Positions 1 through 64,000 of a stretch of DNA of 64,000 bases are shown piece by piece (position 1 is the stretch's first letter; the number at the start of each line of letters is the position of its first letter). Source of the DNA: Treponema sp. (GTDB lineage Bacteria; Spirochaetota; Spirochaetia; Treponematales; Treponemataceae); NCBI GenBank assembly GCA_017549025.1, contig JAFYWB010000068.1, positions 62,001 to 126,000 on the forward strand, in the 5' to 3' direction. A program made the position numbers and the translations under genes. The notes beneath the pieces are model-generated. The model saw only the letters and a program-made list of their open reading frames with translations. It did no database searches and was not told the DNA's origin.

Positions 1-510
1 TCTAAAAAGCTGGAACACGGTGGTGTTACCGTGAGGAAGCTCTCGTAAATATATTTGGTCGTCGGCTGCCTCCCATTCCTCCCACAAAAACTCAAGCCAC
101 AGGGCTTCTGCGGCCTTTATGGGATTTTTATCGCTGGCATAATCGCTTTGCACAAAACCATAGGTTCCAGCGGGGATGCATTGCAGGCCGCTGGCATCCA
201 TTCCTTCTGGCAGCTCCACTTCTATGGAACCGTCGGTATTGGAAGGAATGCCGTAGCCACAGAATTCTCCTTGACAAAGATATTGCTCATCTGTTGGCTC
301 TAGATTTTTGATATTTACCTGGGTGCAAAACCGTGTCAGCCGTTCCCCAGTGAGCCCTGCAGCTGCTACGGCAGAAGCAGTTTCTGGAGAAAAGTCTTGG
401 GGACAGTGTACTCCATTAAGTGCTGTTTTTGTTGAATCGTTATTTCCTTTATTGACTTGAAAAAACAACAAGTCCTTGAATAATTCTAGTCGTCTGATTG
501 TGTAGTCCAT
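1..510 (-). CDS. Hypothetical protein, 3' end outside the window
   Basis: The minus strand is open without a stop from an ATG at 510-508 to the window edge, giving 170 codons. I do not recognise the family with certainty. The C-terminal visible part has a run ending in PAGTYGF, followed by an acidic, aromatic stretch (WLEFLWEEWEA), which is loosely like GyrI-type effector-binding domains; this is weak. There is no signal peptide or membrane segment in the visible part. No Shine-Dalgarno sequence precedes the ATG. A TATACT box lies 6 nt upstream with a CTGAAA box 17 bp further, so the transcript may be leaderless. The gene is divergent from the lipoprotein gene that follows. Confidence 0.6.
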   Translation of the reverse strand, partial: MDYTIRRLELFKDLLFFQVNKGNNDSTKTALNGVHCPQDFSPETASAVAAAGLTGERLTRFCTQVNIKNLEPTDEQYLCQGEFCGYGIPSNTDGSIEVELPEGMDASGLQCIPAGTYGFVQSDYASDKNPIKAAEALWLEFLWEEWEAADDQIYLRELPHGNTTVFQLFR

Positions 511-516
511 GGAAGA

Positions 517-545
517 AGTATAGCGAATTTTCAATTTTTTTTCAG
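517..545 (-). promoter_or_regulatory. Sigma-70-type promoter, possibly leaderless
   Basis: On the minus strand CTGAAA, 17 bp, then TATACT. The -10 box ends 6 nt before the ATG at 510, so transcription would begin at or next to the start codon. Confidence 0.5.
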
Positions 546-656
546 TTTATTTGTAAAAAAATGCATTTTTTTTAAAGTCCAACCCTATAATATTTTATGA
601 GGATATAATTTTGGCCAAAATTTTCCTTACTAAAATATTTTTAGATGGAGGTTGTT

Positions 657-1835
657 TTGAAGAAGTTTTGCAGTAAAAAGATGCGTTCCTGTCCCCTGTG
701 TTTTTTTGTTGCCTTGTTTTTAATGTGTTTTAGTTTATTTTCTGTTTCTTGTAAGATGACGGCGGAAGGAATTGTTGCTGCTTCAGATGATGTGGAAAGT
801 CCCATTTTGTTGGAGTTTTCCCAGGATTCAGCGGAAAGCGTGTCTCTGTATTTTACGGAGGAGGTGCAGCTTTCCAATTTGGAGGTTCGTTCAGGAAATT
901 CTTCCACCATGGGAGCACTTGTTTTTTCTCAAGAACAAATGACTGTTTCTACCCAGTCTCTTGTAGCTCCAGTGAATTCACAGGAGCTGCAGGAAGGAAG
1001 TGCTTCTGAAATCCAGCTCTCCCTTGTGCAGGTTGTTTTCACCGAAAGCCAGCTGCTGGAAATGGGAGCCACCTATATTTTGTCAGGCATCGCCCATGAT
1101 CAAGAGGGGAATAGCCTCTTGTTTCAGGTTCCCTTCTATGGCTTTAATCAGAATGTGGCTGGGGTGGTTTTAAGCGAGGTGCGAACGGAATATGAAAAGC
1201 CTAAGGTAGAATTTGTGGAATTGTATGTGTATCGTTCAGGGAATCTGGCTGGAATTGAGCTGCATTCAGCATACAAAGATTTTGACTATGTGTTTCCTGC
1301 AGTAGAGGTAGTTGCAGGAGAATATGTTGTTCTGCACATGAGAACTCTTGCTGAAGAAAGTGGCCATGTGGATGAGCTGGATGAAAATCTTTCTGCTTCC
1401 ACTGCCTCTGATTCCTGTGATGGAGTTCGGGATTTGTGGGTTAATTCTGTAGATGAAATTGTAAGTGCCAACGATGTCCTTGTACTGCGGGAACGAGCCA
1501 AGGGTAAAATGATGGATGCTCTTTTGTATATCGGTCCCAAAGTTTCTGACACTGGTAAAAAGAAAATTCTTCCTGCTGGAGAGGCTATTTTGGCAGAAGG
1601 TGGTTGGACAGCTGGCCAGGATGGGGAAGTGTGGCTTTCCAGTGATGGCATGACCACGGTGAACAGAAGTCTTTCCCGTCAGAATATTCCAGAAATTCAA
1701 CAAGCTGCCACTGCTACACAAGAAATTCCTGTGGCCAGCAAGGATGTTTGGATTGTCACCATGAATGATAAGCAGACTAAGGCCCCAGGTGTTACTCCTG
1801 GCCTTCCCAACTCCACTACACAATACACCAAGTAA
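657..1835 (+). CDS. Lipoprotein with lamin-tail-like C-terminal half
   Basis: A hydrophobic signal segment ends in a lipobox (FSVSC, Cys about residue 32), so the product is probably an outer- or inner-membrane lipoprotein. The middle part has an Ig-like adhesin feel (a phrase on SVSLYFTEEV strands). From about residue 170 the pattern VVLSEVRTEY, then EFVELYVY, GNLAGIELH and GEYVVLH resembles a lamin-tail (LTD) beta domain, a family found in secreted bacterial proteins. I chose TTG 657 because GGAGG lies five bases upstream; ATG 645 would add four residues and has no ribosome site. It lies immediately upstream of the rimP operon but has its own terminator. The specific role is unknown. Confidence 0.65.
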   Translation: MKKFCSKKMRSCPLCFFVALFLMCFSLFSVSCKMTAEGIVAASDDVESPILLEFSQDSAESVSLYFTEEVQLSNLEVRSGNSSTMGALVFSQEQMTVSTQSLVAPVNSQELQEGSASEIQLSLVQVVFTESQLLEMGATYILSGIAHDQEGNSLLFQVPFYGFNQNVAGVVLSEVRTEYEKPKVEFVELYVYRSGNLAGIELHSAYKDFDYVFPAVEVVAGEYVVLHMRTLAEESGHVDELDENLSASTASDSCDGVRDLWVNSVDEIVSANDVLVLRERAKGKMMDALLYIGPKVSDTGKKKILPAGEAILAEGGWTAGQDGEVWLSSDGMTTVNRSLSRQNIPEIQQAATATQEIPVASKDVWIVTMNDKQTKAPGVTPGLPNSTTQYTK

Positions 1836-1844
1836 CTGCTTTTA

Positions 1845-1866
1845 GGGTGGCTTTTGGCCACCCTTT
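1845..1866 (+). terminator. Intrinsic terminator after the lipoprotein gene
   Basis: GGGTGGC, a five-base loop and GCCACCC make a perfect 7-bp stem ten bases after the stop codon. The T run is short (TTTGT), so it is of moderate strength. Confidence 0.6.
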
Positions 1867-1911
1867 GTACATGTTTCTTCATATAATATAATCATTTCCT
1901 TTTGCTTTCTC

Positions 1912-1940
1912 TTGACATTTTTCCTATGGTGAAGTATATT
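1912..1940 (+). promoter_or_regulatory. Consensus sigma-70 promoter of the rimP-nusA-infB operon
   Basis: TTGACA, 17 bp, TATATT: a perfect -35 box, ideal spacing and a 5/6 -10 box. It lies about 115 bp upstream of rimP and leaves a structured leader of about 100 nt. Confidence 0.8.
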
Positions 1941-1972
1941 AAAAAAGAACAATAATAATATCCATTTTGGTT

Positions 1973-1999
1973 GGGAGTCGTTCAAACGGCTCTTTTTTT
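1973..1999 (+). promoter_or_regulatory. Terminator-like hairpin in the rimP leader
   Basis: GAGTCGT, loop TCAA, ACGGCTC form a 7-bp stem with one wobble pair, followed at once by seven T. It has all the features of an intrinsic terminator but sits between the promoter and the first gene, so it probably acts as an attenuator. A hairpin with a U run upstream of rimP is also familiar from Firmicutes. Confidence 0.65.
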
Positions 2000-2058
2000 A
2001 TATTCACAGGGCAAGTTTTTGGAAATTATATCCAAAACAGGGCCTTTTCGGAGTGTTG

Positions 2059-2580
2059 GTGGAATACATATCACTTGATTCTATACCTCATTTTGCTGAT
2101 TGTAGCCCCTTGGTAACAGGCTTGGGCTACGTGCTTGTGGATCTTAAGGTTGTACCACAGAACGGTTCAATCAAAGTAACTGCTGTCATTACAAAACCTG
2201 CTGGTGATTCTGGTGCCGTTGGTGTCAACGATTGTGCCCGTGTCCACCGTGCACTGCTTCCTCGTCTTGAAGCAGTGTTAGATTCCCAAGATATTTACAT
2301 GGAAGTCGCTTCTCCTGGAATGGAGCGGCTTATAAAGAATCCAGCAGAATTCGCCCTGTTTGTGGGACGCTACGTTCGTGTATGGGATAGTCAGATTACG
2401 GATTGGGTGGCAGGAAAGATTGTTTCCTCCGATGACCAGTCCATAACATTGGAGCTCGTTGGAGAAGGGGATGCTGCACAGGCTGCACCAGTGCAGGCTG
2501 CACAGATGCAGGCTGCAGAAGTTACAACAATTCCCTACCAGCGAATATCAAAAGCTAAATTATTACAGTTAGGAGGCTAG
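2059..2580 (+). CDS. rimP: Ribosome maturation factor RimP
   Basis: RimP binds the 30S subunit and aids its late assembly. The protein has the N-terminal domain with LGYVLVDLKV and the family hallmark EVASPGMERLIKN, then the SH3-like C-terminal domain from about residue 105. An alanine/glutamine-rich insertion (QAAPVQAAQMQAAEV) lies in that C-terminal domain, before the closing strand. GTG 2059 is the preferred start because GGAG ends five bases upstream; GTG 2053 overlaps that site. It is the first gene of the nusA operon, two bases before nusA, the order known in most bacteria. Function by family is near certain. Confidence 0.9.
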   Translation: MEYISLDSIPHFADCSPLVTGLGYVLVDLKVVPQNGSIKVTAVITKPAGDSGAVGVNDCARVHRALLPRLEAVLDSQDIYMEVASPGMERLIKNPAEFALFVGRYVRVWDSQITDWVAGKIVSSDDQSITLELVGEGDAAQAAPVQAAQMQAAEVTTIPYQRISKAKLLQLGG

Positions 2581-2582
2581 GC

Positions 2583-4079
2583 ATGTCCTCTCAGATGGCA
2601 GAAGCTATACGCCAGTTGATTCAAGAGAAGGGGCTTCCCGAAAAAGCGGTACTCACCATGATAGAGGATACATTGAAGGCCGCTTACAAGCGTGAATTCG
2701 GTACTAATGAAAATGCTATTGTCGAATTCGCAGAAGACTTGTCGGAAGTGTATCTGTATTCAAAGAAGATTGTAGTTGATGGTGTCTACGATCCCGCCAT
2801 TGAGATTGAGCTGGAGGATGCTCTTAAGCTTAATGCCGATGCAGAAATCGGAGACGAAATCGTTCTTCCGGTAGATCCCAAAAGCTTTGGTCGCTCCATC
2901 GTTCAGACTGGAAAGCAGACTGCTCACCAGTCTTTGTCCGAGATTCAAAAGGATCGTCTCTACGCTGAGTTTAAAGACAAGGTGGGAGAAGTGATGGTTG
3001 GTTACTTCCAGCGTGAGGACATGCGGGAAGGCAAGAACAAGGGAACCATTTATGTGGACTTGGGCAAGGTTGAAGGAATTTTGCCTAAGCGGAACCAGTC
3101 TCCCCGGGAACGCTTTGAAAAGAACGATAGAATTCGTGCCATCGTTACTGAGGTTAAAAAGACCAATTCCAAGGGTGGCCCTGGCTTGCAGCTGGTATTG
3201 TCCCGCACCGACCCAGAGTTTGTTCGAAAAATTATGGAGCAGGAAATCCCAGAAACCTACGACAAGACGGTGGAAATCTACAAGATTGTTCGTGAGCCTG
3301 GATACCGCACCAAGGTGGCTGTGTACTCCCACCGTGAGGATATTGACCCCGTTGGAGCCTGTGTTGGCCAGAAGGGTGTTCGTATTCAGTCCGTTATCCG
3401 TGAGCTGGATGGCGAAAAAATCGACATTCTGAAATTTGATCCTGATCCAGCAGAATTCATCAAGAATGCTCTGTCTCCTGCAGAGGTTTCCTCTGTAATC
3501 ATTCTCGACGCAGACAAGCGTCAGGCCTTGGCTTGTGTGCCTGAAAGTCAGTTCTCTCTGGCAATCGGAAAGCAGGGCTTGAACGTACGGCTGGCTAACC
3601 GACTGGTAGACTGGAACATCGACGTAAAGACTGACGAGGAATATGAGGAATGCTCACAGCTTATCGCTGATTCTCGCAAGGCTGCAGAAAGCCTGTTTAT
3701 TCAGGAAGAAGATACTATTTCTACTTTGGAGGAATTGCCCGGCGTAGATCAGGCCGTGGTGGCTCTCTTGAAGGACAATGGTATTGTAGATATTGGTCAG
3801 TTCCTAGATGCTCTGGAAAAGGGTACCTTGTCTGGAATTGAAGGCTTGTCTGCTGAAGGCATTGCTGCCATGGAGAACCTCATCAATGCAGAGGTTGAGC
3901 TGGTGGAAGAAGAAGCTGCTCCTGCAGATGAAGTTGTTGCTGAAGAAGAGATTCTGGCTGAGGATAACGATGAAGAGGAATATCGCTGTCCTGAATGTAA
4001 TGCCAAGATCACAATCGATATGACATCTTGTCCAAACTGTGGTATCGGTCTTAGTTTTGAGGTTGTGGACGAGGAATAG
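2583..4079 (+). CDS. nusA: Transcription elongation factor NusA with C-terminal zinc ribbon
   Basis: NusA binds RNA polymerase and modulates pausing, termination and antitermination. The order is the N-terminal polymerase-binding domain, an S1 domain (about residues 135-200), two KH domains (DPVGACVGQKGVRIQ and FSLAIGKQGLNVRLA) and one helix-hairpin-helix-like acidic segment (ELPGVDQAVVALLKDNG). An extra tail carries a CxxC-x10-CxxC zinc ribbon at C469, C472, C483 and C486. That tail is absent from E. coli NusA and may be spirochaete-specific. AGGAGG precedes the ATG. It is translated in an operon with rimP and infB. Confidence 0.95.
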   Translation: MSSQMAEAIRQLIQEKGLPEKAVLTMIEDTLKAAYKREFGTNENAIVEFAEDLSEVYLYSKKIVVDGVYDPAIEIELEDALKLNADAEIGDEIVLPVDPKSFGRSIVQTGKQTAHQSLSEIQKDRLYAEFKDKVGEVMVGYFQREDMREGKNKGTIYVDLGKVEGILPKRNQSPRERFEKNDRIRAIVTEVKKTNSKGGPGLQLVLSRTDPEFVRKIMEQEIPETYDKTVEIYKIVREPGYRTKVAVYSHREDIDPVGACVGQKGVRIQSVIRELDGEKIDILKFDPDPAEFIKNALSPAEVSSVIILDADKRQALACVPESQFSLAIGKQGLNVRLANRLVDWNIDVKTDEEYEECSQLIADSRKAAESLFIQEEDTISTLEELPGVDQAVVALLKDNGIVDIGQFLDALEKGTLSGIEGLSAEGIAAMENLINAEVELVEEEAAPADEVVAEEEILAEDNDEEEYRCPECNAKITIDMTSCPNCGIGLSFEVVDEE

Positions 4080-4087
4080 GATAGAAT

Positions 4088-6907
4088 ATGGCGGATGATA
4101 CAGAAAAGAAATCAAACGAAGCGGAAAACAAGCCAAAGGCTAAGTTGATTAAGAAAAAGAATGATGTGGCTCAATCTTCTCCAGAGGTAGAAAAAACACC
4201 TGCTGCCAGTGTTCAGAATGTTGGTGCAAGTGCTCCTGCCAAAGCTGCTGAGCCCAAGTCAAATGGATCTGGTGCTCCTGAAAAGAGAAGGGTAGTGGTG
4301 GTAAAGAAAAAGCCTGCTGCACCTCAGCAACAGGGCAAGCAGGAGCCTTCCAAGAATGCTTCTGCAGGAGCTCATGGAAACGGAGCTCCAACAACTGCTG
4401 CACCTGTGGAATCATCCGCTACAACTTCACCTGCAAAGGAAGCTCCTGCCGCACCAAAGCAAAAGGACAATAGCGGAGATCAGGCTGCTACACAAAAGCC
4501 CAAGCCAAAGGCTACTACCTTTGAGCTGAGTCCTAGTCGCCCCAACGTAAAGGCTGGAAACCTTTCTGACAAGCCTCGTGGTGGCGGTTACAACAGAGGT
4601 CATCGAGACGGCAATTATCAGCGCCGTGAAGGTGGTTTCTCTGGTGCTCAGGCTCGTGAAGGCTTCCAGAACCGTCAGGGTGGCTACAATCGTGGTCAAG
4701 GCGGCCAAGGAGGTCAGGGCGGTGGCTACAACCGTGGTCAGGGTGGCCAGGGTGGCGGCTACAACCGTGGCCAAGGAGGTCAGGGTGGTGGTTACAACCG
4801 TGGTCAGGGCGGCCAGGGTGGTGGCTACAATCGTGGTCAAGGCGGTCAGGGTGGCTTTAACCGTCAGGGCGGCCAAGGTGGACAGGGCGGCTTTAACCGT
4901 GGACAGGGAAGACCTGGCTTCGGTGGACCACGTCCCGGTGGATTTGGTGGTGGAGCTCCTGCTCCCATGGAGGAAGCAAAGAAGGTTCCCGCCAAAAAGA
5001 CCTTTAAGGGAAAGAAGCCTGTGTACCGCAAGGACCGGGAAGACGAGAACTTCTTTGAAGATAGAAACCAGAAGAAGAAGCAGGCCGCCTCTGCCAGTGC
5101 AGTACCCGCTTCCATCGAGATTATGGAGACAATCTCCGTGTCTGATTTGGCAAAGAAGATGAACCTGAAGGCTTCTGAAATCATTGCCAAGCTCATGTCC
5201 ATGGGAATGATGGTTTCCATCACTCAGTCCATTGACGCAGACACTGCCACCTTGCTGGCTTCTGAGTACGATTGTGATGTTCATATCATCAGCTTGTACG
5301 ACGAGACTGTTATCGAAAGCGATACTGGTGAAGAAGGTGATATTGATGTTCGTCCTCCCGTTGTTACCATCATGGGTCACGTTGACCATGGTAAGACAAA
5401 GACCTTGGACGCCATCCGCAGTGCCCATGTAGCAGAAGGTGAGTTCGGTGGAATTACCCAGCACATCGGTGCCTACATGGTAGAGACAGAAAAGGGACGC
5501 ATTACCTTCTTGGATACACCTGGTCACGAAGCTTTTACCATGATGCGTGCTCGTGGTGCCAAGATTACTGATATTGTTGTTCTGGTGGTTGCCGCCGATG
5601 ACGGTGTTATGCCCCAGACTATTGAAGCTATCAATCACGCCAAGGATGCAAATGTACCTATCATCGTGGCTGTAAACAAGATTGATAAGCCTGAGGCAAA
5701 TCCCGACCGTGTAAAGACACAGCTTTCCGACTTGGGATTGGTACCAGAGGATTGGGGTGGAGACACTCAGTTTGTTCACATCAGCGCCTTGAAGAAGGAA
5801 GGCTTGGACGACCTGCTGGATGCCATCCTCTTGCAGGCTGAAGTTCTGGAGCTCCGTGCCACATGGAACTGTCGTGCAGAGGGAAAGATTATCGAATCCC
5901 GTGTTGACCATGGACGTGGTGTTGTGGCCACCGTTATTGTGGAGCGGGGAACCCTTACCACAGGCGATCCCTTCGTTGCAGGTATTTATTCCGGCCGTGT
6001 TCGTGCCATCTTCAACGACCGTGGAGAAAAGATTAAGGAAGCTACTCCCAGTATGCCCGTGGAAATCCTTGGTATGGAATCCATGCCCAACGCTGGTGAC
6101 CCCTTCCAGGTAACTGACACCGAAAAGACTGCTCGCTCTATTTCTGCAAAACGTCAGGAATTGAAGCGCTTTGAGGATGCTAAGAGTGTACGCAAGGTTA
6201 CTTTGGACAACCTCTACGACACCATCGATGCTGGTGGTATCATGGAGCTGAAGGTTATCATCAAGGCAGACGTGCAGGGTTCTGCAGAGGCCCTCAAGTC
6301 CTCCTTGGAAAAGCTTTCTACCAGAGACATTCGGTTGGTGGTTATCCACTCATCTGCTGGTGCCATCAACGAAAGCGACGTTATGTTGGCTGCTGCTGAC
6401 TCCAACGCCATTATCATCGGATTTAACGTTCGACCCACTCCCAAGGCAAAGATTATTGCCGACCAGGAAAAGGTTGACATCCGCAAGTACAACGTTATCT
6501 ACAAGTGTGTGGAAGAAATTACCTTGGCAATGGAAGGTATGCTGAAGCCCGATGTAAAGGAAGAGGTAATCGGTATGGTAGAGGTTCGGGACACCTTCCG
6601 TGTTCCCAAGGTGGGCCTCATCGCTGGTTCCTACGTTATCCAGGGTACTGTAAAGCGAACCTCCAGCGTCAACGTAATCCGTGAGGGAATTGTTATCTAC
6701 AGCGGAAAGATTTCTTCTTTGAAGCGCTTTAAGGATGACGTTAAGGAAGTAAACACTGGCTATGAGTGCGGTATCGGTATTGATAGCTGGCAGGACATTC
6801 AGGTGGGAGACCAGCTGGAAATCTTCGAGTATGTAGAAGTTGCCCGCAAGCTGGGTGATTCCGCCCCCTTGGTAAAACCAGATGAAGCTGGAGGAGACAA
6901 GGCATAA
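4088..6907 (+). CDS. infB: Translation initiation factor IF-2
   Basis: IF-2 is the GTPase that brings initiator tRNA to the ribosome. The 939-residue product has a charged Ala/Lys/Pro-rich N-terminal part (1-160), then a glycine/arginine/glutamine/asparagine-rich repeat block (about 165-300). An IF2_N domain follows (about 345-395, [13 protein letters not shown]). The GTPase domain has GHVDHGKT near residue 430, then DTPGHEAF and NKIDKPEA. The C-terminal domains II to IV complete it. The glycine-rich block with tandem NRGQGGQGG units looks like an RGG-type RNA-binding low-complexity region. It lies eight bases after nusA and runs directly into rbfA. Confidence 0.96.
4678..4935 (+). repeat. 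In-frame tandem repeats in infB encoding Gly/Arg/Gln-rich units
   Basis: About five imperfect 33-bp units encode [11 protein letters not shown], flanked by shorter [10 protein letters not shown] variants. Codons vary between copies, which points to purifying selection on the protein, not to a fresh slippage array. Confidence 0.8.
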
Positions 6908-7336
6908 ATGGGTTCCTTTCGACTTATACGATTAGGTGAGCAGATTCGGGAAGAAATCTCCAAGATGATTCTTTCCAGTCAGATAAAGGATCCTCGTGTT
7001 TCCACCTTCCTTTCCATCAATAGAGTGGAGGTTTCTGGAGATCTTGGGTATGCCAAGGTCTACGTCTCAAGCTTTATGAGTGGAAAGGAAACGGAAAAGG
7101 GTGTGCGGGGCTTGCAGAGTGCCGCAGGCTTTATCCAGTCCACCATCGGAAGAAAATTAACTATCCGCCAGTTCCCAAAGCTTACCTTTGTTGCTGATTC
7201 CAGCATTAAGGAAGGCTTTGAGATGGTGCGAAAATTGAATCAGCTGGAAGCAGAGGAAGCCGCATTGGAGGCTTCCCGCAGTGAATCCCAAGCCCCAGAT
7301 GGGGACGAGGATTTCTCCGCAAGCGGGGAGAACTAA
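6908..7336 (+). CDS. rbfA: 30S ribosome-binding factor RbfA
   Basis: RbfA helps 30S maturation and cold adaptation. It is a 142-residue KH-like protein with the family pattern IREEISKMILSSQIKDPR near the N-terminus, then VEVSGDLGYAKVYVS, and RKLTIRQFPKLTFVADSSI. The ATG directly follows the infB stop codon, so translation is probably coupled. The last 56 bases overlap the likely truB start. Length and position in the infB operon match the family. Confidence 0.93.
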   Translation: MGSFRLIRLGEQIREEISKMILSSQIKDPRVSTFLSINRVEVSGDLGYAKVYVSSFMSGKETEKGVRGLQSAAGFIQSTIGRKLTIRQFPKLTFVADSSIKEGFEMVRKLNQLEAEEAALEASRSESQAPDGDEDFSASGEN

Positions 7337-8309
7337 TCTGGCAGCTAAAGATTCTGGTGCATCTGGCATTATGCTTTTTGCCAAGGCAGCTGGCCCCACC
7401 AGCTTTTCTTCCCTGGGTGTTATAAAAAAAGCCCTAGGAACAGGAAAGGTGGGGCATACTGGCACCTTGGATAGCTTTGCAGAAGGCTTGTTGGTGGTGT
7501 TGGTAGGAAAAATGACACGGTTAGTTCCCTACATCACCGCCACTGATAAAAAATATTTGGCTGTGGTGGCCTTTGGTTCAGAAACAGATACCTTGGAGCC
7601 TTCTGGTACTGTGGTGAAGGAAGGTCCACTTCCCAGCCGTCAGCAGGTGGAAGCGGTATTGCCCCAGTTTCGGGGAACTATCCAGCAGGTGCCACCTGCC
7701 TATTCAGCTATTCACGTGGATGGAAAGCGAGCCAGCGATTTGGTGCGTTCAGGTGCCACCGCCCAGCTTCCCTCCAGAGAAATCACCATTCATTCACTGG
7801 AGCTTTTAGACTTTGACGGCGGCTACGGCTTGCTGGAGGTTACCTGCTCCAAGGGAACCTACATCCGTTCCCTGGCTCGTGACATTGCAGCTGCTGCAGG
7901 CACCTGTGCCCATTTGGTGGCTCTGCGTCGTGTGGCGGTGGGTCCCTTTCAGCTGGAAAATGCAGTCTTTGCTCCTAGTTTGAAAGCTTTTACCTTAGCC
8001 AGCCGAGGCTACGGCGATGTGCCTCCTACAAAGGCTACAGCTACGGAACTAGAGGAAGTGGCTGGCCACTTGATTCAGTTTACTCCAGAAATGGCTTTTT
8101 CTTGTGGTCTTGTTCCCTTGTTTTTGTCCAGTCAGTTTGCTAAAGACTTTTTTCAGGGGCGGCCACTACGGAAGTCGTGGTTCACTTCCTGGCAAGCATC
8201 AGCTGCAACGGAATATCCTGTGTTCTTTGAGTCTGGAGAACTAGTGGGGATGATAAAAAAAGCTGGGGAAAAGCTTTCCTATGGATTTGTGATTCCTCAG
8301 CAAGGATAA
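7281..8309 (+). CDS. truB: tRNA pseudouridine(55) synthase TruB
   Basis: TruB converts U55 of tRNA to pseudouridine. The catalytic motif GHTGTLDS carries the Asp nucleophile; further family motifs are PPAYSAIHVDGKRA and CSKGTYIRSLARDI. A C-terminal region of about 90 residues follows the catalytic core. The start is uncertain: GTG 7281 has GGAGG nine bases upstream and overlaps rbfA, while ATG 7371 lacks a good ribosome site and would remove the conserved Gly-Ile before the LFAKAAG strand. Overlap with rbfA suggests coupling. Function is secure. Confidence 0.92.
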   Translation: MNPKPQMGTRISPQAGRTNLAAKDSGASGIMLFAKAAGPTSFSSLGVIKKALGTGKVGHTGTLDSFAEGLLVVLVGKMTRLVPYITATDKKYLAVVAFGSETDTLEPSGTVVKEGPLPSRQQVEAVLPQFRGTIQQVPPAYSAIHVDGKRASDLVRSGATAQLPSREITIHSLELLDFDGGYGLLEVTCSKGTYIRSLARDIAAAAGTCAHLVALRRVAVGPFQLENAVFAPSLKAFTLASRGYGDVPPTKATATELEEVAGHLIQFTPEMAFSCGLVPLFLSSQFAKDFFQGRPLRKSWFTSWQASAATEYPVFFESGELVGMIKKAGEKLSYGFVIPQQG

Positions 8310-8312
8310 TAT

Positions 8313-9218
8313 ATGGAAAACAATCTGAGAGTTTATTCTTGGAATGACATAGCTTCTGGTAATTTTTTTCCTCGTTCCCAGCTTTTAGCTGCTGGATATG
8401 AGGGAACAGCCTTAACCGTTGGCGGTTTTGATGGAGCCCATTTGGGGCATCAGGCCCTTTTTGATGCGGTGCTTAGCCAGAAAAAGCTTTTGCCGGGGGT
8501 TATTACCTTTGGTACCTCTCCCAAAGCTCGCCTTAATCCAGAAAACTTTTCTGGGTCGGTGTATACCATGGAGCAGCGATTACAATGCTTTCGTGAAGCA
8601 GGCTTTGCCTTTGTGGTGGTCATTGACTTTTCCGGTGATTTTGGTAGAATGGATGGAGTTACCTTTCTGCAACACTTGAAGGAGCGGCTGTACATGGCCT
8701 ATCTGGCAGAGGGAACTGATTTCCGCTGTGGCTACAAGGGTGCAGTGAACATCGATTTTTTGCGGGATTTTTCCTTGAAAAATCAGGTGGTGCTGGAGGT
8801 TGTAGACCCAGTAATAGCAGATGGAGTGCGAATTAGCTCCTCGGAGATTCGCAATTCCCTGTTGGAAGGTGATTTTGCCCGTTGTCGCCGTTTTTTAGGC
8901 AGAAACTTTGCCTTAGGTGGTAGCTGTTTACAGTGGCACTGGCGTCACGATTCCTTGGTGGGAACAAGACGGCGAGGCCCTTGTGGTTGCCTTCAGATTC
9001 TTCCCCCCGCTGGCAGTTATCCAGTGGTTCTTCATTGCAGGACAAGGGAAGGCTTTCACGGCGATTCTGGAGAAAGGCTTTTTTCTTGGGCAGGAAAGGT
9101 TCTTGTTCAAGGGGAGTTCGTGGAATTGTTGCTTCCTGCTGATTTTGCTGCAAGTCTTCCTGTAGCGTGTGATGCTGCAGAAGCTTTGGTGGTGAGTTCC
9201 TTGGAGTTCACCGTATAA
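8313..9218 (+). CDS. ribF: RibF-type FAD synthetase with degenerate riboflavin kinase part
   Basis: The N-terminal domain (about 1-190) is an FMN adenylyltransferase with GGFDGAHLGHQAL and the ISSSEIRNSLLEGDF motif. The C-terminal part should be the riboflavin kinase barrel. It begins well (RRFLGRNFALGG) but has no GxPTxN flavin/Mg motif; it reads TRRRGPCGC and then recovers with LPPAGSYPVVL. Between about 8917 and 9005 frame 2 reads more like protein (TIPWWEQDGEALVVAF), so two compensating frame changes, the second at a run of six C, are possible. Adenylylation is likely; kinase activity is doubtful. Three bases separate it from truB. Confidence 0.85.
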   Translation: MENNLRVYSWNDIASGNFFPRSQLLAAGYEGTALTVGGFDGAHLGHQALFDAVLSQKKLLPGVITFGTSPKARLNPENFSGSVYTMEQRLQCFREAGFAFVVVIDFSGDFGRMDGVTFLQHLKERLYMAYLAEGTDFRCGYKGAVNIDFLRDFSLKNQVVLEVVDPVIADGVRISSSEIRNSLLEGDFARCRRFLGRNFALGGSCLQWHWRHDSLVGTRRRGPCGCLQILPPAGSYPVVLHCRTREGFHGDSGERLFSWAGKVLVQGEFVELLLPADFAASLPVACDAAEALVVSSLEFTV

Positions 9219-9260
9219 TTTTGGTTATCTTAATGGGATTAAAATAGAAAGGAGTAAGTA

Positions 9261-9530
9261 ATGGCACTTACAAAAGACACAACTGCTGCCATCGTTACCA
9301 AGTTCGGAACAAGCGAACGGGACACTGGCAACACAAGAGTTCAGGTAGCACTGCTGACTGAACGCATCAAGCAGCTCACAGAGCACTGCAAGACTTTCAA
9401 GAAGGACAAGGGTGCAGCCCGCCGTCTTATTATCTTGGTTGGTCAGCGCAGAAGCCTGTTGAAGTATTTGCAGCGTACAGACCTTGAAGGTTATCGTGCG
9501 CTTATCAAAGAACTTGGCCTGCGAAAGTAA
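9261..9530 (+). CDS. rpsO: 30S ribosomal protein S15
   Basis: An 89-residue protein of the usual length with family features: TGNTRVQVALLTERIKQLTEH, the DKGAARRLIILVGQRR block and LLKYLQRTD. It binds 16S rRNA in the platform of the small subunit. AGGAG is placed correctly before ATG 9261. It precedes pnp, the order found widely in bacteria, and is separated from it by a hairpin. Confidence 0.97.
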   Translation: MALTKDTTAAIVTKFGTSERDTGNTRVQVALLTERIKQLTEHCKTFKKDKGAARRLIILVGQRRSLLKYLQRTDLEGYRALIKELGLRK

Positions 9531-9538
9531 GCTGTGGG

Positions 9539-9578
9539 GGACAGTCTGCTGCCGTTGTGTGCGGGAGACTGTCCTTTT
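9539..9578 (+). terminator. Hairpin between rpsO and pnp
   Basis: GGACAGTCT and AGACTGTCC form a perfect 9-bp stem around an 18-base loop, followed by only four T. It is best read as an attenuator or processing site between the two genes, as known for rpsO-pnp in enterobacteria. Confidence 0.6.
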
Positions 9579-9598
9579 CATTTTTAGGAGAAAAAGAA

Positions 9599-11698
9599 AT
9601 GGTTCATAGAGTATCATATACATTAGCTGGACAGGAATTGATTTTGGAAACTGGTCGCTTGGCAAAGCAGGCCAACGGTTCTGTCTACGCTCAGTTTGGC
9701 GGTTCCGCCGTTATTGCCACAGTCTGTGCTTCCAGCGAGGCTCGTGAGGGACTTGATTTTGTTCCCGTAACTGTTGATTACAACGAAAAATACTACGCTG
9801 CCGGAAAGATTCCTGGTGGATTTATTAAGCGTGAAGGTCGCCCAAAGGACAAGGAAATTCTCGTTTCCCGCCTTATTGACCGCCCCATGCGCCCCTTGTT
9901 CGAGGTAGCCTTTGGCCGTGAGATTCAGATTGTACCAACCTGTATTTCCTCCGACCAGGTGAACCCACCTGACATTCTGGCTGTAATCGCCAGTTCTGCC
10001 GCTGTTGTTATTTCCGACATTCCTTTTAACGGCCCCATTGCTGGTGTTCGTGTGGCCTATGTTGACGGACAGTACGTTATTAACCCCACCTACGAGCAGA
10101 TTGACAAGGCTGACTTGGAAATTGTTGTAGCAGGAACAGCAGAAGGCTTTACCATGGTAGAAGGTGGTGCCAAGGAAGTTTCCGAGGAAATCATGCTGGG
10201 TGCTCTGGCTAAGGCTCAGGAATTCATTACTGATATGTGTCATCTTCAGGATGAGCTTCGCAAGTTGGCTGGAAAGGAAAAGCTTCCTCTTTGTCCTTCC
10301 ACCGCCACACTGGAAAACAAGGATGCCATGTTGGCAGAAGCCATGCCCAAGATGGAAGAAGCTTGCTTTGTAAAGGGTAAGCATCAGCGTCACGAGGCAA
10401 TCGGGGCTGTAAAGGCTAGCTTGGCAGAAAAATATGCCGAGCAGCTGGAAGATGATTTGCAGAAGAAGCTTTTCAACGGCCTCTTTGAGGATATGGAATA
10501 CAATATCCTTCGCAAGAGCATTCTCGACAAGGGAATCCGTGTAGACGGCCGTGGAACAGAGGATATTCGCCCCATTACCTGTGAAATCGATGTTCTGCCT
10601 CGTCCCCATGGTTCTGCCGTGTTTACCCGTGGTGAAACTCAGTCCTTGGCCGTTGCCACTTTGGGTACTTCTTTGGACGAGCAGGTATACGACGACATTG
10701 ATGGCGACCGCCGTGAGCACTTTATCCTGCACTACAACTTCCCTCCATACTCTGTAGGTGAGGTTGGACGCATGGGAACTGGTCGCCGTGAAATCGGTCA
10801 CGGAAACTTGGCTCGTCGCTCTCTTGAGGCCATGGTGCCTTCTCGGGAAATCTTCCCCTATACCATCCGTGTTGTATCTGAAATCCTTGAGTCCAACGGT
10901 TCTTCCTCCATGGCATCTGTTTGTGGTGGAACCCTGTGTATGTTGGCCGCTGGTGTTCCCATGAAAAAGCCTGTTGCAGGTATTGCCATGGGATTGATTA
11001 CCGAAGGTGACAAGTACGAAAAGTACGCCATCCTTTCCGACATTTTGGGAGAGGAAGACCACTTGGGAGACATGGACTTTAAGGTTGCTGGTACTGTAGA
11101 CGGAATTACAGGTTTCCAGATGGACATTAAGATTGCTGGTGTTACCACAGAGATTATGCAGAAGGCTCTGGACCAGGCTCGTCGTGGTCGTCTCCACATC
11201 CTGAACATCATGAACCAGACCATCAGCAAGCCCGCAGAGAAAATCAGCGAGTATGCACCAAAGATTGAGACCATGAAGATTGATGTGGACAAGATTGGTG
11301 CCCTTATCGGTCCTGGTGGAAAGGTAATCAAGGGTATTTGTGCTGCCCACGATGTAAAGATTGACACCGAGGACGACGGAACTGTTATCATCTACGGTAA
11401 GACTGGAAAAGCCACCGATGCTGCCAAGGCTGCAGTTAAGGCTATTGTGGAAGATCCAGAGGTTGGAACAATCTACAACGGAACTGTTAAGCGCATTATG
11501 GACTTTGGTGCCTTTGTGGAGATTCTGCCCGGTAAGGAAGGCCTATGCCACATTTCTAAGCTTTCTCGCCAGCGTGTAGAGAAGGTAACCGATGTTATTA
11601 AGGAAGGTCAGCAGATTCCTGTAAAGCTTTTGGAAATCGACAAGATGGGTCGCTTGAACCTGTCTTACATCGATGCCCTTGAGGATCAGAAGAAATAA
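9599..11698 (+). CDS. pnp: Polyribonucleotide nucleotidyltransferase (PNPase)
   Basis: PNPase is a 3'-to-5' phosphorolytic exoribonuclease. The 699-residue protein has the two RNase PH-like domains (first with GKIPGGFIKREGRP, second with GRREIGHGNLARR), followed by KH (KIGALIGPGGKVIKGI) and S1 (GTIYNGTVKRIMDFGAFVEI) domains. ATG 9599 is chosen because AGGAG lies upstream and the sequence from MVHRVSYTLAG aligns with family starts; the open frame extends further 5' into the hairpin loop. It ends the ribosome/RNA operon. Confidence 0.97.
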   Translation: MVHRVSYTLAGQELILETGRLAKQANGSVYAQFGGSAVIATVCASSEAREGLDFVPVTVDYNEKYYAAGKIPGGFIKREGRPKDKEILVSRLIDRPMRPLFEVAFGREIQIVPTCISSDQVNPPDILAVIASSAAVVISDIPFNGPIAGVRVAYVDGQYVINPTYEQIDKADLEIVVAGTAEGFTMVEGGAKEVSEEIMLGALAKAQEFITDMCHLQDELRKLAGKEKLPLCPSTATLENKDAMLAEAMPKMEEACFVKGKHQRHEAIGAVKASLAEKYAEQLEDDLQKKLFNGLFEDMEYNILRKSILDKGIRVDGRGTEDIRPITCEIDVLPRPHGSAVFTRGETQSLAVATLGTSLDEQVYDDIDGDRREHFILHYNFPPYSVGEVGRMGTGRREIGHGNLARRSLEAMVPSREIFPYTIRVVSEILESNGSSSMASVCGGTLCMLAAGVPMKKPVAGIAMGLITEGDKYEKYAILSDILGEEDHLGDMDFKVAGTVDGITGFQMDIKIAGVTTEIMQKALDQARRGRLHILNIMNQTISKPAEKISEYAPKIETMKIDVDKIGALIGPGGKVIKGICAAHDVKIDTEDDGTVIIYGKTGKATDAAKAAVKAIVEDPEVGTIYNGTVKRIMDFGAFVEILPGKEGLCHISKLSRQRVEKVTDVIKEGQQIPVKLLEIDKMGRLNLSYIDALEDQKK

Positions 11699-11718
11699 GC
11701 TGCACTGTATAACGCAGG

Positions 11719-11830
11719 GGCTGCCTAAGAAGTTGTGATGAGCATGTTTTATGATGAAGAATCCTTTGTTAAAAGAATTCTTCATCATGAAGTGTAAGTC
11801 ACGGAAACTTCTGTAGGCAGCCTTTTTTTT
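11719..11830 (+). terminator. Large branched terminator after pnp
   Basis: An outer arm (11719-11734) pairs with 11806-11822 and is followed by eight T. Inside it sits an independent hairpin whose 11-bp arms 11752-11762 and 11777-11787 are perfectly complementary. The whole makes a cruciform-like structure of about 105 nt. Confidence 0.75.
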
Positions 11831-11847
11831 CGGAAGTGAGGTTCACC

Positions 11848-13137
11848 GTGTCGGTTACAACACAGATTTTGTCTAACAATGTGGTACTCATTACAGAGCC
11901 TGTTGCAACGGTAAAGACTGCTGCAGTGGGCTTTTGGTTTCCTGTAGGTTCTCGCTACGAGGGAACGGAGCAACGGGGAGCTTCCCACTTTGTGGAGCAC
12001 ATGATTTTCAAGGGAACCCACAGTCGTTCCGCCTTTGACATAGCCTTGGCCTTTGATCGCATTGGTGGCTACCTCAATGCCTTTACAGACAGAGAAACCC
12101 TGTGCCTTCATTGCGTGGTGCCAGCCACTCATTTGGCCAAGGCACTGGATGTGCTGGTGGACATGTGCTCCAACTCCCGCTTTGACGAAAAGGAGCTGGA
12201 ACGAGAACGGGCGGTAATCCAGAGTGAAATCATTTCTTCTCAGGATGACCCTGAAGAAGCAGCCCTGGATGCTGCCAGTGAAGCAGCTTGGCCCAATCAC
12301 CCTATTTCCGCTTCTATTGCAGGCACCGTGGATGAGGTAGGATCCTTGACTAAGGACACCTTGGTGGACTGGTACAAAGAGCATATTGTTTCAGGGCCCT
12401 TGGTGATTTGTGCTGCAGGAAATGTGGACACAACGCTATTGCAGCAGATGGCAGAGACCTTACCCTGCAGAAGTAGCTGTAGCAAGGACTGGCTCAAAGT
12501 GGCCACCTTGAATGGACGGCAGGGCAGGGCTCCCCAGTGGCAGAATGGCATTCAGTTTAAGGATGCACCCTTCCGTCAGATGCAGTTTTTCTTACAACTT
12601 CCCGTAGCAGAGCCGAAATCTGATCGAGACTACTATTGCTGGGCGGTGGCTAATGCCTTGGTGGGCGACACCATGAGTTCTCGGCTGTTTCAAAAGCTGC
12701 GAGAGGAAGGGGGCTACAGCTACAATGTCTACAGCTTTATGACCTATTATAGCGATGCAGCTTGTTGGTGTGCCTATGCTTCTGCTGCAAAAAAGGATAG
12801 CCAGAAGGTGGTGGCCACCCTGTATCAAGAGCTCCGTCTGCTAAAGGAAAAGGGCTTTAGTCAAGATGAGCTTGATGCCGCCTGTGAGCACATTTGTGGC
12901 GAGGAAATTATTGCCGCAGAGGACATGGACTACCGCTCCAAACGGCTTTTCCGCCACCATAGCTTTGGCTTTCCCCAAACCACCACTCAAGAGATTGCCG
13001 ACTTGATTCACAGCCTGACCAAGGAAGAAGTGACGAGCGCCCTGAATCAGCTACTGGATTTTGACAAGGCAGCCTTGCTGGTGTACGGCAACAACCCCAC
13101 GGAAAGCTTTCAGAAAAAGATTCTTGCTTTGGTGTAG
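11848..13137 (+). CDS. M16 family zinc metallopeptidase
   Basis: A 429-residue pitrilysin/processing-peptidase-like protein. The inverted zinc motif HFVEH gives H47, E50 and H51, and the distal Glu lies in the ERERAVIQSEI helix. The second M16 half contains the typical SRLFQKLREEGGYSYNVYS segment. Such genes commonly follow pnp (YmxG/MppB-like). GTG 11848 is chosen because GAGG lies six bases upstream; GTG 11836 lies within that site. No signal peptide is seen, so it is probably cytoplasmic. Its substrate is unknown. Confidence 0.9.
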   Translation: MSVTTQILSNNVVLITEPVATVKTAAVGFWFPVGSRYEGTEQRGASHFVEHMIFKGTHSRSAFDIALAFDRIGGYLNAFTDRETLCLHCVVPATHLAKALDVLVDMCSNSRFDEKELERERAVIQSEIISSQDDPEEAALDAASEAAWPNHPISASIAGTVDEVGSLTKDTLVDWYKEHIVSGPLVICAAGNVDTTLLQQMAETLPCRSSCSKDWLKVATLNGRQGRAPQWQNGIQFKDAPFRQMQFFLQLPVAEPKSDRDYYCWAVANALVGDTMSSRLFQKLREEGGYSYNVYSFMTYYSDAACWCAYASAAKKDSQKVVATLYQELRLLKEKGFSQDELDAACEHICGEEIIAAEDMDYRSKRLFRHHSFGFPQTTTQEIADLIHSLTKEEVTSALNQLLDFDKAALLVYGNNPTESFQKKILALV

Positions 13138-13201
13138 AAGCTGGTGAAGAAAATTACTTCACTATACAAGTTTTACGTCTATGGGAGGGGATGGAATTTG
13201 T

Positions 13202-13232
13202 TTGACATGTAGCCCCCTCTATGTGATATAAT
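13202..13232 (+). promoter_or_regulatory. Promoter of the structured RNA upstream of the glycan island
   Basis: TTGACA and TATAAT are both perfect matches, separated by 19 bp, which is longer than ideal. No open reading frame with a ribosome site follows for about 200 bases. Confidence 0.6.
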
Positions 13233-13238
13233 CAATAG

Positions 13239-13360
13239 AACATTCCGTGTACCCAACTCCCAGCTGTTTCGGCAGCGGATAGGAGGATGCACCTTCAAAC
13301 CCCATGCGTTTCCAGGCAACCGTGTAGCTGCCACTGGGAAAGGTATGGGGTTTTGGTGTT
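13239..13360 (+). ncRNA. Candidate structured RNA with an H-type pseudoknot
   Basis: Stem 1 pairs TCCCAG (13258-13263) and GGCAGC (13271-13276) with GCTGCC (13327-13332) and CTGGGA (13334-13339). Stem 2 pairs AAACCCCAT (13297-13305), which lies inside stem 1, with ATGGGGTTT (13345-13353) outside it; CACC 13290-13293 and GGTG 13355-13358 extend it. The order a-b-c-b'-a'-c' is an H-type pseudoknot. It could be a small RNA, or a leader controlling the glycan genes that start about 75 bases downstream. I could not match it to SRP RNA, 6S, tmRNA or a known riboswitch. Confidence 0.5.
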
Positions 13361-13402
13361 TATGGGGGTGGGGGGATGAATCGTAGATTGAATTGATATA
13401 AA

Positions 13403-13419
13403 TAGATTGTCCAAATCTA
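13403..13419 (+). promoter_or_regulatory. Small inverted repeat before the first island gene
   Basis: TAGATT and AATCTA flank five bases, 16 bases before the ATG at 13436. A second TAGATTG copy lies at 13384. It could be an operator; the evidence is only the symmetry and position. Confidence 0.3.
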
Positions 13420-13435
13420 CTTTTGTGAGGAAATT

Positions 13436-15241
13436 ATGCAAGCATTAATGTTAGCAGCTGGAATGGGAAAAAGATTAGGAAAATATACAGAGAATGCAAC
13501 AAAGTGTATGGTTCCCGTTAATGGGAAAACTTTAATTGAGTATGCAATTGAATCTCTTATCGAAGCAAAAATAAAAAAACTTACATTGGTTGTTGGTTAT
13601 AAAAAAGAGGTACTAAAAGACTTTTTAAAAGATAGATATAACGAAATAGAAATTAATTACATAGATAATGATGTCTTTGATACAACGAACAATATTTTTT
13701 CACTATATATGGCACGAGATATATTAGCACAAGATGATACAATTCTTTTAGAAAGTGATTTGATTTTTGATAAAGATATTATTACGGAAATTATTGAGAA
13801 TAAAAATCCTAATCTAGCTGTTGTTTCTCCATTCGAAACTTGGATGGATGGAACTTGTGCCTTAATCGATGAACAAAATGTAATAAAGGGGATTTTGGGT
13901 AAAACTGAATTTAATTGGCATGAAACTCATCAATATTTTAAAACAGTCAATATATATAAGTTTTCAAAAGAATTTGCTACTACTGTATATATGCCATTTC
14001 TTGAAGCGTATCAAACTGCATATGGAAAGAATGAGTATTATGAAACAGTTTTAAAAGTTATTTCTTTTTTAGGAAATTCAACTTTTAAAGCTCATTCAGT
14101 AGATGGTTCTCGTTGGTATGAAATTGATGACCCTGCAGATTTAGCTATTGCAGAGACAAGATTTTCATTTGGTAAGAAGCATTTATATAATATGTCAAAA
14201 TCATTTGGTGGATATTGGCGTTTTCCTTCTATGCTAGATTATTGCTATTTGGTAAATCCATATTTCCCTCCAAAATCATTGGTTGAAGAATTAAAAGCTA
14301 ATTTTGAAGTGTTATTGGAAAGTTATCCAAGTGGTGATAGACAGCAAAGTTTACTTGCTGGTAAAATTTTTGGAATAAATCCAGATTATATTGCGGTTGG
14401 AAATGGAGCTGCTGAGTTAATTTCTGGGTATGCAGATTTTATAGAAGGAAAAGTGGTAGTTCCATATCCTACTTTTAATGAATATCCTGAACGATTGGGT
14501 AGCGACAGAACTATTTGGTTGAAAACAGATGAAAACTTTTCATATACTATTGATGATATATTGAATTGTATAAAAGAAACTAATGCAAAATCTGTATTGC
14601 TTATCAATCCTGAAAATCCAAGTGGTCATTTTTTTACCGAACGAGAAGTTTTAGGTCTTTTAGATGAATTAAAACAACAAAATATTAATCTAATTTTTGA
14701 TGAAAGTTTTATTGATTTTGCTGAAAAAAAAATAAGATATACTCTGATAAAAGATAAGATTTTGGAAAAATATCCAAATCTTATTGTTATAAAATCAATT
14801 AGTAAAAGTTATGGTGTTCCTGGTATTCGTTTAGGAATTTTAGCAAGTAGTAATAAGGATTTGGTATACAAAATTACAAGACGAACGTCCATATGGAATA
14901 TAAATAGTTATGCAGAAAATTTTTTGCAGATTTTCGATAAATATAAAAAATATTATTCTGAGGGATGCGATAAAATTGCTGATGAGAGAGCAAGATTTAT
15001 GGCATTGTTAAAAGATATTTCTTGGCTAGAAGTGTATCCAAGTCAGGCAAATTATGTTTTGTGCAAACTTAAAGATAAAATTACAAGTGAAAGTTTAGCA
15101 ATACTGTTACTAGATAAATACAATATTTTTATAAAGGATTTATCTTCAAAAAAGGGTTTTGAAGATGGACAATTTATTCGCTTGGCTGTAAGAAATACTG
15201 AAGACAATAACAAATTAATAGAAGCTCTGAGGAAAATGTAA
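13436..15241 (+). CDS. Fusion of a nucleotidyltransferase and a PLP-dependent aminotransferase (PntC-like)
   Basis: Residues 1 to about 245 are a LicC/PntC-type cytidylyltransferase with LAAGMGKRLG, the lysine segment MVPVNGKTLIEY and metal-binding LESDLIFD. Residues about 260-601 are a fold-type I aminotransferase of the HisC/CobD group: NPENPSGHFF, DESFIDF, and the PLP lysine K457 in SISKSYGVPG. The architecture matches PntC of Treponema denticola, which makes CMP-2-aminoethylphosphonate. No PEP mutase or phosphonopyruvate decarboxylase lies in this window, so the amine could instead be a phosphoamine such as phosphoethanolamine or serinol phosphate. It leads the operon with Wzx, an octopine-dehydrogenase-like enzyme and LicD. 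GAGG precedes the ATG. Confidence 0.85.
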   Translation: MQALMLAAGMGKRLGKYTENATKCMVPVNGKTLIEYAIESLIEAKIKKLTLVVGYKKEVLKDFLKDRYNEIEINYIDNDVFDTTNNIFSLYMARDILAQDDTILLESDLIFDKDIITEIIENKNPNLAVVSPFETWMDGTCALIDEQNVIKGILGKTEFNWHETHQYFKTVNIYKFSKEFATTVYMPFLEAYQTAYGKNEYYETVLKVISFLGNSTFKAHSVDGSRWYEIDDPADLAIAETRFSFGKKHLYNMSKSFGGYWRFPSMLDYCYLVNPYFPPKSLVEELKANFEVLLESYPSGDRQQSLLAGKIFGINPDYIAVGNGAAELISGYADFIEGKVVVPYPTFNEYPERLGSDRTIWLKTDENFSYTIDDILNCIKETNAKSVLLINPENPSGHFFTEREVLGLLDELKQQNINLIFDESFIDFAEKKIRYTLIKDKILEKYPNLIVIKSISKSYGVPGIRLGILASSNKDLVYKITRRTSIWNINSYAENFLQIFDKYKKYYSEGCDKIADERARFMALLKDISWLEVYPSQANYVLCKLKDKITSESLAILLLDKYNIFIKDLSSKKGFEDGQFIRLAVRNTEDNNKLIEALRKM

Positions 15242-15243
15242 AT

Positions 15244-16761
15244 TTGAAAAGTCAAATTAAGATAGGTGCAATATTAACTTTTGTTTCTCTTCTTATTGGA
15301 AATGCAATTTCTTTAGTTTATACGCCATTTATGCTCAAAACACTTGGGCAAGTTGAATATGGATTGTATGGATTAGCAAATTCAATTGTAGGCTATCTTA
15401 CAGTCCTAGATTTTGGCTTGGGAAATACCGCTATTAGATATACTGCAAAATATAAAGCGGAAAATAAAGAGGAAAAATTAAAGTATATGTATGGGATGTT
15501 TATCATTTTATATACTTTAATAGGAATAATAACTTTTACTATTGGCTATGTTTTTTCATTAAAGGCAAATATTTTCTTTAAAAATGGGTTATCTTTCGAA
15601 GAGGTAAAAACTGTAAAAACCTTATTAATTTTAGCTTCAATAAATTTAGCAGTATCATTTCCTTTTGGTGTTTTCACATCGGTTATAACAGCATATGAGA
15701 AATTTATTTTCTTGAAAGTTTCAACTATTGTTAGGTATTTATTAAATCCATTAGTATATATTCCTGTTTTGTTTTTTGGATATAAATCGATTGGTTTGAT
15801 AATAGCAACTACTGTATTAAATTTTATTTTTTTATTAATAAATTTATTATATTGTTTATTTAACTTAAAAATAAAAATTTCTTTTAAGAAGTTTGATTTT
15901 ACATTAATAAAAGAAATTTTTTCTTATTCAGTTTGGATTTTTGTCGGTAGTATTGTTAATCAGCTATGGTGGAACTCTGGACAATTTATGCTTGGTATTT
16001 ATTCGTCAGCAGTATCTATTGCAATTTTTAATTTGGCAATGCAGTTTAAAAGTTATTTTGAATCATTTGCAACATCAATTTCAGGTGTTTTTTTGCCAAG
16101 GTTAACAAGTATGGAGGCAAATAAAGCTTCTGATGGAGAATTTACAGATTTATTTATTAAAGTTGGACGATTGCAGTTTATATTAATATCTCTTATTTCA
16201 ACTGGTTTTATTTTATTCGGACGACAATTTATTTTTATCTGGGCTGGTGAAAATTACGATTTTTCGTATTATGTTACTTTAATTATTTTTATACCTCTTG
16301 CATTGGTTGACACTCAAACATTAGGAATTGCTATTTTACAAGCCAAAAATAAACATAAATTTAGATCTGTCGTGTATTTGTGTGTCGCAATTTTTTGTAT
16401 AGTAGTATGTATTCCATTTATCAAAAAATTTGATGTAATAGGATGTGCTTCAGCAACAGCTTTAGCTCTGACACTTGGTAATTTATTGATAATGAATTGG
16501 TATTATCATAAAAAAATTCATTTAGATGTTTATAAATTTTGGAGCGAACTATTAAAAATGTTACCAGGGGTTATTGTATCGACCATTATGATGTGGTTAG
16601 GAATAAAATATTTATTTCCGAATCTCAATTCATATAAAATATTGCTACCGTTTATATTGCTGTATGTTATGTTGTATTTTGTGGTAATGTATTTTACATC
16701 GTTTAATGCGTATGAAAGAAGTTTAATACATGGTATTACTAGAAAAATAAGGAGAATGTAA
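15244..16761 (+). CDS. Wzx-type polysaccharide flippase
   Basis: A 505-residue, strongly hydrophobic protein with about 12-14 predicted membrane segments, of the MATE/Wzx/MurJ superfamily. The N-terminal pattern LIGNAISLVYTPFMLKTLGQ, then EYGLYGLANSI and LDFGLGNTAIRY, is typical of O-antigen flippases. It should move lipid-linked repeat units across the inner membrane. The start is TTG 15244, two bases after the previous stop, with GAGG upstream. Its stop overlaps the next start by one base. AT-rich codon use matches the island. Confidence 0.88.
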   Translation: MKSQIKIGAILTFVSLLIGNAISLVYTPFMLKTLGQVEYGLYGLANSIVGYLTVLDFGLGNTAIRYTAKYKAENKEEKLKYMYGMFIILYTLIGIITFTIGYVFSLKANIFFKNGLSFEEVKTVKTLLILASINLAVSFPFGVFTSVITAYEKFIFLKVSTIVRYLLNPLVYIPVLFFGYKSIGLIIATTVLNFIFLLINLLYCLFNLKIKISFKKFDFTLIKEIFSYSVWIFVGSIVNQLWWNSGQFMLGIYSSAVSIAIFNLAMQFKSYFESFATSISGVFLPRLTSMEANKASDGEFTDLFIKVGRLQFILISLISTGFILFGRQFIFIWAGENYDFSYYVTLIIFIPLALVDTQTLGIAILQAKNKHKFRSVVYLCVAIFCIVVCIPFIKKFDVIGCASATALALTLGNLLIMNWYYHKKIHLDVYKFWSELLKMLPGVIVSTIMMWLGIKYLFPNLNSYKILLPFILLYVMLYFVVMYFTSFNAYERSLIHGITRKIRRM

Positions 16762-17879
16762 TGCCTAAAATTACTATTGTTGGTGCTGGAAATATAGGGA
16801 TAGCTTGTGCAGTAGATTTAGCTCAAGATAAAGAAAATCATGTAACAGTATTTACTCATAAAGCAAGGAATTTGAACAAAATATTTTCAAAAGTAGATAT
16901 AGATACAGACGAAGTTATTTGTACAGAGTCAATTTATATAACCAATGATAAAGAATCTGCATTTAAAGAATGTGAAATAGTTATAGTAACATTACCTTCT
17001 TTTTTAATTGATAATTTTGTAAATGAAATATCATGTTATACTCCAAAAATAATTTACTATGTTCCTGGTTATGGGGGAAAGGAACTTTATAGTAAGACTT
17101 TATCAGAAAATGGAATTGTTATTGCTGGTTTGGAAAGAGTTCCTTATATAGCAAGGTTACAAACTCTTAATAAAGTTTCTGCATCAAAGAAAACATCCAT
17201 AGCTTGTGCAGCATTAAAGTCAAAAGATACAGAATATGCTTGTGCATTGATAGAAAAGTTATTTAATATTCCATGTGTTAGAATAAATAGTTATTTAACT
17301 GTTTCCTTTACACCATCAAATCCAATTCTTCATACATCTAGATTATTTAGTATGTTTGAGAAGTTTACTTTTGATACAATTTTATCTAGGCAGATAAAGT
17401 TTTATGCTGAATGGAATGCCCTCTCATCAGAAAACTTAATTTGTATGGATAAGGAACTTGATGCAATTGTTTCAAAGGTTCAGGGTGTGGATGTTTCCCA
17501 ATATAAATCGATATGTAAACATTATGAATCTTTTACTGTAGAAGCAATGACTGATAAAATAACTTCAATAAAAGCTTTTAAGGATATCTTGTCACCTTTA
17601 ATTAAGACTGCGGACGGAATGTACAAAATCGATTCAAAGTCACGATATTTTGAAGAAGATTTTTTATTTGGATTATTAATATTAAAATCCTTTGCAGAGA
17701 TATTAAAAGTTGATACACCATATATGAATAAAGTCTTAAATTGGTATGGGAAATTAACAACATTGCAAATATTAGATTGTGATAATAGGTTAAAACTTGA
17801 TAACTTGCAAAAGTTTCCAATCTTGCATAATTTTGGAATAAAAGATATTGAAAGTATCCAGAAATACTACAAAGATTAA
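16761..17879 (+). CDS. Octopine/nopaline dehydrogenase family protein
   Basis: The N-terminal Rossmann fold begins ITIVGAGNIGIACAVDL and the C-terminal helical domain carries SNPILHTSRLF, matching the NPxxH catalytic region of opine dehydrogenases. These enzymes join an amino group and a 2-oxo acid by NAD(P)H-dependent reductive condensation. Its place between a CDP-amine-making fusion enzyme, a flippase and LicD suggests it modifies the amine or an amino sugar of the surface glycan; that is inference. The start overlaps the flippase stop (TAATG) and AGGAG lies upstream. The exact substrates cannot be read from sequence. Confidence 0.75.
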   Translation: MPKITIVGAGNIGIACAVDLAQDKENHVTVFTHKARNLNKIFSKVDIDTDEVICTESIYITNDKESAFKECEIVIVTLPSFLIDNFVNEISCYTPKIIYYVPGYGGKELYSKTLSENGIVIAGLERVPYIARLQTLNKVSASKKTSIACAALKSKDTEYACALIEKLFNIPCVRINSYLTVSFTPSNPILHTSRLFSMFEKFTFDTILSRQIKFYAEWNALSSENLICMDKELDAIVSKVQGVDVSQYKSICKHYESFTVEAMTDKITSIKAFKDILSPLIKTADGMYKIDSKSRYFEEDFLFGLLILKSFAEILKVDTPYMNKVLNWYGKLTTLQILDCDNRLKLDNLQKFPILHNFGIKDIESIQKYYKD

Positions 17880-17897
17880 ATATAAGAGGAATATTTT

Positions 17898-18761
17898 ATG
17901 CAACTAACACAAGAAGAATTACGTAAAGCTCAGTTACTAATGTTAAAGATTTTAAAAGAAGTACACAGAGTTTGTGAAGAAAATAATATAAAATATTTCC
18001 TTTCTGATGGAACCCTAATAGGTGCGATAAGACATAATGGTTTTATTCCTTGGGATGATGACTTAGATATTGGAATGCTTAGAGAGGAATATGAAAAATT
18101 CTGCAAAATTGCCCCTGAAAAATTAGGAGATGAATTTGTATTGCAAACAACTGAAACAGATCCTGGATATGCATGGCAATTTGGTAAGGTTATGTTAAAA
18201 AATACTGTATGGTTGGAGAGCGCTGCTAAAAATACAAATCGTAATAACTTTGGTATATATATTGATATTTTTCCATATGACAAAATACCTAAAAATAAAA
18301 TTTTGCAATGGGTCATTCTCTATAGATATAGATTTGTTGATGGGCTGATTAGAATAAAATTAAATTATAATTCTTTTAAAAAGACAAGAGGTTTTGTTCG
18401 AAAGTTATTTTATCTTTATAAGTTATTTTTTATAAAGATATATTCATTAAAGAATTTGATTCGAATTCGAGAAAAAATTTGTAAACAATATTTAAGGTCA
18501 GAAAAAAGAATTATAGTTACAAAATATGGAGGTAGTTTTAAAAAAAATCAAAATACATTGGAATCATATTCTATATCTGAATTACGAGTTTTTGAAGATA
18601 TGAAATTTTATATACCTAAAGCATACGACAGTATATTAAAAAACTTATACGGTGATTATATGGTTTTGCCTCCTGAAGAAAAACGAACAAACCATGGTAT
18701 TTATGAATATGATTTTGGAATATATGAAAAAGATTTCATATTAAAAGAAGGGAGTCAATGA
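17898..18761 (+). CDS. LicD family phosphotransferase
   Basis: LicD-type enzymes transfer a phospho-amine, classically phosphocholine, from a CDP carrier to a glycan. The N-terminal half has KYFLSDGTLIGAIRHNG followed by the metal-binding WDDDLDIGM and, later, the GIYIDIFPYD motif. The 287-residue length fits the family. It completes a four-gene set with the PntC-like fusion, which would make the CDP donor. No choline kinase or choline transporter is nearby, which fits a donor other than CDP-choline. It is probably cytoplasmic or membrane-associated. Confidence 0.88.
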   Translation: MQLTQEELRKAQLLMLKILKEVHRVCEENNIKYFLSDGTLIGAIRHNGFIPWDDDLDIGMLREEYEKFCKIAPEKLGDEFVLQTTETDPGYAWQFGKVMLKNTVWLESAAKNTNRNNFGIYIDIFPYDKIPKNKILQWVILYRYRFVDGLIRIKLNYNSFKKTRGFVRKLFYLYKLFFIKIYSLKNLIRIREKICKQYLRSEKRIIVTKYGGSFKKNQNTLESYSISELRVFEDMKFYIPKAYDSILKNLYGDYMVLPPEEKRTNHGIYEYDFGIYEKDFILKEGSQ

Positions 18762-18977
18762 AAAAACTTCTTTGTGTTTAGGACGTTAAATTAAGGGAAA
18801 ACTAGGGTAATTATAGAGTTTTATAAAATCCTTGATTATAACTTTCAGGAAAAAAAATATTTATACACTGAGTTGTAATCAAAAGTTGAGGATTAGCTAA
18901 TACAGATTAAATAGAAAAAATGCTTGAATCGGTTAACTTTTTTAAATATATATATATTCTATTTTTTAGGTAGATTT

Positions 18978-20111
18978 ATGATTTATATTAATATTTTATT
19001 AATACTGATTTTTTTTTCATTTATACATGAAAAAAAAAATAAATATCATTTTGTATTCTTAGTTGTATTGTATTTTTTTTTCCTAGCTTTGCGTTATGGA
19101 CAGGGAACTGATTATTTTAACTATAAAACTCTATATCTGTTAAATCCAAAAGAATATAAGTTTTTTTTTCAAAATAGTTATTTAAATAATACAGAACCAT
19201 TTTTTTTCTTAATAAATATTTTTGCCAAAAATTCAGGTCTGACATTTCAATTTGTTATAATTGTATGTGCTTTGATTACAGTTTTTGTTAGTGCAACCTT
19301 TATATTGAAATATTCAAGATATAAGTTATTTTCACTTTTTATTTTATTTTCGAATTATTTTTTCTATTTTCAGAGTGCATTACGACAGTCTATTGCAATG
19401 GTAATTATTGCGTATGCAATTTATGAATACATTCAGAAAAGAAAGATAAAAACTTATATTTTTTCAGTTGTATTAGCTATGATGTTTCATACAACTTCGA
19501 TAGTTGGCTTTATAGTTCCTGTTGTATTAGGAATAAAATTAAAGAAGATTTATAATTATTCTTATTTTCTTTTATTTAGTGTTTTTTTACTACTTTGTTC
19601 ACACCTAATATCTCGATTGATAATTTTTTTTGTATCTTTTATTCCTCGGTATAGTACATATAAAAATTATGTTTCAATAAATGTTGGTGCTGTTGTTGTA
19701 CGACTTATTTTATCTTTTTTGGTTTTATATATTTTGCGCAAAAATAATGTTAGTGATTTTTCTAGAAAGATTTCAAAATTATATTTGGTAGGAAATTTAA
19801 TGTTTTTTGCATTATCATCAATATCTATATTGTCAAGGTTAACGGATTATTTTGCTTTTTTAGAAGTGATTTTATTCCCAAATATTGTTACAAAGCCAAA
19901 TAAAAAAAATATAAAACTCTCCTTTTGTTTATTAATATCATTATTTTCAGCTTTATTTATTAAAGATATAGGAGCCGCATTAAAACAAGATCATTATTAT
20001 AATAAAAATATATTTAGTTATCCTTATATAACTATTTTTAACAAAGAACGTGTTTTATCTGAAAAGAAAATAACACAAGTATTATATGAGCGACTTATTA
20101 CAGAGGACTAG
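18978..20111 (+). CDS. EpsG/Wzy-like polysaccharide polymerase
   Basis: A 377-residue membrane protein with about ten hydrophobic segments. The early motif RYGQGTDYFNY followed by a loop and the segment SALRQSIAMVIIAYAIYEY are typical of EpsG-family polymerases; FHTTSIVGF is also characteristic. It would link flipped repeat units in the periplasm. ATG 18978 has AGGTAG upstream and leads directly into a membrane helix; the longer frame from TTG 18924 is less likely. A gene-free 216-base AT-rich spacer precedes it. Confidence 0.78.
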   Translation: MIYINILLILIFFSFIHEKKNKYHFVFLVVLYFFFLALRYGQGTDYFNYKTLYLLNPKEYKFFFQNSYLNNTEPFFFLINIFAKNSGLTFQFVIIVCALITVFVSATFILKYSRYKLFSLFILFSNYFFYFQSALRQSIAMVIIAYAIYEYIQKRKIKTYIFSVVLAMMFHTTSIVGFIVPVVLGIKLKKIYNYSYFLLFSVFLLLCSHLISRLIIFFVSFIPRYSTYKNYVSINVGAVVVRLILSFLVLYILRKNNVSDFSRKISKLYLVGNLMFFALSSISILSRLTDYFAFLEVILFPNIVTKPNKKNIKLSFCLLISLFSALFIKDIGAALKQDHYYNKNIFSYPYITIFNKERVLSEKKITQVLYERLITED

Positions 20112-20132
20112 TTATGAAAAAAAGGTGTTTTT

Positions 20133-21143
20133 ATGAAATATGACAGTATCTTTATAACTAATCTTGCTTCTTTTTACAAAATTAACCTTTTTAATAGGAT
20201 TAATGAAAAAAAAAGAATTATGGTAATTTTTACCATGGAAAGTGAAAAAACTCGTAATGAAGATTTTTACTCTGATAACTTCCAGTTTGATTTTCTGTTT
20301 TTAAAAGGATGTTTATTTAAAAGAATCAAAATTTTATGGAAAATAAAAAAAAATAATACCAAATGTGAAGTGATATTAAGTGGATGGGATAGTATAGAAT
20401 CGTGGTTCACTTTATTTATTAGTCCTAAAACAAATAATTCTTGCATTGTGGAATCAAGTAACTATGAATCAAGAGTATCTGGATATAAAGGAATTTTAAT
20501 AAAATTATTCTTAAACAGAATTAATACAGTTTATGTACCAGGTAAATCAACAGAAGCTTTATTACGTAGTTTAAATTTTAAGGGTACAATAATACATACT
20601 GGTGGTGTCGGAATTATGAATTTCCAAGTTCAACCTCCATATTACAAAAAGGAAATAGTAAAAAAATTTCTCTATGTAGGAAGATTTGTTGAAGTAAAGA
20701 ATCTAAAATTCTTGATTGAATGTTTTAACAGTTTACCTCATCTAGATTTGAATATTATTGGATTTGGAGAACAAGAAAGCGAATTAAAAGCTCTTGCAAA
20801 GGAAAATATTCATTTTTTAGGGCCAGTCGATAATGTGAAGTTACCCTATTATTATAAAAATAATGATGTCTTTATATTACCTAGTAAAAGCGAACCGTGG
20901 GGATTGGTTATTGAAGAAGCTTTGATTCATGGACTTCCTGTGATTGTTAGTGACAAGGTCGGTTGTAAGGATGATTTAGTAACAGAGGAAACAGGTTTAG
21001 TCTTTGATATTAATGATATAAATAATTTACGCGAAAAAATCAAAGAAATGACTGATGTTGAATTTTATAATCAACTCAGAAAAAATATCGCTTCTTTGAA
21101 TTTTGAGGAAAGAAACAATTTTCAAGTATCTGCTTACTTATAA
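20133..21143 (+). CDS. GT4 family glycosyltransferase
   Basis: A 336-residue GT-B protein. The C-terminal donor domain shows FLYVGRFVEVKNLKFLIE, then LNIIGFGEQESELK and the acidic motif PSKSEPWGLVIEEALIHGLPVIVSD (EX7E), which binds the sugar nucleotide. The N-terminal acceptor domain is short. It adds one sugar to the lipid-linked repeat unit; which sugar cannot be told. It follows the polymerase gene at a 21-base gap with AGGTG before its ATG. Confidence 0.85.
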   Translation: MKYDSIFITNLASFYKINLFNRINEKKRIMVIFTMESEKTRNEDFYSDNFQFDFLFLKGCLFKRIKILWKIKKNNTKCEVILSGWDSIESWFTLFISPKTNNSCIVESSNYESRVSGYKGILIKLFLNRINTVYVPGKSTEALLRSLNFKGTIIHTGGVGIMNFQVQPPYYKKEIVKKFLYVGRFVEVKNLKFLIECFNSLPHLDLNIIGFGEQESELKALAKENIHFLGPVDNVKLPYYYKNNDVFILPSKSEPWGLVIEEALIHGLPVIVSDKVGCKDDLVTEETGLVFDINDINNLREKIKEMTDVEFYNQLRKNIASLNFEERNNFQVSAYL

Positions 21144-21198
21144 CAATTTATAGAATCAAGATTCATTAATTGAATATTTTTATTGACACATAACTCTT

Positions 21199-22428
21199 AT
21201 GCCAAGACTTTTACAGATTAACTCAGTAGTAAACTCAGGAAGCACAGGCCACATAGCAGAGAATATTGGTAAATATATCTTAGCTAATGGTTGGGAAAGT
21301 TATATTGCCTATGGACGTAACCCACGGCCTTCTGCATCAAAACTCATTCGTATTGGAACTAAATTTGATGTTTTGTTTCATGTTTTAGTTACTCGTCTAT
21401 TTGATTTACATGGGCTTGCTTCTAGGAGAGCTACAAAAAAGCTTGTAGATGATATTAAGAGAATAAAACCAGATATTATTCATCTTCATAATATTCATGG
21501 ATATTATTTGAATTATAAGATTTTATTCTCGTATCTTGCTGAAAGTAAGGTACCGGTAGTATGGACAATGCACGATTGTTGGGCAGCAACTGGGCATTGT
21601 CCATACTATACATTTGTACAATGTATAGTGTGGACAACCAAAGATGGATGCAGAAAGTGTCCACAAAAAAAATCCTATCCAAAGTCAATGTTGTTTTCAG
21701 CAGCTGCATATAACTTCAAGTGCAAAAAAAAATATTTTAACTTGCTTGATAAAAACCAGTTGACTATCGTTTGTCCATCTAAATGGCTTGCAGATGAGTT
21801 AGGAAAGTCATATTTAGCACAGTATCGTCGTTTTGTGATTCATAATGGAATTGATTTTAATGTGTTTCAACCAATGAATAACCTAATAGATTCTACAGCA
21901 AAAGTATTTAACAAAAAAATTATCCTTGGTGTAGCAAGTGTCTGGGATCATAGGAAAGGTTTGGAAGACTTTGTAAAATTAGCTGATATCCTTGATGATG
22001 ATATGGAAATTGTTCTTGTAGGGGTAAGCTCAAAACAGCAACAAGATCTTCCACGCAAGATTGTGGGCATACAGAGAACAGAAAATCAACAAGAACTTGC
22101 CCGATTATATTCTCAAGCGTTAGTATTTGTGAATCCCACGTATGAAGATACATTTCCAACAACAAATCTGGAATCACTTGCATGTGGAACTCCTGTTATT
22201 ACTTATAGAACAGGTGGAAGTCCAGAAGCAATTGATGAAAATACAGGATACATTGTGGAAGTTGGAAATGTATATGGAATTAAAGATGCTATAAAAAAAA
22301 TTGATTCATTAGGGAAAAAGTATTTTGCAGAACATTGTATTAAACGTGCAAAAAAATTATTTCAGAAAGAAATTTTTACTGAGAAGTATCTAAAATTATA
22401 TCAAAGTACATCTGATAATAACGGTTAA
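21199..22428 (+). CDS. GT4 family glycosyltransferase
   Basis: A 409-residue GT-B enzyme beginning LQINSVVNSGSTGHIAENIG, with PDIIHLHNIHGYYLN in the acceptor domain and DTFPTTNLESLACGTPVITY (EX7E-type) in the donor domain. A Cys-rich insert around residues 125-155 (CWAATGHCPYY, then CRKCPQKKS) is common in one WcaC-like branch of this family and may bind a metal. The ATG has no clear ribosome site. Predicted role: sugar transfer in repeat-unit assembly. Specificity is unknown. Confidence 0.85.
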   Translation: MPRLLQINSVVNSGSTGHIAENIGKYILANGWESYIAYGRNPRPSASKLIRIGTKFDVLFHVLVTRLFDLHGLASRRATKKLVDDIKRIKPDIIHLHNIHGYYLNYKILFSYLAESKVPVVWTMHDCWAATGHCPYYTFVQCIVWTTKDGCRKCPQKKSYPKSMLFSAAAYNFKCKKKYFNLLDKNQLTIVCPSKWLADELGKSYLAQYRRFVIHNGIDFNVFQPMNNLIDSTAKVFNKKIILGVASVWDHRKGLEDFVKLADILDDDMEIVLVGVSSKQQQDLPRKIVGIQRTENQQELARLYSQALVFVNPTYEDTFPTTNLESLACGTPVITYRTGGSPEAIDENTGYIVEVGNVYGIKDAIKKIDSLGKKYFAEHCIKRAKKLFQKEIFTEKYLKLYQSTSDNNG

Positions 22429-22463
22429 ATTTTTTATAGAAATTTCATTTTTTTGGAGAAAAT

Positions 22464-23513
22464 ATGTCAACATTCTCAAACAAAACCCTCCTGATAACTG
22501 GAGGAACAGGTTCATTTGGTAATACTGTTTTGAAGCATTTCCTCAATTCTGATATTGCAGAAATACGTATATTTAGCCGTGACGAGAAGAAACAGGATGA
22601 TATACGGCATGATTTACAAGCAAAGCATCCTGAACTTGCAAAAAAAGTAAAATTCTATATTGGAGATGTTAGAAATCTGCAATCAATAAAAGATGCTATG
22701 CCTGGTGTGGATTATATCTTTCATGCTGCAGCATTAAAACAAGTTCCTTCCTGTGAATTCTTTCCTATGGAAGCTGTAAGAACAAATATTGTAGGTACAG
22801 ATAATTTGCTTCATGCTGCAATTGATGCAGGGGTAAAACGTGTTGTTTGTCTGTCCACAGACAAAGCCGCTTATCCAATTAATGCTATGGGAATCTCCAA
22901 AGCTATGATGGAACATGTTATTTATGCAAACGCTCGTGTTGCTGCAGAACGCGGAGATACAGTAATTTGTTGTACTCGATACGGTAATGTAATGTGTAGT
23001 CGTGGGTCTGTTATTCCTTTGTTTATAGACCAGATTAAAGCAGGAAATCCTATTACTGTTACTGATCCTAACATGACAAGATTTTTGATGAATCTGGATG
23101 AAGCTGTTGACTTGGTAAAATTTGCTTTTGAAAATGCAAATCCAGGAGATTTGTTTATTCAAAAATCTGATGCTTCTACAATTGGGGATTTAGCAAAAGC
23201 TGTTCAAAAATTGTTTGGGGAAACAGGTATTAATGTTATTGGTACTCGCCACGGTGAAAAACTATATGAAACATTGATGACTTGTGAAGAAAGACTTCGA
23301 AGTGAGGACATGGGCAATTATTACAGAGTTGCTGCAGATAGCCGTGACTTAAACTATGATAAATTTGTTGTAAAAGGTGATGTTCAGACTATGGCAAATG
23401 AATCATATACAAGTCATAATACAACACGTCTTGATGTTGACGGTACCGTAAATAAAATTTTAACAACTGATTATGTAAAAGATGCTTTGGAAGCATGGAA
23501 ACAAGGAAAATAG
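22464..23513 (+). CDS. UDP-N-acetylglucosamine 4,6-dehydratase/5-epimerase (CapE/FnlA)
   Basis: First enzyme of UDP-N-acetyl-L-fucosamine synthesis. This extended short-chain dehydrogenase has the NAD site ITGGTGSFGNTVL and the family signature DYIFHAAALKQVPSCEFFP. The catalytic region is CLSTDKAAYPINAMGISKAMME; here the usual Tyr-x3-Lys of SDRs is replaced by M-x3-K, as in the CapE/FlaA1 branch. The length of 349 fits CapE. It starts a run with capF, an acetyltransferase gene, capG and a WbuB-like transferase. GGAG precedes the ATG. Confidence 0.93.
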   Translation: MSTFSNKTLLITGGTGSFGNTVLKHFLNSDIAEIRIFSRDEKKQDDIRHDLQAKHPELAKKVKFYIGDVRNLQSIKDAMPGVDYIFHAAALKQVPSCEFFPMEAVRTNIVGTDNLLHAAIDAGVKRVVCLSTDKAAYPINAMGISKAMMEHVIYANARVAAERGDTVICCTRYGNVMCSRGSVIPLFIDQIKAGNPITVTDPNMTRFLMNLDEAVDLVKFAFENANPGDLFIQKSDASTIGDLAKAVQKLFGETGINVIGTRHGEKLYETLMTCEERLRSEDMGNYYRVAADSRDLNYDKFVVKGDVQTMANESYTSHNTTRLDVDGTVNKILTTDYVKDALEAWKQGK

Positions 23514-24713
23514 ATGAATATTTTAGTTACAGGTGCAAAAGGTTTTGTTGGTAGAAATCTTGTTGAAAGTTTAAAAAATATTCGAGATGGAAAAGATAAA
23601 ACAAGAAATTTTTCTGTTGAAGATATTTATGAATACGATATTGATTCTAAATTGGATGAATTAGATGAATATTGTTCTAAGGCCGATTTTGTTTTCAATT
23701 TGGCAGGAGTTAATAGACCAAAAGAAAATTCAGAATTTATGTCTGGAAATTTTGGATTTGCATCTGATTTATTAAATATGTTAAAAAATAACAATAACCC
23801 ATGTCCTGTAATGCTTTCGAGTTCAATTCAAGCAACCTTGATAGGTCGTTATGGTGAGTCTGATTATGGTAAATCAAAACTTGCTGGAGAAGAGTTATTT
23901 TTTTCATATGGTAAAGCAAATGATGTAAAGGTTCTAGTTTATAGATTTCCTAATCTCTTTGGGAAATGGTGTAGACCTAATTATAATAGTGCTGTTGCAA
24001 CTTTTTGTAATAACATCGCAAATGATTTACCAATTCAAGTAAATGATACTTCTGTTGAATTAGAATTACTCTATATTGATGATCTTGTGGAAGAAATGTT
24101 ATTAGCTCTAGAAGGTAAAGAGCACCATTGTGACTATGATGGATTGCAACCTATAGAACAAAAGGATGGAAAATATAGTTTCGTTCCTGTTACTCATAAA
24201 GTTACATTAGGACAAATTGTCGATTTATTGAATACATTTAAATCACAATCTTCTACATTATTGATGCCTGAAATTCCAAATAACTCTTTTGCTAAAAAGC
24301 TTTATTCAACATATTTATCATATTTACCAAAAGAGAAAGTTGCTTTTCCTTTAAAAATGAATTGTGACGAAAGAGGAAGTTTTACTGAGCTATTGAAAAC
24401 AGAAAACTGTGGACAATTTTCTGTAAATATTTCAAAACCAGGAATTACAAAAGGTCAGCATTGGCATAATACAAAATGGGAGTTTTTTATTGTTGTTAGT
24501 GGACATGGTCTTATACAAGAAAGAAAAATTGGAACAGATGAGATAATTGAATTTGAGGTAACAGGTGAAAACATTCAAGCAATTCATATGTTGCCTGGAT
24601 ATACTCATAATATCATTAATCTTTCTGATACAGAAAATCTTGTTACTGTAATGTGGGCAAATGAACAGTTTGATTCAAATAAACCAGATACTTTTTTTGA
24701 AAAGGTAAAATAA
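23514..24713 (+). CDS. CapF/FnlB-type reductase with cupin domain
   Basis: Second step toward UDP-L-FucNAc: reduction of the 4-keto intermediate and, through the cupin domain, C3 epimerisation. Residues 1 to about 245 form a short-chain dehydrogenase (ILVTGAKGFVGRNLVE; catalytic-site region YGKSKLAGEE). Residues about 285-399 form a zinc-cupin with GITKGQHWHNTKWEFF and PGYTHNIINLS. This two-domain order and the 399-residue length are diagnostic of CapF. The ATG directly follows the capE stop. Confidence 0.93.
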   Translation: MNILVTGAKGFVGRNLVESLKNIRDGKDKTRNFSVEDIYEYDIDSKLDELDEYCSKADFVFNLAGVNRPKENSEFMSGNFGFASDLLNMLKNNNNPCPVMLSSSIQATLIGRYGESDYGKSKLAGEELFFSYGKANDVKVLVYRFPNLFGKWCRPNYNSAVATFCNNIANDLPIQVNDTSVELELLYIDDLVEEMLLALEGKEHHCDYDGLQPIEQKDGKYSFVPVTHKVTLGQIVDLLNTFKSQSSTLLMPEIPNNSFAKKLYSTYLSYLPKEKVAFPLKMNCDERGSFTELLKTENCGQFSVNISKPGITKGQHWHNTKWEFFIVVSGHGLIQERKIGTDEIIEFEVTGENIQAIHMLPGYTHNIINLSDTENLVTVMWANEQFDSNKPDTFFEKVK

Positions 24714-25226
24714 GTGAGATTAATTATTTTAGGGGCTGGTGGTTTTGGTAGAACTGTATATGATTTAGCAAAACAGGCTAATAAATATTCTGAGATTTGT
24801 TTTTTGGATGACGCAAGTGTAGATTCTTGTGTCATAGGCAAATGTTCTGAATATCAACAATTCGTTGCAGAAAATACGGAATTTTATCCTGCAATTGGTA
24901 ATAATAAAGTTCGCCAAGAATGGATTAGTACGTTGAATAGTAATGGAATACAATTGGCATCAATTATTCATAAATCATCTTATGTTAGTCCGACAGCAAA
25001 AATTGGAAAAGGTTGTGTTGTTTTACCGAATTCAGTTATAAATACAAATGTAGTGATTAATGATGGTTGTATAATAAATTGTGGAGCGATTATAGATCAC
25101 GATTGTATTATAGAATCATCTGTGCATGTATGTTTAGGTGCCATAATTAAAGCTGAAAATCGGATAAAACAATGTTCAAAAATTGAAGCTGGTGAAATAA
25201 TTCAGTTAGGAACTTATAAATTATAG
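24714..25226 (+). CDS. NeuD/PglD-like acyltransferase, short at the C-terminus
   Basis: The N-terminal part is the small Rossmann-like domain of NeuD/PglD (LIILGAGGFGRTVYDLA) and the C-terminal part a left-handed beta-helix built from hexapeptides such as PTAKIGKGCVVLPNSV. The family transfers acetyl from acetyl-CoA to sugars or amino sugars. At 170 residues it is about 40 shorter than usual and its last coils read unusually (RIKQCSKIEAGEIIQLGTYKL), so activity is uncertain. It starts at GTG directly after capF and separates capF from capG, which are neighbours in enterobacterial clusters. Confidence 0.7.
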   Translation: MRLIILGAGGFGRTVYDLAKQANKYSEICFLDDASVDSCVIGKCSEYQQFVAENTEFYPAIGNNKVRQEWISTLNSNGIQLASIIHKSSYVSPTAKIGKGCVVLPNSVINTNVVINDGCIINCGAIIDHDCIIESSVHVCLGAIIKAENRIKQCSKIEAGEIIQLGTYKL

Positions 25227-25237
25227 AGGAAGAAAGA

Positions 25238-26401
25238 ATGAGTGTAACCTTTGCAAATAATGGAAAATTAAAGCTACTTATTATTGTTGGAACACGACCT
25301 GAAATAATTAGATTAGCAGAAGTAATTAAAGCGTGTAGAAAATATTTTGATACATTGTTGGCTCATACAGGGCAAAATTACGATTATAATCTAAATGGTA
25401 TCTTCTTTAAAGATTTAGAATTAGAAGATGCTGAAATTTATATGGATGCTGTTGGTAAAGATTTGGGAGAAACAATGGGAAATATCATTGCAAAATCTTT
25501 TCAATTAATGGCTGAAATAAAACCTGATGCTGTTCTTGTTTTGGGTGACACTAATTCATGTTTATCTGTAATTGGTGCAAAAAGATTACATATTCCTATT
25601 TTTCATATGGAAGCAGGAAATAGATGTAAAGATGAATGTTTACCAGAAGAGACAAATAGAAGAATTGTAGATATTATTAGCGATGTCAACTTAGCTTATT
25701 CTGAACATGCTCGACGTTATCTTGCCGACTGTGGTCTTCCAAAGGAAAGAACTTATGTAACAGGTTCTCCTATGGCAGAAGTATTGCATCGTAATTTAGA
25801 AAAAATTGAAAAGAGTGATATTCACAATCGATTGGGATTAGAAAAAGGAAAATATATTTTACTTTCTGCTCATAGAGAGGAAAATATAGATACAGAGAAA
25901 AATTTTGTTTCATTATTTACAGCTATAAATAAAATGGCTGAAAAATATGATATGCCAATTTTATACTCTTGTCATCCAAGAAGTCGTAAAAGATTAGAAG
26001 CATCTGGATTTGTTCTCGATAAACGTGTTATTCAGCATGAACCCCTTGGTTTTCACGATTATAATTGTTTACAAATGAATGCATTTGCTGTTGTATCTGA
26101 CTCTGGTACCTTACCAGAAGAAAGTAGCTTTTTTACTTCTGTAGGACAGCCTTTCCCTGCAGTTTGTATTAGAACAAGTACTGAACGACCAGAATCTTTA
26201 GATAAAGCAGGGTTTGTTCTTGCTGGTATAGATGAAATGTCTTTGCTTCAAGCGGTTGATACAGCTGTTGAATTGGTAAAAAACGGAGAGTATGGAATTC
26301 CTGTTCCAGATTATACGGACGAAAATGTTAGCACAAAAGTTGTAAAAATAATCCAAAGTTACGTTGGTGTTGTAAATAAAATGGTTTGGAGAAAGTTTTA
26401 A
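25238..26401 (+). CDS. CapG/FnlC-type UDP-sugar 2-epimerase
   Basis: WecB-family non-hydrolysing 2-epimerase for the last step to UDP-L-FucNAc. Motifs: VGTRPEIIRLAEVIK, HTGQNYDYNLNGIFF, VLVLGDTNSC, HMEAGNRCKDECLPEETNRR, SAHREENID and the SDSGTLPEES region. The phrase NYDYNLNGIFF and the length of 387 fit CapG/FnlC more than WecB, as does the adjacency to capE and capF. GAGGAAG precedes the ATG. Confidence 0.92.
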   Translation: MSVTFANNGKLKLLIIVGTRPEIIRLAEVIKACRKYFDTLLAHTGQNYDYNLNGIFFKDLELEDAEIYMDAVGKDLGETMGNIIAKSFQLMAEIKPDAVLVLGDTNSCLSVIGAKRLHIPIFHMEAGNRCKDECLPEETNRRIVDIISDVNLAYSEHARRYLADCGLPKERTYVTGSPMAEVLHRNLEKIEKSDIHNRLGLEKGKYILLSAHREENIDTEKNFVSLFTAINKMAEKYDMPILYSCHPRSRKRLEASGFVLDKRVIQHEPLGFHDYNCLQMNAFAVVSDSGTLPEESSFFTSVGQPFPAVCIRTSTERPESLDKAGFVLAGIDEMSLLQAVDTAVELVKNGEYGIPVPDYTDENVSTKVVKIIQSYVGVVNKMVWRKF

Positions 26402-26404
26402 TAA

Positions 26405-27625
26405 ATGAAATTATGTATTTTTACTAATCACTTCTTTCCAGAAGACTTTAAGGTTAATGATATAGCTTTTGATTTACAAAAAAAAGATTTTGATATCACT
26501 GTAATAACTGCTATCCCTGATTATCCCAAAGGTAAATTTTATGATGGATATTCGCTTTTTAAAAAGCGAAAAGAAGTTGTAAATGGAGTGAATGTTATCC
26601 GATTGCCTATTATTCCAAGAGGGAAAGGTGGGGCAATTAGATTAGCGTTGAATTATATTTCATATTTTGTTTGTGCAACAATTTTTACGTTTTTTCATTC
26701 TTTTAAAAATCAGTATGATGCTGTATTTGTTCATTTAACATCACCATTTTTTATAGGTATACCTGCTGTTCATTTGAAAAAAAGACAAAAAATTCCTCTC
26801 TATTTTTGGACTTTAGATTTATGGCCAGAATCTTTGATTTCTGCAGCAGGTATTAAACATCCCCTTATAATTGAGCCTCAAAATAAGATGGTTGCTATGG
26901 TATATAGTAATTGTGATAAAATTCTTATAAGCTCAAAAGGATTTGCAAAATCAATTTGTGAAAAAGGTAATTTTGAAGATAAATTAGTATATTTCCCGAA
27001 TTGGGCAGAAAGCGTTGTTTCACCTTCTGATTTTGATATCAGTAAAATTTCTCCATTTGATGATAAATCAAATTTCATTCTTTTATTTGCTGGAAATTTA
27101 GGGGAAGCTCAAAATCTTGATACAATTATTGAATCTGCAGATAGATTAAAAGATAATGAAAAGATAAAATTTGTTTTTGTAGGTGATGGCCGAAGAAAAA
27201 TTCATCTGGAAAATCTTGTGGCAGAAAAAAAACTGAATAATACAGTATATTTTCTTGGGCGATATCCAATTGATACAATGCCTGTTTTTATGGGCAATGC
27301 ATCTGTTTTGTTATTTTCGTTAAAAGATGAATTGTGTTTTAATCTAACAGTTCCTGCAAAAGTACAGTTTTATATGTCTCAAGGTAAACCAATTTTGGCT
27401 ATGATAAATGGTGATGGTGCAGATTTGGTTAATGAATCCAAATGTGGAATTGCTGTTCCTGCAAATGATGTAAATAGTTTCGTTGAAGCAGTAAAAAAGT
27501 TAGCTTCATTATCAGAGGAAAATATTGATCAATTTGGTATAAATGGAAAAACATATTATGAAATGAATTTTACTAAAGAACAACGAATGGATCAATTAAT
27601 AAGAATTTTATTGGGTGAAGAGTAA
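26405..27625 (+). CDS. WbuB-like GT4 glycosyltransferase (probable L-FucNAc transferase)
   Basis: A 406-residue GT-B enzyme that begins LCIFTNHFFPEDFKVNDIAFDL and contains IPDYPKGKFYDGY and FWTLDLWPESL, features of the WbuB/FnlD branch found after fnlABC in O26-type clusters. The donor domain has FLFAGNLGEAQ-like residues (LLFAGNLGEAQNLDT). Context strongly suggests it transfers L-FucNAc made by the three enzymes upstream. Three bases separate it from the epimerase. It ends the contiguous part of the island. Confidence 0.85.
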   Translation: MKLCIFTNHFFPEDFKVNDIAFDLQKKDFDITVITAIPDYPKGKFYDGYSLFKKRKEVVNGVNVIRLPIIPRGKGGAIRLALNYISYFVCATIFTFFHSFKNQYDAVFVHLTSPFFIGIPAVHLKKRQKIPLYFWTLDLWPESLISAAGIKHPLIIEPQNKMVAMVYSNCDKILISSKGFAKSICEKGNFEDKLVYFPNWAESVVSPSDFDISKISPFDDKSNFILLFAGNLGEAQNLDTIIESADRLKDNEKIKFVFVGDGRRKIHLENLVAEKKLNNTVYFLGRYPIDTMPVFMGNASVLLFSLKDELCFNLTVPAKVQFYMSQGKPILAMINGDGADLVNESKCGIAVPANDVNSFVEAVKKLASLSEENIDQFGINGKTYYEMNFTKEQRMDQLIRILLGEE

Positions 27626-28012
27626 AATACGCTATTTAGTCAATACAGACTTCCACAAGTTTCAGGTGTAAACCAATATAGCTTGTTTATATTCCAGTTA
27701 ATTGTATTAGTATGTGTCATATATTTTATCTAGTTTTCTGTAGACCTGTGGCATTTGTTATGCCGTAGCAATGTATATAGAAGTGTTTCAAAGTTCAATA
27801 TTTTTGCTAGTTTCTTTTATTTGTGTACTTAGCCCTTAAATGGAGGCAAGAAATATAAAAAATATACCATGCTCTATCTAGTCAAGTTCTCTGAATGCAT
27901 TCCTCGCACCATCCACTACGAGTTCGTGACAAAACCCAAGATGTAGCCTTCCAGGCAGAGTGATAGATTATCGTCCAAATTAATTATTTTCTCTTTTACA
28001 AGGAACTCCACA
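27626..28012. other. Gene-free AT-rich spacer
   Basis: I see no open frame with a ribosome site, RNA fold or clear terminator in these 387 bases. The last third (27,870-27,960) is less AT-rich than the rest and may be a remnant of foreign sequence, but I could not identify it. Confidence 0.4.
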
Positions 28013-29544
28013 ATGAAAAAAATGCTGAGTTTTTTATTTTATTTAATTATTTTTACATTATTTATTAGTTCTCTTTTAATTATCAATCTCGGTGATTGGT
28101 TTTCACAGAGATTTGGAATAAAATTTGAAGAGATAATTTATACATTAATAATGCCAATGAAAGGTGCTGATACTGATTTCTTTCAATCGGCTGTTTCCTA
28201 TGTTTTTCCTATTTGTTTTAAAGCAATAGTTATTTTTATTTGTATTATTCTATTCGATTTCATTTTTCTAAACAAAGTTGAATTAATTTTATATTTTACA
28301 ATAGGAAAGAAACTCAAAGCAAACCTTAATTTTGTAAGTTTTTATCGTTCAGTCACTTTCCTTGCAGTAATCTCTTTATTTACATATTCTATAGTATATG
28401 CGGATAAACTTCTTGCTCTAAAAGAGTATCTACAGTTGCGGATGTCATCATCCAATGTAATTGAAGATTACTATATTCCTCCAGAAATAGTAACTCTTAC
28501 GGTCGAAGGTAAGAAAAAAATTTAATCTTCATTATCATGGAAAGTATGGAAGTTTCGTATGCTTCAGAACTAGATGGTGGTTTTCAAGTGAAAGTGAATT
28601 ATATTCCAAATTTAACAAGCCTTGCAAATGAGCATCTTACATTTAAAGGTGGTATGAAAGAAAATTCCTTAAGCGGCTTATATTCAACTTCTGGAACCGG
28701 ATGGACAATGGCTGCCTTGTTCTCCTTGACTTCAGGACTACCTTTTAAATTTCCAATAGAAGGAAATAGCATGGACAAAGTGCAGTCTTTTGCTTCCAGT
28801 CTTACTACTATGGGAGATTTATTGGAAGCTGCTGGATATGTAAATGAATTTATTTGTGGTTCAGATGCGAGTTTCGGTGGAAGAAAAAATTACTTTGAAC
28901 AGCATGGAAATTATCAAATTTTTGATTTGCATACAGCTCGGGAACAGAATTATATAGCTCCAGATTACTCTGTGTTTTGGGGATTTGAAGATGAGATTTT
29001 ATATAGAATAGCAAAAGATGAGGTCACACGCCTTGCCGACAATGTTCAGCCATTTAATCTTACTTTACTAACTGTCGATACACATCATGTTGGAGGATAT
29101 GTTTGTGGGATATGTGAATCTCAACATTCTGAACCTTTGGGAAATGTTATACAATGTGCAGATAAACAGGTAGTAGAATTTATTGATTGGTGTAAAACTC
29201 AAGAATGGTATGAGGATACAGTAATTGTCATTGTGGGTGATCATCCAAGAATGGATAAAATTCTTTTAGAAGAAGCGACATCCTATGATAGAGCCTTGTA
29301 TAACTGTTTTATTAATGTAGATATGAATGAAAATGTACAAACAGAAAATCGAGTCTTAAATCCCATGGATATTTTTCCCTCGGTAATGTGGGCTCTTGGA
29401 TTTCGTTTTGAAGGAAATCGTTTAGGGTTAGGAACAAATATTTTTTCTGGTGGACAAACATTGGCGGAAGAGCTTGGATTTGAGAATTATAATGAATCAA
29501 TTGGGCAATATTCACAGTATTTTATTGATGAAATAGTAAAGTAG
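28013..29544 (+). pseudogene. LtaS/MdoB-like sulfatase-fold phosphoglycerol transferase, frameshifted at a poly-A tract
   Basis: Two frames read as one protein. The first (28013-28525) has an N-terminal membrane region and ends TVEGKKKI-stop. The second (28537-29544) starts in the middle of the catalytic domain with MESMEVSY and carries the nucleophile Thr in TGWTMAALFS and the metal site VIVGDHPRMDK. Adding one A to the run of seven A at 28514-28520 gives KKNLIFIIMESMEVSY, the expected family sequence. So this is either a pseudogene, a phase-variable gene or a gene read by slippage. The intact protein would transfer a phosphoglycerol-type group to surface glycans. AAGGA precedes the first ATG. 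Confidence 0.85.
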
Positions 29545-29559
29545 ATAAGGAGCTTGATA

Positions 29560-29874
29560 ATGATTGAGTTGATTATTTGTATAGTAAATTTATTTTTTAT
29601 CCCAATGATTTTTATTCAGACATATTGGAAACGTAATAAAAGACAGTTTGTGTTGTCTTTTGAATTAGTTTCTTGTTATATCTCAATGGTTCCAATCCTT
29701 TTTTTAATAACGAAAGTATTTCTAGCTTTAATTAGAATAATCAAGCCAATAGAGGTACATTTAACTTCGTCAAAATATACTCTTGTTGCAGTATTGTTGG
29801 CTTTTCTCCTTCCATACGTAATTGAAGTATTTAAAAAATATGTTAGTGTTACTTGTGAAATTAAAAAGCGATAA
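29560..29874 (+). CDS. Small membrane protein of unknown function
   Basis: A 104-residue protein with three hydrophobic segments (about 1-20, 30-55 and 70-90) and a basic tail. ATG 29560 has AAGGAG seven bases upstream; TTG 29554 is less likely. It follows the LtaS-like gene at 15 bases and shares the island's AT-rich codon use, so it is probably co-transcribed and may be an accessory of the same surface pathway. I do not recognise the family. Confidence 0.55.
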   Translation: MIELIICIVNLFFIPMIFIQTYWKRNKRQFVLSFELVSCYISMVPILFLITKVFLALIRIIKPIEVHLTSSKYTLVAVLLAFLLPYVIEVFKKYVSVTCEIKKR

Positions 29875-29985
29875 TTGAACAATCTTTTAGGATCTTATTT
29901 TTAGGGATAGTTTTGCAGATGGAATTGAATAAGCTTGAATTCCTCCTTTTCTTGTTCCAATGCCTTGATAAAGCATGTTTGTATA

Positions 29986-30252
29986 AGTTTTACTTGGTTT
30001 GTGCCAATTCCAGCACTATATCTAGCTTCTTCTAACTTTTATCATGTACGTTGTAATCTAGTAATGATTGAAAATAATTACTCAAAACGCTAGACTTAGA
30101 ATATAAATATTCTAAGAAAATTGATTTTTACTTTTCTCGTATTTATTTCTGCTGGACTTTTTGCTCAGCAGAAATAAAAAAGTGATACATTATCAGATTC
30201 TAAACAAGTAGCTAAAAAGAACTTACGAAAAGCTAGCTCAAAATATTTCATC
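29986..30252 (+). pseudogene. Decayed 5' fragment of a Wzi-like gene
   Basis: This stretch matches the region 35,041-35,440, that is, the promoter area and first codons of the intact Wzi-like gene. Shared landmarks are a CTTCTAACTTTTATCA segment, a TTGAAAATAATTA segment, GCTGG(A/G)CTTTTTGCTCAGCAGAA (signal peptide) and GATACATTATCAGATTCT. The start ATG is lost (ATA) and about 135 bases are deleted after the signal-peptide region. It is a relic, not a gene. Confidence 0.75.
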
Positions 30253-30331
30253 AAATAAACTTCTTCCTCTACAGATCATCAGGCAAGGTGTTACGATGTC
30301 TTATCCTCTTTGTCCCCTAAAAATCACAACC

Positions 30332-31189
30332 TTACAATAATCCTTGTACCACATCCAGCGGAAGCCCAGTGCAAAGTTGAACTTGGTCTAAAGATAAACC
30401 TAAAGACAACATTGCTTTTGCCGTCTCCAGCTTGTTTTGGTAGGCTCCCTGTTCAATTCCTTGTTGTATTCCAACTTGGAGACCCACTTCACGACCTTCG
30501 TCAAACCCTTCCTCGTAGCCATCATATCGTGCATCTGCCATTTTAACTGTCCATGTCATGTAGTGTCTCCTTTCCAGTGAGTTATTTTTCAGTGAGGTGA
30601 TGCTGTCTGAGATGGTTTGAGTCAGTTCAGATTCCACCACACCCTTCTGCAAATAATGATAGAACGCTTGTAACTTCTGGTCAAGGGCTGAAAGCTCTGT
30701 AGCCTTGGTGTTTAAAAAGATGCGGAGGGAACCGTCTTTTAGTTTGAGTCGTTTATCTTCGTTACAGATATACTAGAATGTGTAGCGGGGGAAATTTCTA
30801 TTAAAAGGGTCGAACGTACAGATGAAAATAAGGATGTTTTCTGGTAAATCACGGTACTTGGTTCCAGTTGCGGTGGTGGACACATCTGCCACGCTTTGAT
30901 AGTAACGGCTCCGTTTAGGTAGTTCCTTCTTGTGACCAGTTTGAACTTCTACGTTGATTATTCTGTTTTCATCCCGTAAAAACACATCCATGATGATTCG
31001 CATAGAATCTGGGTCAGTTTTGTGCTCATCCTGTGCTGAAAGATAGCGTATCTTTCCAATCCGTACTCCAAGAATCAGCTCCACTACCTGACGACAAATA
31101 TTCTCGTCGTGCATGACGCGGGAAAAGATGAAATCGTCAGTAAAGGTCAAGTTTTCCCATTTTTTCTGCAGTTCGGCTTCTGTTAGCAT
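30332..31189 (-). pseudogene. Rpn family PD-(D/E)XK nuclease, interrupted by an amber codon
   Basis: Rpn proteins are recombination-promoting nucleases with ties to mobile elements and phage defence. The frame from ATG 31189 (GGAGG upstream) reads through the nuclease core, IIMDVFLRDENRIINVEVQ with the catalytic Asp and E-x-Q, to RYTF, then meets TAG at 30775-30773. The same frame continues with YICNEDKRLKLKDGS to a stop at 30332. The third copy in this window has CAG at that site, so a single C-to-T change broke the gene. The C-terminal piece has ATG starts and could be made separately, as reported for RpnS-type products; that is inference. Confidence 0.8.
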
Positions 31190-31348
31190 TTTTCCTCCAA
31201 GTCGTTTTCCTTGCATATATATTATAGGCTTGGAAATGAAAAAAAATGCGTTTTTGGCAAGAGTTGTTGGATTTTTTTGTAAAATTTTTCCAAGTTGTAG
31301 CTTATGGGTTGGGTTCGGTGATGGAATTGCTAAGATCATTTGTTAAAG

Positions 31349-31412
31349 GTAAACTGTATACAAATCTAGACCAGCGACTAGTTTCATCTGGATGAATTAA
31401 GCCAGTGATTTT
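31349..31412. repeat. Direct repeat, copy 1, upstream of the first Rpn gene
   Basis: About 64 bases nearly identical to 32571-32634; the core CCAGCGACTAGTTTCATCTGG is followed by ATGAA-TAAGCCAGTGATTTT. Each copy lies about 160 bases upstream of an Rpn start codon, on its 5' side. Confidence 0.75.
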
Positions 31413-31464
31413 CAGGGGCTCCTACCCTCCAAGCCCCTGGGAGCAAAGGTTGGGGGATATCCCT

Positions 31465-32415
31465 CTACAGGTCAGCGGGATTTTCCATCAACTTTATCAC
31501 TACATCCAGCGGAAGGCTCGTGCCTTGGGCTACTTGTTCTGGGGAAAGCCCCATGGAAAGGAGATTCCGTGCCGTCTCCAAAGCCTTTTGGTAGGCTCCA
31601 CGTTCCAGCCCGATGGAGATGCCCTCTTCTCGGCCAGTTGCAAGTCCGATGGAGATGCCCTCTTCTCGGCCAGTTGCAAGTCCGATGGAGATACCTTCTT
31701 CTCTGCCAGTGGTTAACCCTGTATGTAAACCTTCTTCATAACCATCACGTCGTTGTTCCATCATGCGAGACGAATAAGTGAGATACATGTTTCGCTCCTC
31801 CTTTTCTTGCTTCATACGAAAAATTGTGGCATCCAGTTCTTTGGTGAAATCTGTTTGAGCAATTTTATCTTTGATATAATCATAGAACAAGCGTAACTCA
31901 CCGTCAAGGCTGCTGAGGTCTTTGGAGGTGGTGTTCAAGAAAATTTTGGTGGTTCCGTCTTCTAGGTAAATTGGTTCTTTGTGTTCGAGGCACATGTTTT
32001 GGAAAGTATAGTAAGGTTGCCCTTTAAGAAAAGGGTCAAAGGTACAAATGAAAATTACATAGTTTTCTTTTAAGTCCTTGTACTCTGAACCTTTAGGTGT
32101 GGTGTCAATGTCGGCTGCAGCTTGATAATACCGTGCACGTCGGGGAAGATTGCCTTTATTTGAGGCTTGCATTTCTACGTTAATGACACGTTTTTCATCC
32201 TTTAAATATACGTCCATAATAATGCCTTTTGCGTTAGGTTCAATCTGGAGGGCATGTTGGCTGGTAAGAAACTTGATGTTGCCAATCTTGATCTTCAAAA
32301 TCATTTCTAGCAAGGTGCGACAGAGCTTCTTGTTCCGCATCACGCGGGAAAAGATGAAATCATCGGTTATGTCTAGGTCTTCCCACTTTTTGAATTGGAA
32401 TTGCGTCTCCTTCAT
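31465..32415 (-). CDS. Rpn family PD-(D/E)XK nuclease (intact)
   Basis: A 316-residue protein with the Rpn N-terminal pattern DITDDFIFSRVM, nuclease core IIMDVYLKDEKRVINVEMQ (catalytic Asp, then E-x-Q) and the FICTFDPF motif. The C-terminal part holds a 12-residue tandem repeat, GREEGISIGLAT, in two exact and two diverged copies, then a short helical end (LLSMGLSPEQVAQGT). It is diverged from the first and third copies, which resemble each other. AGGAG precedes the ATG. It is an accessory gene within the Rpn mosaic. Confidence 0.85.
   Translation of the reverse strand: MKETQFQFKKWEDLDITDDFIFSRVMRNKKLCRTLLEMILKIKIGNIKFLTSQHALQIEPNAKGIIMDVYLKDEKRVINVEMQASNKGNLPRRARYYQAAADIDTTPKGSEYKDLKENYVIFICTFDPFLKGQPYYTFQNMCLEHKEPIYLEDGTTKIFLNTTSKDLSSLDGELRLFYDYIKDKIAQTDFTKELDATIFRMKQEKEERNMYLTYSSRMMEQRRDGYEEGLHTGLTTGREEGISIGLATGREEGISIGLATGREEGISIGLERGAYQKALETARNLLSMGLSPEQVAQGTSLPLDVVIKLMENPADL
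31611..31715. repeat. 36-bp tandem repeat inside the Rpn gene
   Basis: Two perfect 36-bp units (31611-31646, 31647-31682) and a diverged third unit. The period is a multiple of three, so copy-number change would keep the Rpn frame open. Confidence 0.85.
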
Positions 32416-32570
32416 TTTAGCTCCTGAAAAAAATTCTGTACATATATATTATTCGCTTTAAACTGCAAGAATTTGTCTTTTTTGCGGGAAAAAAGTTTCG
32501 ATTTTTGTATTTTTTATCTGAATCGTACGGAGAATCCCAGTTACAGAGCCTGCGAAAGCAAACTTATCGA

Positions 32571-32634
32571 GGTAACTGTATACTAAAGTATACCAGCGAC
32601 TAGTTTCATCTGGATGAAATAAGCCAGTGATTTT
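32571..32634. repeat. Direct repeat, copy 2, upstream of the second Rpn gene
   Basis: Partner of 31349-31412, with a few substitutions (CTGTATACTAAAGTATACC instead of CTGTATACAAATCTAGACC on its left flank). Its left flank includes the palindrome GTATACTAAAGTATAC. Confidence 0.75.
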
Positions 32635-32800
32635 AAAAATCACTAGTCGTTAATTTAAAAAATAGTAATCGTTATCACAAAGATACACGACTACTATTTA
32701 AACAATTACTAGTCGTTATCATCCAGAAGAACGACTAGAATTCTCGGAAGAAACGACTACTATTTTTAAAATAATAAGCTAGTGATTTTAAAGTTAACTA
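32600..32800. repeat. Cluster of CTAGTCGTT / AACGACTAG motifs
   Basis: Within 200 bases the 9-mer CTAGTCGTT or close variants occur at about 32643, 32664 and 32709. Its complement, or ACGACTAC, occurs at about 32687, 32730 and 32753. The pair 32708-32717 and 32730-32738 can form a hairpin. The array joins the second 64-bp repeat. Confidence 0.55.
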
Positions 32801-32831
32801 AGCCAGCAATTTTCAGGTAAGTAAACGTGAT

Positions 32832-32861
32832 AAAAAAGACTGGCATTCCAAGGAATGCCAG
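32832..32861 (-). terminator. Intrinsic terminator of the HU/DUF4469-like gene
   Basis: A perfect 10-bp stem CTGGCATTCC/GGAATGCCAG with a two-base loop, followed on the minus strand by C and six T. It lies 25 bases after the stop at 32886. Confidence 0.85.
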
Positions 32862-32885
32862 CTAGGTTTTTAAGGAGTGTCTACC

Positions 32886-33665
32886 TTATACCACAGTAAA
32901 GATAGTATTAAAGGTAAAACTTTGTGGTTCTTTTCTCTGTGTTTTAGAGGTCAGGAACTGAGTTGTTACCCGCACCTTGTAGGTTCCTGCCTCAAGGGTA
33001 GTGGGAACCACACAGGCAATGCGAGTAGAAGTATTGGTTCCCAATTTGTCGGCAGTAAGTTTTACTGTTTTGTCAGGTTCATCTTGATTCTCAAAGTACA
33101 GCCCCACATCTCCATGATCACCAATAATCATAATCTTGGTTCCTGTTATCTCCAAGAAACCACCCTTGGAAAGGATTTCTCCTCCAATGGATTCCAAGTC
33201 GTACACAGCCATAATGGTAGGATGGCTGGAATTTCCTTGTCTGATTACTGGCCGTAGCTGAGAGAACTGAGACTTTGCCTTGGCCACTGGACTTATAGCA
33301 AGGCTCACTGTATGGCGCTCTGCATCAAAGGTGTCATTCTCGGAAAGGAATGAGCCTTCAACCTTTGCACTTGTTCGTGCAACACCATCGTCCACAGTAA
33401 AGCCTTCGCTGATTCTTGCTAGCTTTGCCGCATTGAATGCCCTTGCTATGGCCACCAACTGAGAAGTTGACAAGCCAAAGTCATTCTTTGCCAGCACCAA
33501 GTCATCTGCAAGATTTTCCAAGGTACAAGTCCCTCTGGAAATAACACGAGCATAGTAAGATTCAGTATTTCCTTTACTTGCCTGCATGTTATTTTTATAG
33601 AGAGCAATGGGAAGATTCCCTTCCTTATATTCAGGATTTGTGTTTAATAAGTTATTTAAGTTCAT
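32886..33665 (-). CDS. HU-like DNA-binding domain protein with C-terminal Ig-like (DUF4469-type) domain
   Basis: The N-terminal 120 residues fit the HU-like DNA-binding domain known from Bacteroidota and treponemes: YYARVISRGTCTLENLADDLV, FGLSTSQLVAIARAFN and FTVDDGVARTSAKVEGSF. The C-terminal half (ITGTKIMIIGDHGDVGLYF, then GTYKVRVTTQF) is a beta-rich domain as in DUF4469 proteins. The length of 259 fits. GGAG precedes the ATG. It follows the NYN gene on the same strand and ends at a strong terminator. Role is unknown; chromosome or mobile DNA binding is inferred. Confidence 0.75.
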   Translation of the reverse strand: MNLNNLLNTNPEYKEGNLPIALYKNNMQASKGNTESYYARVISRGTCTLENLADDLVLAKNDFGLSTSQLVAIARAFNAAKLARISEGFTVDDGVARTSAKVEGSFLSENDTFDAERHTVSLAISPVAKAKSQFSQLRPVIRQGNSSHPTIMAVYDLESIGGEILSKGGFLEITGTKIMIIGDHGDVGLYFENQDEPDKTVKLTADKLGTNTSTRIACVVPTTLEAGTYKVRVTTQFLTSKTQRKEPQSFTFNTIFTVV

Positions 33666-33847
33666 AGGTTTTCTCCTATACTATTAAATAAGTTGTGATT
33701 GAATGTGCTTTTCATATCGTAAACTCCATTTCAATCTGGTTCCAGAGACTCGTATAGCCTGTATACTGCCCTGCACACTATGTATTCCAACAGAAGAAGG
33801 GGTATAGAACTATACTATAACCGTTTCCCCTAGGTCCTGCCCTTGTT

Positions 33848-33873
33848 CCGGTGGCTTTCGGCCGGTTACCCGG
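33848..33873 (-). other. GC-rich hairpin between the NYN and HU-like genes
   Basis: On the minus strand CCGGGT pairs with ACCGG (one bulged G) around an inner stem GGC-CGAAA-GCC. The stem stands out in base composition from its surroundings and lies 16 bases past the NYN stop. There is no T run, so it is not a classical terminator; it may be part of a small structured RNA spanning about 33830-33890. Confidence 0.45.
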
Positions 33874-33888
33874 ACTTATCCCCTCATG

Positions 33889-34866
33889 TTAGACCTCCTC
33901 CTTCTTTTTTTTTATAATGACAACCTTAGGCCTCTGTTTTTGATTGGCAGTGTCTTTTCGAATTCGAACACTGAAGGCAGGAGAGTCCTTGGTTTCAAAT
34001 ACGGTTGGATATTTTTCCAGTTCTGGTCGCAATTTTACTGGAAGCTTGCAGCCCATCACCTGTTCTATCTGTTTTCCCAACTGGGCACCGAGTACCCAGC
34101 CTTCACCATCCTGACGACATTCTTCAATCTGCTCTTCTAGGATTTCTCGGGTGAGGACAAAGGTGTCTGGTTTGGAAGCCTTTTCTTCCCGCTCAGATTC
34201 TGCCCAGAGACTTATTGCCTCTGTAATAGATAGATGAGGGAATTCTGTAGGGCGGAAAATAGACTTTATTTGCTTAGACACTCGCTCATCAAGCAAACTG
34301 GAAATGCTGATAACTTTATCTGCTGCTTCCAATAATGCCTGAGATGCTCGGGTGGTAGCGGTAGCGGTTTTAAAGTCATAGTAGATGACAAAAACTCTCA
34401 CCCCATCTGCCTGCAAACCTTGTACTACTGGAACTAAATCCCCATCGCCAGCATACAGCACCAGGGTATTGAATCGTTCATCACGTGGCTTACTGTAAAA
34501 GGTTTTGGCCACCTCAAAGGCAATGGTGGTGTCTACAGCCTCTTCTTTCAGGGTGGGGTAGGGGCTTTTACTGTCAAGGCAACGGAGGTTGAATGTGGAA
34601 CGAGTAAAACCTGCCTCATCTAAGGCACGGTAATAAGACTGATTGCCCAAATCCGTTTGAGCATTTGTTCCCATGTATACTTTTTTTTCACAATACACGC
34701 AGCGTAAACCAGTTTCTGCCTCTACCACGGAAGCTACATAGGTTGCTAAGGCCACAAAATCCATGATGTAATAATTGTCCTCAACACCATGCATTGCCAA
34801 GTGGGCAAATCCCTTGCGGGTATAGTTCCCATCAATAATAAACTGGGTACGAGCTACATTCTGCAT
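33889..34866 (-). CDS. NYN-domain (PIN-like) nuclease with LOTUS-like C-terminal domain
   Basis: The N-terminal 210 residues are a NYN/LabA-type PIN nuclease. Three acidic motifs line the metal site: FIIDGNYTRKG, EEAVDTTIAFEV and LVLYAGDGDLVPVV. The C-terminal segment GWVLGAQLGKQIEQVMGCKL with KLRPELEKYPTVFE resembles the OST-HTH/LOTUS winged helix that binds RNA. It ends in a very basic tail. This architecture suggests an RNA nuclease or RNA-processing factor. AGGAGG precedes the ATG. Inverted repeats upstream suggest regulation. Confidence 0.82.
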   Translation of the reverse strand: MQNVARTQFIIDGNYTRKGFAHLAMHGVEDNYYIMDFVALATYVASVVEAETGLRCVYCEKKVYMGTNAQTDLGNQSYYRALDEAGFTRSTFNLRCLDSKSPYPTLKEEAVDTTIAFEVAKTFYSKPRDERFNTLVLYAGDGDLVPVVQGLQADGVRVFVIYYDFKTATATTRASQALLEAADKVISISSLLDERVSKQIKSIFRPTEFPHLSITEAISLWAESEREEKASKPDTFVLTREILEEQIEECRQDGEGWVLGAQLGKQIEQVMGCKLPVKLRPELEKYPTVFETKDSPAFSVRIRKDTANQKQRPKVVIIKKKKEEV

Positions 34867-34885
34867 AAAATCCTCCTAGGTTTAG

Positions 34886-34976
34886 GTGATATAACCTGCG
34901 GTTATATCCACATAAAGCTAACGTAGGCTTTTGTTAGTTAAAAAACTAACCTCTCTTTTTAATCTATATATAACCT
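34886..34976. promoter_or_regulatory. Inverted repeats upstream of the NYN gene
   Basis: ATATAACC-TGC-GGTTATAT (34889-34907) is a perfect 8-bp dyad just 5' of the NYN ribosome site. GTTAGTT-AAAA-AACTAAC (34933-34950) is a perfect 7-bp dyad. A further TATAACCTGC half-site occurs near 34969. The arrangement looks like operators or nested promoters. Confidence 0.45.
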
Positions 34977-35138
34977 GCAAAAAAGGCAAGGGATTTTGTC
35001 CAAATAATGGAGATTCTGGTAGTCGTCCAACTCAGAGCAAGGTCTATCTGTTCAGCTTTTACTCAGTTTGTACCAGTTCCATCACCGTTTCTAGTTTCTT
35101 CTAACTTTTATCAGGTACACTGTAATCTAGTAATTGGA
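34951..35138. other. Spacer between NYN and Wzi-like genes
   Basis: No gene seen. The right part (from about 35041) is the intact partner of the decayed fragment at 29986-30252, so homology between the two copies extends upstream of the coding sequence. Confidence 0.5.
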
Positions 35139-35167
35139 TTGAAAATAATTATTCAAAGCGTTAAAAT
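35139..35167 (+). promoter_or_regulatory. Promoter of the Wzi-like gene, possibly leaderless
   Basis: TTGAAA, 17 bp, TAAAAT. The -10 box ends six bases before ATG 35174 and no Shine-Dalgarno sequence is present. Confidence 0.55.
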
Positions 35168-35173
35168 AAGAAC

Positions 35174-36892
35174 ATGAATATTTTACGGAAATTTATTTTT
35201 GTTTCTCTCATGTTTTGTTCTGCTGGGCTTTTTGCTCAGCAGAATTTATCTGTGCCGCTAACAGATGATGCGTATTTTTTGCTTGAAAATGCATCGTTAA
35301 GAGGGATTTTGCCTACACTTCCTTCAGCAAAACCGTATACAGTATCTTTCGTTCTCGATAATCTTGATAAAGTACTAGAAAGCGATACATTATCAGATTC
35401 TGAACGGGTAGTTTTTGAAAAAACTTACGAAAGACTCGCTCAAAATGAGCCTAAAAAATGGTATGAAACAGGATATTACACAAATCGTTTTGATGAAAAT
35501 GTTAAACTTCCTGTAACAGCTGGTTTTTCTTGGGAATCACTGGCAAGTGTAAACTTTAATAATCCTGATTTATCTCATGAACATTGGGCTACAGGCTACA
35601 TTAAAGGTGATATTACTGATTATTTTTCCTATAACTTCAATATTGCTGGGAGTTTGATGGATTTATCTAATCAGGCTTTTGCTCCTAATACGTATTTGAA
35701 ATCTTGGGATGGATTTCAATTTATCTTAAGTGATTTTTACGATTATGTTTCAATAAGCGATTTGCCAGCTGGTGGACTGAGAATGTTACCAGAACTTGCT
35801 TTTTCTGCTTTTGATAGCAAGGTTCAAGTTAAGTTTTCAAGGACTCGTAGAGATTGGGGCTATGGTGCAGGAAATTTAATGTTGTCTGAAACTGCCAGAC
35901 CTTTTCTTGCTATAGAAACAGCATTAAATCCTATACCTTGGTTTTCAACAAATTTTATTACTGGTACACTTGAGTATGATAGTAACGGAAACTTAAAAGA
36001 AACTGCAAGTACATTCCAAAATATGTATTCTGCTTTATGGGGTGAGTTACGGTTTAAATATTTTTATTTTGGTGGAACTGGTTCTGTTGTCTTTCCAAAA
36101 AGAATTGAGCTTGGATATATGAATCCTTTTATGCTAGCCTTCTTGTATCAAAATCAAATTGGAGATTTTGATAATATGCAGTTAGGATTGTTTACGGGTG
36201 TTACAATACCTGGTATTACACATATCTATACATCCATTTTTATGGATGAATTAAATGTTCAAACCTCTCATTTTCTCAACAAAGATAGAAATATGTATGC
36301 AGTTCAACTTGGAGCAAAATCACCTCTTCCTTGGTGGTCATCTGTTCTTACATTACAATATACGAAAATTGAACCGTATATGTATACTCATCCATTAACA
36401 AAAACTCCTTGGTATGATAAACCAATGGATACAACCTATATAAATCATGGACAGCCTTTAGGATATTTTTTAAATCCAAATTCTGATGAATTTAAATTGC
36501 AATTACAAGCAAAACCATTATGGTATCTTTCAACAAATGCCAGTTATACTCTAGTTAGACACGGTGCAACCTCTGGTTCTGGTAAAGTTGATGGAAGTTC
36601 ATTTAGTGATTCATTAAATTACAGTGGTAATTTACAAGACGCACAGGAAGGTGATTTATACTGGAAAGATTTTTTGCATGATGGAGTTTATGAGTGGATA
36701 AATTCTGTTGCTTTAGGGGCTGTTTTAGATTGTAGATATTGGGATATTCCTATTACCGTGGGGTTAACCTATACCTTTAGTTATACCCATCACACTTTGG
36801 GAAATAAAGACGGTTATTACAGGATTGATAATGCCGAATATTCAAACAAAGCAGGAAATTATTTAACACTTTCGTTGAAGCTTTATCAATAA
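35174..36892 (+). CDS. Wzi-like capsule assembly outer-membrane protein
   Basis: A 572-residue protein with a cleavable signal peptide (SAGLFAQQ) and many alternating aromatic beta strands, ending in LTLSLKLYQ. Family hallmarks are SRTRRDWGYGAGNLMLSETARPF and the KRIELGYMNPFMLAF strand. Wzi-type barrels act as lectins that hold capsule or O-chain at the outer membrane. Its AT-rich codons match the glycan island 5 kb away, from which it is separated by the Rpn mosaic, and a decayed copy of its 5' end lies at the island's edge. A promoter lies directly before the ATG. Confidence 0.8.
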   Translation: MNILRKFIFVSLMFCSAGLFAQQNLSVPLTDDAYFLLENASLRGILPTLPSAKPYTVSFVLDNLDKVLESDTLSDSERVVFEKTYERLAQNEPKKWYETGYYTNRFDENVKLPVTAGFSWESLASVNFNNPDLSHEHWATGYIKGDITDYFSYNFNIAGSLMDLSNQAFAPNTYLKSWDGFQFILSDFYDYVSISDLPAGGLRMLPELAFSAFDSKVQVKFSRTRRDWGYGAGNLMLSETARPFLAIETALNPIPWFSTNFITGTLEYDSNGNLKETASTFQNMYSALWGELRFKYFYFGGTGSVVFPKRIELGYMNPFMLAFLYQNQIGDFDNMQLGLFTGVTIPGITHIYTSIFMDELNVQTSHFLNKDRNMYAVQLGAKSPLPWWSSVLTLQYTKIEPYMYTHPLTKTPWYDKPMDTTYINHGQPLGYFLNPNSDEFKLQLQAKPLWYLSTNASYTLVRHGATSGSGKVDGSSFSDSLNYSGNLQDAQEGDLYWKDFLHDGVYEWINSVALGAVLDCRYWDIPITVGLTYTFSYTHHTLGNKDGYYRIDNAEYSNKAGNYLTLSLKLYQ

Positions 36893-36928
36893 TTACATCA
36901 CAGCAGAATGTAATGAGCAAATAAAAAT

Positions 36929-37007
36929 GGAGTATTCCAAGGTGATGTGTACCCCAAAGGTGTGAAACATTTTGGGGAAGTGCACGTCACGGAATACTCC
37001 TTTTTTT
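36929..37007. terminator. Bidirectional terminator between Wzi-like gene and aroC
   Basis: GGAGTATTCC pairs with GGAATACTCC and further inner pairing (ACCCCAAA/TTTTGGGG) gives a stem of about 30 bp. Seven T follow on the plus strand and five T on the minus strand. The aroC stop codon overlaps the plus-strand T run. Confidence 0.85.
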
Positions 37008-38112
37008 ATCTTCTCCCATCCACCAAATACATATCAGCTAAGGTTATCCAAGCCATAGCTTCCACCACTGGTACAATGCGGGGGCACAGGCACACGTCGT
37101 GGCGACCATGAATGGCAAGATTGGTGTCTTTATAGGTGCCATCTTCTTGGCATACAGTTTTTTGCTCCAGAAAAATGCTGGGAACAGGCTTTATAGCCAG
37201 GTTAAACAGAATTTCGTTGCCGTTGGAAATGCCACCTAAAATGCCTCCAGCGTTGTTGGTGGCAAAGGCTACTTGGCTTGTACCGTCTTCTGTTTGGGTG
37301 GTGTACATGCTGTCGTTCATGGTGCTACCAGTCATGTCTGCCGCTGCAAAGCCCGCCCCAAATTCAATGCCCTTTACCGCGCCAATGGAAAGCATCGCCT
37401 GTGCCAGCTGTGCATCCAGCTTATCAAAGATGGGTTCTCCTAGTCCTGCAGGAATTCCGGTGATTCGGCATTGGATAATTCCTCCCGCACTGTCCCCCTG
37501 ACGACGCAGCTGATCCACTCGTTCTGCCATGACCTGAGCTGCCTCCAGGTCTGCTGCCCGCAGGGGATTTTGTTCAATTACAGAAAGGTCGATTTTGGTA
37601 CAGGCCACTCCTGCAGCCTTCAGTGTAAAGGCCGTTACAGTAGGGGCGGGGAGTCGGGATGAGAGAAATGCCTTGGCTACTGCACCTGCAGCCACTCGTG
37701 CGGCGGTTTCTCTGCCAGAGGAGCGACCTCCACCACGATGGTCTCGCACACCGTATTTTTGGGTGTAGGTGTAGTCTGCGTGGCCTGGTCGAAAGGTGTC
37801 CTTCAGGGCGTTGTAGTCCTTGGAATGCTGGGAGGTGTTGTAAATCACCATGGCAATGGGCGTACCAGTTGTCTTTCCTTCAAAGACTCCGCTGAGAATC
37901 TGGCAAGCATCAGCCTCCTTTCTAGCTGTTACTGCTGCGTTGAACTCTCCGTTGTGCTGACCAGGCCGTCGTCTGTCCAATTCCTTCTGGATAATGGCTT
38001 CATCGAGGGAAATACCAGCAGGACATCCGTCTACTACCACTCCCAATCCCACCCCGTGGCTTTCTCCAAAGGTGGTAATTTTAAAAAGGTTTCCAAAGCT
38101 GCTACCTGCCAT
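37006..38112 (-). CDS. aroC: Chorismate synthase
   Basis: Makes chorismate from 5-enolpyruvylshikimate-3-phosphate, using reduced FMN. The protein (368 residues) shows all three family signatures: TFGESHGVGLGVVVDGCPAG at the start, DHRGGGRSSGRETAARVAAG in the middle and GRHDVCLCPRIVPVVEAM near the end. GGAG is placed before ATG 38112, two bases after the stop of the preceding gene on this strand, so they may be co-transcribed. Confidence 0.97.
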   Translation of the reverse strand: MAGSSFGNLFKITTFGESHGVGLGVVVDGCPAGISLDEAIIQKELDRRRPGQHNGEFNAAVTARKEADACQILSGVFEGKTTGTPIAMVIYNTSQHSKDYNALKDTFRPGHADYTYTQKYGVRDHRGGGRSSGRETAARVAAGAVAKAFLSSRLPAPTVTAFTLKAAGVACTKIDLSVIEQNPLRAADLEAAQVMAERVDQLRRQGDSAGGIIQCRITGIPAGLGEPIFDKLDAQLAQAMLSIGAVKGIEFGAGFAAADMTGSTMNDSMYTTQTEDGTSQVAFATNNAGGILGGISNGNEILFNLAIKPVPSIFLEQKTVCQEDGTYKDTNLAIHGRHDVCLCPRIVPVVEAMAWITLADMYLVDGRR

Positions 38113-38114
38113 AC

Positions 38115-40346
38115 TTACTCCTGCAAAAGTTGGGTGACGCTTACAATGTCGTAGCCTGCATCAAGAATTGCCACCAAAAGCAAGTCTAGTTTATCGTACA
38201 GAAAATCCTTTCGACTTCCGCCGCTTACACCCACTGCCACAGGAATAACCATTCCATCTTCCAGTTGGCTTACGATTTGCTGAATAATCATGGGGGCGGT
38301 TTTGTAGGTGGAAATATCCTTTACTGCAGCCTGTTCAAAGGTTACGGTGTCCAGAGGATCCAAGCTTCTGTCTACGTAGGTGTAGCCAGCCAAGGAGCCA
38401 GCCTCTAGCACCGCCTTGTTAGTGCTGTAAAATGGTGTGTGCCAGATAACGGACAATTCCTTTTCTGTCAAATCGTAGAATTCATCCTCGTTTCGTGCCA
38501 GTCCTCGGCGGATAAAGTTTACGTCCACCAAAAAATCTTCGTTGGAGGTTAAATCCAAGGCGGTATAGAACATGGAGCCACATTCCTGTCCAGCCTCCAC
38601 GATGCGGCTTGTTTCTGCAGGATAGCGGCGGATAAATTCTCCGTTAATGAAGAAGGTGGAACGGACATTGTATTTTTCCAGAATATGAAGAATGGTGGCC
38701 AAACCATCTGCATTGTCCAGAGCATCAAAGGCCAGTGCCACTTGGGGCCGCTTCTCCTGCTTTTTTGTGGCAGGCTCGTAGAAGGGCTTGGTGGTGGCAG
38801 AGCCAGTTAAGGTTCTAAGGTAGGGCATGTTGGTAAAATTCTTGTTGGGGCTGGCATCAAGGAACACTCGGTACTTGCTGTTACCGATTTTAGGGGTGTC
38901 CAGCACCGCCAGCTCTGAATATGACCATTTACCTGCATCCTGGTTGTATTCCATAATACCCCAAGGTGTCTGAAGAATGGGGTGGCCTGTGGTGGCATTC
39001 CAGCTATAGGCTGAAGCAGAAACAGGGAAAAGCACCTGCACACTCTTTTGATTTGTAGCCCGAACGCTCCATTCCAAAACCACTTCTTGTGTTCCGATAA
39101 AAATCGTGTCGCTATTTCCCCAATCGTAATCAATAACCTTGGTACAATCCAACACAGCCACCTGATGCCAGTCTTGAAGGGAGTACACAATCAGCTGTTC
39201 CCCTGTTCTGCAGAGAACGTTCATCTTGTCGGGAGAAAGCAAGGGCTCCATGGCATTTTCTGGAACCTCTAGCACGGTGGCCCGAACCTGTCCGCTATGA
39301 ATTTCCAGTCGATATACTTGGCTGTCGGTATGTCCCACGGTATGATACTGGAACCACAGCACAGGATTTCCCCAGCTATCCCAGAAAAATTGGCAGTTTT
39401 GGGTTGCTCCCACCAAGGAAACCTGAGTTCCTGTATACATTTGACGTACAAAGCTTGCACTTCCAGGCAATGAAAAATAAGATATGGTTCGCTGGTGACC
39501 AGCCATTACCATGGCGGTGCAATCTCCATTGACGCTGAAGGTGTCTGTGGGGGAGAAAGGGTGGGGAAGGCGGCCTACAATGCTACCGATACCCACAAAG
39601 TCTGAATACAAAGCACGAGTATACATTTCGTAGATGGGAATGCGGTACACCAAATCGTTGGTAATGTACACCAGATTCTTGTCAGAGGCCCAATCCACGC
39701 AGTTAATGGTGCCAGGCCCCACCTTGCGCAGATGCTCTGCCACCTGGTTTGTCTTGAACATGGATTCTGGCTCGGTAAAGTACAGGTTTCCCTGCTTTTC
39801 ATAGATTAAAAACTTGCTATCGGGAGACCATCGCACTGGCACCTGGGTAAAGCTCAGCTCCGTGGAATCTACCAGCTCCACCTGGGTATAGCCAGATGCA
39901 TTCTTTAAAATAATGCTACCAGTGACTGTTCCTGTGCGCTGGATAGAACAGACCCACTTTCCATCGGGACTCACAGACTCTGCTGCCGGAATCACTGATT
40001 CTGTGGGAATAATTTCTCCGTCCTGCTCCAAGCCGTGGAGCAAGGCTCCTGTCTCCACATTGTAGTGGGTGGTGCCGTAGCGGTTCTTTATCCGCAGGGC
40101 CTTACCTCCCAGCAGGGATGAAAGCTGCTCAGGATAGGTAGTTATTTGCTGGGGTGTGGTAAAATCACCCTCGATTTGAGCGGTAAAAAAGGTGGGATAG
40201 GAGGGTTCACCAGGCTTGTTGTGGGTTACCTCAAAAAGAATCCCATTGTTTTCGCTGATGTAGGGGGTAGAAAAAGTGATTTCTGCTGGCAACAGGGATG
40301 AAGCCAACAGAAGAAATGAGGCTGCTATAACTGCTGTTTTTTTCAT
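38115..40346 (-). CDS. Exported beta-propeller protein with a degenerate polysaccharide deacetylase domain
   Basis: Signal peptide (FLLLASSLLPAE), then about 500 residues with propeller-like repeats (SPDGKWVCSI, SPDSKFLIYE, SPDKMNVLC). The C-terminal 210 residues have the NodB fold order: VALAFDALDN, RSTFFINGEFIRRYP, GQECGSMFYTALDL, a strand with WHTPFYS, and an end DAGYDIVSV. The catalytic metal residues are not conserved: the second Asp of FDD is Ala and the HxxxH motif reads SMFYT. So it probably binds glycan or peptidoglycan without deacetylating it. Its ATG overlaps the stop of the upstream zinc-ribbon gene. Confidence 0.78.
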   Translation of the reverse strand: MKKTAVIAASFLLLASSLLPAEITFSTPYISENNGILFEVTHNKPGEPSYPTFFTAQIEGDFTTPQQITTYPEQLSSLLGGKALRIKNRYGTTHYNVETGALLHGLEQDGEIIPTESVIPAAESVSPDGKWVCSIQRTGTVTGSIILKNASGYTQVELVDSTELSFTQVPVRWSPDSKFLIYEKQGNLYFTEPESMFKTNQVAEHLRKVGPGTINCVDWASDKNLVYITNDLVYRIPIYEMYTRALYSDFVGIGSIVGRLPHPFSPTDTFSVNGDCTAMVMAGHQRTISYFSLPGSASFVRQMYTGTQVSLVGATQNCQFFWDSWGNPVLWFQYHTVGHTDSQVYRLEIHSGQVRATVLEVPENAMEPLLSPDKMNVLCRTGEQLIVYSLQDWHQVAVLDCTKVIDYDWGNSDTIFIGTQEVVLEWSVRATNQKSVQVLFPVSASAYSWNATTGHPILQTPWGIMEYNQDAGKWSYSELAVLDTPKIGNSKYRVFLDASPNKNFTNMPYLRTLTGSATTKPFYEPATKKQEKRPQVALAFDALDNADGLATILHILEKYNVRSTFFINGEFIRRYPAETSRIVEAGQECGSMFYTALDLTSNEDFLVDVNFIRRGLARNEDEFYDLTEKELSVIWHTPFYSTNKAVLEAGSLAGYTYVDRSLDPLDTVTFEQAAVKDISTYKTAPMIIQQIVSQLEDGMVIPVAVGVSGGSRKDFLYDKLDLLLVAILDAGYDIVSVTQLLQE

Positions 40347-40588
40347 GAATGCAACTCCGTGCTTAAGGCAAGATTATCCAGCTCTTTTTCCAAATCCGCC
40401 AGCTCCGCCTCAAGCTTTTCAATATATTTCATTCTGTCCTGATATTGGAGCATTTCTAGCTTGTTAAAGACGGAATCCAAGGCTTCCAAGCTATGGTCTC
40501 CTGTCTTTTCCAAACCGCACCACGGACAGTACAAGTATTCTTTGTTGATGGTTCTCCGGCAACCAAGGCACACCGCAACAGATTGCAT
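40343..40588 (-). CDS. Small zinc-ribbon, coiled-coil protein
   Basis: An 81-residue protein with CLGC at residues 8-11 and CPWC at 21-24, a zinc ribbon, followed by a charged helix with heptads (YIEKLEAELADLEKELDNL) suited to a coiled coil. GGAGG lies before the ATG. Its stop overlaps the next start in the ATGA form, implying coupled translation with the propeller protein. I do not know its function; partners may include ribosomes or the neighbouring envelope proteins. Confidence 0.7.
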   Translation of the reverse strand: MQSVAVCLGCRRTINKEYLYCPWCGLEKTGDHSLEALDSVFNKLEMLQYQDRMKYIEKLEAELADLEKELDNLALSTELHS

Positions 40589-40628
40589 GAACTCCTCCCT
40601 TAGGGAAGGGCCTTGGTGGGCACCATCC

Positions 40629-41867
40629 CTATCGCTTCAAAACGGTTTCTGGGTCAATCAGTTTTCCGTTTTTGTAAACGGTAAAGTGCAGATGGGGTCC
40701 TGTGGAATAACCAGTATTTCCCACCAAACCGATTTTCGTTCCCTGAGCCACTCGCTGTCCCTTAGTTACGGGAGCTGGCTTTTGTAGGTGGGCATACAGG
40801 GTTTGATAGCCGTTTTCATGGTCAATTATAACATAATTTCCGTAAACATTGGTATATCCCACCACTGCAATTTTTCCGCTCATGGCAGCCTTAATGGGAG
40901 TTCCCTGTACAATGGCCAAGTCAATTCCTGTGTGGGAGGAAGGAACACCAGTAAAAGGATCAAGACGAGGACCAAAGCGGGATGAAATGCGGTATCCACC
41001 ACTGAGGGGCCAGATAAACAGCTCTCCCATAGCCTTTTGCAAGGAGGTGGCATCCATCTTGGCTCCGGGAATAAACAGCTGCTGTCCCTTGTTCAGGGTG
41101 ACTGAATCCAAATCATTTACATCAAGGATGTCCTCCACCGTCACCTTGTAGCGAGTGGAAAGGCCTTCCAGAGTATCGTTGGTGGCCACGGTGTACAAAA
41201 GTCCGTCCATGGAAGGAATTTTAAGCTTTTGTCCAGAACGGAGCTGGCGTACATTGCCAATGTCGTTAACAGCAATGAGGGTAGAAATATTAGTAAGGCC
41301 AAACTTATAGGTAATGCCAGAAATGGTATCTCCACTTTTTACGGTGTATGTTTGGAAGGTAACCGGCTGGCTAAAGCTAATGTCTGCCAAGGAGATTTTT
41401 TGTCCATCAATCAGAAGGTTTCCGTTGGCATCTACCTCGTTTTCGCTCATAAAGGCAAAGCGTGACATAGCAGAATCTAGGATTTCTAGCTCCTGGGCAG
41501 GCAAAAAGGGCAGGTCAACAGGACGGGCAATGCTGGTAAGGTAGCCAAAAAGATTTCTTGTTCCAAGGGTAAGCCCCACGCCCAGAGCTGCCATCACCAC
41601 CAGCAGCAAAATCCGAAACAGTCGATGGGTGAGATACCACAGGATGTTCTTGGAAATATCATAGCTTTTTTCCACAAAGGCTGCTGAGCCTTCTTGCAAT
41701 GCAATGGAAGAAGCTGAGGCTCCGTAACGGTATGCGTTGATAGCCTTGGAGGGAAATCCGAAGCGCTTGTGATTTTGTCTTTTGCGGGAGCCTTCGAGCT
41801 TACGGGCAAATTTTGTTTGGGAGCCAAAGTTAACCTTGCGGTTGTCCATGTAGGTGATAATTTCCAT
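40629..41867 (-). CDS. LysM and M23 peptidoglycan peptidase, membrane-anchored
   Basis: A basic cytoplasmic N-terminus, one membrane helix (about 75-100, ILLLVVMAALGVGLTLG), two LysM domains (YTVKSGDTISGITYKFG and YTVATNDTLEGLSTRYK) and a C-terminal M23 domain with HTGID and HLHFT zinc motifs and the GNYVIIDHENGYQTLYAHL block. Expected role: hydrolysis or remodelling of peptidoglycan, or an inactive activator. ATG 41867 is preferred: AGAAG lies upstream and a longer frame would run into the divergent lepB promoter. The gene is divergent from lepB by 46 bases. Confidence 0.9.
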   Translation of the reverse strand: MEIITYMDNRKVNFGSQTKFARKLEGSRKRQNHKRFGFPSKAINAYRYGASASSIALQEGSAAFVEKSYDISKNILWYLTHRLFRILLLVVMAALGVGLTLGTRNLFGYLTSIARPVDLPFLPAQELEILDSAMSRFAFMSENEVDANGNLLIDGQKISLADISFSQPVTFQTYTVKSGDTISGITYKFGLTNISTLIAVNDIGNVRQLRSGQKLKIPSMDGLLYTVATNDTLEGLSTRYKVTVEDILDVNDLDSVTLNKGQQLFIPGAKMDATSLQKAMGELFIWPLSGGYRISSRFGPRLDPFTGVPSSHTGIDLAIVQGTPIKAAMSGKIAVVGYTNVYGNYVIIDHENGYQTLYAHLQKPAPVTKGQRVAQGTKIGLVGNTGYSTGPHLHFTVYKNGKLIDPETVLKR

Positions 41868-41877
41868 ATTTCTTCTA

Positions 41878-41906
41878 TCGACATAAAATAAATGCCATAT
41901 TAGAAT
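41878..41906 (+). promoter_or_regulatory. Promoter of lepB, possibly leaderless
   Basis: TCGACA, 17 bp, TAGAAT. The -10 box ends seven bases before ATG 41914 and there is no ribosome site. Confidence 0.55.
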
Positions 41907-41913
41907 ATTAAAG

Positions 41914-42462
41914 ATGGAAACTGAAAAAAAACAGACTGAAAAAGTCTCTGGCACAAAATCTTCACCGAAACGACTGAGTCCCGTATTTTTTGTGGTGCTG
42001 GGAGTGCTGGTGGGCGTTGGTATAAAGCTCTTTTGTCTTGACCTGCTGCGAGTATCTGGTTCTTCCATGGAGCCTACCATTACCTCCGGAAGTCAAATTC
42101 TCATTAACAAGCTCGCCTATGGGGTGGTGCAACCTTTGGGAGACCAGCTTGTTATTCAATGGAAGGAGCCTGAACGAGAGGACGTGGTGCTGTATTTTTA
42201 CAATAACCGAGCGGTGGTAAAGCGTTGCGTGGCAGTGGCTGGAGACCGACTAGAATTTTCCCATGATTTCGATTATAGTCTTACTGTGAATGAAAAAAGC
42301 ATTCCATTGACAGAGGCCCAATATCAAAGGCTCAAGCATAATCAGCAGGTTCCTGCCGGAATGATTCTTGCCTTGGGAGATAATTATGATGAGTCCGTTG
42401 ATTCTAGGGACTATGGCTTTGTGTCAGTAAAAAATGTGTTGGGAAGGATAATTGGTAAATGA
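41914..42462 (+). CDS. lepB: Signal peptidase I
   Basis: Cleaves signal peptides at the outer face of the inner membrane. A single N-terminal membrane helix (about 23-42) precedes the catalytic Ser51 in SGSSMEPT and Lys103 in AVVKRCVAVAGD; the GDNYDESVDSRDYG box closes the fold. The length of 182 fits the short form. It overlaps the penicillin-binding protein gene by four bases (ATGA). No ribosome site is seen upstream. Confidence 0.94.
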   Translation: METEKKQTEKVSGTKSSPKRLSPVFFVVLGVLVGVGIKLFCLDLLRVSGSSMEPTITSGSQILINKLAYGVVQPLGDQLVIQWKEPEREDVVLYFYNNRAVVKRCVAVAGDRLEFSHDFDYSLTVNEKSIPLTEAQYQRLKHNQQVPAGMILALGDNYDESVDSRDYGFVSVKNVLGRIIGK

Positions 42463-44324
42463 ATGAATTTATATCCCGCAAACGATTTTCGATTTTTATT
42501 GTCCTTGCAATCCTCGTGGCATTGTATATTATTATCACCTATGGATCCCTTGCAATGAAGGTGGTACCAGAACGCAGTTCTTTCAGTCAGGAGTGGGGCC
42601 GGGGAACCATTGTGGACAGAAACGGCAAGCCACTGGCAGTTTCCACTAATTTCTACCATTTGTCTGTCACTCCTTCTGCAATAAACGATGTAGAAAAAAC
42701 TGCTATGGTGCTGGCACCAGCTTTGCAGATGAGTGCAAGCCAAATCATCCAGTCTATTCAAGGAGCTTCACGAGTTTTTTATCTGAAAAAGCGACTGGAT
42801 GAAACAGAATACGATACCCTGAAAAAGCTTATCCAGATAAACGATTTAAATGGCTTAAAATTCGACAAGATTCCTGGCCGTGTGTATCCTGAGCATGACT
42901 TGGCTTCTCAGCTTATCGGTTTTATGGGGGACGACGGAGAAGGCTTGGCTGGAATTGAGTATTCCATGCAGCGGGAGTTGGCTCCGGTTTTTAGCCAAAA
43001 TGTGGCAGAAAGTAGAGACGGTCAGAACGTGTATCTTACCATCGATGCAAATCTCCAATATAAATTGGAAAAAATCGCCCTAAATGCCATAGAATCAACT
43101 CAGGCAGAAAGCGTTATGATGGTGGCTGCCGACGGAAAGACTGGGGAAATCCTTTCGTATATTTCGCTGCCCTCGGTGGATTTGAATCAGTACCGTACCT
43201 CCACCCCAGCTCAGCGTCAGGATAGGCCAGCCGTAGTTGCCTATGAGCCAGGCTCGGTGTTCAAGGTGTTTTCCGTAGCAACCTTTTTTGACGCTGGCCT
43301 TATTTCTCGTGATGAAACCTTTGTGTGCGACGGTCGCTACGATGTCAGTACCGCCAACGGAGAGCGGGTGCGTATTACCTGTCTTGACCACCACGGTGCC
43401 ATTACTGCGGAGCAAGCGTTGCAGTATTCCTGCAACGACGCTTTGGCACAAATGAGTGCTCGAATCAACTCAGAATATTTTATCAACAAATTGAAGGAGC
43501 TGGGCTTTGGTTCTCGGACGGGAGTAAATCTGCCGGGAGAAACAGCGGGCTTAGTAAAAACTCCTTCTGACCGCCTGTGGTCTGGCCGCTCCAAGCCCAC
43601 CATTTCTATTGGACAGGAAATCAGTGTGTCTGCCCTGCAAATGGTGCGAGCGGCCACAGCTCTTACAAATCACGGTACCCCCTTGGAGCTTTCCGTGGTG
43701 TCACGAATTACCGATCAAGACAACAATGATGTACTGGTTCACACTCCTCAAGCTGGCCAGCAGGTTTTTAGTGATGCCACTGCAGCCTACCTTCTGGAGT
43801 GCATGAAGTCCACTGCTCAGGTGGGAACAGGTCACCGAGCTGCCTTGGGAGATATTGCTATCGGTGTAAAGACGGGAACTGCCCAGATGATTGACACCAC
43901 CACTGGTGGCTACAGTGAAACGGACTTTATTTCCAACTGTATTGCTGTTTTTCCTGCGGAAAATCCTCAGATTATCCTGTACATTGTCATTACCAAGGCC
44001 AAGGGTGAAACCTATGCAGGCCGAATTGTTGCTCCTGTGGTGGCGGAGGCTGCAGACGTTATCATTGACCACATGGGACTTTCCCGTGAAAGTGCTGCAA
44101 GTCTTGCTCACTCTGGCCTTATTTCCGTGCCAGCGGGTTCTCTGCCAGAAATCGTAAACGTTTTGCCAGATTTCACTGGCATTCCAAAGCGTAGCCTCAC
44201 CGCACTCCTGACCCACGACAAGCTGAATGTGGTTATCAAGGGAGACGGCTACGTGGTGGCACAAAATCCACCAGCAGGAACCCCAGTGACGGAGGGCATG
44301 ACCATTGAATTCTATCTGGATTAA
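42459..44324 (+). CDS. Penicillin-binding protein (FtsI/PBP2 class B) with PASTA domain
   Basis: A class B transpeptidase that crosslinks peptidoglycan, probably in septation. N-terminal membrane anchor (about 10-30), dimerisation domain (RGTIVDRNGKPLAVS), transpeptidase domain with SxxK in EPGSVFKVFSV, SxN in YSCNDALAQ and KTG in GVKTGTAQM. A C-terminal PASTA domain follows (LPDFTGIPKRSLTALL, then NPPAGTPVTEG). Spirochaete FtsI-like proteins share this order. It is coupled to lepB and overlaps the DUF115 gene by 20 bases. Confidence 0.92.
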   Translation: MNEFISRKRFSIFIVLAILVALYIIITYGSLAMKVVPERSSFSQEWGRGTIVDRNGKPLAVSTNFYHLSVTPSAINDVEKTAMVLAPALQMSASQIIQSIQGASRVFYLKKRLDETEYDTLKKLIQINDLNGLKFDKIPGRVYPEHDLASQLIGFMGDDGEGLAGIEYSMQRELAPVFSQNVAESRDGQNVYLTIDANLQYKLEKIALNAIESTQAESVMMVAADGKTGEILSYISLPSVDLNQYRTSTPAQRQDRPAVVAYEPGSVFKVFSVATFFDAGLISRDETFVCDGRYDVSTANGERVRITCLDHHGAITAEQALQYSCNDALAQMSARINSEYFINKLKELGFGSRTGVNLPGETAGLVKTPSDRLWSGRSKPTISIGQEISVSALQMVRAATALTNHGTPLELSVVSRITDQDNNDVLVHTPQAGQQVFSDATAAYLLECMKSTAQVGTGHRAALGDIAIGVKTGTAQMIDTTTGGYSETDFISNCIAVFPAENPQIILYIVITKAKGETYAGRIVAPVVAEAADVIIDHMGLSRESAASLAHSGLISVPAGSLPEIVNVLPDFTGIPKRSLTALLTHDKLNVVIKGDGYVVAQNPPAGTPVTEGMTIEFYLD

Positions 44325-46248
44325 AAATATTTCTCTGTTACAGCAGCGTTTTCCCCAGCTCTATGCCATGATGGAAGCAGAGTTACAGGCTGCCCTTCCC
44401 GTGGACGCTGCTTCTGCTGCAGGAAGCATTGCCTTTCCCTGTGGTTGGACCTTAAAGCAAGCCAAAACAAAAGCCTGGACTGGGGAAGCAGCTGGTGGAC
44501 AGGCCCTGCATTCCCGCTACGACCCCCAAAAGGAGGGCCAGCGTTTGGCTCAATCCCTGTTGCAGGAAATGGAGGCAAGCAAAAAGCATGTGCCGGTGTT
44601 CATGGGCTTTGGCTTGGGCTACGGAGTAGTGGCCCTTGCTCAGGAAATGCTTGCAGCACAAGTTGTTGCTGGAATGCAGCCTGAAGCGCTAGCGGGAAAA
44701 AATCCTGTGGCAGGATTGGTGCTGGTGGAGCCTGACGTGGCGTGCTTTGCTGCAGCCCTGTGGAGCCTTGACTTTGAGAGCGTTTTTGCTCTGGAAAAAT
44801 GTGCCTTGCTGGTGGGGGCCTCTCATCAGTCAGTGCTGGGAGTGCTGGAAAGCTTTGGCCTTGAACACTGTCACCTTATCTGGAACAAGGCCCATACCAG
44901 CCACAATCAGCAGTATTTTGATGGAATGCACACCTTGATTCAGCGGAATCTTGATAAGGATGCCATCAACAACCGTACCTTGGCAAAATTTGGCCAGCTG
45001 TGGCTCAGAAATAGCTGTCGTAATCTGGAGGCTTTGGCTTCCTGCGACGGAGTGAAGCGCTACGAAAACGCAGGCTGGAACCTTGATGCCTGTGTGGTGG
45101 GTGCGGGGCCATCCTTAGACGAGATTCTTCCCCACTTGAAGGAAATAAAGGAGCGGTGCCTGCTGATTGCGGTGGATACGGCTTTGCGAGCCTGCCTCCG
45201 TGCTGGGGTGGAGCCTGACTTTGTGGTGCTGGCTGACCCCCAATACTGGAATGCTCGCCATCTTGCTGGACTTGAGTCCCTTTCTTCCGTATTAATTACC
45301 GAGGTGGCAGCCTATCCTTCTGTGTTTCGCTTTCCCTGTCAGGAGGTGGTGCTGTGTTCTTCCCTGTATCCTGTGGGCAAGTTTTTTTCAAATCGTGGAC
45401 TAGACAAGGGAGAGCTTGGTGCAGGAGGCTCTGTGGCCACCAGTGCTTGGGGCTTGGCTCGGCTCTGTGGCTGCCGTCGCATCTTTTTGGCGGCGGTGGA
45501 CTTGGCCTTTCCCGGTAAGCGAACCCACGCCCATGGTAGCACCTTTGAGGAAAAGACCCACCAAAATTCTACTCGACTTATTCCCAGTCAGCAAAGCCAA
45601 GTGGCAGCCCTTTTTTCAGCCGACATTTCTGTAAAAAAATCCTATGTGGGGGAAACTGTCATTACGGACCAGCGAATGGAGCTCTATGCTTGGTGGTTTG
45701 AAAGCAAGGTGGCTGCCCACCCAGAGGTACAAACCTTTTCCCTAAGCCCTCACAGTTTGGCAATTCCTGGAATTCAAGTCTTTCCTGTGGAAGCACTTTT
45801 GCAGGAGTCTCCTCGTGTACAGGAGCGACAGGAGTTTTTTGTCCATCAGGAAAAGGCCAGAAGTAAATTCAAAGAAAATCAACAGGACCTTGCTTCTCGT
45901 TTTCGCCAGCTTCGCAGTGAATTGCAGGAGGGCTTGTTCCAGCTGTACAAGGCAGCTCGCAAGGCTGTGGCTTTGTGCCAAGAAGCCTTGGGGATGCAGG
46001 AGGGGGAATCCTTTGAAGCTGCCTACAACAGAATTATTTCTCAGTTGGCCGCCATAGATCAAACCCTTCGGAGCAGCCCCTATCACGAAAGTGCTGCCTT
46101 GGCCTTTCCCAGCCAACAACAGCTGGAAAAACTCTATCAACAGGCTGAGCTTTCGGCAAATCCACGTGGAGCAAGTCTGGAAAAAAGCCGCATTTTGTAC
46201 CAAAAAATTATGGAAGCCTTGGCGGAGTACAACAAGTTTTTGGAGTAA
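44305..46248 (+). CDS. DUF115 motility-associated factor glycosyltransferase family protein
   Basis: A 647-residue protein with the DUF115/MptE-like core: NLDACVVGAGPSLDEILPHL, RCLLIAVDTALRACLRAGVEPDFVVLADPQ, and GGSVATSAWGLARLCGCR. DUF115 proteins in flagellated bacteria are linked to flagellin glycosylation. TTG 44305 is likely the start, with GGAGGG eight bases upstream, inside the end of the penicillin-binding protein gene. It has long helical stretches toward the C-terminus. Glycan substrate unknown. Confidence 0.85.
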   Translation: MNSIWIKNISLLQQRFPQLYAMMEAELQAALPVDAASAAGSIAFPCGWTLKQAKTKAWTGEAAGGQALHSRYDPQKEGQRLAQSLLQEMEASKKHVPVFMGFGLGYGVVALAQEMLAAQVVAGMQPEALAGKNPVAGLVLVEPDVACFAAALWSLDFESVFALEKCALLVGASHQSVLGVLESFGLEHCHLIWNKAHTSHNQQYFDGMHTLIQRNLDKDAINNRTLAKFGQLWLRNSCRNLEALASCDGVKRYENAGWNLDACVVGAGPSLDEILPHLKEIKERCLLIAVDTALRACLRAGVEPDFVVLADPQYWNARHLAGLESLSSVLITEVAAYPSVFRFPCQEVVLCSSLYPVGKFFSNRGLDKGELGAGGSVATSAWGLARLCGCRRIFLAAVDLAFPGKRTHAHGSTFEEKTHQNSTRLIPSQQSQVAALFSADISVKKSYVGETVITDQRMELYAWWFESKVAAHPEVQTFSLSPHSLAIPGIQVFPVEALLQESPRVQERQEFFVHQEKARSKFKENQQDLASRFRQLRSELQEGLFQLYKAARKAVALCQEALGMQEGESFEAAYNRIISQLAAIDQTLRSSPYHESAALAFPSQQQLEKLYQQAELSANPRGASLEKSRILYQKIMEALAEYNKFLE

Positions 46249-46336
46249 CGAGTATATAATTTTGAAACAATAAAGTTATCAGTTAGTTCAAGGCTTACCA
46301 TTTTGTATTGGTGATGGTGGTGAATTTGTTTGTGAT

Positions 46337-47128
46337 TTAGTCTTCTTGAATCAGCTGGTGAATGGTTTCCATCGGGAGTCCAGTACAACGAGCAACTATC
46401 TGGGACGCAACACCTTCTGCAAGGAGATTCCGAGCTGTTTCCAACTTGTTTTGGTGGGCTCCTTGTTCAAGACCTTGTTGGAGACCAGCTTGGAGACCAG
46501 CTTCATGGCCTCGATCGAATCCATTTTCATATGCATCGTATTCTATATCAGCCATCTTTAGTGCCAGTGTCATGTAATGTCTCCTTTCAATGGAATTGTT
46601 TTTCAGTGTGGTGATGCTGTCTGATATGGTTTGAGTCAGATCTGATTCCACCACACCATCCTGCAAATAATGATAGAATGCTTGTAACTTCTGGTCAAGG
46701 GCTGAGAGCTCTGTAGCTTTGGTGTTTAAAAAGATGCGAAGAGAGCCGTCTTTTAATTTGAGTCGTTTATCCTCGTTACAGATGTACTGGAAGGTGTAAC
46801 GGGGAAAATCCCTGTCAAAAGGGTCAAAGGTACAGATGAAGATGAGGATGTTTTCTGGTAGATCTCGATACTTGGTTCCTGTTGAGGTTGTAGACACATC
46901 TGCCACGCTTTGGTAGTAACGACTCCGTTTAGGTAGCTCCTTTTTGTGACCAGTTTGAACTTCTACGTTAATAATGCGATTCTCATCTCGTAAAAACACA
47001 TCCATAATGATTCGCATGGAATCTGGGTCGGTTTTATGTTCATCTTGTGCTGAAAGGTAGCGTATCTTTCCAATCCGCACCCCAAGAATCAGCTCCACCA
47101 CTTGACGACAAATATGTTCGTCGTGCAT
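46337..47128 (-). pseudogene. Rpn family nuclease, third copy, 5' end disrupted
   Basis: Closely related at DNA and protein level to the amber copy at 30,332-31,189, with CAG where that copy has TAG. The nuclease core IIMDVFLRDENRIINVEVQ is intact. The conserved first residues (LAELQKKWESLTFTDNFIFSRV) are present upstream of ATG 47128 and in frame up to 47224, but the original start codon has been lost: the sequence before them reads NWVP, with only an ATT at 47215-47213 available. So translation would need a rare start, or omit about 27 residues. Also D-to-N in TFTDNF. Probably inactive. Confidence 0.75.
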
Positions 47129-47327
47129 TACTCGAGAAAATATGAAGTTGTCAGTAAAGGTTAAGCTTTCCCATTTTTTCTGTAATTCTGCTAATGGTAC
47201 CCAATTTTTAAAAATTCTTTCTTTCTAATTCTTAAATCTAGTCAATGAAGATAATCTATGATACGATACAGTACGTATGGATAAGGAATGTTGTATGAAT
47301 TATGGAAAGTTGCGATTAGGTGATAGC

Positions 47328-49457
47328 ATGACAAAAAAAGTGTTTTGTATTCTCACTGGTATACTTTTTCTTTTGGGCATCGCTGGATGCAATATGTGGA
47401 TGAATGACTGGAAGGGCTACATGGAGCATTGGTCAGGAACGGTAAATGTTGCAGATGTTCAGTGGACTTCCCACCCTGAAAGTCAGAGGAATGCCTCTGG
47501 TCAAATTACCATTCCCACCACTGGTACCATTTCTACTACAGTGACTATTTCAAATCCTGACAATTATACATTGAACCTCTTGCCTGGTAGTTCTCATGTC
47601 GGAAGCGAAAATGAGGCGTTGAAATCTGTTCAAGTATATGGGGATGCAGGAAACTGGGTTCGCCCCCGAACTGAAATTGTTTCATCCAGTAGTACCGGCT
47701 TTGAATTGCTCATACACCCTATTTCTTCTGTTGCCAGTGAATTAAGCCGAGCCTTGGAGCATACTGATTTTACAGTAAGAATTATACCAAGTCGCAGTGA
47801 TTCAGGGGCGGTAGCTACCAATTATCAAGATATTACATTCCGCTACAACACTCCTCCAAGAGCAGTTCGTGAGGTTGTAGTTGCGACAACTAAAGATGGG
47901 AACGTATATAGCTGGCTTGGAGCAACTCCTCAGATGAAGGCTGGAGATCAAAATACCCCTTCCTGGGAGCCAACATCTGGAACAGGTGATGACAGGGATG
48001 GCTATCTTTTTTGGGCTTGGCCACAATACAATACTGGTGTTTCTGACCCAGAGTATGCTGAAAAGTTTCAAATACAGGTGGATTCTGGTGACTATCGTGA
48101 TTTAAGCTTTGAGGAATGTAGTGTACCAGGAAATCCTATTTTAACAGGAGATGATGGAAAAACTTATAAAATATACCGTTACAAGTTGGTAAGTGGTTCT
48201 ACTGTGAATATCCGTGCTGTAGATGGAGAAGGCGTTGTGGGGTCGGCTATTGGTTCTGGAGTCTTTACCTATACCATTACAGTGAATCCCACAGACGGTA
48301 GTATAAGAGGTTCTAAAGATGAGCGACAAATTCATAAGTCTGGTGGAACGGTAATTACTGAACTGGATTTACCAACTCCTGTTCACAGTGACGCTGACTA
48401 CAGCTTTGCTGGATGGTCTACCAGTCAGGGGGGACAGGCTGTTAGTTTTCCCTATACTGTCTCAGGGGATGTGACGTTCTACGCTTTGTGGCAGAAACGG
48501 CAAGAAGAAGTACTTCCTCCCAGTGCAGCTCAAAGTATACCGACCATGGCTACTGACGGAAGCTATGAGCTTTCTACAGCGGAGCATTTACAATGGCTTG
48601 CTATACAAGCTAATAATGGTTCTCGCTCAAGTATTGACGTAAAGCTTACCTCAGATATTGTGGTTCCAGAGGGAACCTGGATACCCATATACATTTACGA
48701 TGGATTCGGAGTCAACTTTGATGGTCAAGGTCACTCTATCACCATTACTGAGGATTACAGTGATAAGGTTGATGACACCAGCAGTTATGGATTGTTTACA
48801 AACGCCAATGGCGGACTTATAGAGAATCTCGTGCTGAAGGGAAGTCTCAAGGTAAATACCACAGGTTCTGTCGGTGCTGTAGCTGGTAGTATATATGCTG
48901 GAACAATAAAAAATGTTATGTCTGAAATGGCTATTACCAACGAAAATACTAGTACGCAGGCTGTCAACCATATTGGAACAGGGGGCTTGGTAGGATTTTT
49001 TGGTGGAACATCAGGCATCAAGGGAACATCAGACGCCAAGGAGTCGAGAATTGAAAATTGTGCCGTATATGCTGATATTACCTCGTCGGGCTATGGAGGG
49101 GGGCTTGTTGGGCAGATATGGCGTGGACAACAAGTTTGTACTATCGAAAATAGTCTCTACAAAGGAAAGGTTACGGGTGCTCTCGGCCATGCTGGTGCTC
49201 TGGTGGGATATAATGGCAATCAAACGGATGATGGTAAGGGTAATATTATCGAAAGTTTCATAACTAATGTCTCTTACTGTGAGACAGGTAGTTTATCTGT
49301 TTGTGGTGGAACAAATGGTGGTACACTTACCGAGTCAAATGTTAATTCTGTCAATGAGGATTACTTTACGGAGCTACAAGCAGTGGAGCTTGTAAATACA
49401 GGTCTGACTTCCCCCATGTGGGAGATGGGCGTTAACTATCCTGTGTTGAAGCAATAA
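47328..49457 (+). CDS. Lipoprotein with InlB-type and GLUG-like repeats
   Basis: A signal peptide ends in LLGIAGC (lipobox), so it is a surface or periplasmic lipoprotein. After a beta-rich N-terminal region it has an InlB B-type repeat (DADYSFAGWSTSQGGQAVSF with YALW, about residues 320-390). The last 250 residues have GLUG-like segments, each with GGLVG or GALVG and an adjacent IENC or IENS. Such proteins are adhesin-like. ATG 47328 has AGGTGA seven bases upstream; ATG 47277 would put 17 extra residues before the signal peptide. Function in adhesion is inferred. Confidence 0.78.
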   Translation: MTKKVFCILTGILFLLGIAGCNMWMNDWKGYMEHWSGTVNVADVQWTSHPESQRNASGQITIPTTGTISTTVTISNPDNYTLNLLPGSSHVGSENEALKSVQVYGDAGNWVRPRTEIVSSSSTGFELLIHPISSVASELSRALEHTDFTVRIIPSRSDSGAVATNYQDITFRYNTPPRAVREVVVATTKDGNVYSWLGATPQMKAGDQNTPSWEPTSGTGDDRDGYLFWAWPQYNTGVSDPEYAEKFQIQVDSGDYRDLSFEECSVPGNPILTGDDGKTYKIYRYKLVSGSTVNIRAVDGEGVVGSAIGSGVFTYTITVNPTDGSIRGSKDERQIHKSGGTVITELDLPTPVHSDADYSFAGWSTSQGGQAVSFPYTVSGDVTFYALWQKRQEEVLPPSAAQSIPTMATDGSYELSTAEHLQWLAIQANNGSRSSIDVKLTSDIVVPEGTWIPIYIYDGFGVNFDGQGHSITITEDYSDKVDDTSSYGLFTNANGGLIENLVLKGSLKVNTTGSVGAVAGSIYAGTIKNVMSEMAITNENTSTQAVNHIGTGGLVGFFGGTSGIKGTSDAKESRIENCAVYADITSSGYGGGLVGQIWRGQQVCTIENSLYKGKVTGALGHAGALVGYNGNQTDDGKGNIIESFITNVSYCETGSLSVCGGTNGGTLTESNVNSVNEDYFTELQAVELVNTGLTSPMWEMGVNYPVLKQ

Positions 49458-49473
49458 TGAGAAAAATTTTCCA

Positions 49474-49502
49474 TTGCCACAAGTGAAAGAAAGAGGTATA
49501 CT
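49474..49502 (+). promoter_or_regulatory. Promoter of tpiA
   Basis: TTGCCA, 17 bp, TATACT, located between the lipoprotein stop and the tpiA ribosome site. Confidence 0.75.
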
Positions 49503-49523
49503 AGTTCCAATAGGAGATTTGCC

Positions 49524-50273
49524 ATGAGACAATACTACATTGCTGGTAACTGGAAGATGAATAAGGTTAAGGGCGAGGCCGTTGAATTGGCCAAGGGATT
49601 GGTAGAAGCCCTTAAGGACGGAAAGAACAAGTACATGATTGCTCCTTCCTTCACTAATCTGGACGCTGTTTCTCAGGTGGTTAAGGGAACAAACATCCTG
49701 CTGGGAGCCCAGAACATGTCTACAGAGGTTTCCGGAGCTCATACCGGAGAAGTTTCTGTTGCCATGCTGAAGGATTTGGGAGTTCAGGTTGTAATTCTTG
49801 GTCACTCCGAGCGCCGCCACATCTACAAAGAAGATGATGCCATGATTAACAAGAAGGTAAAGCTTGCCCTGGCAGAAGGCTTGGATGTAGTGCTTTGCAT
49901 TGGAGAGCTTTTGGAAGAGCGCGAAGCTGGTAAGGCTGAGGCTGTTTGTGAAGAGCAGACACGCAAGGGCTTGGCTGAGGTAACTGCTGAGCAGATGAAG
50001 AAGGTTACCATCGCTTACGAGCCTGTTTGGGCCATTGGAACAGGAAAGACTGCTACTCCAGAAGATGCCCAGGCCATCCACAAGTTCACCCGTGGAGTTT
50101 TGGCAGATATGTTTGGCAAAGACGTTGCCGAAGCCACCACTATCCAGTACGGTGGTTCCATGAACGCTGGCAACGCTGCAGCCCTTTTGGCACAGAGCGA
50201 TATTGACGGTGGTCTCATTGGTGGAGCTTCCTTGAAGGTAGACACCTTCGAGCCTATCTGTAAGACATACTAA
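49524..50273 (+). CDS. tpiA: Triosephosphate isomerase
   Basis: Interconverts dihydroxyacetone phosphate and glyceraldehyde 3-phosphate in glycolysis. The 249-residue TIM barrel shows AGNWKMNK with the catalytic Lys, the catalytic His in ILGHSERR, the catalytic Glu in AYEPVWAIGTGKTATPEDAQ and the phosphate-gripping YGGSMN and GGLIGGASL motifs. AGGAG precedes ATG 49524. It is transcribed from its own promoter and followed by a strong terminator. Confidence 0.98.
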   Translation: MRQYYIAGNWKMNKVKGEAVELAKGLVEALKDGKNKYMIAPSFTNLDAVSQVVKGTNILLGAQNMSTEVSGAHTGEVSVAMLKDLGVQVVILGHSERRHIYKEDDAMINKKVKLALAEGLDVVLCIGELLEEREAGKAEAVCEEQTRKGLAEVTAEQMKKVTIAYEPVWAIGTGKTATPEDAQAIHKFTRGVLADMFGKDVAEATTIQYGGSMNAGNAAALLAQSDIDGGLIGGASLKVDTFEPICKTY

Positions 50274-50294
50274 TTTTACTTTTTCATAAAAGCG

Positions 50295-50354
50295 GCCGGG
50301 TTCATGGAGTGCACTTCACCTGAAGGGTACTTGTCATTCCCGGCTGTTTTTTTT
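50295..50354 (+). terminator. Intrinsic terminator of tpiA
   Basis: GCCGGG and CCCGGC enclose a smaller imperfect stem and are followed by TG and eight T. Confidence 0.8.
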
Positions 50355-50370
50355 CCTGCTGTATCCTACA

Positions 50371-50399
50371 TTGATTTATTCCATTCTATAAAGTATAAT
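50371..50399 (+). promoter_or_regulatory. Promoter of metNI
   Basis: TTGATT, 17 bp, TATAAT (perfect -10 box), 28 bases before the metN GTG. Confidence 0.75.
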
Positions 50400-50427
50400 T
50401 TCCGAATCTATTTTAAGGCGGTGCATT

Positions 50428-51546
50428 GTGCAAATCACTCTGAAAAATCTTGTTCGTACCTATTCTGTTCCCGGTGGAAAAACTGGCTCCAAGAATGCAG
50501 CCGATTCCGCTGGTCACGCTGTCCATGCAGTGCGGGATGTAAGCCTCACCATTCCCTCCAACAGCATTTATGGCATTATCGGTAAAAGTGGGGCAGGAAA
50601 GTCTACCTTAGTGCGCCTCATTAGCCTTTTGGAGGAACCTGACTCTGGCTCCGTGCTGTACGATGACCAGCAGGTGGACAATCTGAAGGGAGAGGCCCTG
50701 ATTCAGCGTCGCCGTCGTATTGGAATGATTTTCCAGAGCTTTAACCTTTTTTCTTCCCGCACTGCCGCCCAAAATATTGCCTATCCCTTGGAGATTTGCG
50801 GCACACCAAAAAGCCACATCAAGGAGCGGGTAGCAGAGCTTTTGGAATTGGTGGGCCTTGCCGACAGAGCCAATTCTCCCATTAGCCAGCTTTCCGGCGG
50901 CCAGAAGCAGCGTATTGCTATTGCCCGAGCCTTGGCTAACAAGCCTGACATCCTCTTTTGCGACGAGGCCACCAGTGCTCTGGACCCTCAGACAACCCGC
51001 TCCATCTTGGCGCTGATTCGAGAGATTCAGAAAAAAATGCAGCTGACGGTGGTGATGATTACCCACCAGATGGAGGTTGTTCGTGACGCCTGCGATTATG
51101 TTGCCGTCCTTGACGGTGGTGCCGTGGTGGAGGAGGGCTCTGTATCCCAGATTTTCTCTCATCCTCAGTCTCCCGTCACCAAGGATTTTCTTGCAAACCT
51201 CAGCGTCATGCCAGAGGAAAGTGCTTCTTCAGCACCAGCTGCTTCTGGAAATTGTGAGCATTCAGAAGGACTTGTTCGCTGGTCACCAGAAGGGGGAAAA
51301 TACATCCTTCGCTTTATCAACCAGCTCACTGGAGAGCCTGTGCTCAGTCGTATGGCCCAAAACTTCAAGGTGGAGTTCAACATTCGAGCTGGCGGCATCC
51401 AGCACATTGCTGCCCAGCAAGATGTTGCCAGTTCCACGGCTCGTGATATCGGTACCTTGTTGGTGGATATCCACGGTGAGCCACAGGAATTGGAGGCTGC
51501 CTTGGCCTTTCTTCAGCAGCAGGGCGTTATTGTGGAAGAGGCTTAA
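50428..51546 (+). CDS. metN: Methionine ABC transporter ATP-binding protein
   Basis: The ATPase of the MetNIQ methionine importer. Walker A GKSGAGKST, Q-loop (MIFQSFNLF), signature LSGGQKQR, Walker B ILFCDEATSALDP and the switch His in MITHQMEV. The C-terminal about 80 residues form a NIL domain, the regulatory methionine-binding part (NFKVEFNIRAGGIQHI). The start is GTG 50428 with AAGGCGG upstream. An unusual spacer of 15 residues (PGGKTGSKNAADSAG) sits before the first strands. Co-transcribed with metI. Confidence 0.93.
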   Translation: MQITLKNLVRTYSVPGGKTGSKNAADSAGHAVHAVRDVSLTIPSNSIYGIIGKSGAGKSTLVRLISLLEEPDSGSVLYDDQQVDNLKGEALIQRRRRIGMIFQSFNLFSSRTAAQNIAYPLEICGTPKSHIKERVAELLELVGLADRANSPISQLSGGQKQRIAIARALANKPDILFCDEATSALDPQTTRSILALIREIQKKMQLTVVMITHQMEVVRDACDYVAVLDGGAVVEEGSVSQIFSHPQSPVTKDFLANLSVMPEESASSAPAASGNCEHSEGLVRWSPEGGKYILRFINQLTGEPVLSRMAQNFKVEFNIRAGGIQHIAAQQDVASSTARDIGTLLVDIHGEPQELEAALAFLQQQGVIVEEA

Positions 51547-51607
51547 GTTTGTACCGAAAGTGCTGCGAACGTAATTCTCTTTGAATCGATTTGAAATAGG
51601 AGTTTGT

Positions 51608-52270
51608 ATGAATTTTTCTACCATTATGACGCTGGTGTGGCCTTCCACCCTTCAAACCCTGGTGATGGTGCTTTCCTCCACGGTGTTTTCCGTGCTGCTG
51701 GGCTTGCCCTTGGGAATCTTGCTCTGTGTTACCGACCCTGTTACCGGCATCATGCCTAAGCCCATCTTGTATCAGGTGCTCACCCGCATTGTAAATGCCC
51801 TGCGATCCTTTCCCTTTATGATTTTGATGATTCTGCTTTTCCCCCTGTCCCGATTGATTATCGGTACCAGCATTGGAACTGCAGCCACCATCGTTCCCCT
51901 GTCCATTGCCGCAGCTCCCTTTGTGGCCCGCATCATCGAAACTGCCCTCAAGGAAGTTGACCCTGGCGTGGTGCAGGCTGCCAGAGCCATGGGCTCCACT
52001 AATTCCCAGATTATCCTGAAGGTGCTGTTGCCAGAAGCCTTGCCCTCACTGGTATCTGGAGTGACTCTTACCATCATTAACCTCATCGGTTATTCTGCCA
52101 TGTCGGGAGCCATTGGTGGTGGAGGCTTGGGAGATTTGGCCATTCGCTACGGATACCAGCGAAACCAGCCCATGGTTATGATTCCCGCCGTTATCATCAT
52201 CCTGATTATGGTGGAGGTGATTCAGCTCATTGGTTCCCGCATTAGTGCCAGACTTATGGCAAAGCGGTAA
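51608..52270 (+). CDS. metI: Methionine ABC transporter permease
   Basis: A 220-residue permease with about five membrane segments, opening STIMTLVWPSTLQTLVMVL, and the EAA loop AARAMGSTNSQIILKVLLPEALPSL which contacts MetN. The end GGGGLGDLAIRYGYQR is a MetI hallmark. ATG 51608 has AGGAG five bases upstream. It lies 61 bases after metN in the same operon; metQ follows under its own promoter. Confidence 0.93.
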   Translation: MNFSTIMTLVWPSTLQTLVMVLSSTVFSVLLGLPLGILLCVTDPVTGIMPKPILYQVLTRIVNALRSFPFMILMILLFPLSRLIIGTSIGTAATIVPLSIAAAPFVARIIETALKEVDPGVVQAARAMGSTNSQIILKVLLPEALPSLVSGVTLTIINLIGYSAMSGAIGGGGLGDLAIRYGYQRNQPMVMIPAVIIILIMVEVIQLIGSRISARLMAKR

Positions 52271-52306
52271 CTCACTAGGACTGTAACCTTCAAGTACCTT
52301 CATTGC

Positions 52307-52336
52307 TTGACATTATTGGTGAGTTTTGGTTATATA
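52307..52336 (+). promoter_or_regulatory. Promoter of metQ
   Basis: TTGACA (perfect) and TATATA with 18 bp between. It would let the binding protein be made in excess over metNI. Confidence 0.65.
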
Positions 52337-52390
52337 GTAATTCATACTAATTCAATAGGATTAGAGAAAATATTTTAGGAGATGTATTAA

Positions 52391-53191
52391 ATGAAGAAGA
52401 TTTTTTCTGCTTTAATCGTTTTGTTGGTTGCCGCCAGCCTCTTTGCAGGTGGTGGAAAGGATAAGGCCGCAAATACTTTGACTGTAGGAGCCACTCCAGA
52501 GCCTCACGCTGAGATGCTCAAGCTGGTGGTAGATGACTTGGCTGCTCAGGGAATCACCTTGAAGGTACTGGAGTTCACTGACTACGTAACTCCCAACGAG
52601 GCACTGGAAAGCGGACAGATTGACGCTAACTTCTTCCAGCACCTGCCCTACATGGACTCCTTCAATCAGGAGCGTGGATATCACTTGGTAAACGCTGGTG
52701 GAATTCACATTGAGCCCATGGCTTTGTATTCCAAGAAGATTAAGTCCTTGGAAAGCCTTGGTAACGGTGCTACTGTTGCCATTCCTAACGATCCTACCAA
52801 CGAGGGCCGTGCTTTGCTGTTGCTGCAGTCTGCTGGTCTTATCAAGCTGGATCCTGCTGCTGGAATCACTGCCACACCTATCAACATTGTGGAAAACCCC
52901 AAGAACCTTAAGTTCACCGAGCTGGAAGCAGCCACCATGCCTCGTATCCTTGCTGACGTAGATGCAGCCGTTATCAACGGAAACTATGCAATTCCTGCTG
53001 GTCTTATTGCCAGTGTAGACGGTTTGTTTGTTGAGGGTGCTGATTCCCCCTACGTAAACATTATCTCCGTAAAGGACGGAAACCAGACTGATGCTCGTGT
53101 TGTTGCCTTGGTAAAGGCCCTCCAGAGCCAGGAAATCCTTGACTTTATTGCCAGCCGCTATCCCAATGGCGAGGTTGTAAAGGCCTTCTAA
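52391..53191 (+). CDS. metQ: Methionine-binding protein MetQ without lipobox cysteine
   Basis: NlpA-family periplasmic binding protein of 266 residues: TLTVGATPEPHAEML, NEALESGQIDANFFQHLPYMD, ATVAIPNDPTNEGRALLLLQ and DVDAAVINGNYAIPAGL. It delivers methionine to MetNI. The signal region ends LFAGGGKD: Gly21 stands where homologues have the lipid-modified Cys (LFAGC). So this copy is likely either cleaved as a soluble protein or held by an uncleaved signal. AGGAG precedes the ATG. A strong terminator follows. Confidence 0.93.
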   Translation: MKKIFSALIVLLVAASLFAGGGKDKAANTLTVGATPEPHAEMLKLVVDDLAAQGITLKVLEFTDYVTPNEALESGQIDANFFQHLPYMDSFNQERGYHLVNAGGIHIEPMALYSKKIKSLESLGNGATVAIPNDPTNEGRALLLLQSAGLIKLDPAAGITATPINIVENPKNLKFTELEAATMPRILADVDAAVINGNYAIPAGLIASVDGLFVEGADSPYVNIISVKDGNQTDARVVALVKALQSQEILDFIASRYPNGEVVKAF

Positions 53192-53218
53192 TTACACAAG
53201 CTTCTCGTGCTTGAATGC

Positions 53219-53257
53219 GGGGTATTCCAGAGTGTTCTGGAATACCCTGTTTTTTTT
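53219..53257 (+). terminator. Intrinsic terminator of metQ
   Basis: A perfect 12-bp stem GGGTATTCCAGA/TCTGGAATACCC with a GTGT loop, then TG and eight T. Confidence 0.9.
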
Positions 53258-53302
53258 GTCAGTTATTAAAAATGTGTACATATCGTTGAAAATCATTTGG
53301 AC

Positions 53303-53330
53303 AAAAAAATACCCCAGAAAAACTCTGGGG
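53303..53330 (-). terminator. Intrinsic terminator of the DUF5312-like gene
   Basis: CCCCAGA/TCTGGGG stem with a five-base loop; on the minus strand it is followed by TA and seven T. It lies ten bases after the stop at 53340. Confidence 0.85.
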
Positions 53331-53339
53331 TAGGTTGAT

Positions 53340-54890
53340 TTAGATTTCTTTGTTGGCCAGAAGGCTTTGCATTAGGGTTACAAAAAGATGGAGCTTTTTG
53401 TAGATAGCCACCGCCTGATTTTTGATATTGTAGTCGGCAAAATGCTCCAGCTCCTTCCAGTTGATCACAAGCTCTGGATGGGGCTTTGCATAATCCTCCA
53501 GCACCGTCTTAAGGTTACGAGCAAAGGTAATGATTTCTTGGGTTCCTGACACAAGGATGTCACGGGCGGCACTGTTTGTATCCTTCAATATGGTGCGGAT
53601 AATATTCATGGCCTCCTTGTCCCGCTCGCAGCGTGTCAGCAGAGTTTTGAGCTTGCTGTTGATAACGCTACCGTCTGCCAAGGTTTCATCAAATTCCACA
53701 ATCTTGTTGGACAGCTCCAGTGTCTGGTGATAAGCCTCGGACATGGGAGTGGAAAGGCTAGAGGTGGACCATTTTCCTCGTACCAGAATCAAGTCTGCCA
53801 ATTCCCGCACGTCCTTCTTGATGTAGTCCAACAGGAAGGCCTTCATGTAGTTCATGGGCTGCTGGTAGCTAAAGGAACCAATATTTCGTCGCTCAAAGAC
53901 AGCGCTTTGTTCCTCCGTGTAGTTTTTCATGCGGACAATGGTGGTGGTTCCAAAGATGGAGTTCACCAAGGAGTCAATCTTGGAGGATTTTTGCTCAATC
54001 TGAATGCGGGACAGAGTCTTTTCTGCTTCCTGTCGAATGGCATCGATGTATTTTTCGGTAATATGCTCAATGCCCTTTCCTGGCTTGGTTACATAGCCTG
54101 GATTCTGCTGAATAAGCTGAATCATCATCTCAAAGACACGGCTATGCTGCATGTCCTGCATTCTGTTTACCAGCCTGTTCCAGGTGCTCTTTGTTACAGG
54201 CTCCACGTCCTTGATTTTCTTCAGCAGAGTAAACAAGTCGTTCCAGTTATCGTACTGTGCAATGCTGTAGGCAATAGAAAGGAAATCCTGCAGGTCATCA
54301 ACAATATAGCGGCCCGTAATGGCCTCAAACTGAGGTGTTACGGAAAAATCATTTTCCCGCAGGGAGGAATCGAACTTTTTCAGCATGAAAAAGTAGTCGT
54401 ATTCACAGAAGGATTTAAAAAGCATCAGCTGAGAATACATGGTATCAATGCGGTTAATCATGTTAGCATCAAAATAGGTGAACAAGGTCTCGCATTTTTC
54501 TTTTACCTGAATTTTAAGCTGGTTCAAGGAAACGTTCTTAGCCTCAGAAAGAATGCTTTCCTCGGAAAGCTGCTCCACAAGGTCAAGATGCTTGTCTGTC
54601 ATCATGGTGGTAATAACCATCCGCTGATAGAGCTGTGGATTCATGTTGGCCTGAAAATAAATCTTTCCAGGAGAGACGGTCTTGTAGATGGTAAAAAAGG
54701 TCTTTGCAAAGGCAGGAAGTACCTCGTCAGTACTGTATTTATAGAACTTGTACTTTGTCTTTGAAAGTTCCTTTGCAATGAGCTTCATTAAACGCTTTTT
54801 TTCCAGCTCAGGATCGCTGTTTTTGATGAAGCTATCTAAAAGCCTCTGGAAAAAACCGCCACTCTTTGTTTTATCTTTTGATTCTGACAT
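53340..54890 (-). CDS. Spirochaete-conserved DUF5312-like protein
   Basis: A 516-residue, charged, mostly helical soluble protein with no signal peptide. It opens with a Lys-rich tail and FFQRLLDSFIKNSDPELEKKR, then KLIAKELSKTKYKFYK. I recall this pattern from the spirochaete family DUF5312, but no biochemical role is known to me. It stands alone, with its own terminator. No Shine-Dalgarno sequence precedes the ATG; instead TTGACC, 17 bp and TATATT end eight bases before it. Confidence 0.65.
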   Translation of the reverse strand: MSESKDKTKSGGFFQRLLDSFIKNSDPELEKKRLMKLIAKELSKTKYKFYKYSTDEVLPAFAKTFFTIYKTVSPGKIYFQANMNPQLYQRMVITTMMTDKHLDLVEQLSEESILSEAKNVSLNQLKIQVKEKCETLFTYFDANMINRIDTMYSQLMLFKSFCEYDYFFMLKKFDSSLRENDFSVTPQFEAITGRYIVDDLQDFLSIAYSIAQYDNWNDLFTLLKKIKDVEPVTKSTWNRLVNRMQDMQHSRVFEMMIQLIQQNPGYVTKPGKGIEHITEKYIDAIRQEAEKTLSRIQIEQKSSKIDSLVNSIFGTTTIVRMKNYTEEQSAVFERRNIGSFSYQQPMNYMKAFLLDYIKKDVRELADLILVRGKWSTSSLSTPMSEAYHQTLELSNKIVEFDETLADGSVINSKLKTLLTRCERDKEAMNIIRTILKDTNSAARDILVSGTQEIITFARNLKTVLEDYAKPHPELVINWKELEHFADYNIKNQAVAIYKKLHLFVTLMQSLLANKEI

Positions 54891-54898
54891 AACACTTA

Positions 54899-54927
54899 AA
54901 TATACGACAGTATTGCTTTTGGGTCAA
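54899..54927 (-). promoter_or_regulatory. Promoter of the DUF5312-like gene, possibly leaderless
   Basis: Minus strand TTGACC, 17 bp, TATATT; eight bases separate the -10 box from ATG 54890. Confidence 0.65.
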
Positions 54928-54965
54928 GATGGCATTAAATCTCCATTATTTGTATCTGTAGTTGC

Positions 54966-55003
54966 AAAAAAAATGCCACCAGTGATTTGATTCACCAGTG
55001 GCA
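54966..55003 (-). terminator. Intrinsic terminator of the LysM lipoprotein gene
   Basis: A 12-bp stem with two wobble pairs (TGCCACTGGTGA/TCACTGGTGGCA on the minus strand), then eight T. Confidence 0.8.
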
Positions 55004-55022
55004 GTATTGTACCAATTCTTAT

Positions 55023-55580
55023 TTAGAGAGACTGTGCAATCTTCTGCAATTCTCTGCGGATGGTAGCAGCAGATGCAGTTTTCTTGGTCTTGTACACATC
55101 TGCAATCTCTGTAAAGAATTCCTTCAGCTTTGGCTGTACGGCTGTTTCCTTCAGGTTTTTGTTCAAGTCAGGAATAGTAAGCACCATTCCAGGCTCAATG
55201 GTGTCGGGATCTTGAACGGTATCTGCGGAAGCCAACATAATGATGGGGAAATAGTACCCCTTATCCTTTCCATAAAAATTCTTTGCAATCTTAGAGAGGG
55301 TATCACCATACTTAACCTTGTATTCCTTTGCACCCTCAAGCACCAAGGTCTGACTGTGATTTTGGAACACTTCCTCCAAAATCTCCTCTACTTTTTCTTG
55401 CTCCTGTGGAATTGTTTCCTCCACAACCTGAGTTACCACCTCTTGTACCTGTTTTGTTTCCTCTACAACAGTCTGGACTACAGGCTCCTGCTCCTGCTGT
55501 GGCTCTGCTTCGGGAGCACTGGAGCAGGAAGCAAAAAGCAAGGCTGCTGACAATGTTAACAAAAATATTTTCTTCATCAT
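55023..55580 (-). CDS. LysM-domain lipoprotein
   Basis: Signal peptide with lipobox ALLFASC, then an acidic Glu/Gln/Val-rich linker with repeated VVEET units (about 25-75). A LysM domain follows (YKVKYGDTLSKIAKNFYG, ending GMVLTIPDL), which binds peptidoglycan, and a helical tail. It is probably an outer-membrane or periplasmic lipoprotein that contacts the cell wall. ATG 55580 or 55577 both fit the GAGGAG site. Single gene with its own terminator. Confidence 0.85.
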   Translation of the reverse strand: MMKKIFLLTLSAALLFASCSSAPEAEPQQEQEPVVQTVVEETKQVQEVVTQVVEETIPQEQEKVEEILEEVFQNHSQTLVLEGAKEYKVKYGDTLSKIAKNFYGKDKGYYFPIIMLASADTVQDPDTIEPGMVLTIPDLNKNLKETAVQPKLKEFFTEIADVYKTKKTASAATIRRELQKIAQSL

Positions 55581-55655
55581 ACGACTCCTCGCACAAAAAC
55601 TTGTATTTCTCCATAATATATTGAAATTTCTAATTTTGCAAGTATAAATTTTTTA

Positions 55656-55684
55656 ATGACAAAAGAAGCCTCTGGGCGTATAAT
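55656..55684 (+). promoter_or_regulatory. Promoter of the NfeD-like gene, possibly leaderless
   Basis: ATGACA, 17 bp, TATAAT; six bases separate the -10 box from ATG 55691 and there is no ribosome site. Confidence 0.6.
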
Positions 55685-55690
55685 AATTTC

Positions 55691-56146
55691 ATGAATATAG
55701 TAATGGAATATTTACCCTGGTTTTGGCTCTTTCTTGTAATCTTGTTTACTGCCATAGAGGTGGCCACCTTTGGACTGGCTACTATCTGGTTTGCATTGGG
55801 AGCCTTGGTGATGCTGTTTTTGTCACCGCTTCCCATTCCTTTTCTTTGGCAGATTCTCCTGTTCCTGATAATTTCTTCGGTACTGTTGATTTTTACTCGT
55901 CCTGTGGCGGTAAAAAAGCTAAAGGTGGGCCGTGAAAAGACAAATACCGATTCCCTGATTGGAGAAAAGGCTTTGGTTATTAAGGATATTACGGAGTTTG
56001 AAAAGGGCTTGGTAAAGCTTCATGGTATGGAATGGTCTGCTCGTTCTGTTGACGGAGGCGCCATTGCCAAGAATGCTACCTGCAGGGTGGAGCGTATAGA
56101 AGGTGTTACCCTGGTTGTAGGGAAAGTCGTTTTAGAAGAAGAGTAG
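55691..56146 (+). CDS. NfeD-like membrane protein
   Basis: A 151-residue protein with an N-terminal membrane region of two to three helices (WFWLFLVILFTAIEV, ATIWFALGALVMLFL, LLFLIISSVLLIFTRP) and a C-terminal OB fold (LIGEKALVIKDI, ending ARSVDGGAIAKNATCRVERIEG), the NfeD soluble domain. NfeD proteins act with SPFH proteins in membrane microdomains; the SPFH gene follows at 48 bases. No ribosome site is seen; the promoter lies directly before the start. Confidence 0.9.
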   Translation: MNIVMEYLPWFWLFLVILFTAIEVATFGLATIWFALGALVMLFLSPLPIPFLWQILLFLIISSVLLIFTRPVAVKKLKVGREKTNTDSLIGEKALVIKDITEFEKGLVKLHGMEWSARSVDGGAIAKNATCRVERIEGVTLVVGKVVLEEE

Positions 56147-56194
56147 TGGAGTATCCACACAATAACTTTTACGTGAATTTTTTAGGAGGAAAAT

Positions 56195-57082
56195 ATGTTT
56201 TTACCCATTATTATTACCTTGATTGTGTTCTTGCTGGCCATCATCATCAAGAATATCAGGATTGTTCCCCAGTCCCAGGCCTTTATTATCGAGCGGCTTG
56301 GTGGCTACCTGACCACTTGGAGCGTTGGAATCCACGTGAAGGTGCCCCTTATTGACCGCATTGTGAACAAGGTTTCCTTGAAGGAGCGGGTGCTGGATTT
56401 TCAGCCTCAGCCAGTAATCACCAAGGACAATGTTACCATGATGATTGATACTGTCATCTATTTCCAGATTACAGATCCCAAGCTCTATACCTATGGTGTG
56501 GAAAATCCCATGAACGCCATCGAAAACCTTTCTGCCACCACCTTGCGTAATATTATCGGTGAGCTGGAGCTGGATGGCACCCTTACTAGCCGTGACGTTA
56601 TCAACACCCGCATGAGAAGCATTTTGGACGAGGCTACAGACCCTTGGGGCATTAAGGTAAACCGAGTGGAGGTGAAGAATATCATTCCTCCAGAAACCAT
56701 TCAGGAAGCCATGGAAAAGCAGATGCGGGCTGAACGAGAGCGTCGTGAGTCAATCCTCATTGCTGAGGGACAGAAGCAGTCTGCAATCCTTGTGGCAGAA
56801 GGAAAGAAGGCTGCCATGATTCTTGAGGCGGAGGCAGAAAAAGAAGCTGCTATCCGCAAGGCAGAAGGTGAAGCTCAGGCTATCCTAGCCCTGCAAACAG
56901 CCACTGCAGAAGGCTTGGAGCGAATTAAGGCTGTGCGGCCAGATGAGGGCCTTATCCGCCTCCGCAGCTTGGAAGCACTGGAAAAGGTTGCCGACGGACA
57001 ATCCACCAAGATTATCATACCTTCAGATTTACAAGGCTTGGCTGGAATTGTTACCACTGCCTCTGAACTGTTAAAAAAATAG
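56195..57082 (+). CDS. SPFH/stomatin-like membrane protein (QmcA type)
   Basis: A 295-residue protein with one N-terminal membrane helix and an SPFH domain: IVPQSQAFIIERLGGYLTTW, PLIDRIVNKVSLKERVLDF and DPWGIKVNRVEVKNI. A long coiled-coil region follows (MRAERERRESILIAEGQKQS, then EAEAEKEAAIRKAEGEAQA). These proteins form large rings organising membrane domains and often regulate FtsH-like proteases. Paired with NfeD, as is usual. AGGAGG precedes the ATG. Confidence 0.92.
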   Translation: MFLPIIITLIVFLLAIIIKNIRIVPQSQAFIIERLGGYLTTWSVGIHVKVPLIDRIVNKVSLKERVLDFQPQPVITKDNVTMMIDTVIYFQITDPKLYTYGVENPMNAIENLSATTLRNIIGELELDGTLTSRDVINTRMRSILDEATDPWGIKVNRVEVKNIIPPETIQEAMEKQMRAERERRESILIAEGQKQSAILVAEGKKAAMILEAEAEKEAAIRKAEGEAQAILALQTATAEGLERIKAVRPDEGLIRLRSLEALEKVADGQSTKIIIPSDLQGLAGIVTTASELLKK

Positions 57083-57105
57083 TTTAGAAAATAGGTCGGA
57101 ACGTG

Positions 57106-57153
57106 AACCTGCATCTTCCTCCGCTTGTTGGGAAAGATGCAGGTTTATTTTTT
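57106..57153. terminator. Terminator between SPFH gene and chromate transporter pair
   Basis: AACCTGCATCTT and AAGATGCAGGTT form a perfect 12-bp stem; on the plus strand TA and six T follow. It serves the plus-strand SPFH gene, and could serve the converging gene too. Confidence 0.8.
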
Positions 57154-57160
57154 AAAGAAA

Positions 57161-57721
57161 TTATAGAACCAACACACCAAAAATCGCTCCTGCCACCACC
57201 ATAATAATGGGACTGAGCTTTGTCTTGAACAGCAGAATGCAAGCCACTAAGTAAAAAATTGCCTGTGGCAGGGCCACCAGCTGAGCTACAGATCCAGTTT
57301 CTTGGAAGGCTGGAATATTCAGGATGGCAATGATAAAAACCTGGACTGCTGCCACCAAAACCATGCCGCTGGTGGCTGGACGCAAGCCGGTGAAGGCTGC
57401 CTTTACTAAAGGCTTGTCCTGGAACCGATTGAAGTATTTTGCGATGATGGTAATGATAATGAGAGAGGGCAGCACCGTGGCCACGGTAGTTGCAATACCA
57501 CCTGCCACACCATAGAGCTCGTAGCCAATGTAGGTGGCCATGTTTATACCGATGGGGCCAGGGGTGGATTCAGAGATAGCTACCATGTTATAGAATTGCT
57601 CCGAGGTAATAAGGCCTCCTTCCACAATGGGGCCGTACATCAGAGTAATGGCCACCAAGCCGCCGCCAATGGTAAAAAGTCCTACGTAAAAGAATGTGAA
57701 CATTAATTGCAGCAATGTCAT
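57161..57721 (-). CDS. Chromate transporter, short-chain partner
   Basis: A 186-residue CHR-family membrane protein with five to six segments. Typical pattern: GLFTIGGGLVAITLMYGPIVE, then ISESTPGPIGINMATYIGY. Two short CHR proteins together equal one long ChrA; the partner lies directly upstream with a four-base overlap. Their natural substrate may be a sulfate-like anion or chromate. The open frame ends at 57161, shortly after the terminator of the opposite gene. Confidence 0.88.
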   Translation of the reverse strand: MTLLQLMFTFFYVGLFTIGGGLVAITLMYGPIVEGGLITSEQFYNMVAISESTPGPIGINMATYIGYELYGVAGGIATTVATVLPSLIIITIIAKYFNRFQDKPLVKAAFTGLRPATSGMVLVAAVQVFIIAILNIPAFQETGSVAQLVALPQAIFYLVACILLFKTKLSPIIMVVAGAIFGVLVL

Positions 57722-58308
57722 GATTCAGCCTCCTTGTTTTCCTGAGCCTTTTTCTTTGCAGTCAAGAAGGAAGCACAAATTCCCAAGGCGGCACTTACCA
57801 GGATTACTACAATGGATTCTACTCCAAAGAAGTACATGGAAGCAAAGGCTCCCAAAAGCAGCAAAAGGCCCCAAAGATTTTTAACGGCTTTCTTGCTAAA
57901 ATCCCACACGGACTTGGTTAACAGGGCTGCCACCGCTACATTGATTCCCGCCAAAGCCTTTTGTACCCACTGAATCTGGGAAAAATTGCTGATACAGCCG
58001 GCAATCAAGCTGATGATAATAATGGAGGGGGTTACGATTCCTGCGGTGGCAATGGTGGCTCCAAGGAGACCGGCCTTGTTAAAGCCGATGAAGGTGGCCA
58101 CATTTACCGCAATGATACCGGGAGTGGACTGGCCAATGGCATAATAGTCCAGCATGTTTTCCTTGGTAGTCCAATTTCGTTTGTCTGCCAATTCTCGCTC
58201 CAGCATAGGAAGCATGGCGTAGCCACCACCAAAGGTAACAGCACCGATTTTGAAGAAAACGAAAAAAAGCTCCACCAAATCTGAAATCTTGTAGTCTTTC
58301 TTTTCCAT
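57718..58308 (-). CDS. Chromate transporter, short-chain partner
   Basis: A 196-residue CHR-family membrane protein with FFKIGAVTFGGGYAMLPMLE, YYAIGQSTPGIIAVNVATFIG and a C-terminal hydrophobic part. It is the first gene of the pair. No ribosome site precedes ATG 58308; a TTGTAA, 17 bp, TATACT promoter ends nine bases upstream. Confidence 0.88.
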   Translation of the reverse strand: MEKKDYKISDLVELFFVFFKIGAVTFGGGYAMLPMLERELADKRNWTTKENMLDYYAIGQSTPGIIAVNVATFIGFNKAGLLGATIATAGIVTPSIIIISLIAGCISNFSQIQWVQKALAGINVAVAALLTKSVWDFSKKAVKNLWGLLLLLGAFASMYFFGVESIVVILVSAALGICASFLTAKKKAQENKEAES

Positions 58309-58317
58309 AACAGCAGG

Positions 58318-58346
58318 AGTATAGCACCCTCAGTTTTTTTTTACAA
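58318..58346 (-). promoter_or_regulatory. Promoter of the chromate transporter pair, near-leaderless
   Basis: Minus strand TTGTAA, 17 bp (starting with seven A), TATACT; nine bases to ATG 58308. Confidence 0.6.
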
Positions 58347-58409
58347 TCGAGGTGTATTCTTTGCACAGGGATTTTAGGTTTTTAAGGTAAGGATGAAAAT
58401 TATCAGGAT

Positions 58410-58437
58410 AAAAAAAAGGCAACCTTTTACGGTTGCC
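58410..58437 (-). terminator. Intrinsic terminator of tRNA-Asn
   Basis: GGCAACC/GGTTGCC stem with a six-base loop followed on the minus strand by eight T; it starts five bases after the mature tRNA 3' end. Confidence 0.9.
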
Positions 58438-58442
58438 TAAGC

Positions 58443-58514
58443 GCCCCCTGCTGGGCTTGAACCAGCGACACATGGATTAACAGTCCATTGCTCTACCAAC
58501 TGAGCTAAGGGAGC
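58443..58514 (-). tRNA. tRNA-Asn (GTT)
   Basis: The minus strand folds into a cloverleaf: acceptor GCTCCCT with AGGGGGC, D arm GCTC-AGTTGGTA-GAGC, anticodon arm ATGGA-CTGTTAA-TCCAT with anticodon GTT, and T arm GCTGG-TTCAAGC-CCAGC. The 3' CCA is not encoded. Confidence 0.95.
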
Positions 58515-58539
58515 TCGTTCATTGCTGAACACGTGAATT

Positions 58540-58568
58540 ATAATATATGAATCTAAAAAAAATGTCAA
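58540..58568 (-). promoter_or_regulatory. Promoter of tRNA-Asn
   Basis: Minus strand TTGACA (perfect), 17 bp, TATTAT; about 25 bases upstream of the tRNA 5' end. Confidence 0.7.
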
Positions 58569-58619
58569 GAGAATGAAAAAGAAAAAATAATTTTTTTCAA
58601 AAATTTTTTCTCCATGCAT

Positions 58620-59252
58620 TTATTTTTTGCAGGAAATCAGCTCCTGTGGGGTCAAAAGAAAATCAAGCTGTATGTCTGTTGCTTCGGTAGGAATTCGTTC
58701 CACAATTTGCCATTGATGGCACACTCCCATAAAGTAGCAATCATCTGCAGAAAGACGAGCCAAAAATCGGTCGTAAAAGCCCTTTCCTCGACCGAGCCGC
58801 TGCCCAGTTCTGGTAAAGGCAAGTCCTGGAACAAGCACCAAAGCTTTTTCGGACTTGTGGTATTTTTCTCGGCTAGAAAGCGGCTCTCGAATGCCGTAGC
58901 TTCCACAAACCACTTGCTGGGTGTAGGGAAGGTGATTTTCTAACTGATAAAATTCCATGGAGCAGTTGTCAGGATAGGATTTTGGCAAAAAGACCTTTTT
59001 CCCTTCATCCAGAGCCTGTTGAATCAGCTGATCCACAGACAATTCTCCTGGTAAGGCTGCGTAGGCGAGAATAGAATCTGCGTGCTGGTATTGTGGCTCT
59101 TGGAACAGCAGCTGTATGGCTAATATTTCCTGCTGTTGCATGGGATCCAGCGAAGCAGCCTCCTGTTGTTTGCTCTTTGGGAATTGCTGATGGGAGGCAA
59201 GCCTTTGTTTCATGGTTTTTCGTAAAATCGCCTTTTCTTCCTGAATGTGCAT
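58620..59252 (-). CDS. 5-formyltetrahydrofolate cyclo-ligase
   Basis: Converts 5-formyl-THF to 5,10-methenyl-THF with ATP. The 210-residue protein shows ILAYAALPGELSVDQLI, the GKKVFLPKSYPDN strand, ALVLVPGLAFTRTGQRLGRGKGFYDRFLA, which is the diagnostic motif, and the C-terminal LLTPQEL. No ribosome site precedes the ATG; a TACACT box ends six bases before it. It stands alone between the tRNA gene and a divergent region. Confidence 0.92.
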   Translation of the reverse strand: MHIQEEKAILRKTMKQRLASHQQFPKSKQQEAASLDPMQQQEILAIQLLFQEPQYQHADSILAYAALPGELSVDQLIQQALDEGKKVFLPKSYPDNCSMEFYQLENHLPYTQQVVCGSYGIREPLSSREKYHKSEKALVLVPGLAFTRTGQRLGRGKGFYDRFLARLSADDCYFMGVCHQWQIVERIPTEATDIQLDFLLTPQELISCKK

Positions 59253-59258
59253 GGATAG

Positions 59259-59288
59259 AGTGTACTATTTTTTTTCAAAGATTTTCAA
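59259..59288 (-). promoter_or_regulatory. Promoter of the cyclo-ligase gene, possibly leaderless
   Basis: Minus strand TTGAAA, 18 bp, TACACT; six bases to ATG 59252. Confidence 0.55.
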
Positions 59289-59327
59289 GTTTTTCTAAAG
59301 TTCAAAATCACCTCTCCGATATATTAA

Positions 59328-59439
59328 TTGTACGGTGGGAGGGCCTGTACGGCGGTATCGACATCCAGACGCCGTAAGCGTTAGTCTACTGTATTTTGTC
59401 TTGATTTGGCTTGTAGTTTTGTGCTGCAAGCCATTTTTT
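59328..59439 (+). ncRNA. Candidate small RNA upstream of the HD-GYP gene
   Basis: A GC-rich stretch with an ACGGCG/CGCCGT stem (about 59349-59375) ends in a clear intrinsic terminator at 59408-59439. No open frame with a ribosome site lies inside. A TATATT box at 59320-59325 could be its -10 element, but I see no good -35 box. It could also be a riboswitch-like leader for the HD-GYP gene, which begins 74 bases later. Confidence 0.45.
59408..59439 (+). terminator. Intrinsic terminator of the candidate small RNA
   Basis: GGCTTGTAG and CTGCAAGCC form a 9-bp stem with one wobble pair and a seven-base loop, then A and six T. Confidence 0.75.
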
Positions 59440-59512
59440 ATGCTTTCCGATGTAGAATTTATATTTTCTTTCCGATACAATAAAAAGGAGTATTTTATTC
59501 AAAGGTGAAGGC

Positions 59513-60805
59513 ATGAATTCGTTTAAAGTTTTGGAACTAAAAGAAAATAACCGCTTTACGGACGACCTATTTCTCGATAATACTTTTCTCCTCCTGACTC
59601 GTGGAAGTGCCCTTTCCAAAGGTACAATTCAGGCCTTAAAGGATTGGCAATTTACCGAAGTATATTCCAACGGAAGTTTTTCTGCATCTGATCAAGCATT
59701 GATGGAAAAAAAGAAAATGGTTACTTCCAATGCAGTAAAAGTATCCCCTGCCTTGTCCACCTCCATTGAAGAGGTTTCCATGGAGGATATGGGCATAAAG
59801 GAGCTAGTGTCTGTTGCTGATACAATGTCTCCAGCAAGTTCTTCTGACATAGAAAGTCGTTATGATTTTTCCCATATTTCTGATGACACCAATCGAATGA
59901 ATGTTGTCCAAAATGTGTATAACGAATTTTGGACCTTTGTTTTTGACTTATATACTCGCTATGCTACCCACAAAACTATTGATATGGAGCTTCTGTCCCA
60001 AAAGGCTAAGGAGCTATGTATTTTCGTAAAGGCAAATCGGCGCTATGTTTTGCAGGTGCATCCTAGTTGCGACAAGGAACCAAAGAATTTCTTGATTGCC
60101 CATTCCCTTCGTTCTGCAGTTTTGGCTATTACCGTGGGGCTTCAGCTCCACATGACTGTTCCCAAGATGACGGAGTTGGCAACAGCATGTATCCTCCACG
60201 AAATTGGAATGATTCGTTTGCCCAGTCAGCTGTATCTGTCTCGACGGCAGCTTTCTCCAGTAGAAAAGAATCTGCTAAATACCCATCCCATCATTTCTTA
60301 CACCATTCTCAAGGAAATGGATGTTCCCCTCAGCATTTGTCTTGCTGTGCTGGAGCACCACGAAAAGGAGGATGGAACTGGTTATCCTCGTCACATTAGC
60401 CGTGACAAGATTTCCTTGTACGCAAAGATTATTGCTGTAGTTTGTTCTTTTGAAGCCATTACTGCTCACAGAACCTACAAAGAGGCTGCAAGCTCATTTG
60501 AGGCCATGGTAGAACTGTTAAAGAACCAGACAAAGCAGTACGACGAGCTTGTTATCAAGGCGCTGTTGTACAGCCTTTCTCTGTTTCCTGTGGGTTCTTA
60601 CGTATTCTTGTCCAACGGAAAGATTGGTCGTGTGTCAGACGTGAATCCAGAAAACCCTAAGTGTCCCATTGTGCAGCTGGTTGGTGAGCGAGATGAGGAT
60701 GGAAATCTTGTTACCATCAAAACAAGCGATTCTGGTTTGCGGATTATTCGTGTACTGAACAAGCAGGAGCAGGCCGATATCGTAGCGGTTGCCAAGACTC
60801 TGTAA
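59513..60805 (+). CDS. HD-GYP domain protein with altered HD motif
   Basis: A 430-residue cytoplasmic protein. The N-terminal 200 residues are a DUF3391-like or novel sensory region; the HD-GYP domain spans about 200-370 with LEHHEKEDGTGYP. The metal-binding HDIGK is HEIGM here (H229, E230), so c-di-GMP hydrolysis is in doubt. The C-terminal SH3-like tail (GSYVFLSNGKIGRVSDVNP) is common in such proteins. GGTGAAGG precedes ATG 59513. Role: c-di-GMP signalling in motility or surface behaviour, inferred. Confidence 0.88.
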   Translation: MNSFKVLELKENNRFTDDLFLDNTFLLLTRGSALSKGTIQALKDWQFTEVYSNGSFSASDQALMEKKKMVTSNAVKVSPALSTSIEEVSMEDMGIKELVSVADTMSPASSSDIESRYDFSHISDDTNRMNVVQNVYNEFWTFVFDLYTRYATHKTIDMELLSQKAKELCIFVKANRRYVLQVHPSCDKEPKNFLIAHSLRSAVLAITVGLQLHMTVPKMTELATACILHEIGMIRLPSQLYLSRRQLSPVEKNLLNTHPIISYTILKEMDVPLSICLAVLEHHEKEDGTGYPRHISRDKISLYAKIIAVVCSFEAITAHRTYKEAASSFEAMVELLKNQTKQYDELVIKALLYSLSLFPVGSYVFLSNGKIGRVSDVNPENPKCPIVQLVGERDEDGNLVTIKTSDSGLRIIRVLNKQEQADIVAVAKTL

Positions 60806-60809
60806 TGAT

Positions 60810-61574
60810 TTAAGAGAACAGCATCCGATTGTGCTGGGTTTCTTCTAGGAATTTTTGGTCAATTACTGGTGGATGGCTTTCAAAGTACAAAATCTGCTGT
60901 AATTCCTCTGGTAGCCGTGTTCCCCACAAAGGAATGACATTTTCATATTGACGCAAAAATCCATAGGCTAGGGGAATGTTCCGGAATACACCACCACAAA
61001 GGGGCTGCATTGCAATGAAGCCTATATCCCGCTGCTCGCAGGTTTTTGCAATCTCAACATTTAATTCTGGTGTTAAAACATTTAAAGGAAGCTGCAGGGT
61101 TTCGTATAAATCGCTGTCTACTGCAATTTGAGCTAACTCTGGAGTTTCGGTAACAAAGCCAATATGTTTAATCTTTCCCTTTTCCTGATACTTTTTTAAA
61201 ACATTGTACAAGTTGTCTGAACTTTTTTCTGTAGGAACAAATTCGTGGTTTTCGATTTGGTATAAGTCGATGTAGTCGCACTGCATGGCATCAAGGCTGG
61301 CTTCTATGTCGGCTTCAAGGCTCTCACCGTCTGTAGCGGTGGACTTGGTGGCGAGAATGATGTGTTGTCGTTGGATTGACTGAACTGCCATGCCCAAGCG
61401 TGTTTCGCTAAGGGGTTTATGGCGGGCAGTATCAAAGAAATTGATACCACCCTGATATGCCATAGTAATGAGTTCTGCAGCAGCTTCATCGCTTTCCACA
61501 TATTGCAAGCCGTATGCACCGAGGGCGATACGGCTTATCAATAGGTTGGCTCGTCCGAGAACCACGTATTCCAT
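60810..61574 (-). CDS. Aldo/keto reductase family protein lacking the catalytic tyrosine
   Basis: A 254-residue TIM-barrel protein with LGRANLLISRIALGAYG, Asp48 in FFDTARHKPLSE, Lys77 in ILATKST and the His in YQIENHEF. The place of the catalytic Tyr (normally DTAxxYGxSE) holds Lys53. The C-terminal NADPH loop is shortened (MQPLCGGVFR, then WGTRLPEEL). So classical reductase activity is unlikely or altered. It directly follows glyS on the same strand at a three-base gap and so may be co-transcribed. Confidence 0.82.
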   Translation of the reverse strand: MEYVVLGRANLLISRIALGAYGLQYVESDEAAAELITMAYQGGINFFDTARHKPLSETRLGMAVQSIQRQHIILATKSTATDGESLEADIEASLDAMQCDYIDLYQIENHEFVPTEKSSDNLYNVLKKYQEKGKIKHIGFVTETPELAQIAVDSDLYETLQLPLNVLTPELNVEIAKTCEQRDIGFIAMQPLCGGVFRNIPLAYGFLRQYENVIPLWGTRLPEELQQILYFESHPPVIDQKFLEETQHNRMLFS

Positions 61575-61577
61575 AGA

Positions 61578-62942
61578 TTAGGACCGTGGCTCCCGTGAAG
61601 GACTCTGATAGTTCTTGATTTCGTCACGGAGACGCTGAACAAGCTCACTGCGGCTTACACGTACCTGCTCCATGGAGTCACGGAAACGGATGGTTACAGT
61701 ACCATCTTCCTTGGTATCGTGGTCAACGGTGATACAGAAGGGGGTTCCTACCTCGTCCTGACGGCGGTAGCGCTTTCCGATGGTTCCAGACTGGTCGTAG
61801 TCAGTTACAAAGTCTTCCTTCAGCTCGTTCTGGATTTCCTTAGCTAGCTCTGCCAAGCCGTCCTTCTTCATCAAGGGTAGCACTGCAACGGTGATAGGAG
61901 CGATTTTTGGGTGGAAGTGGAGGACAGTTCTGTAATCCTCTGGCTCTCCTTCCTTTGCCACATTCTGCTCTTCGTAGGCGTCGCACAGGAACATCAGCAG
62001 GTTGCGGGTAAGACCAGCGGAGGTTTCGATGATATAAGGAATATATCGTTCTGCACCGTTGTCCTGGTCGATGTACTGCAAGTCCTTACCAGCATATTCG
62101 GTGTGCTGGGTCAAGTCAAAGTTTGTTCTATTGTGGATTCCCTCCAGCTCCTGGAAGCCCATGGGGAATTCGTATTCAATGTCGTAGGCATCCTTGGCAT
62201 AGTGAGCCAGCTTTTCGTGGTGGTACCAGCGCAGTTTTTCCATGCGGATACCGTACTTCTTGTAGAAGCTCCATCGCTGGTCTCTCCAGTACTGGAACCA
62301 CTTGTCGTCCTCACCAGGCTTTACAAAGAACTGCATTTCCATCTGCTCAAATTCGCAGGTACGGAAGATAAAGTTCTTGGTAACAATTTCGTTACGGAAG
62401 GCCTTTCCTACCTGAGCGATTCCGAAGGGAACCTTCATGCGGTTAGACTGAACGATATTCTTGTAGTTAACATAAATACCCTGGGCTGTTTCTGGACGCA
62501 GGTATACAATGCTTGCGGTGTCTTCAGCAGGCCCGATGTGGGTTTTAAACATGAGGTTGAAGGCACGAGGCTCAGTAAGCTCTCCGCCACAGCTGGGACA
62601 TTTTTTGGCAGCCAAGGCATCCTGATCCATGGTGTCGGCACGATAACGCATCTTACACTGCTTGCAGTCTACCAAGGGATCGGAGAAGTTTGCTACGTGG
62701 CCAGAAGCCTCCCAAACACGGGGGTGCATCAAAATGGCAGCATCAAGACCCACAATGTTGTCGTGAAGCTGGGTCATTTCCTTCCACCAAGCATTCTGTA
62801 TATTCTTCTTCAGCTCAATACCGATTGGGCCGTAATCCCAAGCTCCTGCTTGTCCGCCGTAAATCTCAGATGATTGGAATACAAAGCCTCGGCGCTTGCA
62901 AAGGCTTACAATCTTTTCCATGGTAATTTCATGTGAATCCAT
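61578..62942 (-). CDS. glyS: Glycyl-tRNA synthetase (homodimeric type)
   Basis: Class II synthetase of 454 residues: RRGFVFQSSEIYGGQAGAWDYGP at the start, motif 2 FRNEIVTKNFIFRTCEFEQME, motif 3 region with ETSAGLTRNLLMFL and the C-terminal anticodon-binding domain (APITVAVLPLMKKDG). A CxxC-x17-CxxC zinc site (CKQCKMRY and CPSCGGE) lies in the insertion near residue 95-125. This single-chain alpha2 form is usual in spirochaetes. GAGG precedes the ATG by seven bases. Confidence 0.96.
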   Translation of the reverse strand: MDSHEITMEKIVSLCKRRGFVFQSSEIYGGQAGAWDYGPIGIELKKNIQNAWWKEMTQLHDNIVGLDAAILMHPRVWEASGHVANFSDPLVDCKQCKMRYRADTMDQDALAAKKCPSCGGELTEPRAFNLMFKTHIGPAEDTASIVYLRPETAQGIYVNYKNIVQSNRMKVPFGIAQVGKAFRNEIVTKNFIFRTCEFEQMEMQFFVKPGEDDKWFQYWRDQRWSFYKKYGIRMEKLRWYHHEKLAHYAKDAYDIEYEFPMGFQELEGIHNRTNFDLTQHTEYAGKDLQYIDQDNGAERYIPYIIETSAGLTRNLLMFLCDAYEEQNVAKEGEPEDYRTVLHFHPKIAPITVAVLPLMKKDGLAELAKEIQNELKEDFVTDYDQSGTIGKRYRRQDEVGTPFCITVDHDTKEDGTVTIRFRDSMEQVRVSRSELVQRLRDEIKNYQSPSREPRS

Positions 62943-63009
62943 AGTACAACCTCATTTAAAAAAACTTCCGTCATGATACCACAAACATCGTTACATGGCA
63001 ACTGCACAG

Positions 63010-63038
63010 TTGCATGACTTCATTTTATGACGTATACT
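63010..63038 (+). promoter_or_regulatory. Promoter of the META-domain lipoprotein gene
   Basis: TTGCAT, 17 bp, TATACT, 43 bases before ATG 63082. Confidence 0.65.
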
Positions 63039-63081
63039 GAGAAGTAGAAAACCATGGTAAACTTTTATAGGAGTGAGACGT

Positions 63082-63906
63082 ATGAGTAAGTTACGAAGTT
63101 GTTTTTTTTGTTTTGTAGTGGTTTTATTGGTAGGAGGCATGATGTTTACAGGTTGTGCTTCATCTAAGGGAACTGTTGCCACTGATGAGGCGGGGATTGC
63201 AGGAGACTGGAGACTTACCTCTGTCCTGCGAAATGGAACTGAGTTGATTATTCCTGAGGGAGTAACTGTTACTTTTTCAGCCACTGTTCCAGAGATGGGC
63301 TCCTATAGCTATGATGTTGCCGGTGTTGCTGGCGTAAATAACTATGGTGGACCTGTTACCATCGAGGGAAACATGTATTCTGGTGGTCCCTTCTGGTTGA
63401 CCCAGATGGCAGGCCCTATTCCTTTGGAGGAGTTTGAGCGACTGTACCTTGAAACCTTGACTGATGCCGATATGTTTGGTATCTCTGCTGATGGTCAGGG
63501 TATGGAGATTGCCAAGTCCAGTGGAGAGACTGCCTTGTTGTTCAACAAATTCAAGTTTGATGGTAGCCAGTGGAAGCTGATTGCCTACTTTGATGGAACT
63601 GGTGTTCGCTCTGTTAACCAGTCTAAAAATGTGCCTGAGCTTTCCTTTGGAAACAAGATGGACATTAGCGGATTTTCTGGAAGCAATTTCATCGTAGGTG
63701 ATTACACCGTGGATTATACTCTGCGAGCAATTTCCTTCCAGGATATTGGTACAACTCGAATGGCTGCTCCTTCTGGAGAGGCTGCTATCCTTGAGCAGGT
63801 GTACACCAACCTTTTGCACAAGACTGCCAATTACGTATGGTCTGGAAACGAGCTGCGTTTGATTGGTAAGGATGGAACCACATTGTTGGTTTTCGCTGCA
63901 AAATAA
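63082..63906 (+). CDS. META/HslJ-like lipoprotein
   Basis: Signal peptide and lipobox (GGMMFTGC), then two META-like domains. Each domain has the Trp/Gly start (IAGDWRLTSVLRNG) and, near its end, a strand such as GETALLFNKFKF or GKDGTTLLVFAA. Related HslJ/META proteins are heat-stress or motility-linked envelope proteins; the role here is unknown. ATG 63082 has AGGAG eight bases upstream; GTG 63073 overlaps that site. A terminator follows at 63929. Confidence 0.8.
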   Translation: MSKLRSCFFCFVVVLLVGGMMFTGCASSKGTVATDEAGIAGDWRLTSVLRNGTELIIPEGVTVTFSATVPEMGSYSYDVAGVAGVNNYGGPVTIEGNMYSGGPFWLTQMAGPIPLEEFERLYLETLTDADMFGISADGQGMEIAKSSGETALLFNKFKFDGSQWKLIAYFDGTGVRSVNQSKNVPELSFGNKMDISGFSGSNFIVGDYTVDYTLRAISFQDIGTTRMAAPSGEAAILEQVYTNLLHKTANYVWSGNELRLIGKDGTTLLVFAAK

Positions 63907-63928
63907 CGTAAGGAAATGTGGTTTGAAA

Positions 63929-63961
63929 GGCGGTAATGGTTTGACATTATCGCCTTTTTTT
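63929..63961 (+). terminator. Intrinsic terminator of the META lipoprotein gene
   Basis: GGCGGTAATG/CATTATCGCC stem (one wobble pair), six-base loop and seven T. Confidence 0.85.
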
Positions 63962-63969
63962 GTTACTAT
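63941..63969 (+). promoter_or_regulatory. Promoter overlapping the preceding terminator
   Basis: TTGACA, 17 bp, TACTAT. The -35 box is part of the loop and 3' arm of the terminator. It should drive a gene beyond the window. Confidence 0.65.
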
Positions 63970-64000
63970 GTTGCTTCAGATATTTTATAGGCAGGTTTAT

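Follow-up and report, generated by a model that had tools for sequence, protein, structure and literature searches.

A Treponema surface-glycan cassette that may make and attach an N-carboxyalkylated ethanolamine phosphate

The closest described relatives of the locus presented here come from phosphonate, capsule and phosphorylcholine pathways and from the opine dehydrogenases. FrbH of FR-900098 biosynthesis is a cytidylyltransferase-decarboxylase fusion (PMC8976061). Its domain order, an N-terminal cytidylyltransferase followed by a C-terminal decarboxylase or decarboxylase-like PLP domain, is shared by a fusion protein encoded in the 64,000-nucleotide stretch of Treponema sp. DNA analysed here (hereafter, the window), and the essential lysine of FrbH, K38 (PMC6697681), corresponds to K23 of the window fusion. 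FrbH, however, takes a phosphonate as part of an antibiotic pathway, whereas the genome here is without PEP mutase and the partners of the window fusion are LicD, a Wzx flippase and an opine-dehydrogenase-family enzyme. PntC of Treponema denticola, a 2-aminoethylphosphonate (AEP) cytidylyltransferase-AEP transaminase, likewise joins a LicC-type cytidylyltransferase to a PLP enzyme and shares a glutamate (E104, here E106), but its transaminase is of class V, in contrast to the class I CobD-type domain of the window fusion, and PEP mutase is again missing here.

In the lic phosphorylcholine pathway (LicA-LicB-LicC-LicD), as proposed for this cassette, CTP activates the substrate and LicD then attaches it to a surface glycan; the cassette, however, holds no genes for choline uptake or choline kinase, and its amine is proposed to arise within the pathway itself and to be altered by an enzyme that reduces imines. 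The opine dehydrogenases (octopine dehydrogenase, CENDH and staphylopine dehydrogenase) resemble the third protein of the cassette in predicted fold, in His, Arg and Asp active-site residues and in the PF02317 domain, but act on a free amino acid, whereas the amine expected here is an amino-alcohol phosphate or a CDP ester. Among capsule enzymes, Cj1436 converts serine phosphate to ethanolamine phosphate (PMC11800397, PMC12409886). N-[(R)-1-carboxyethyl]ethanolamine phosphate (R-Cet-EtnP) is a substituent of Proteus mirabilis O-polysaccharides (PMC9630907). This compound, known as a chemical structure, is identical to the proposed cassette product; we found no gene assignment for it in the literature and know of none.

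The four ORFs of the cassette (Table 1) are co-directional, with intergenic gaps of exactly 2, -1 and 18 bases. Every one gave Pfam matches over the cut-off: NTP_transferase and Aminotran_1_2 for the fusion, Polysacc_synt, Octopine_DH (PF02317) and LicD (PF04991; 163 bits, full length, profile positions 1-227 of 227). ORF calls and domains thus confirm the four genes and the spacing described in an earlier note on this DNA. The LicD and octopine-dehydrogenase genes are each the only one of their kind in the genome, which also contains SerC. Outside the cassette, the surrounding surface-glycan island, which is horizontally acquired and shuffled, carries an EpsG-like polymerase, glycosyltransferases, a PglD-like acyltransferase, a phosphoglycerol-transferase-like gene and FnlA/WbjC/WecB-like L-FucNAc genes; an Rfam scan of the island returned no match.

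Table 1. Features of the cassette and its surroundings, in window coordinates.
Feature	Position	Strand	Details and basis
Cytidylyltransferase-PLP fusion	13436..15241	+	601 aa; ORF, Pfam, NCBIfam, PDB sequence search, 52 homologues, tree
Cytidylyltransferase domain, residues 1-245	13436..14170	+	PDB sequence alignment, 52 homologues
PLP domain, residues 251-601	14186..15238	+	PDB sequence search, 52 homologues, tree
Wzx-type flippase, Polysacc_synt, inside operon	15244..16761	+	505 aa, TTG start; ORF and Pfam
Opine-dehydrogenase-family enzyme	16761..17879	+	372 aa; Pfam, alignment with octopine dehydrogenase, predicted fold
LicD-family phosphotransferase, proposed modified-phosphoethanolamine transferase	17898..18761	+	287 aa; ORF and Pfam
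Low-GC surface-glycan island	13400..29550	+	23-35% GC versus 40-49% GC around

The PLP half of the fusion was compared with models, structures and homologues. With NCBIfam it scored 177 bits against the CobD model and 147 bits against the HisC model, the former lying below the 290.55-bit cut-off of the CobD equivalog (TIGR01140). Its best PDB match (163 bits) was 6oux, "Threonine phosphate decarboxylase-like enzyme", presumably the L-serine-phosphate decarboxylase SMUL_1544. In the tree, the window fusion groups with 6oux (support 0.97), and HisC and HisC-like relatives fall outside. The Schiff-base lysine, K457, is kept in 50/52 fusions, as is F425, the Phe of DESF ahead of that lysine; this Phe is also present in 1lc5, 3ftb and 6oux, and Tyr takes its place in HisC and at two loci, L006 and L011. 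K567, again in 50 of the 52, stands where CobD and 6oux have Arg. The window protein further differs from SMUL_1544, Cj1436 and CobD in that these are stand-alone enzymes. By sequence, the fusion is a LicC/PntC-like cytidylyltransferase followed by a PLP domain of class I that falls in the branch of CobD and the L-serine-phosphate decarboxylases. It probably makes its own phosphoamine from an amino acid phosphate, which would render a separate amine source unnecessary. Given the sub-threshold CobD score and the Lys for Arg replacement, the substrate of the predicted decarboxylase half may be other than phosphoserine. The earlier note had called the protein PntC-like; the PDB title of PntC reads "Nucleotidyl transferase/aminotransferase, class V", the second domain here is a class I/II, CobD-type decarboxylase-like one, and with the class V AEP transaminase domain absent, identity with PntC is ruled out. 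AlphaFold, run on a three-sequence alignment, modelled the fusion poorly (mean pLDDT 60, pTM 0.44), and the model was left out of the evidence.

In the cytidylyltransferase half, G11, R13, K23, E106, D108, E229 and D231 are kept in at least 97% of the 52 fusions, and the PDB sequence search matched LicC (64 bits) and PntC (44 bits). E106 aligns with E104 of PntC, which contacts the primary amine (residue roles from PMC6697681); LicC has Asp there. The PntC-like Glu in place of the LicC Asp suggests that the cytidylyltransferase takes a small primary amine.

The opine-dehydrogenase-family protein matches PF02317 with 83 bits (cut-off 30). Foldseek placed its predicted fold nearest to octopine dehydrogenase and CENDH (top matches 3c7a/3c7d/3iqd/1bg6; TM 0.78-0.82), the nearest solved members being 18-19% identical in sequence. 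H191, R295 and D300 align with residues 212, 324 and 329 of octopine dehydrogenase and are invariant in 7 homologues; R295 thereby matches the Arg that serves the oxo acid. A catalytic His-Asp dyad is stated for opine dehydrogenases in PMC10787698.

On balance, we think that the cassette makes and attaches N-carboxyalkylated ethanolamine phosphate; the domains, residues and gene associations are observed, whereas the substrates, the choice of 2-oxo acid, the sequence of the reactions and the acceptor are inferred. The PLP half would decarboxylate L-phosphoserine to phosphoethanolamine, which the other half would convert with CTP to CDP-ethanolamine, and with SerC present this route from L-phosphoserine fits best. 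The octopine dehydrogenase homologue would then condense the amine with a 2-oxo acid, most likely pyruvate, and use NAD(P)H to reduce the resulting imine, so that the ethanolamine would come to carry an N-(1-carboxyethyl) group. It is most economical to place this step on CDP-ethanolamine, although the enzyme could also act on the precursor or on the product. LicD would move the modified phosphoethanolamine to a lipid-linked repeat unit, and the Wzx flippase would export the decorated unit. What survives of the earlier interpretation is a CDP-activated amine, LicD transfer and an opine-type N-modification; its PntC-like enzyme and its phosphonate find no support.

The octopine-dehydrogenase gene is rare (3/195 genomes of the family). 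A scan of the genome collection with an octopine-dehydrogenase alignment gave at least five loci, and counts from the collection are minima. All seven intact close homologues lie beside CDP-amino-alcohol genes, either the fusion or an equivalent set, four of them at the fusion itself, in divergent genomes and with different gene orders. At L009, L010 and L012, in three divergent genomes, the gene abuts the fusion (stop/start overlap or 18 bases) although identity in the octopine-dehydrogenase protein is only 32-36%; in the window, one gene separates the two. By our estimate, chance alone would bring the pair to within two genes of each other in about 0.2% of genomes (about 4 positions among about 2,300 genes), and the association of fusion and octopine dehydrogenase is more than chance. 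The earlier note had held that its reading would fail if the octopine-dehydrogenase gene did not co-occur with the fusion and LicD elsewhere; this check did not overturn it, for besides the seven loci, LicD was found in 8/8 other genomes checked. At L009, L010 and L012, LicD is elsewhere in the genome and not adjacent to the pair, so the product could have another use there. More widely, a transferase of a family that uses CDP-alcohols (LicD, Glyphos_transf or CDP-OH_P_transf) lies within 6 kb of the fusion at 29 of 45 distinct loci. At L085 and L089 an unrelated imine reductase of the OCD/mu-crystallin (ornithine-cyclodeaminase) family abuts the fusion, with LicD nearby, and at further loci methyl- or formyltransferases fill the slot. 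Most fusion-bearing genomes are without the octopine-dehydrogenase gene, so the modification is optional.

A different amino alcohol would preserve the same logic: L-threonine phosphate or another phospho-amino acid could yield CDP-1-amino-2-propanol, or transamination of a triose phosphate could yield CDP-serinol, with the octopine dehydrogenase homologue still carrying out N-carboxyalkylation. In its favour, K567 replaces the Arg of CobD and 6oux, L006 and L011 pair an octopine dehydrogenase homologue with a HisC-type aminotransferase and a CDP-OH_P transferase or LicD, and the aminotransferase Cj1437 of C. jejuni makes serinol phosphate (PMC11800397). We nevertheless regard it as unlikely, for the PLP domain groups with 6oux and not HisC and keeps the decarboxylase-type Phe, and the pocket residue matches that of PntC, whose substrate is ethanolamine-sized. 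Considerably less probable is a phosphonate amine (2-aminoethylphosphonate or a homologue), imported or made elsewhere. PntC and FrbH, the nearest relatives among enzymes that activate amines, do act on phosphonates (PMC6697681, PMC8976061), and the fusion of one genome (G189) adjoins PEP mutase. On rhizobial plasmids, PEP mutase is likewise accompanied by genes for a CobD-like protein, a cytidylyltransferase and a CDP-alcohol transferase, each separate, and in Rhizobium sp. 007 by octopine-dehydrogenase and methyltransferase genes as well. The octopine dehydrogenase of that strain is closer to a P. mirabilis gene beside a cysteine-synthase-like gene, and the rhizobial set is hence a parallel, not the same family. 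PEP mutase, which the earlier note had looked for in the window and not seen, is absent from the whole genome (99.99% complete) and from 29/32 fusion-bearing genomes; phosphonate supply was rejected on this search, and a phosphonate, including one made elsewhere as that note had proposed, is thus unlikely as the amine source.

Two further explanations leave the octopine-dehydrogenase gene outside the pathway. It might act on a free amino acid, yielding a secreted opine, or on a sugar, its neighbours being a coincidence in a variable island; such genes do occur in unrelated contexts, and the island has been acquired and shuffled. The repeated adjacency to the fusion across divergent genomes and gene orders, including L010 and L012 outside glycan islands, and the unrelated imine reductase in the equivalent slot make this distinctly improbable. 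Alternatively, fusion and LicD might merely add phosphoethanolamine or phosphocholine, with the octopine-dehydrogenase gene inactive or recently acquired. The lack of that gene at most fusion loci, and a relative (G133) in which it has decayed next to an intact LicD, would agree with this, but the window ORF is intact with all catalytic residues kept, it overlaps its neighbour by 1 base in a co-directional run, and choline-type genes are missing from the cassette; of all the alternatives we give this one the least credence.

N-carboxyalkylated ethanolamine phosphate, our preferred product, might be one output of a modular pathway. In this tentative scheme, the fusion would make CDP-ethanolamine from phosphoserine, and a swappable N-modifier (opine dehydrogenase, OCD-type imine reductase, methyl- or formyltransferase) would precede LicD, Glyphos_transf or CDP-alcohol transferases, and the opine version would supply the missing genes behind glycans that bear N-(1-carboxyethyl)ethanolamine phosphate. 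A modular pathway to N-modified CDP-amino alcohols of this kind is possibly undescribed so far. If the scheme is true, genes would be at hand for a known bacterial glycan substituent, with a prediction of which other genomes carry R-Cet-EtnP-type decoration, and the reactions of opine dehydrogenases would extend to an activated amino alcohol. It would also define a widespread way of making CDP-ethanolamine with one protein, needing neither phospholipid turnover nor PEP mutase, and annotation pipelines that name the fusion PntC or histidinol-phosphate aminotransferase could be corrected. The N-carboxyalkyl group would add a negative charge to zwitterionic phosphoethanolamine and so affect surface charge and immune recognition.

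A class-wide search for octopine dehydrogenases returned mostly distant homologues, and the three inspected (G564, G600 and G532) lie in unrelated contexts. Octopine-dehydrogenase genes were also seen beside cysteine synthase or transport genes.

All four reading frames of the cassette, and their gaps of 2, -1 and 18 bases, proved to be exactly as an earlier note on this DNA had claimed. Pfam domains were NTP_transferase and Aminotran_1_2 in the fusion (a cytidylyltransferase joined to a PLP domain), Polysacc_synt in the flippase, Octopine_DH (PF02317; 83 bits against a cut-off of 30) in the opine enzyme, and LicD (163 bits against 22.6). The cassette opens an island of approximately 23-35% GC, flanked by 48-49% on the left and 40-44% on the right, in which profile matches identified an EpsG-like polymerase, glycosyltransferases, a PglD-like acyltransferase and FnlA/WbjC/WecB-like genes. 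Low GC together with the glycan genes marks the region as a surface-glycan locus gained by horizontal transfer. The cassette is a novel version of the known CDP-amine (Lic/Pnt) decoration logic. The note's reading, glycan decoration by a CDP-activated, opine-modified amine, is sharpened and supported in part: the association of the opine gene with CDP-amines stands, the identification with PntC does not.

Coordinates and gene content of the cassette and compared loci (L-numbers)
Feature	Coordinates	Content
Cassette (+)	13436-18761	fusion, wzx-type flippase, opine gene, licD
Fusion	13436-15241	601 aa
Opine gene	16761-17879	
Low-GC island	13.4 to 29.5 kb	
L009, L012		fusion overlaps opine gene
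L010		opine gene, then fusion, 18 bases apart
L006		CDP-OH_P transferase, opine gene, HisC-like
L011	11129-12472 (CTP_transf_like gene)	HisC-like, two LicD, opine gene, CTP_transf_like domain fused to GFO_IDH_MocA oxidoreductase
L007		Glyphos_transf, OCD family, opine gene, YidC-like
L008 (genome G133)	~6500-8834	octopine-DH gene decayed, with several stops; an intact LicD follows directly
L015 (Fusobacterium vincentii)	11225-14866	formyltransferase-like gene overlaps fusion start, DUF1015 gene overlaps fusion end
L093	5544-7391	fusion homologue, Schiff-base Lys lost
L016 (Priestia megaterium pBM700)	5534-13638	fusion homologue, two ATP-grasp genes, AAC(3)-type N-acetyltransferase, CDP-alcohol transferase, dxr
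L104 (Rhizobium sp. 007 plasmid)	1462-12815	one run: PEP mutase, aminotransferases, two cytidylyltransferases, CDP-alcohol transferase, CobD-like enzyme, octopine DH, methyltransferase
L018 (pTi_CFBP1905)	4793-10001	PEP mutase, aminotransferase, phosphocholine-type cytidylyltransferase, NAD(P)-dependent oxidoreductase, CDP-alcohol transferase

The label "PntC-like" is ruled out by the second domain of the fusion, which is class I/II and CobD-like, whereas the partner domain in PntC is class V. In PDB sequence searches the N-terminal 245 residues matched LicC (1jyk, 64 bits) and PntC (6pd1, 44 bits), and the C-terminal half best matched 6oux, a "Threonine phosphate decarboxylase-like enzyme" (163 bits), followed by 3ftb and CobD (1lc5, 107 bits), then HisC. 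Profiles scored the PLP half at 177 bits for CobD versus 147 for HisC, the CobD equivalog cut-off (290.55) not being reached. A PLP-domain tree was built from 24 fusions, the stand-alone aminotransferase/decarboxylase relatives found at the loci, and the parts of four solved structures that aligned; in it the window's protein grouped with 6oux (support 0.97), nested in a clade of CobD and fusions (1.0) and apart from HisC. FrbH, which joins an N-terminal cytidylyltransferase to a C-terminal decarboxylase, is the known precedent for this architecture (PMC8976061). Among 52 distinct fusions, conservation is 97% or more at cytidylyltransferase residues G11, R13, K23, E106, D108, E229 and D231; the PLP lysine K457 and the CobD-type F425 each occur in 50. 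K567 occupies the position of an arginine in CobD and 6oux, so that the substrate may differ somewhat. The homologues in L093 and L091 have lost PLP motifs and keep an intact cytidylyltransferase half; their PLP domain is probably dead, decaying or retained as a scaffold.

E106 aligns with E104 of PntC, which is described as contacting the primary amine of AEP; LicC has the smaller D105 there and takes the larger phosphocholine (PMC6697681). This match to PntC rather than LicC suggests that the amine is small and primary, phosphoethanolamine for example. No PEP mutase had been visible in the window, and a whole-genome search likewise found none (completeness 99.99%); it is also absent from 29 of the 32 genomes that carry the fusion, which in this group is therefore not an enzyme dedicated to phosphonates. 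SerC exceeds its profile cut-off in the same genome, making L-phosphoserine available. In Campylobacter jejuni, the ethanolamine phosphate of a capsule comes from serine phosphate, which Cj1436 decarboxylates (PMC11800397, PMC12409886). On the simplest reading, one protein would convert phosphoserine to phosphoethanolamine and then to CDP-ethanolamine.

The opine gene is its genome's single PF02317 gene and is rare (3/195 family genomes, counting this one and a decayed copy; 2/393 in the phylum sample). Its AlphaFold model (pLDDT 86) best matched octopine dehydrogenase (3c7a, 3c7d, 3iqd) and N-(1-D-carboxyethyl)-L-norvaline dehydrogenase (1bg6), then staphylopine, yersinopine and pseudopaline dehydrogenases. 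H191, R295 and D300, aligned with octopine DH 212, 324 and 329, are invariant in all seven intact close homologues (the other six 32-46% identical to the window's); a His-Asp dyad is described as general to opine dehydrogenases (PMC10787698). The neighbourhood survey proposed earlier for fusion, octopine DH and LicD bore out the association: all seven loci, from Clostridia MAGs, Gastranaerophilales MAGs and the host's own group, are CDP-amino-alcohol settings. LicD, represented in the host by the cassette copy alone, occurred in 8/8 further genomes, among them the genomes of the L009, L010 and L012 loci, which have it at a non-adjacent place, versus 2/14 controls, which are not a base rate for those groups. 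Elsewhere the fusion's neighbour is an OCD/mu-crystallin protein, from a family of imine reductases unrelated to the opine enzyme, at loci that also have LicD close by (L085, L089), a methyltransferase before LicD (Gloeothece, L101), or the formyltransferase-like gene of L015, with LicD 2 kb upstream. We infer that these genes and the opine gene occupy one N-modification slot, L015 possibly being an N-formyl-ethanolamine variant. The CTP_transf_like fusion of L011 is a different CDP-activating solution.

It is possible that the opine enzyme acts before cytidylylation, or on the glycan. Since the pocket residues of the 52 fusions are the same with or without an opine gene at the locus, we favour action after cytidylylation: reductive N-carboxyalkylation would take place on CDP-ethanolamine, followed by transfer by LicD. 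The predicted group is N-[(R)-1-carboxyethyl]ethanolamine phosphate, identical to the head group of a rumen-protozoan lipid and found in Proteus mirabilis serotype O14. To our knowledge no genes have been assigned to this substituent, and none were found in the literature searched; the proposed tie between the cassette and this orphan glycan can be put to the test. The substituent is documented in the P. mirabilis O-polysaccharide (PMC9630907). The decay of the opine gene beside an intact LicD in the relative G133 suggests that the modification is dispensable; that LicD is closely related to the window's, and no fusion was found in G133.

The fusion is common: matches to it, some to the first domain only, occurred in 51/195 genomes of the family and 37/393 drawn from the phylum. 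Among 45 distinct loci examined (46 rows, two being one place), 29 have a CDP-alcohol-using transferase family within 6 kb: Glyphos_transf at 22, LicD at 4 and CDP-OH_P_transf at 4, one locus having two. A trio recurs in the host's family (L064, L065, L066, L068, L069, L073, L082, L096 and others), comprising the fusion, a Glyphos_transf protein of ~415 aa beginning "...LYIDPGTGSM", and a ~900 aa protein with an N-terminal YidC/60KD_IMP domain and, in the one copy scanned, no other Pfam domain. We know of no role for this long membrane protein.

Related clusters lie on plasmids. The product of dxr, DXP reductoisomerase, is the target of fosmidomycin-type phosphonates, and L016, where dxr is plasmid-borne, may be a so far unrecognised cluster of the FR-900098/fosmidomycin kind that carries its own resistance. 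L104 may represent an N-carboxyalkylated aminoethylphosphonate lipid pathway, and L018 is a phosphonate-lipid-like operon carried by a tumour-inducing (Ti) plasmid.
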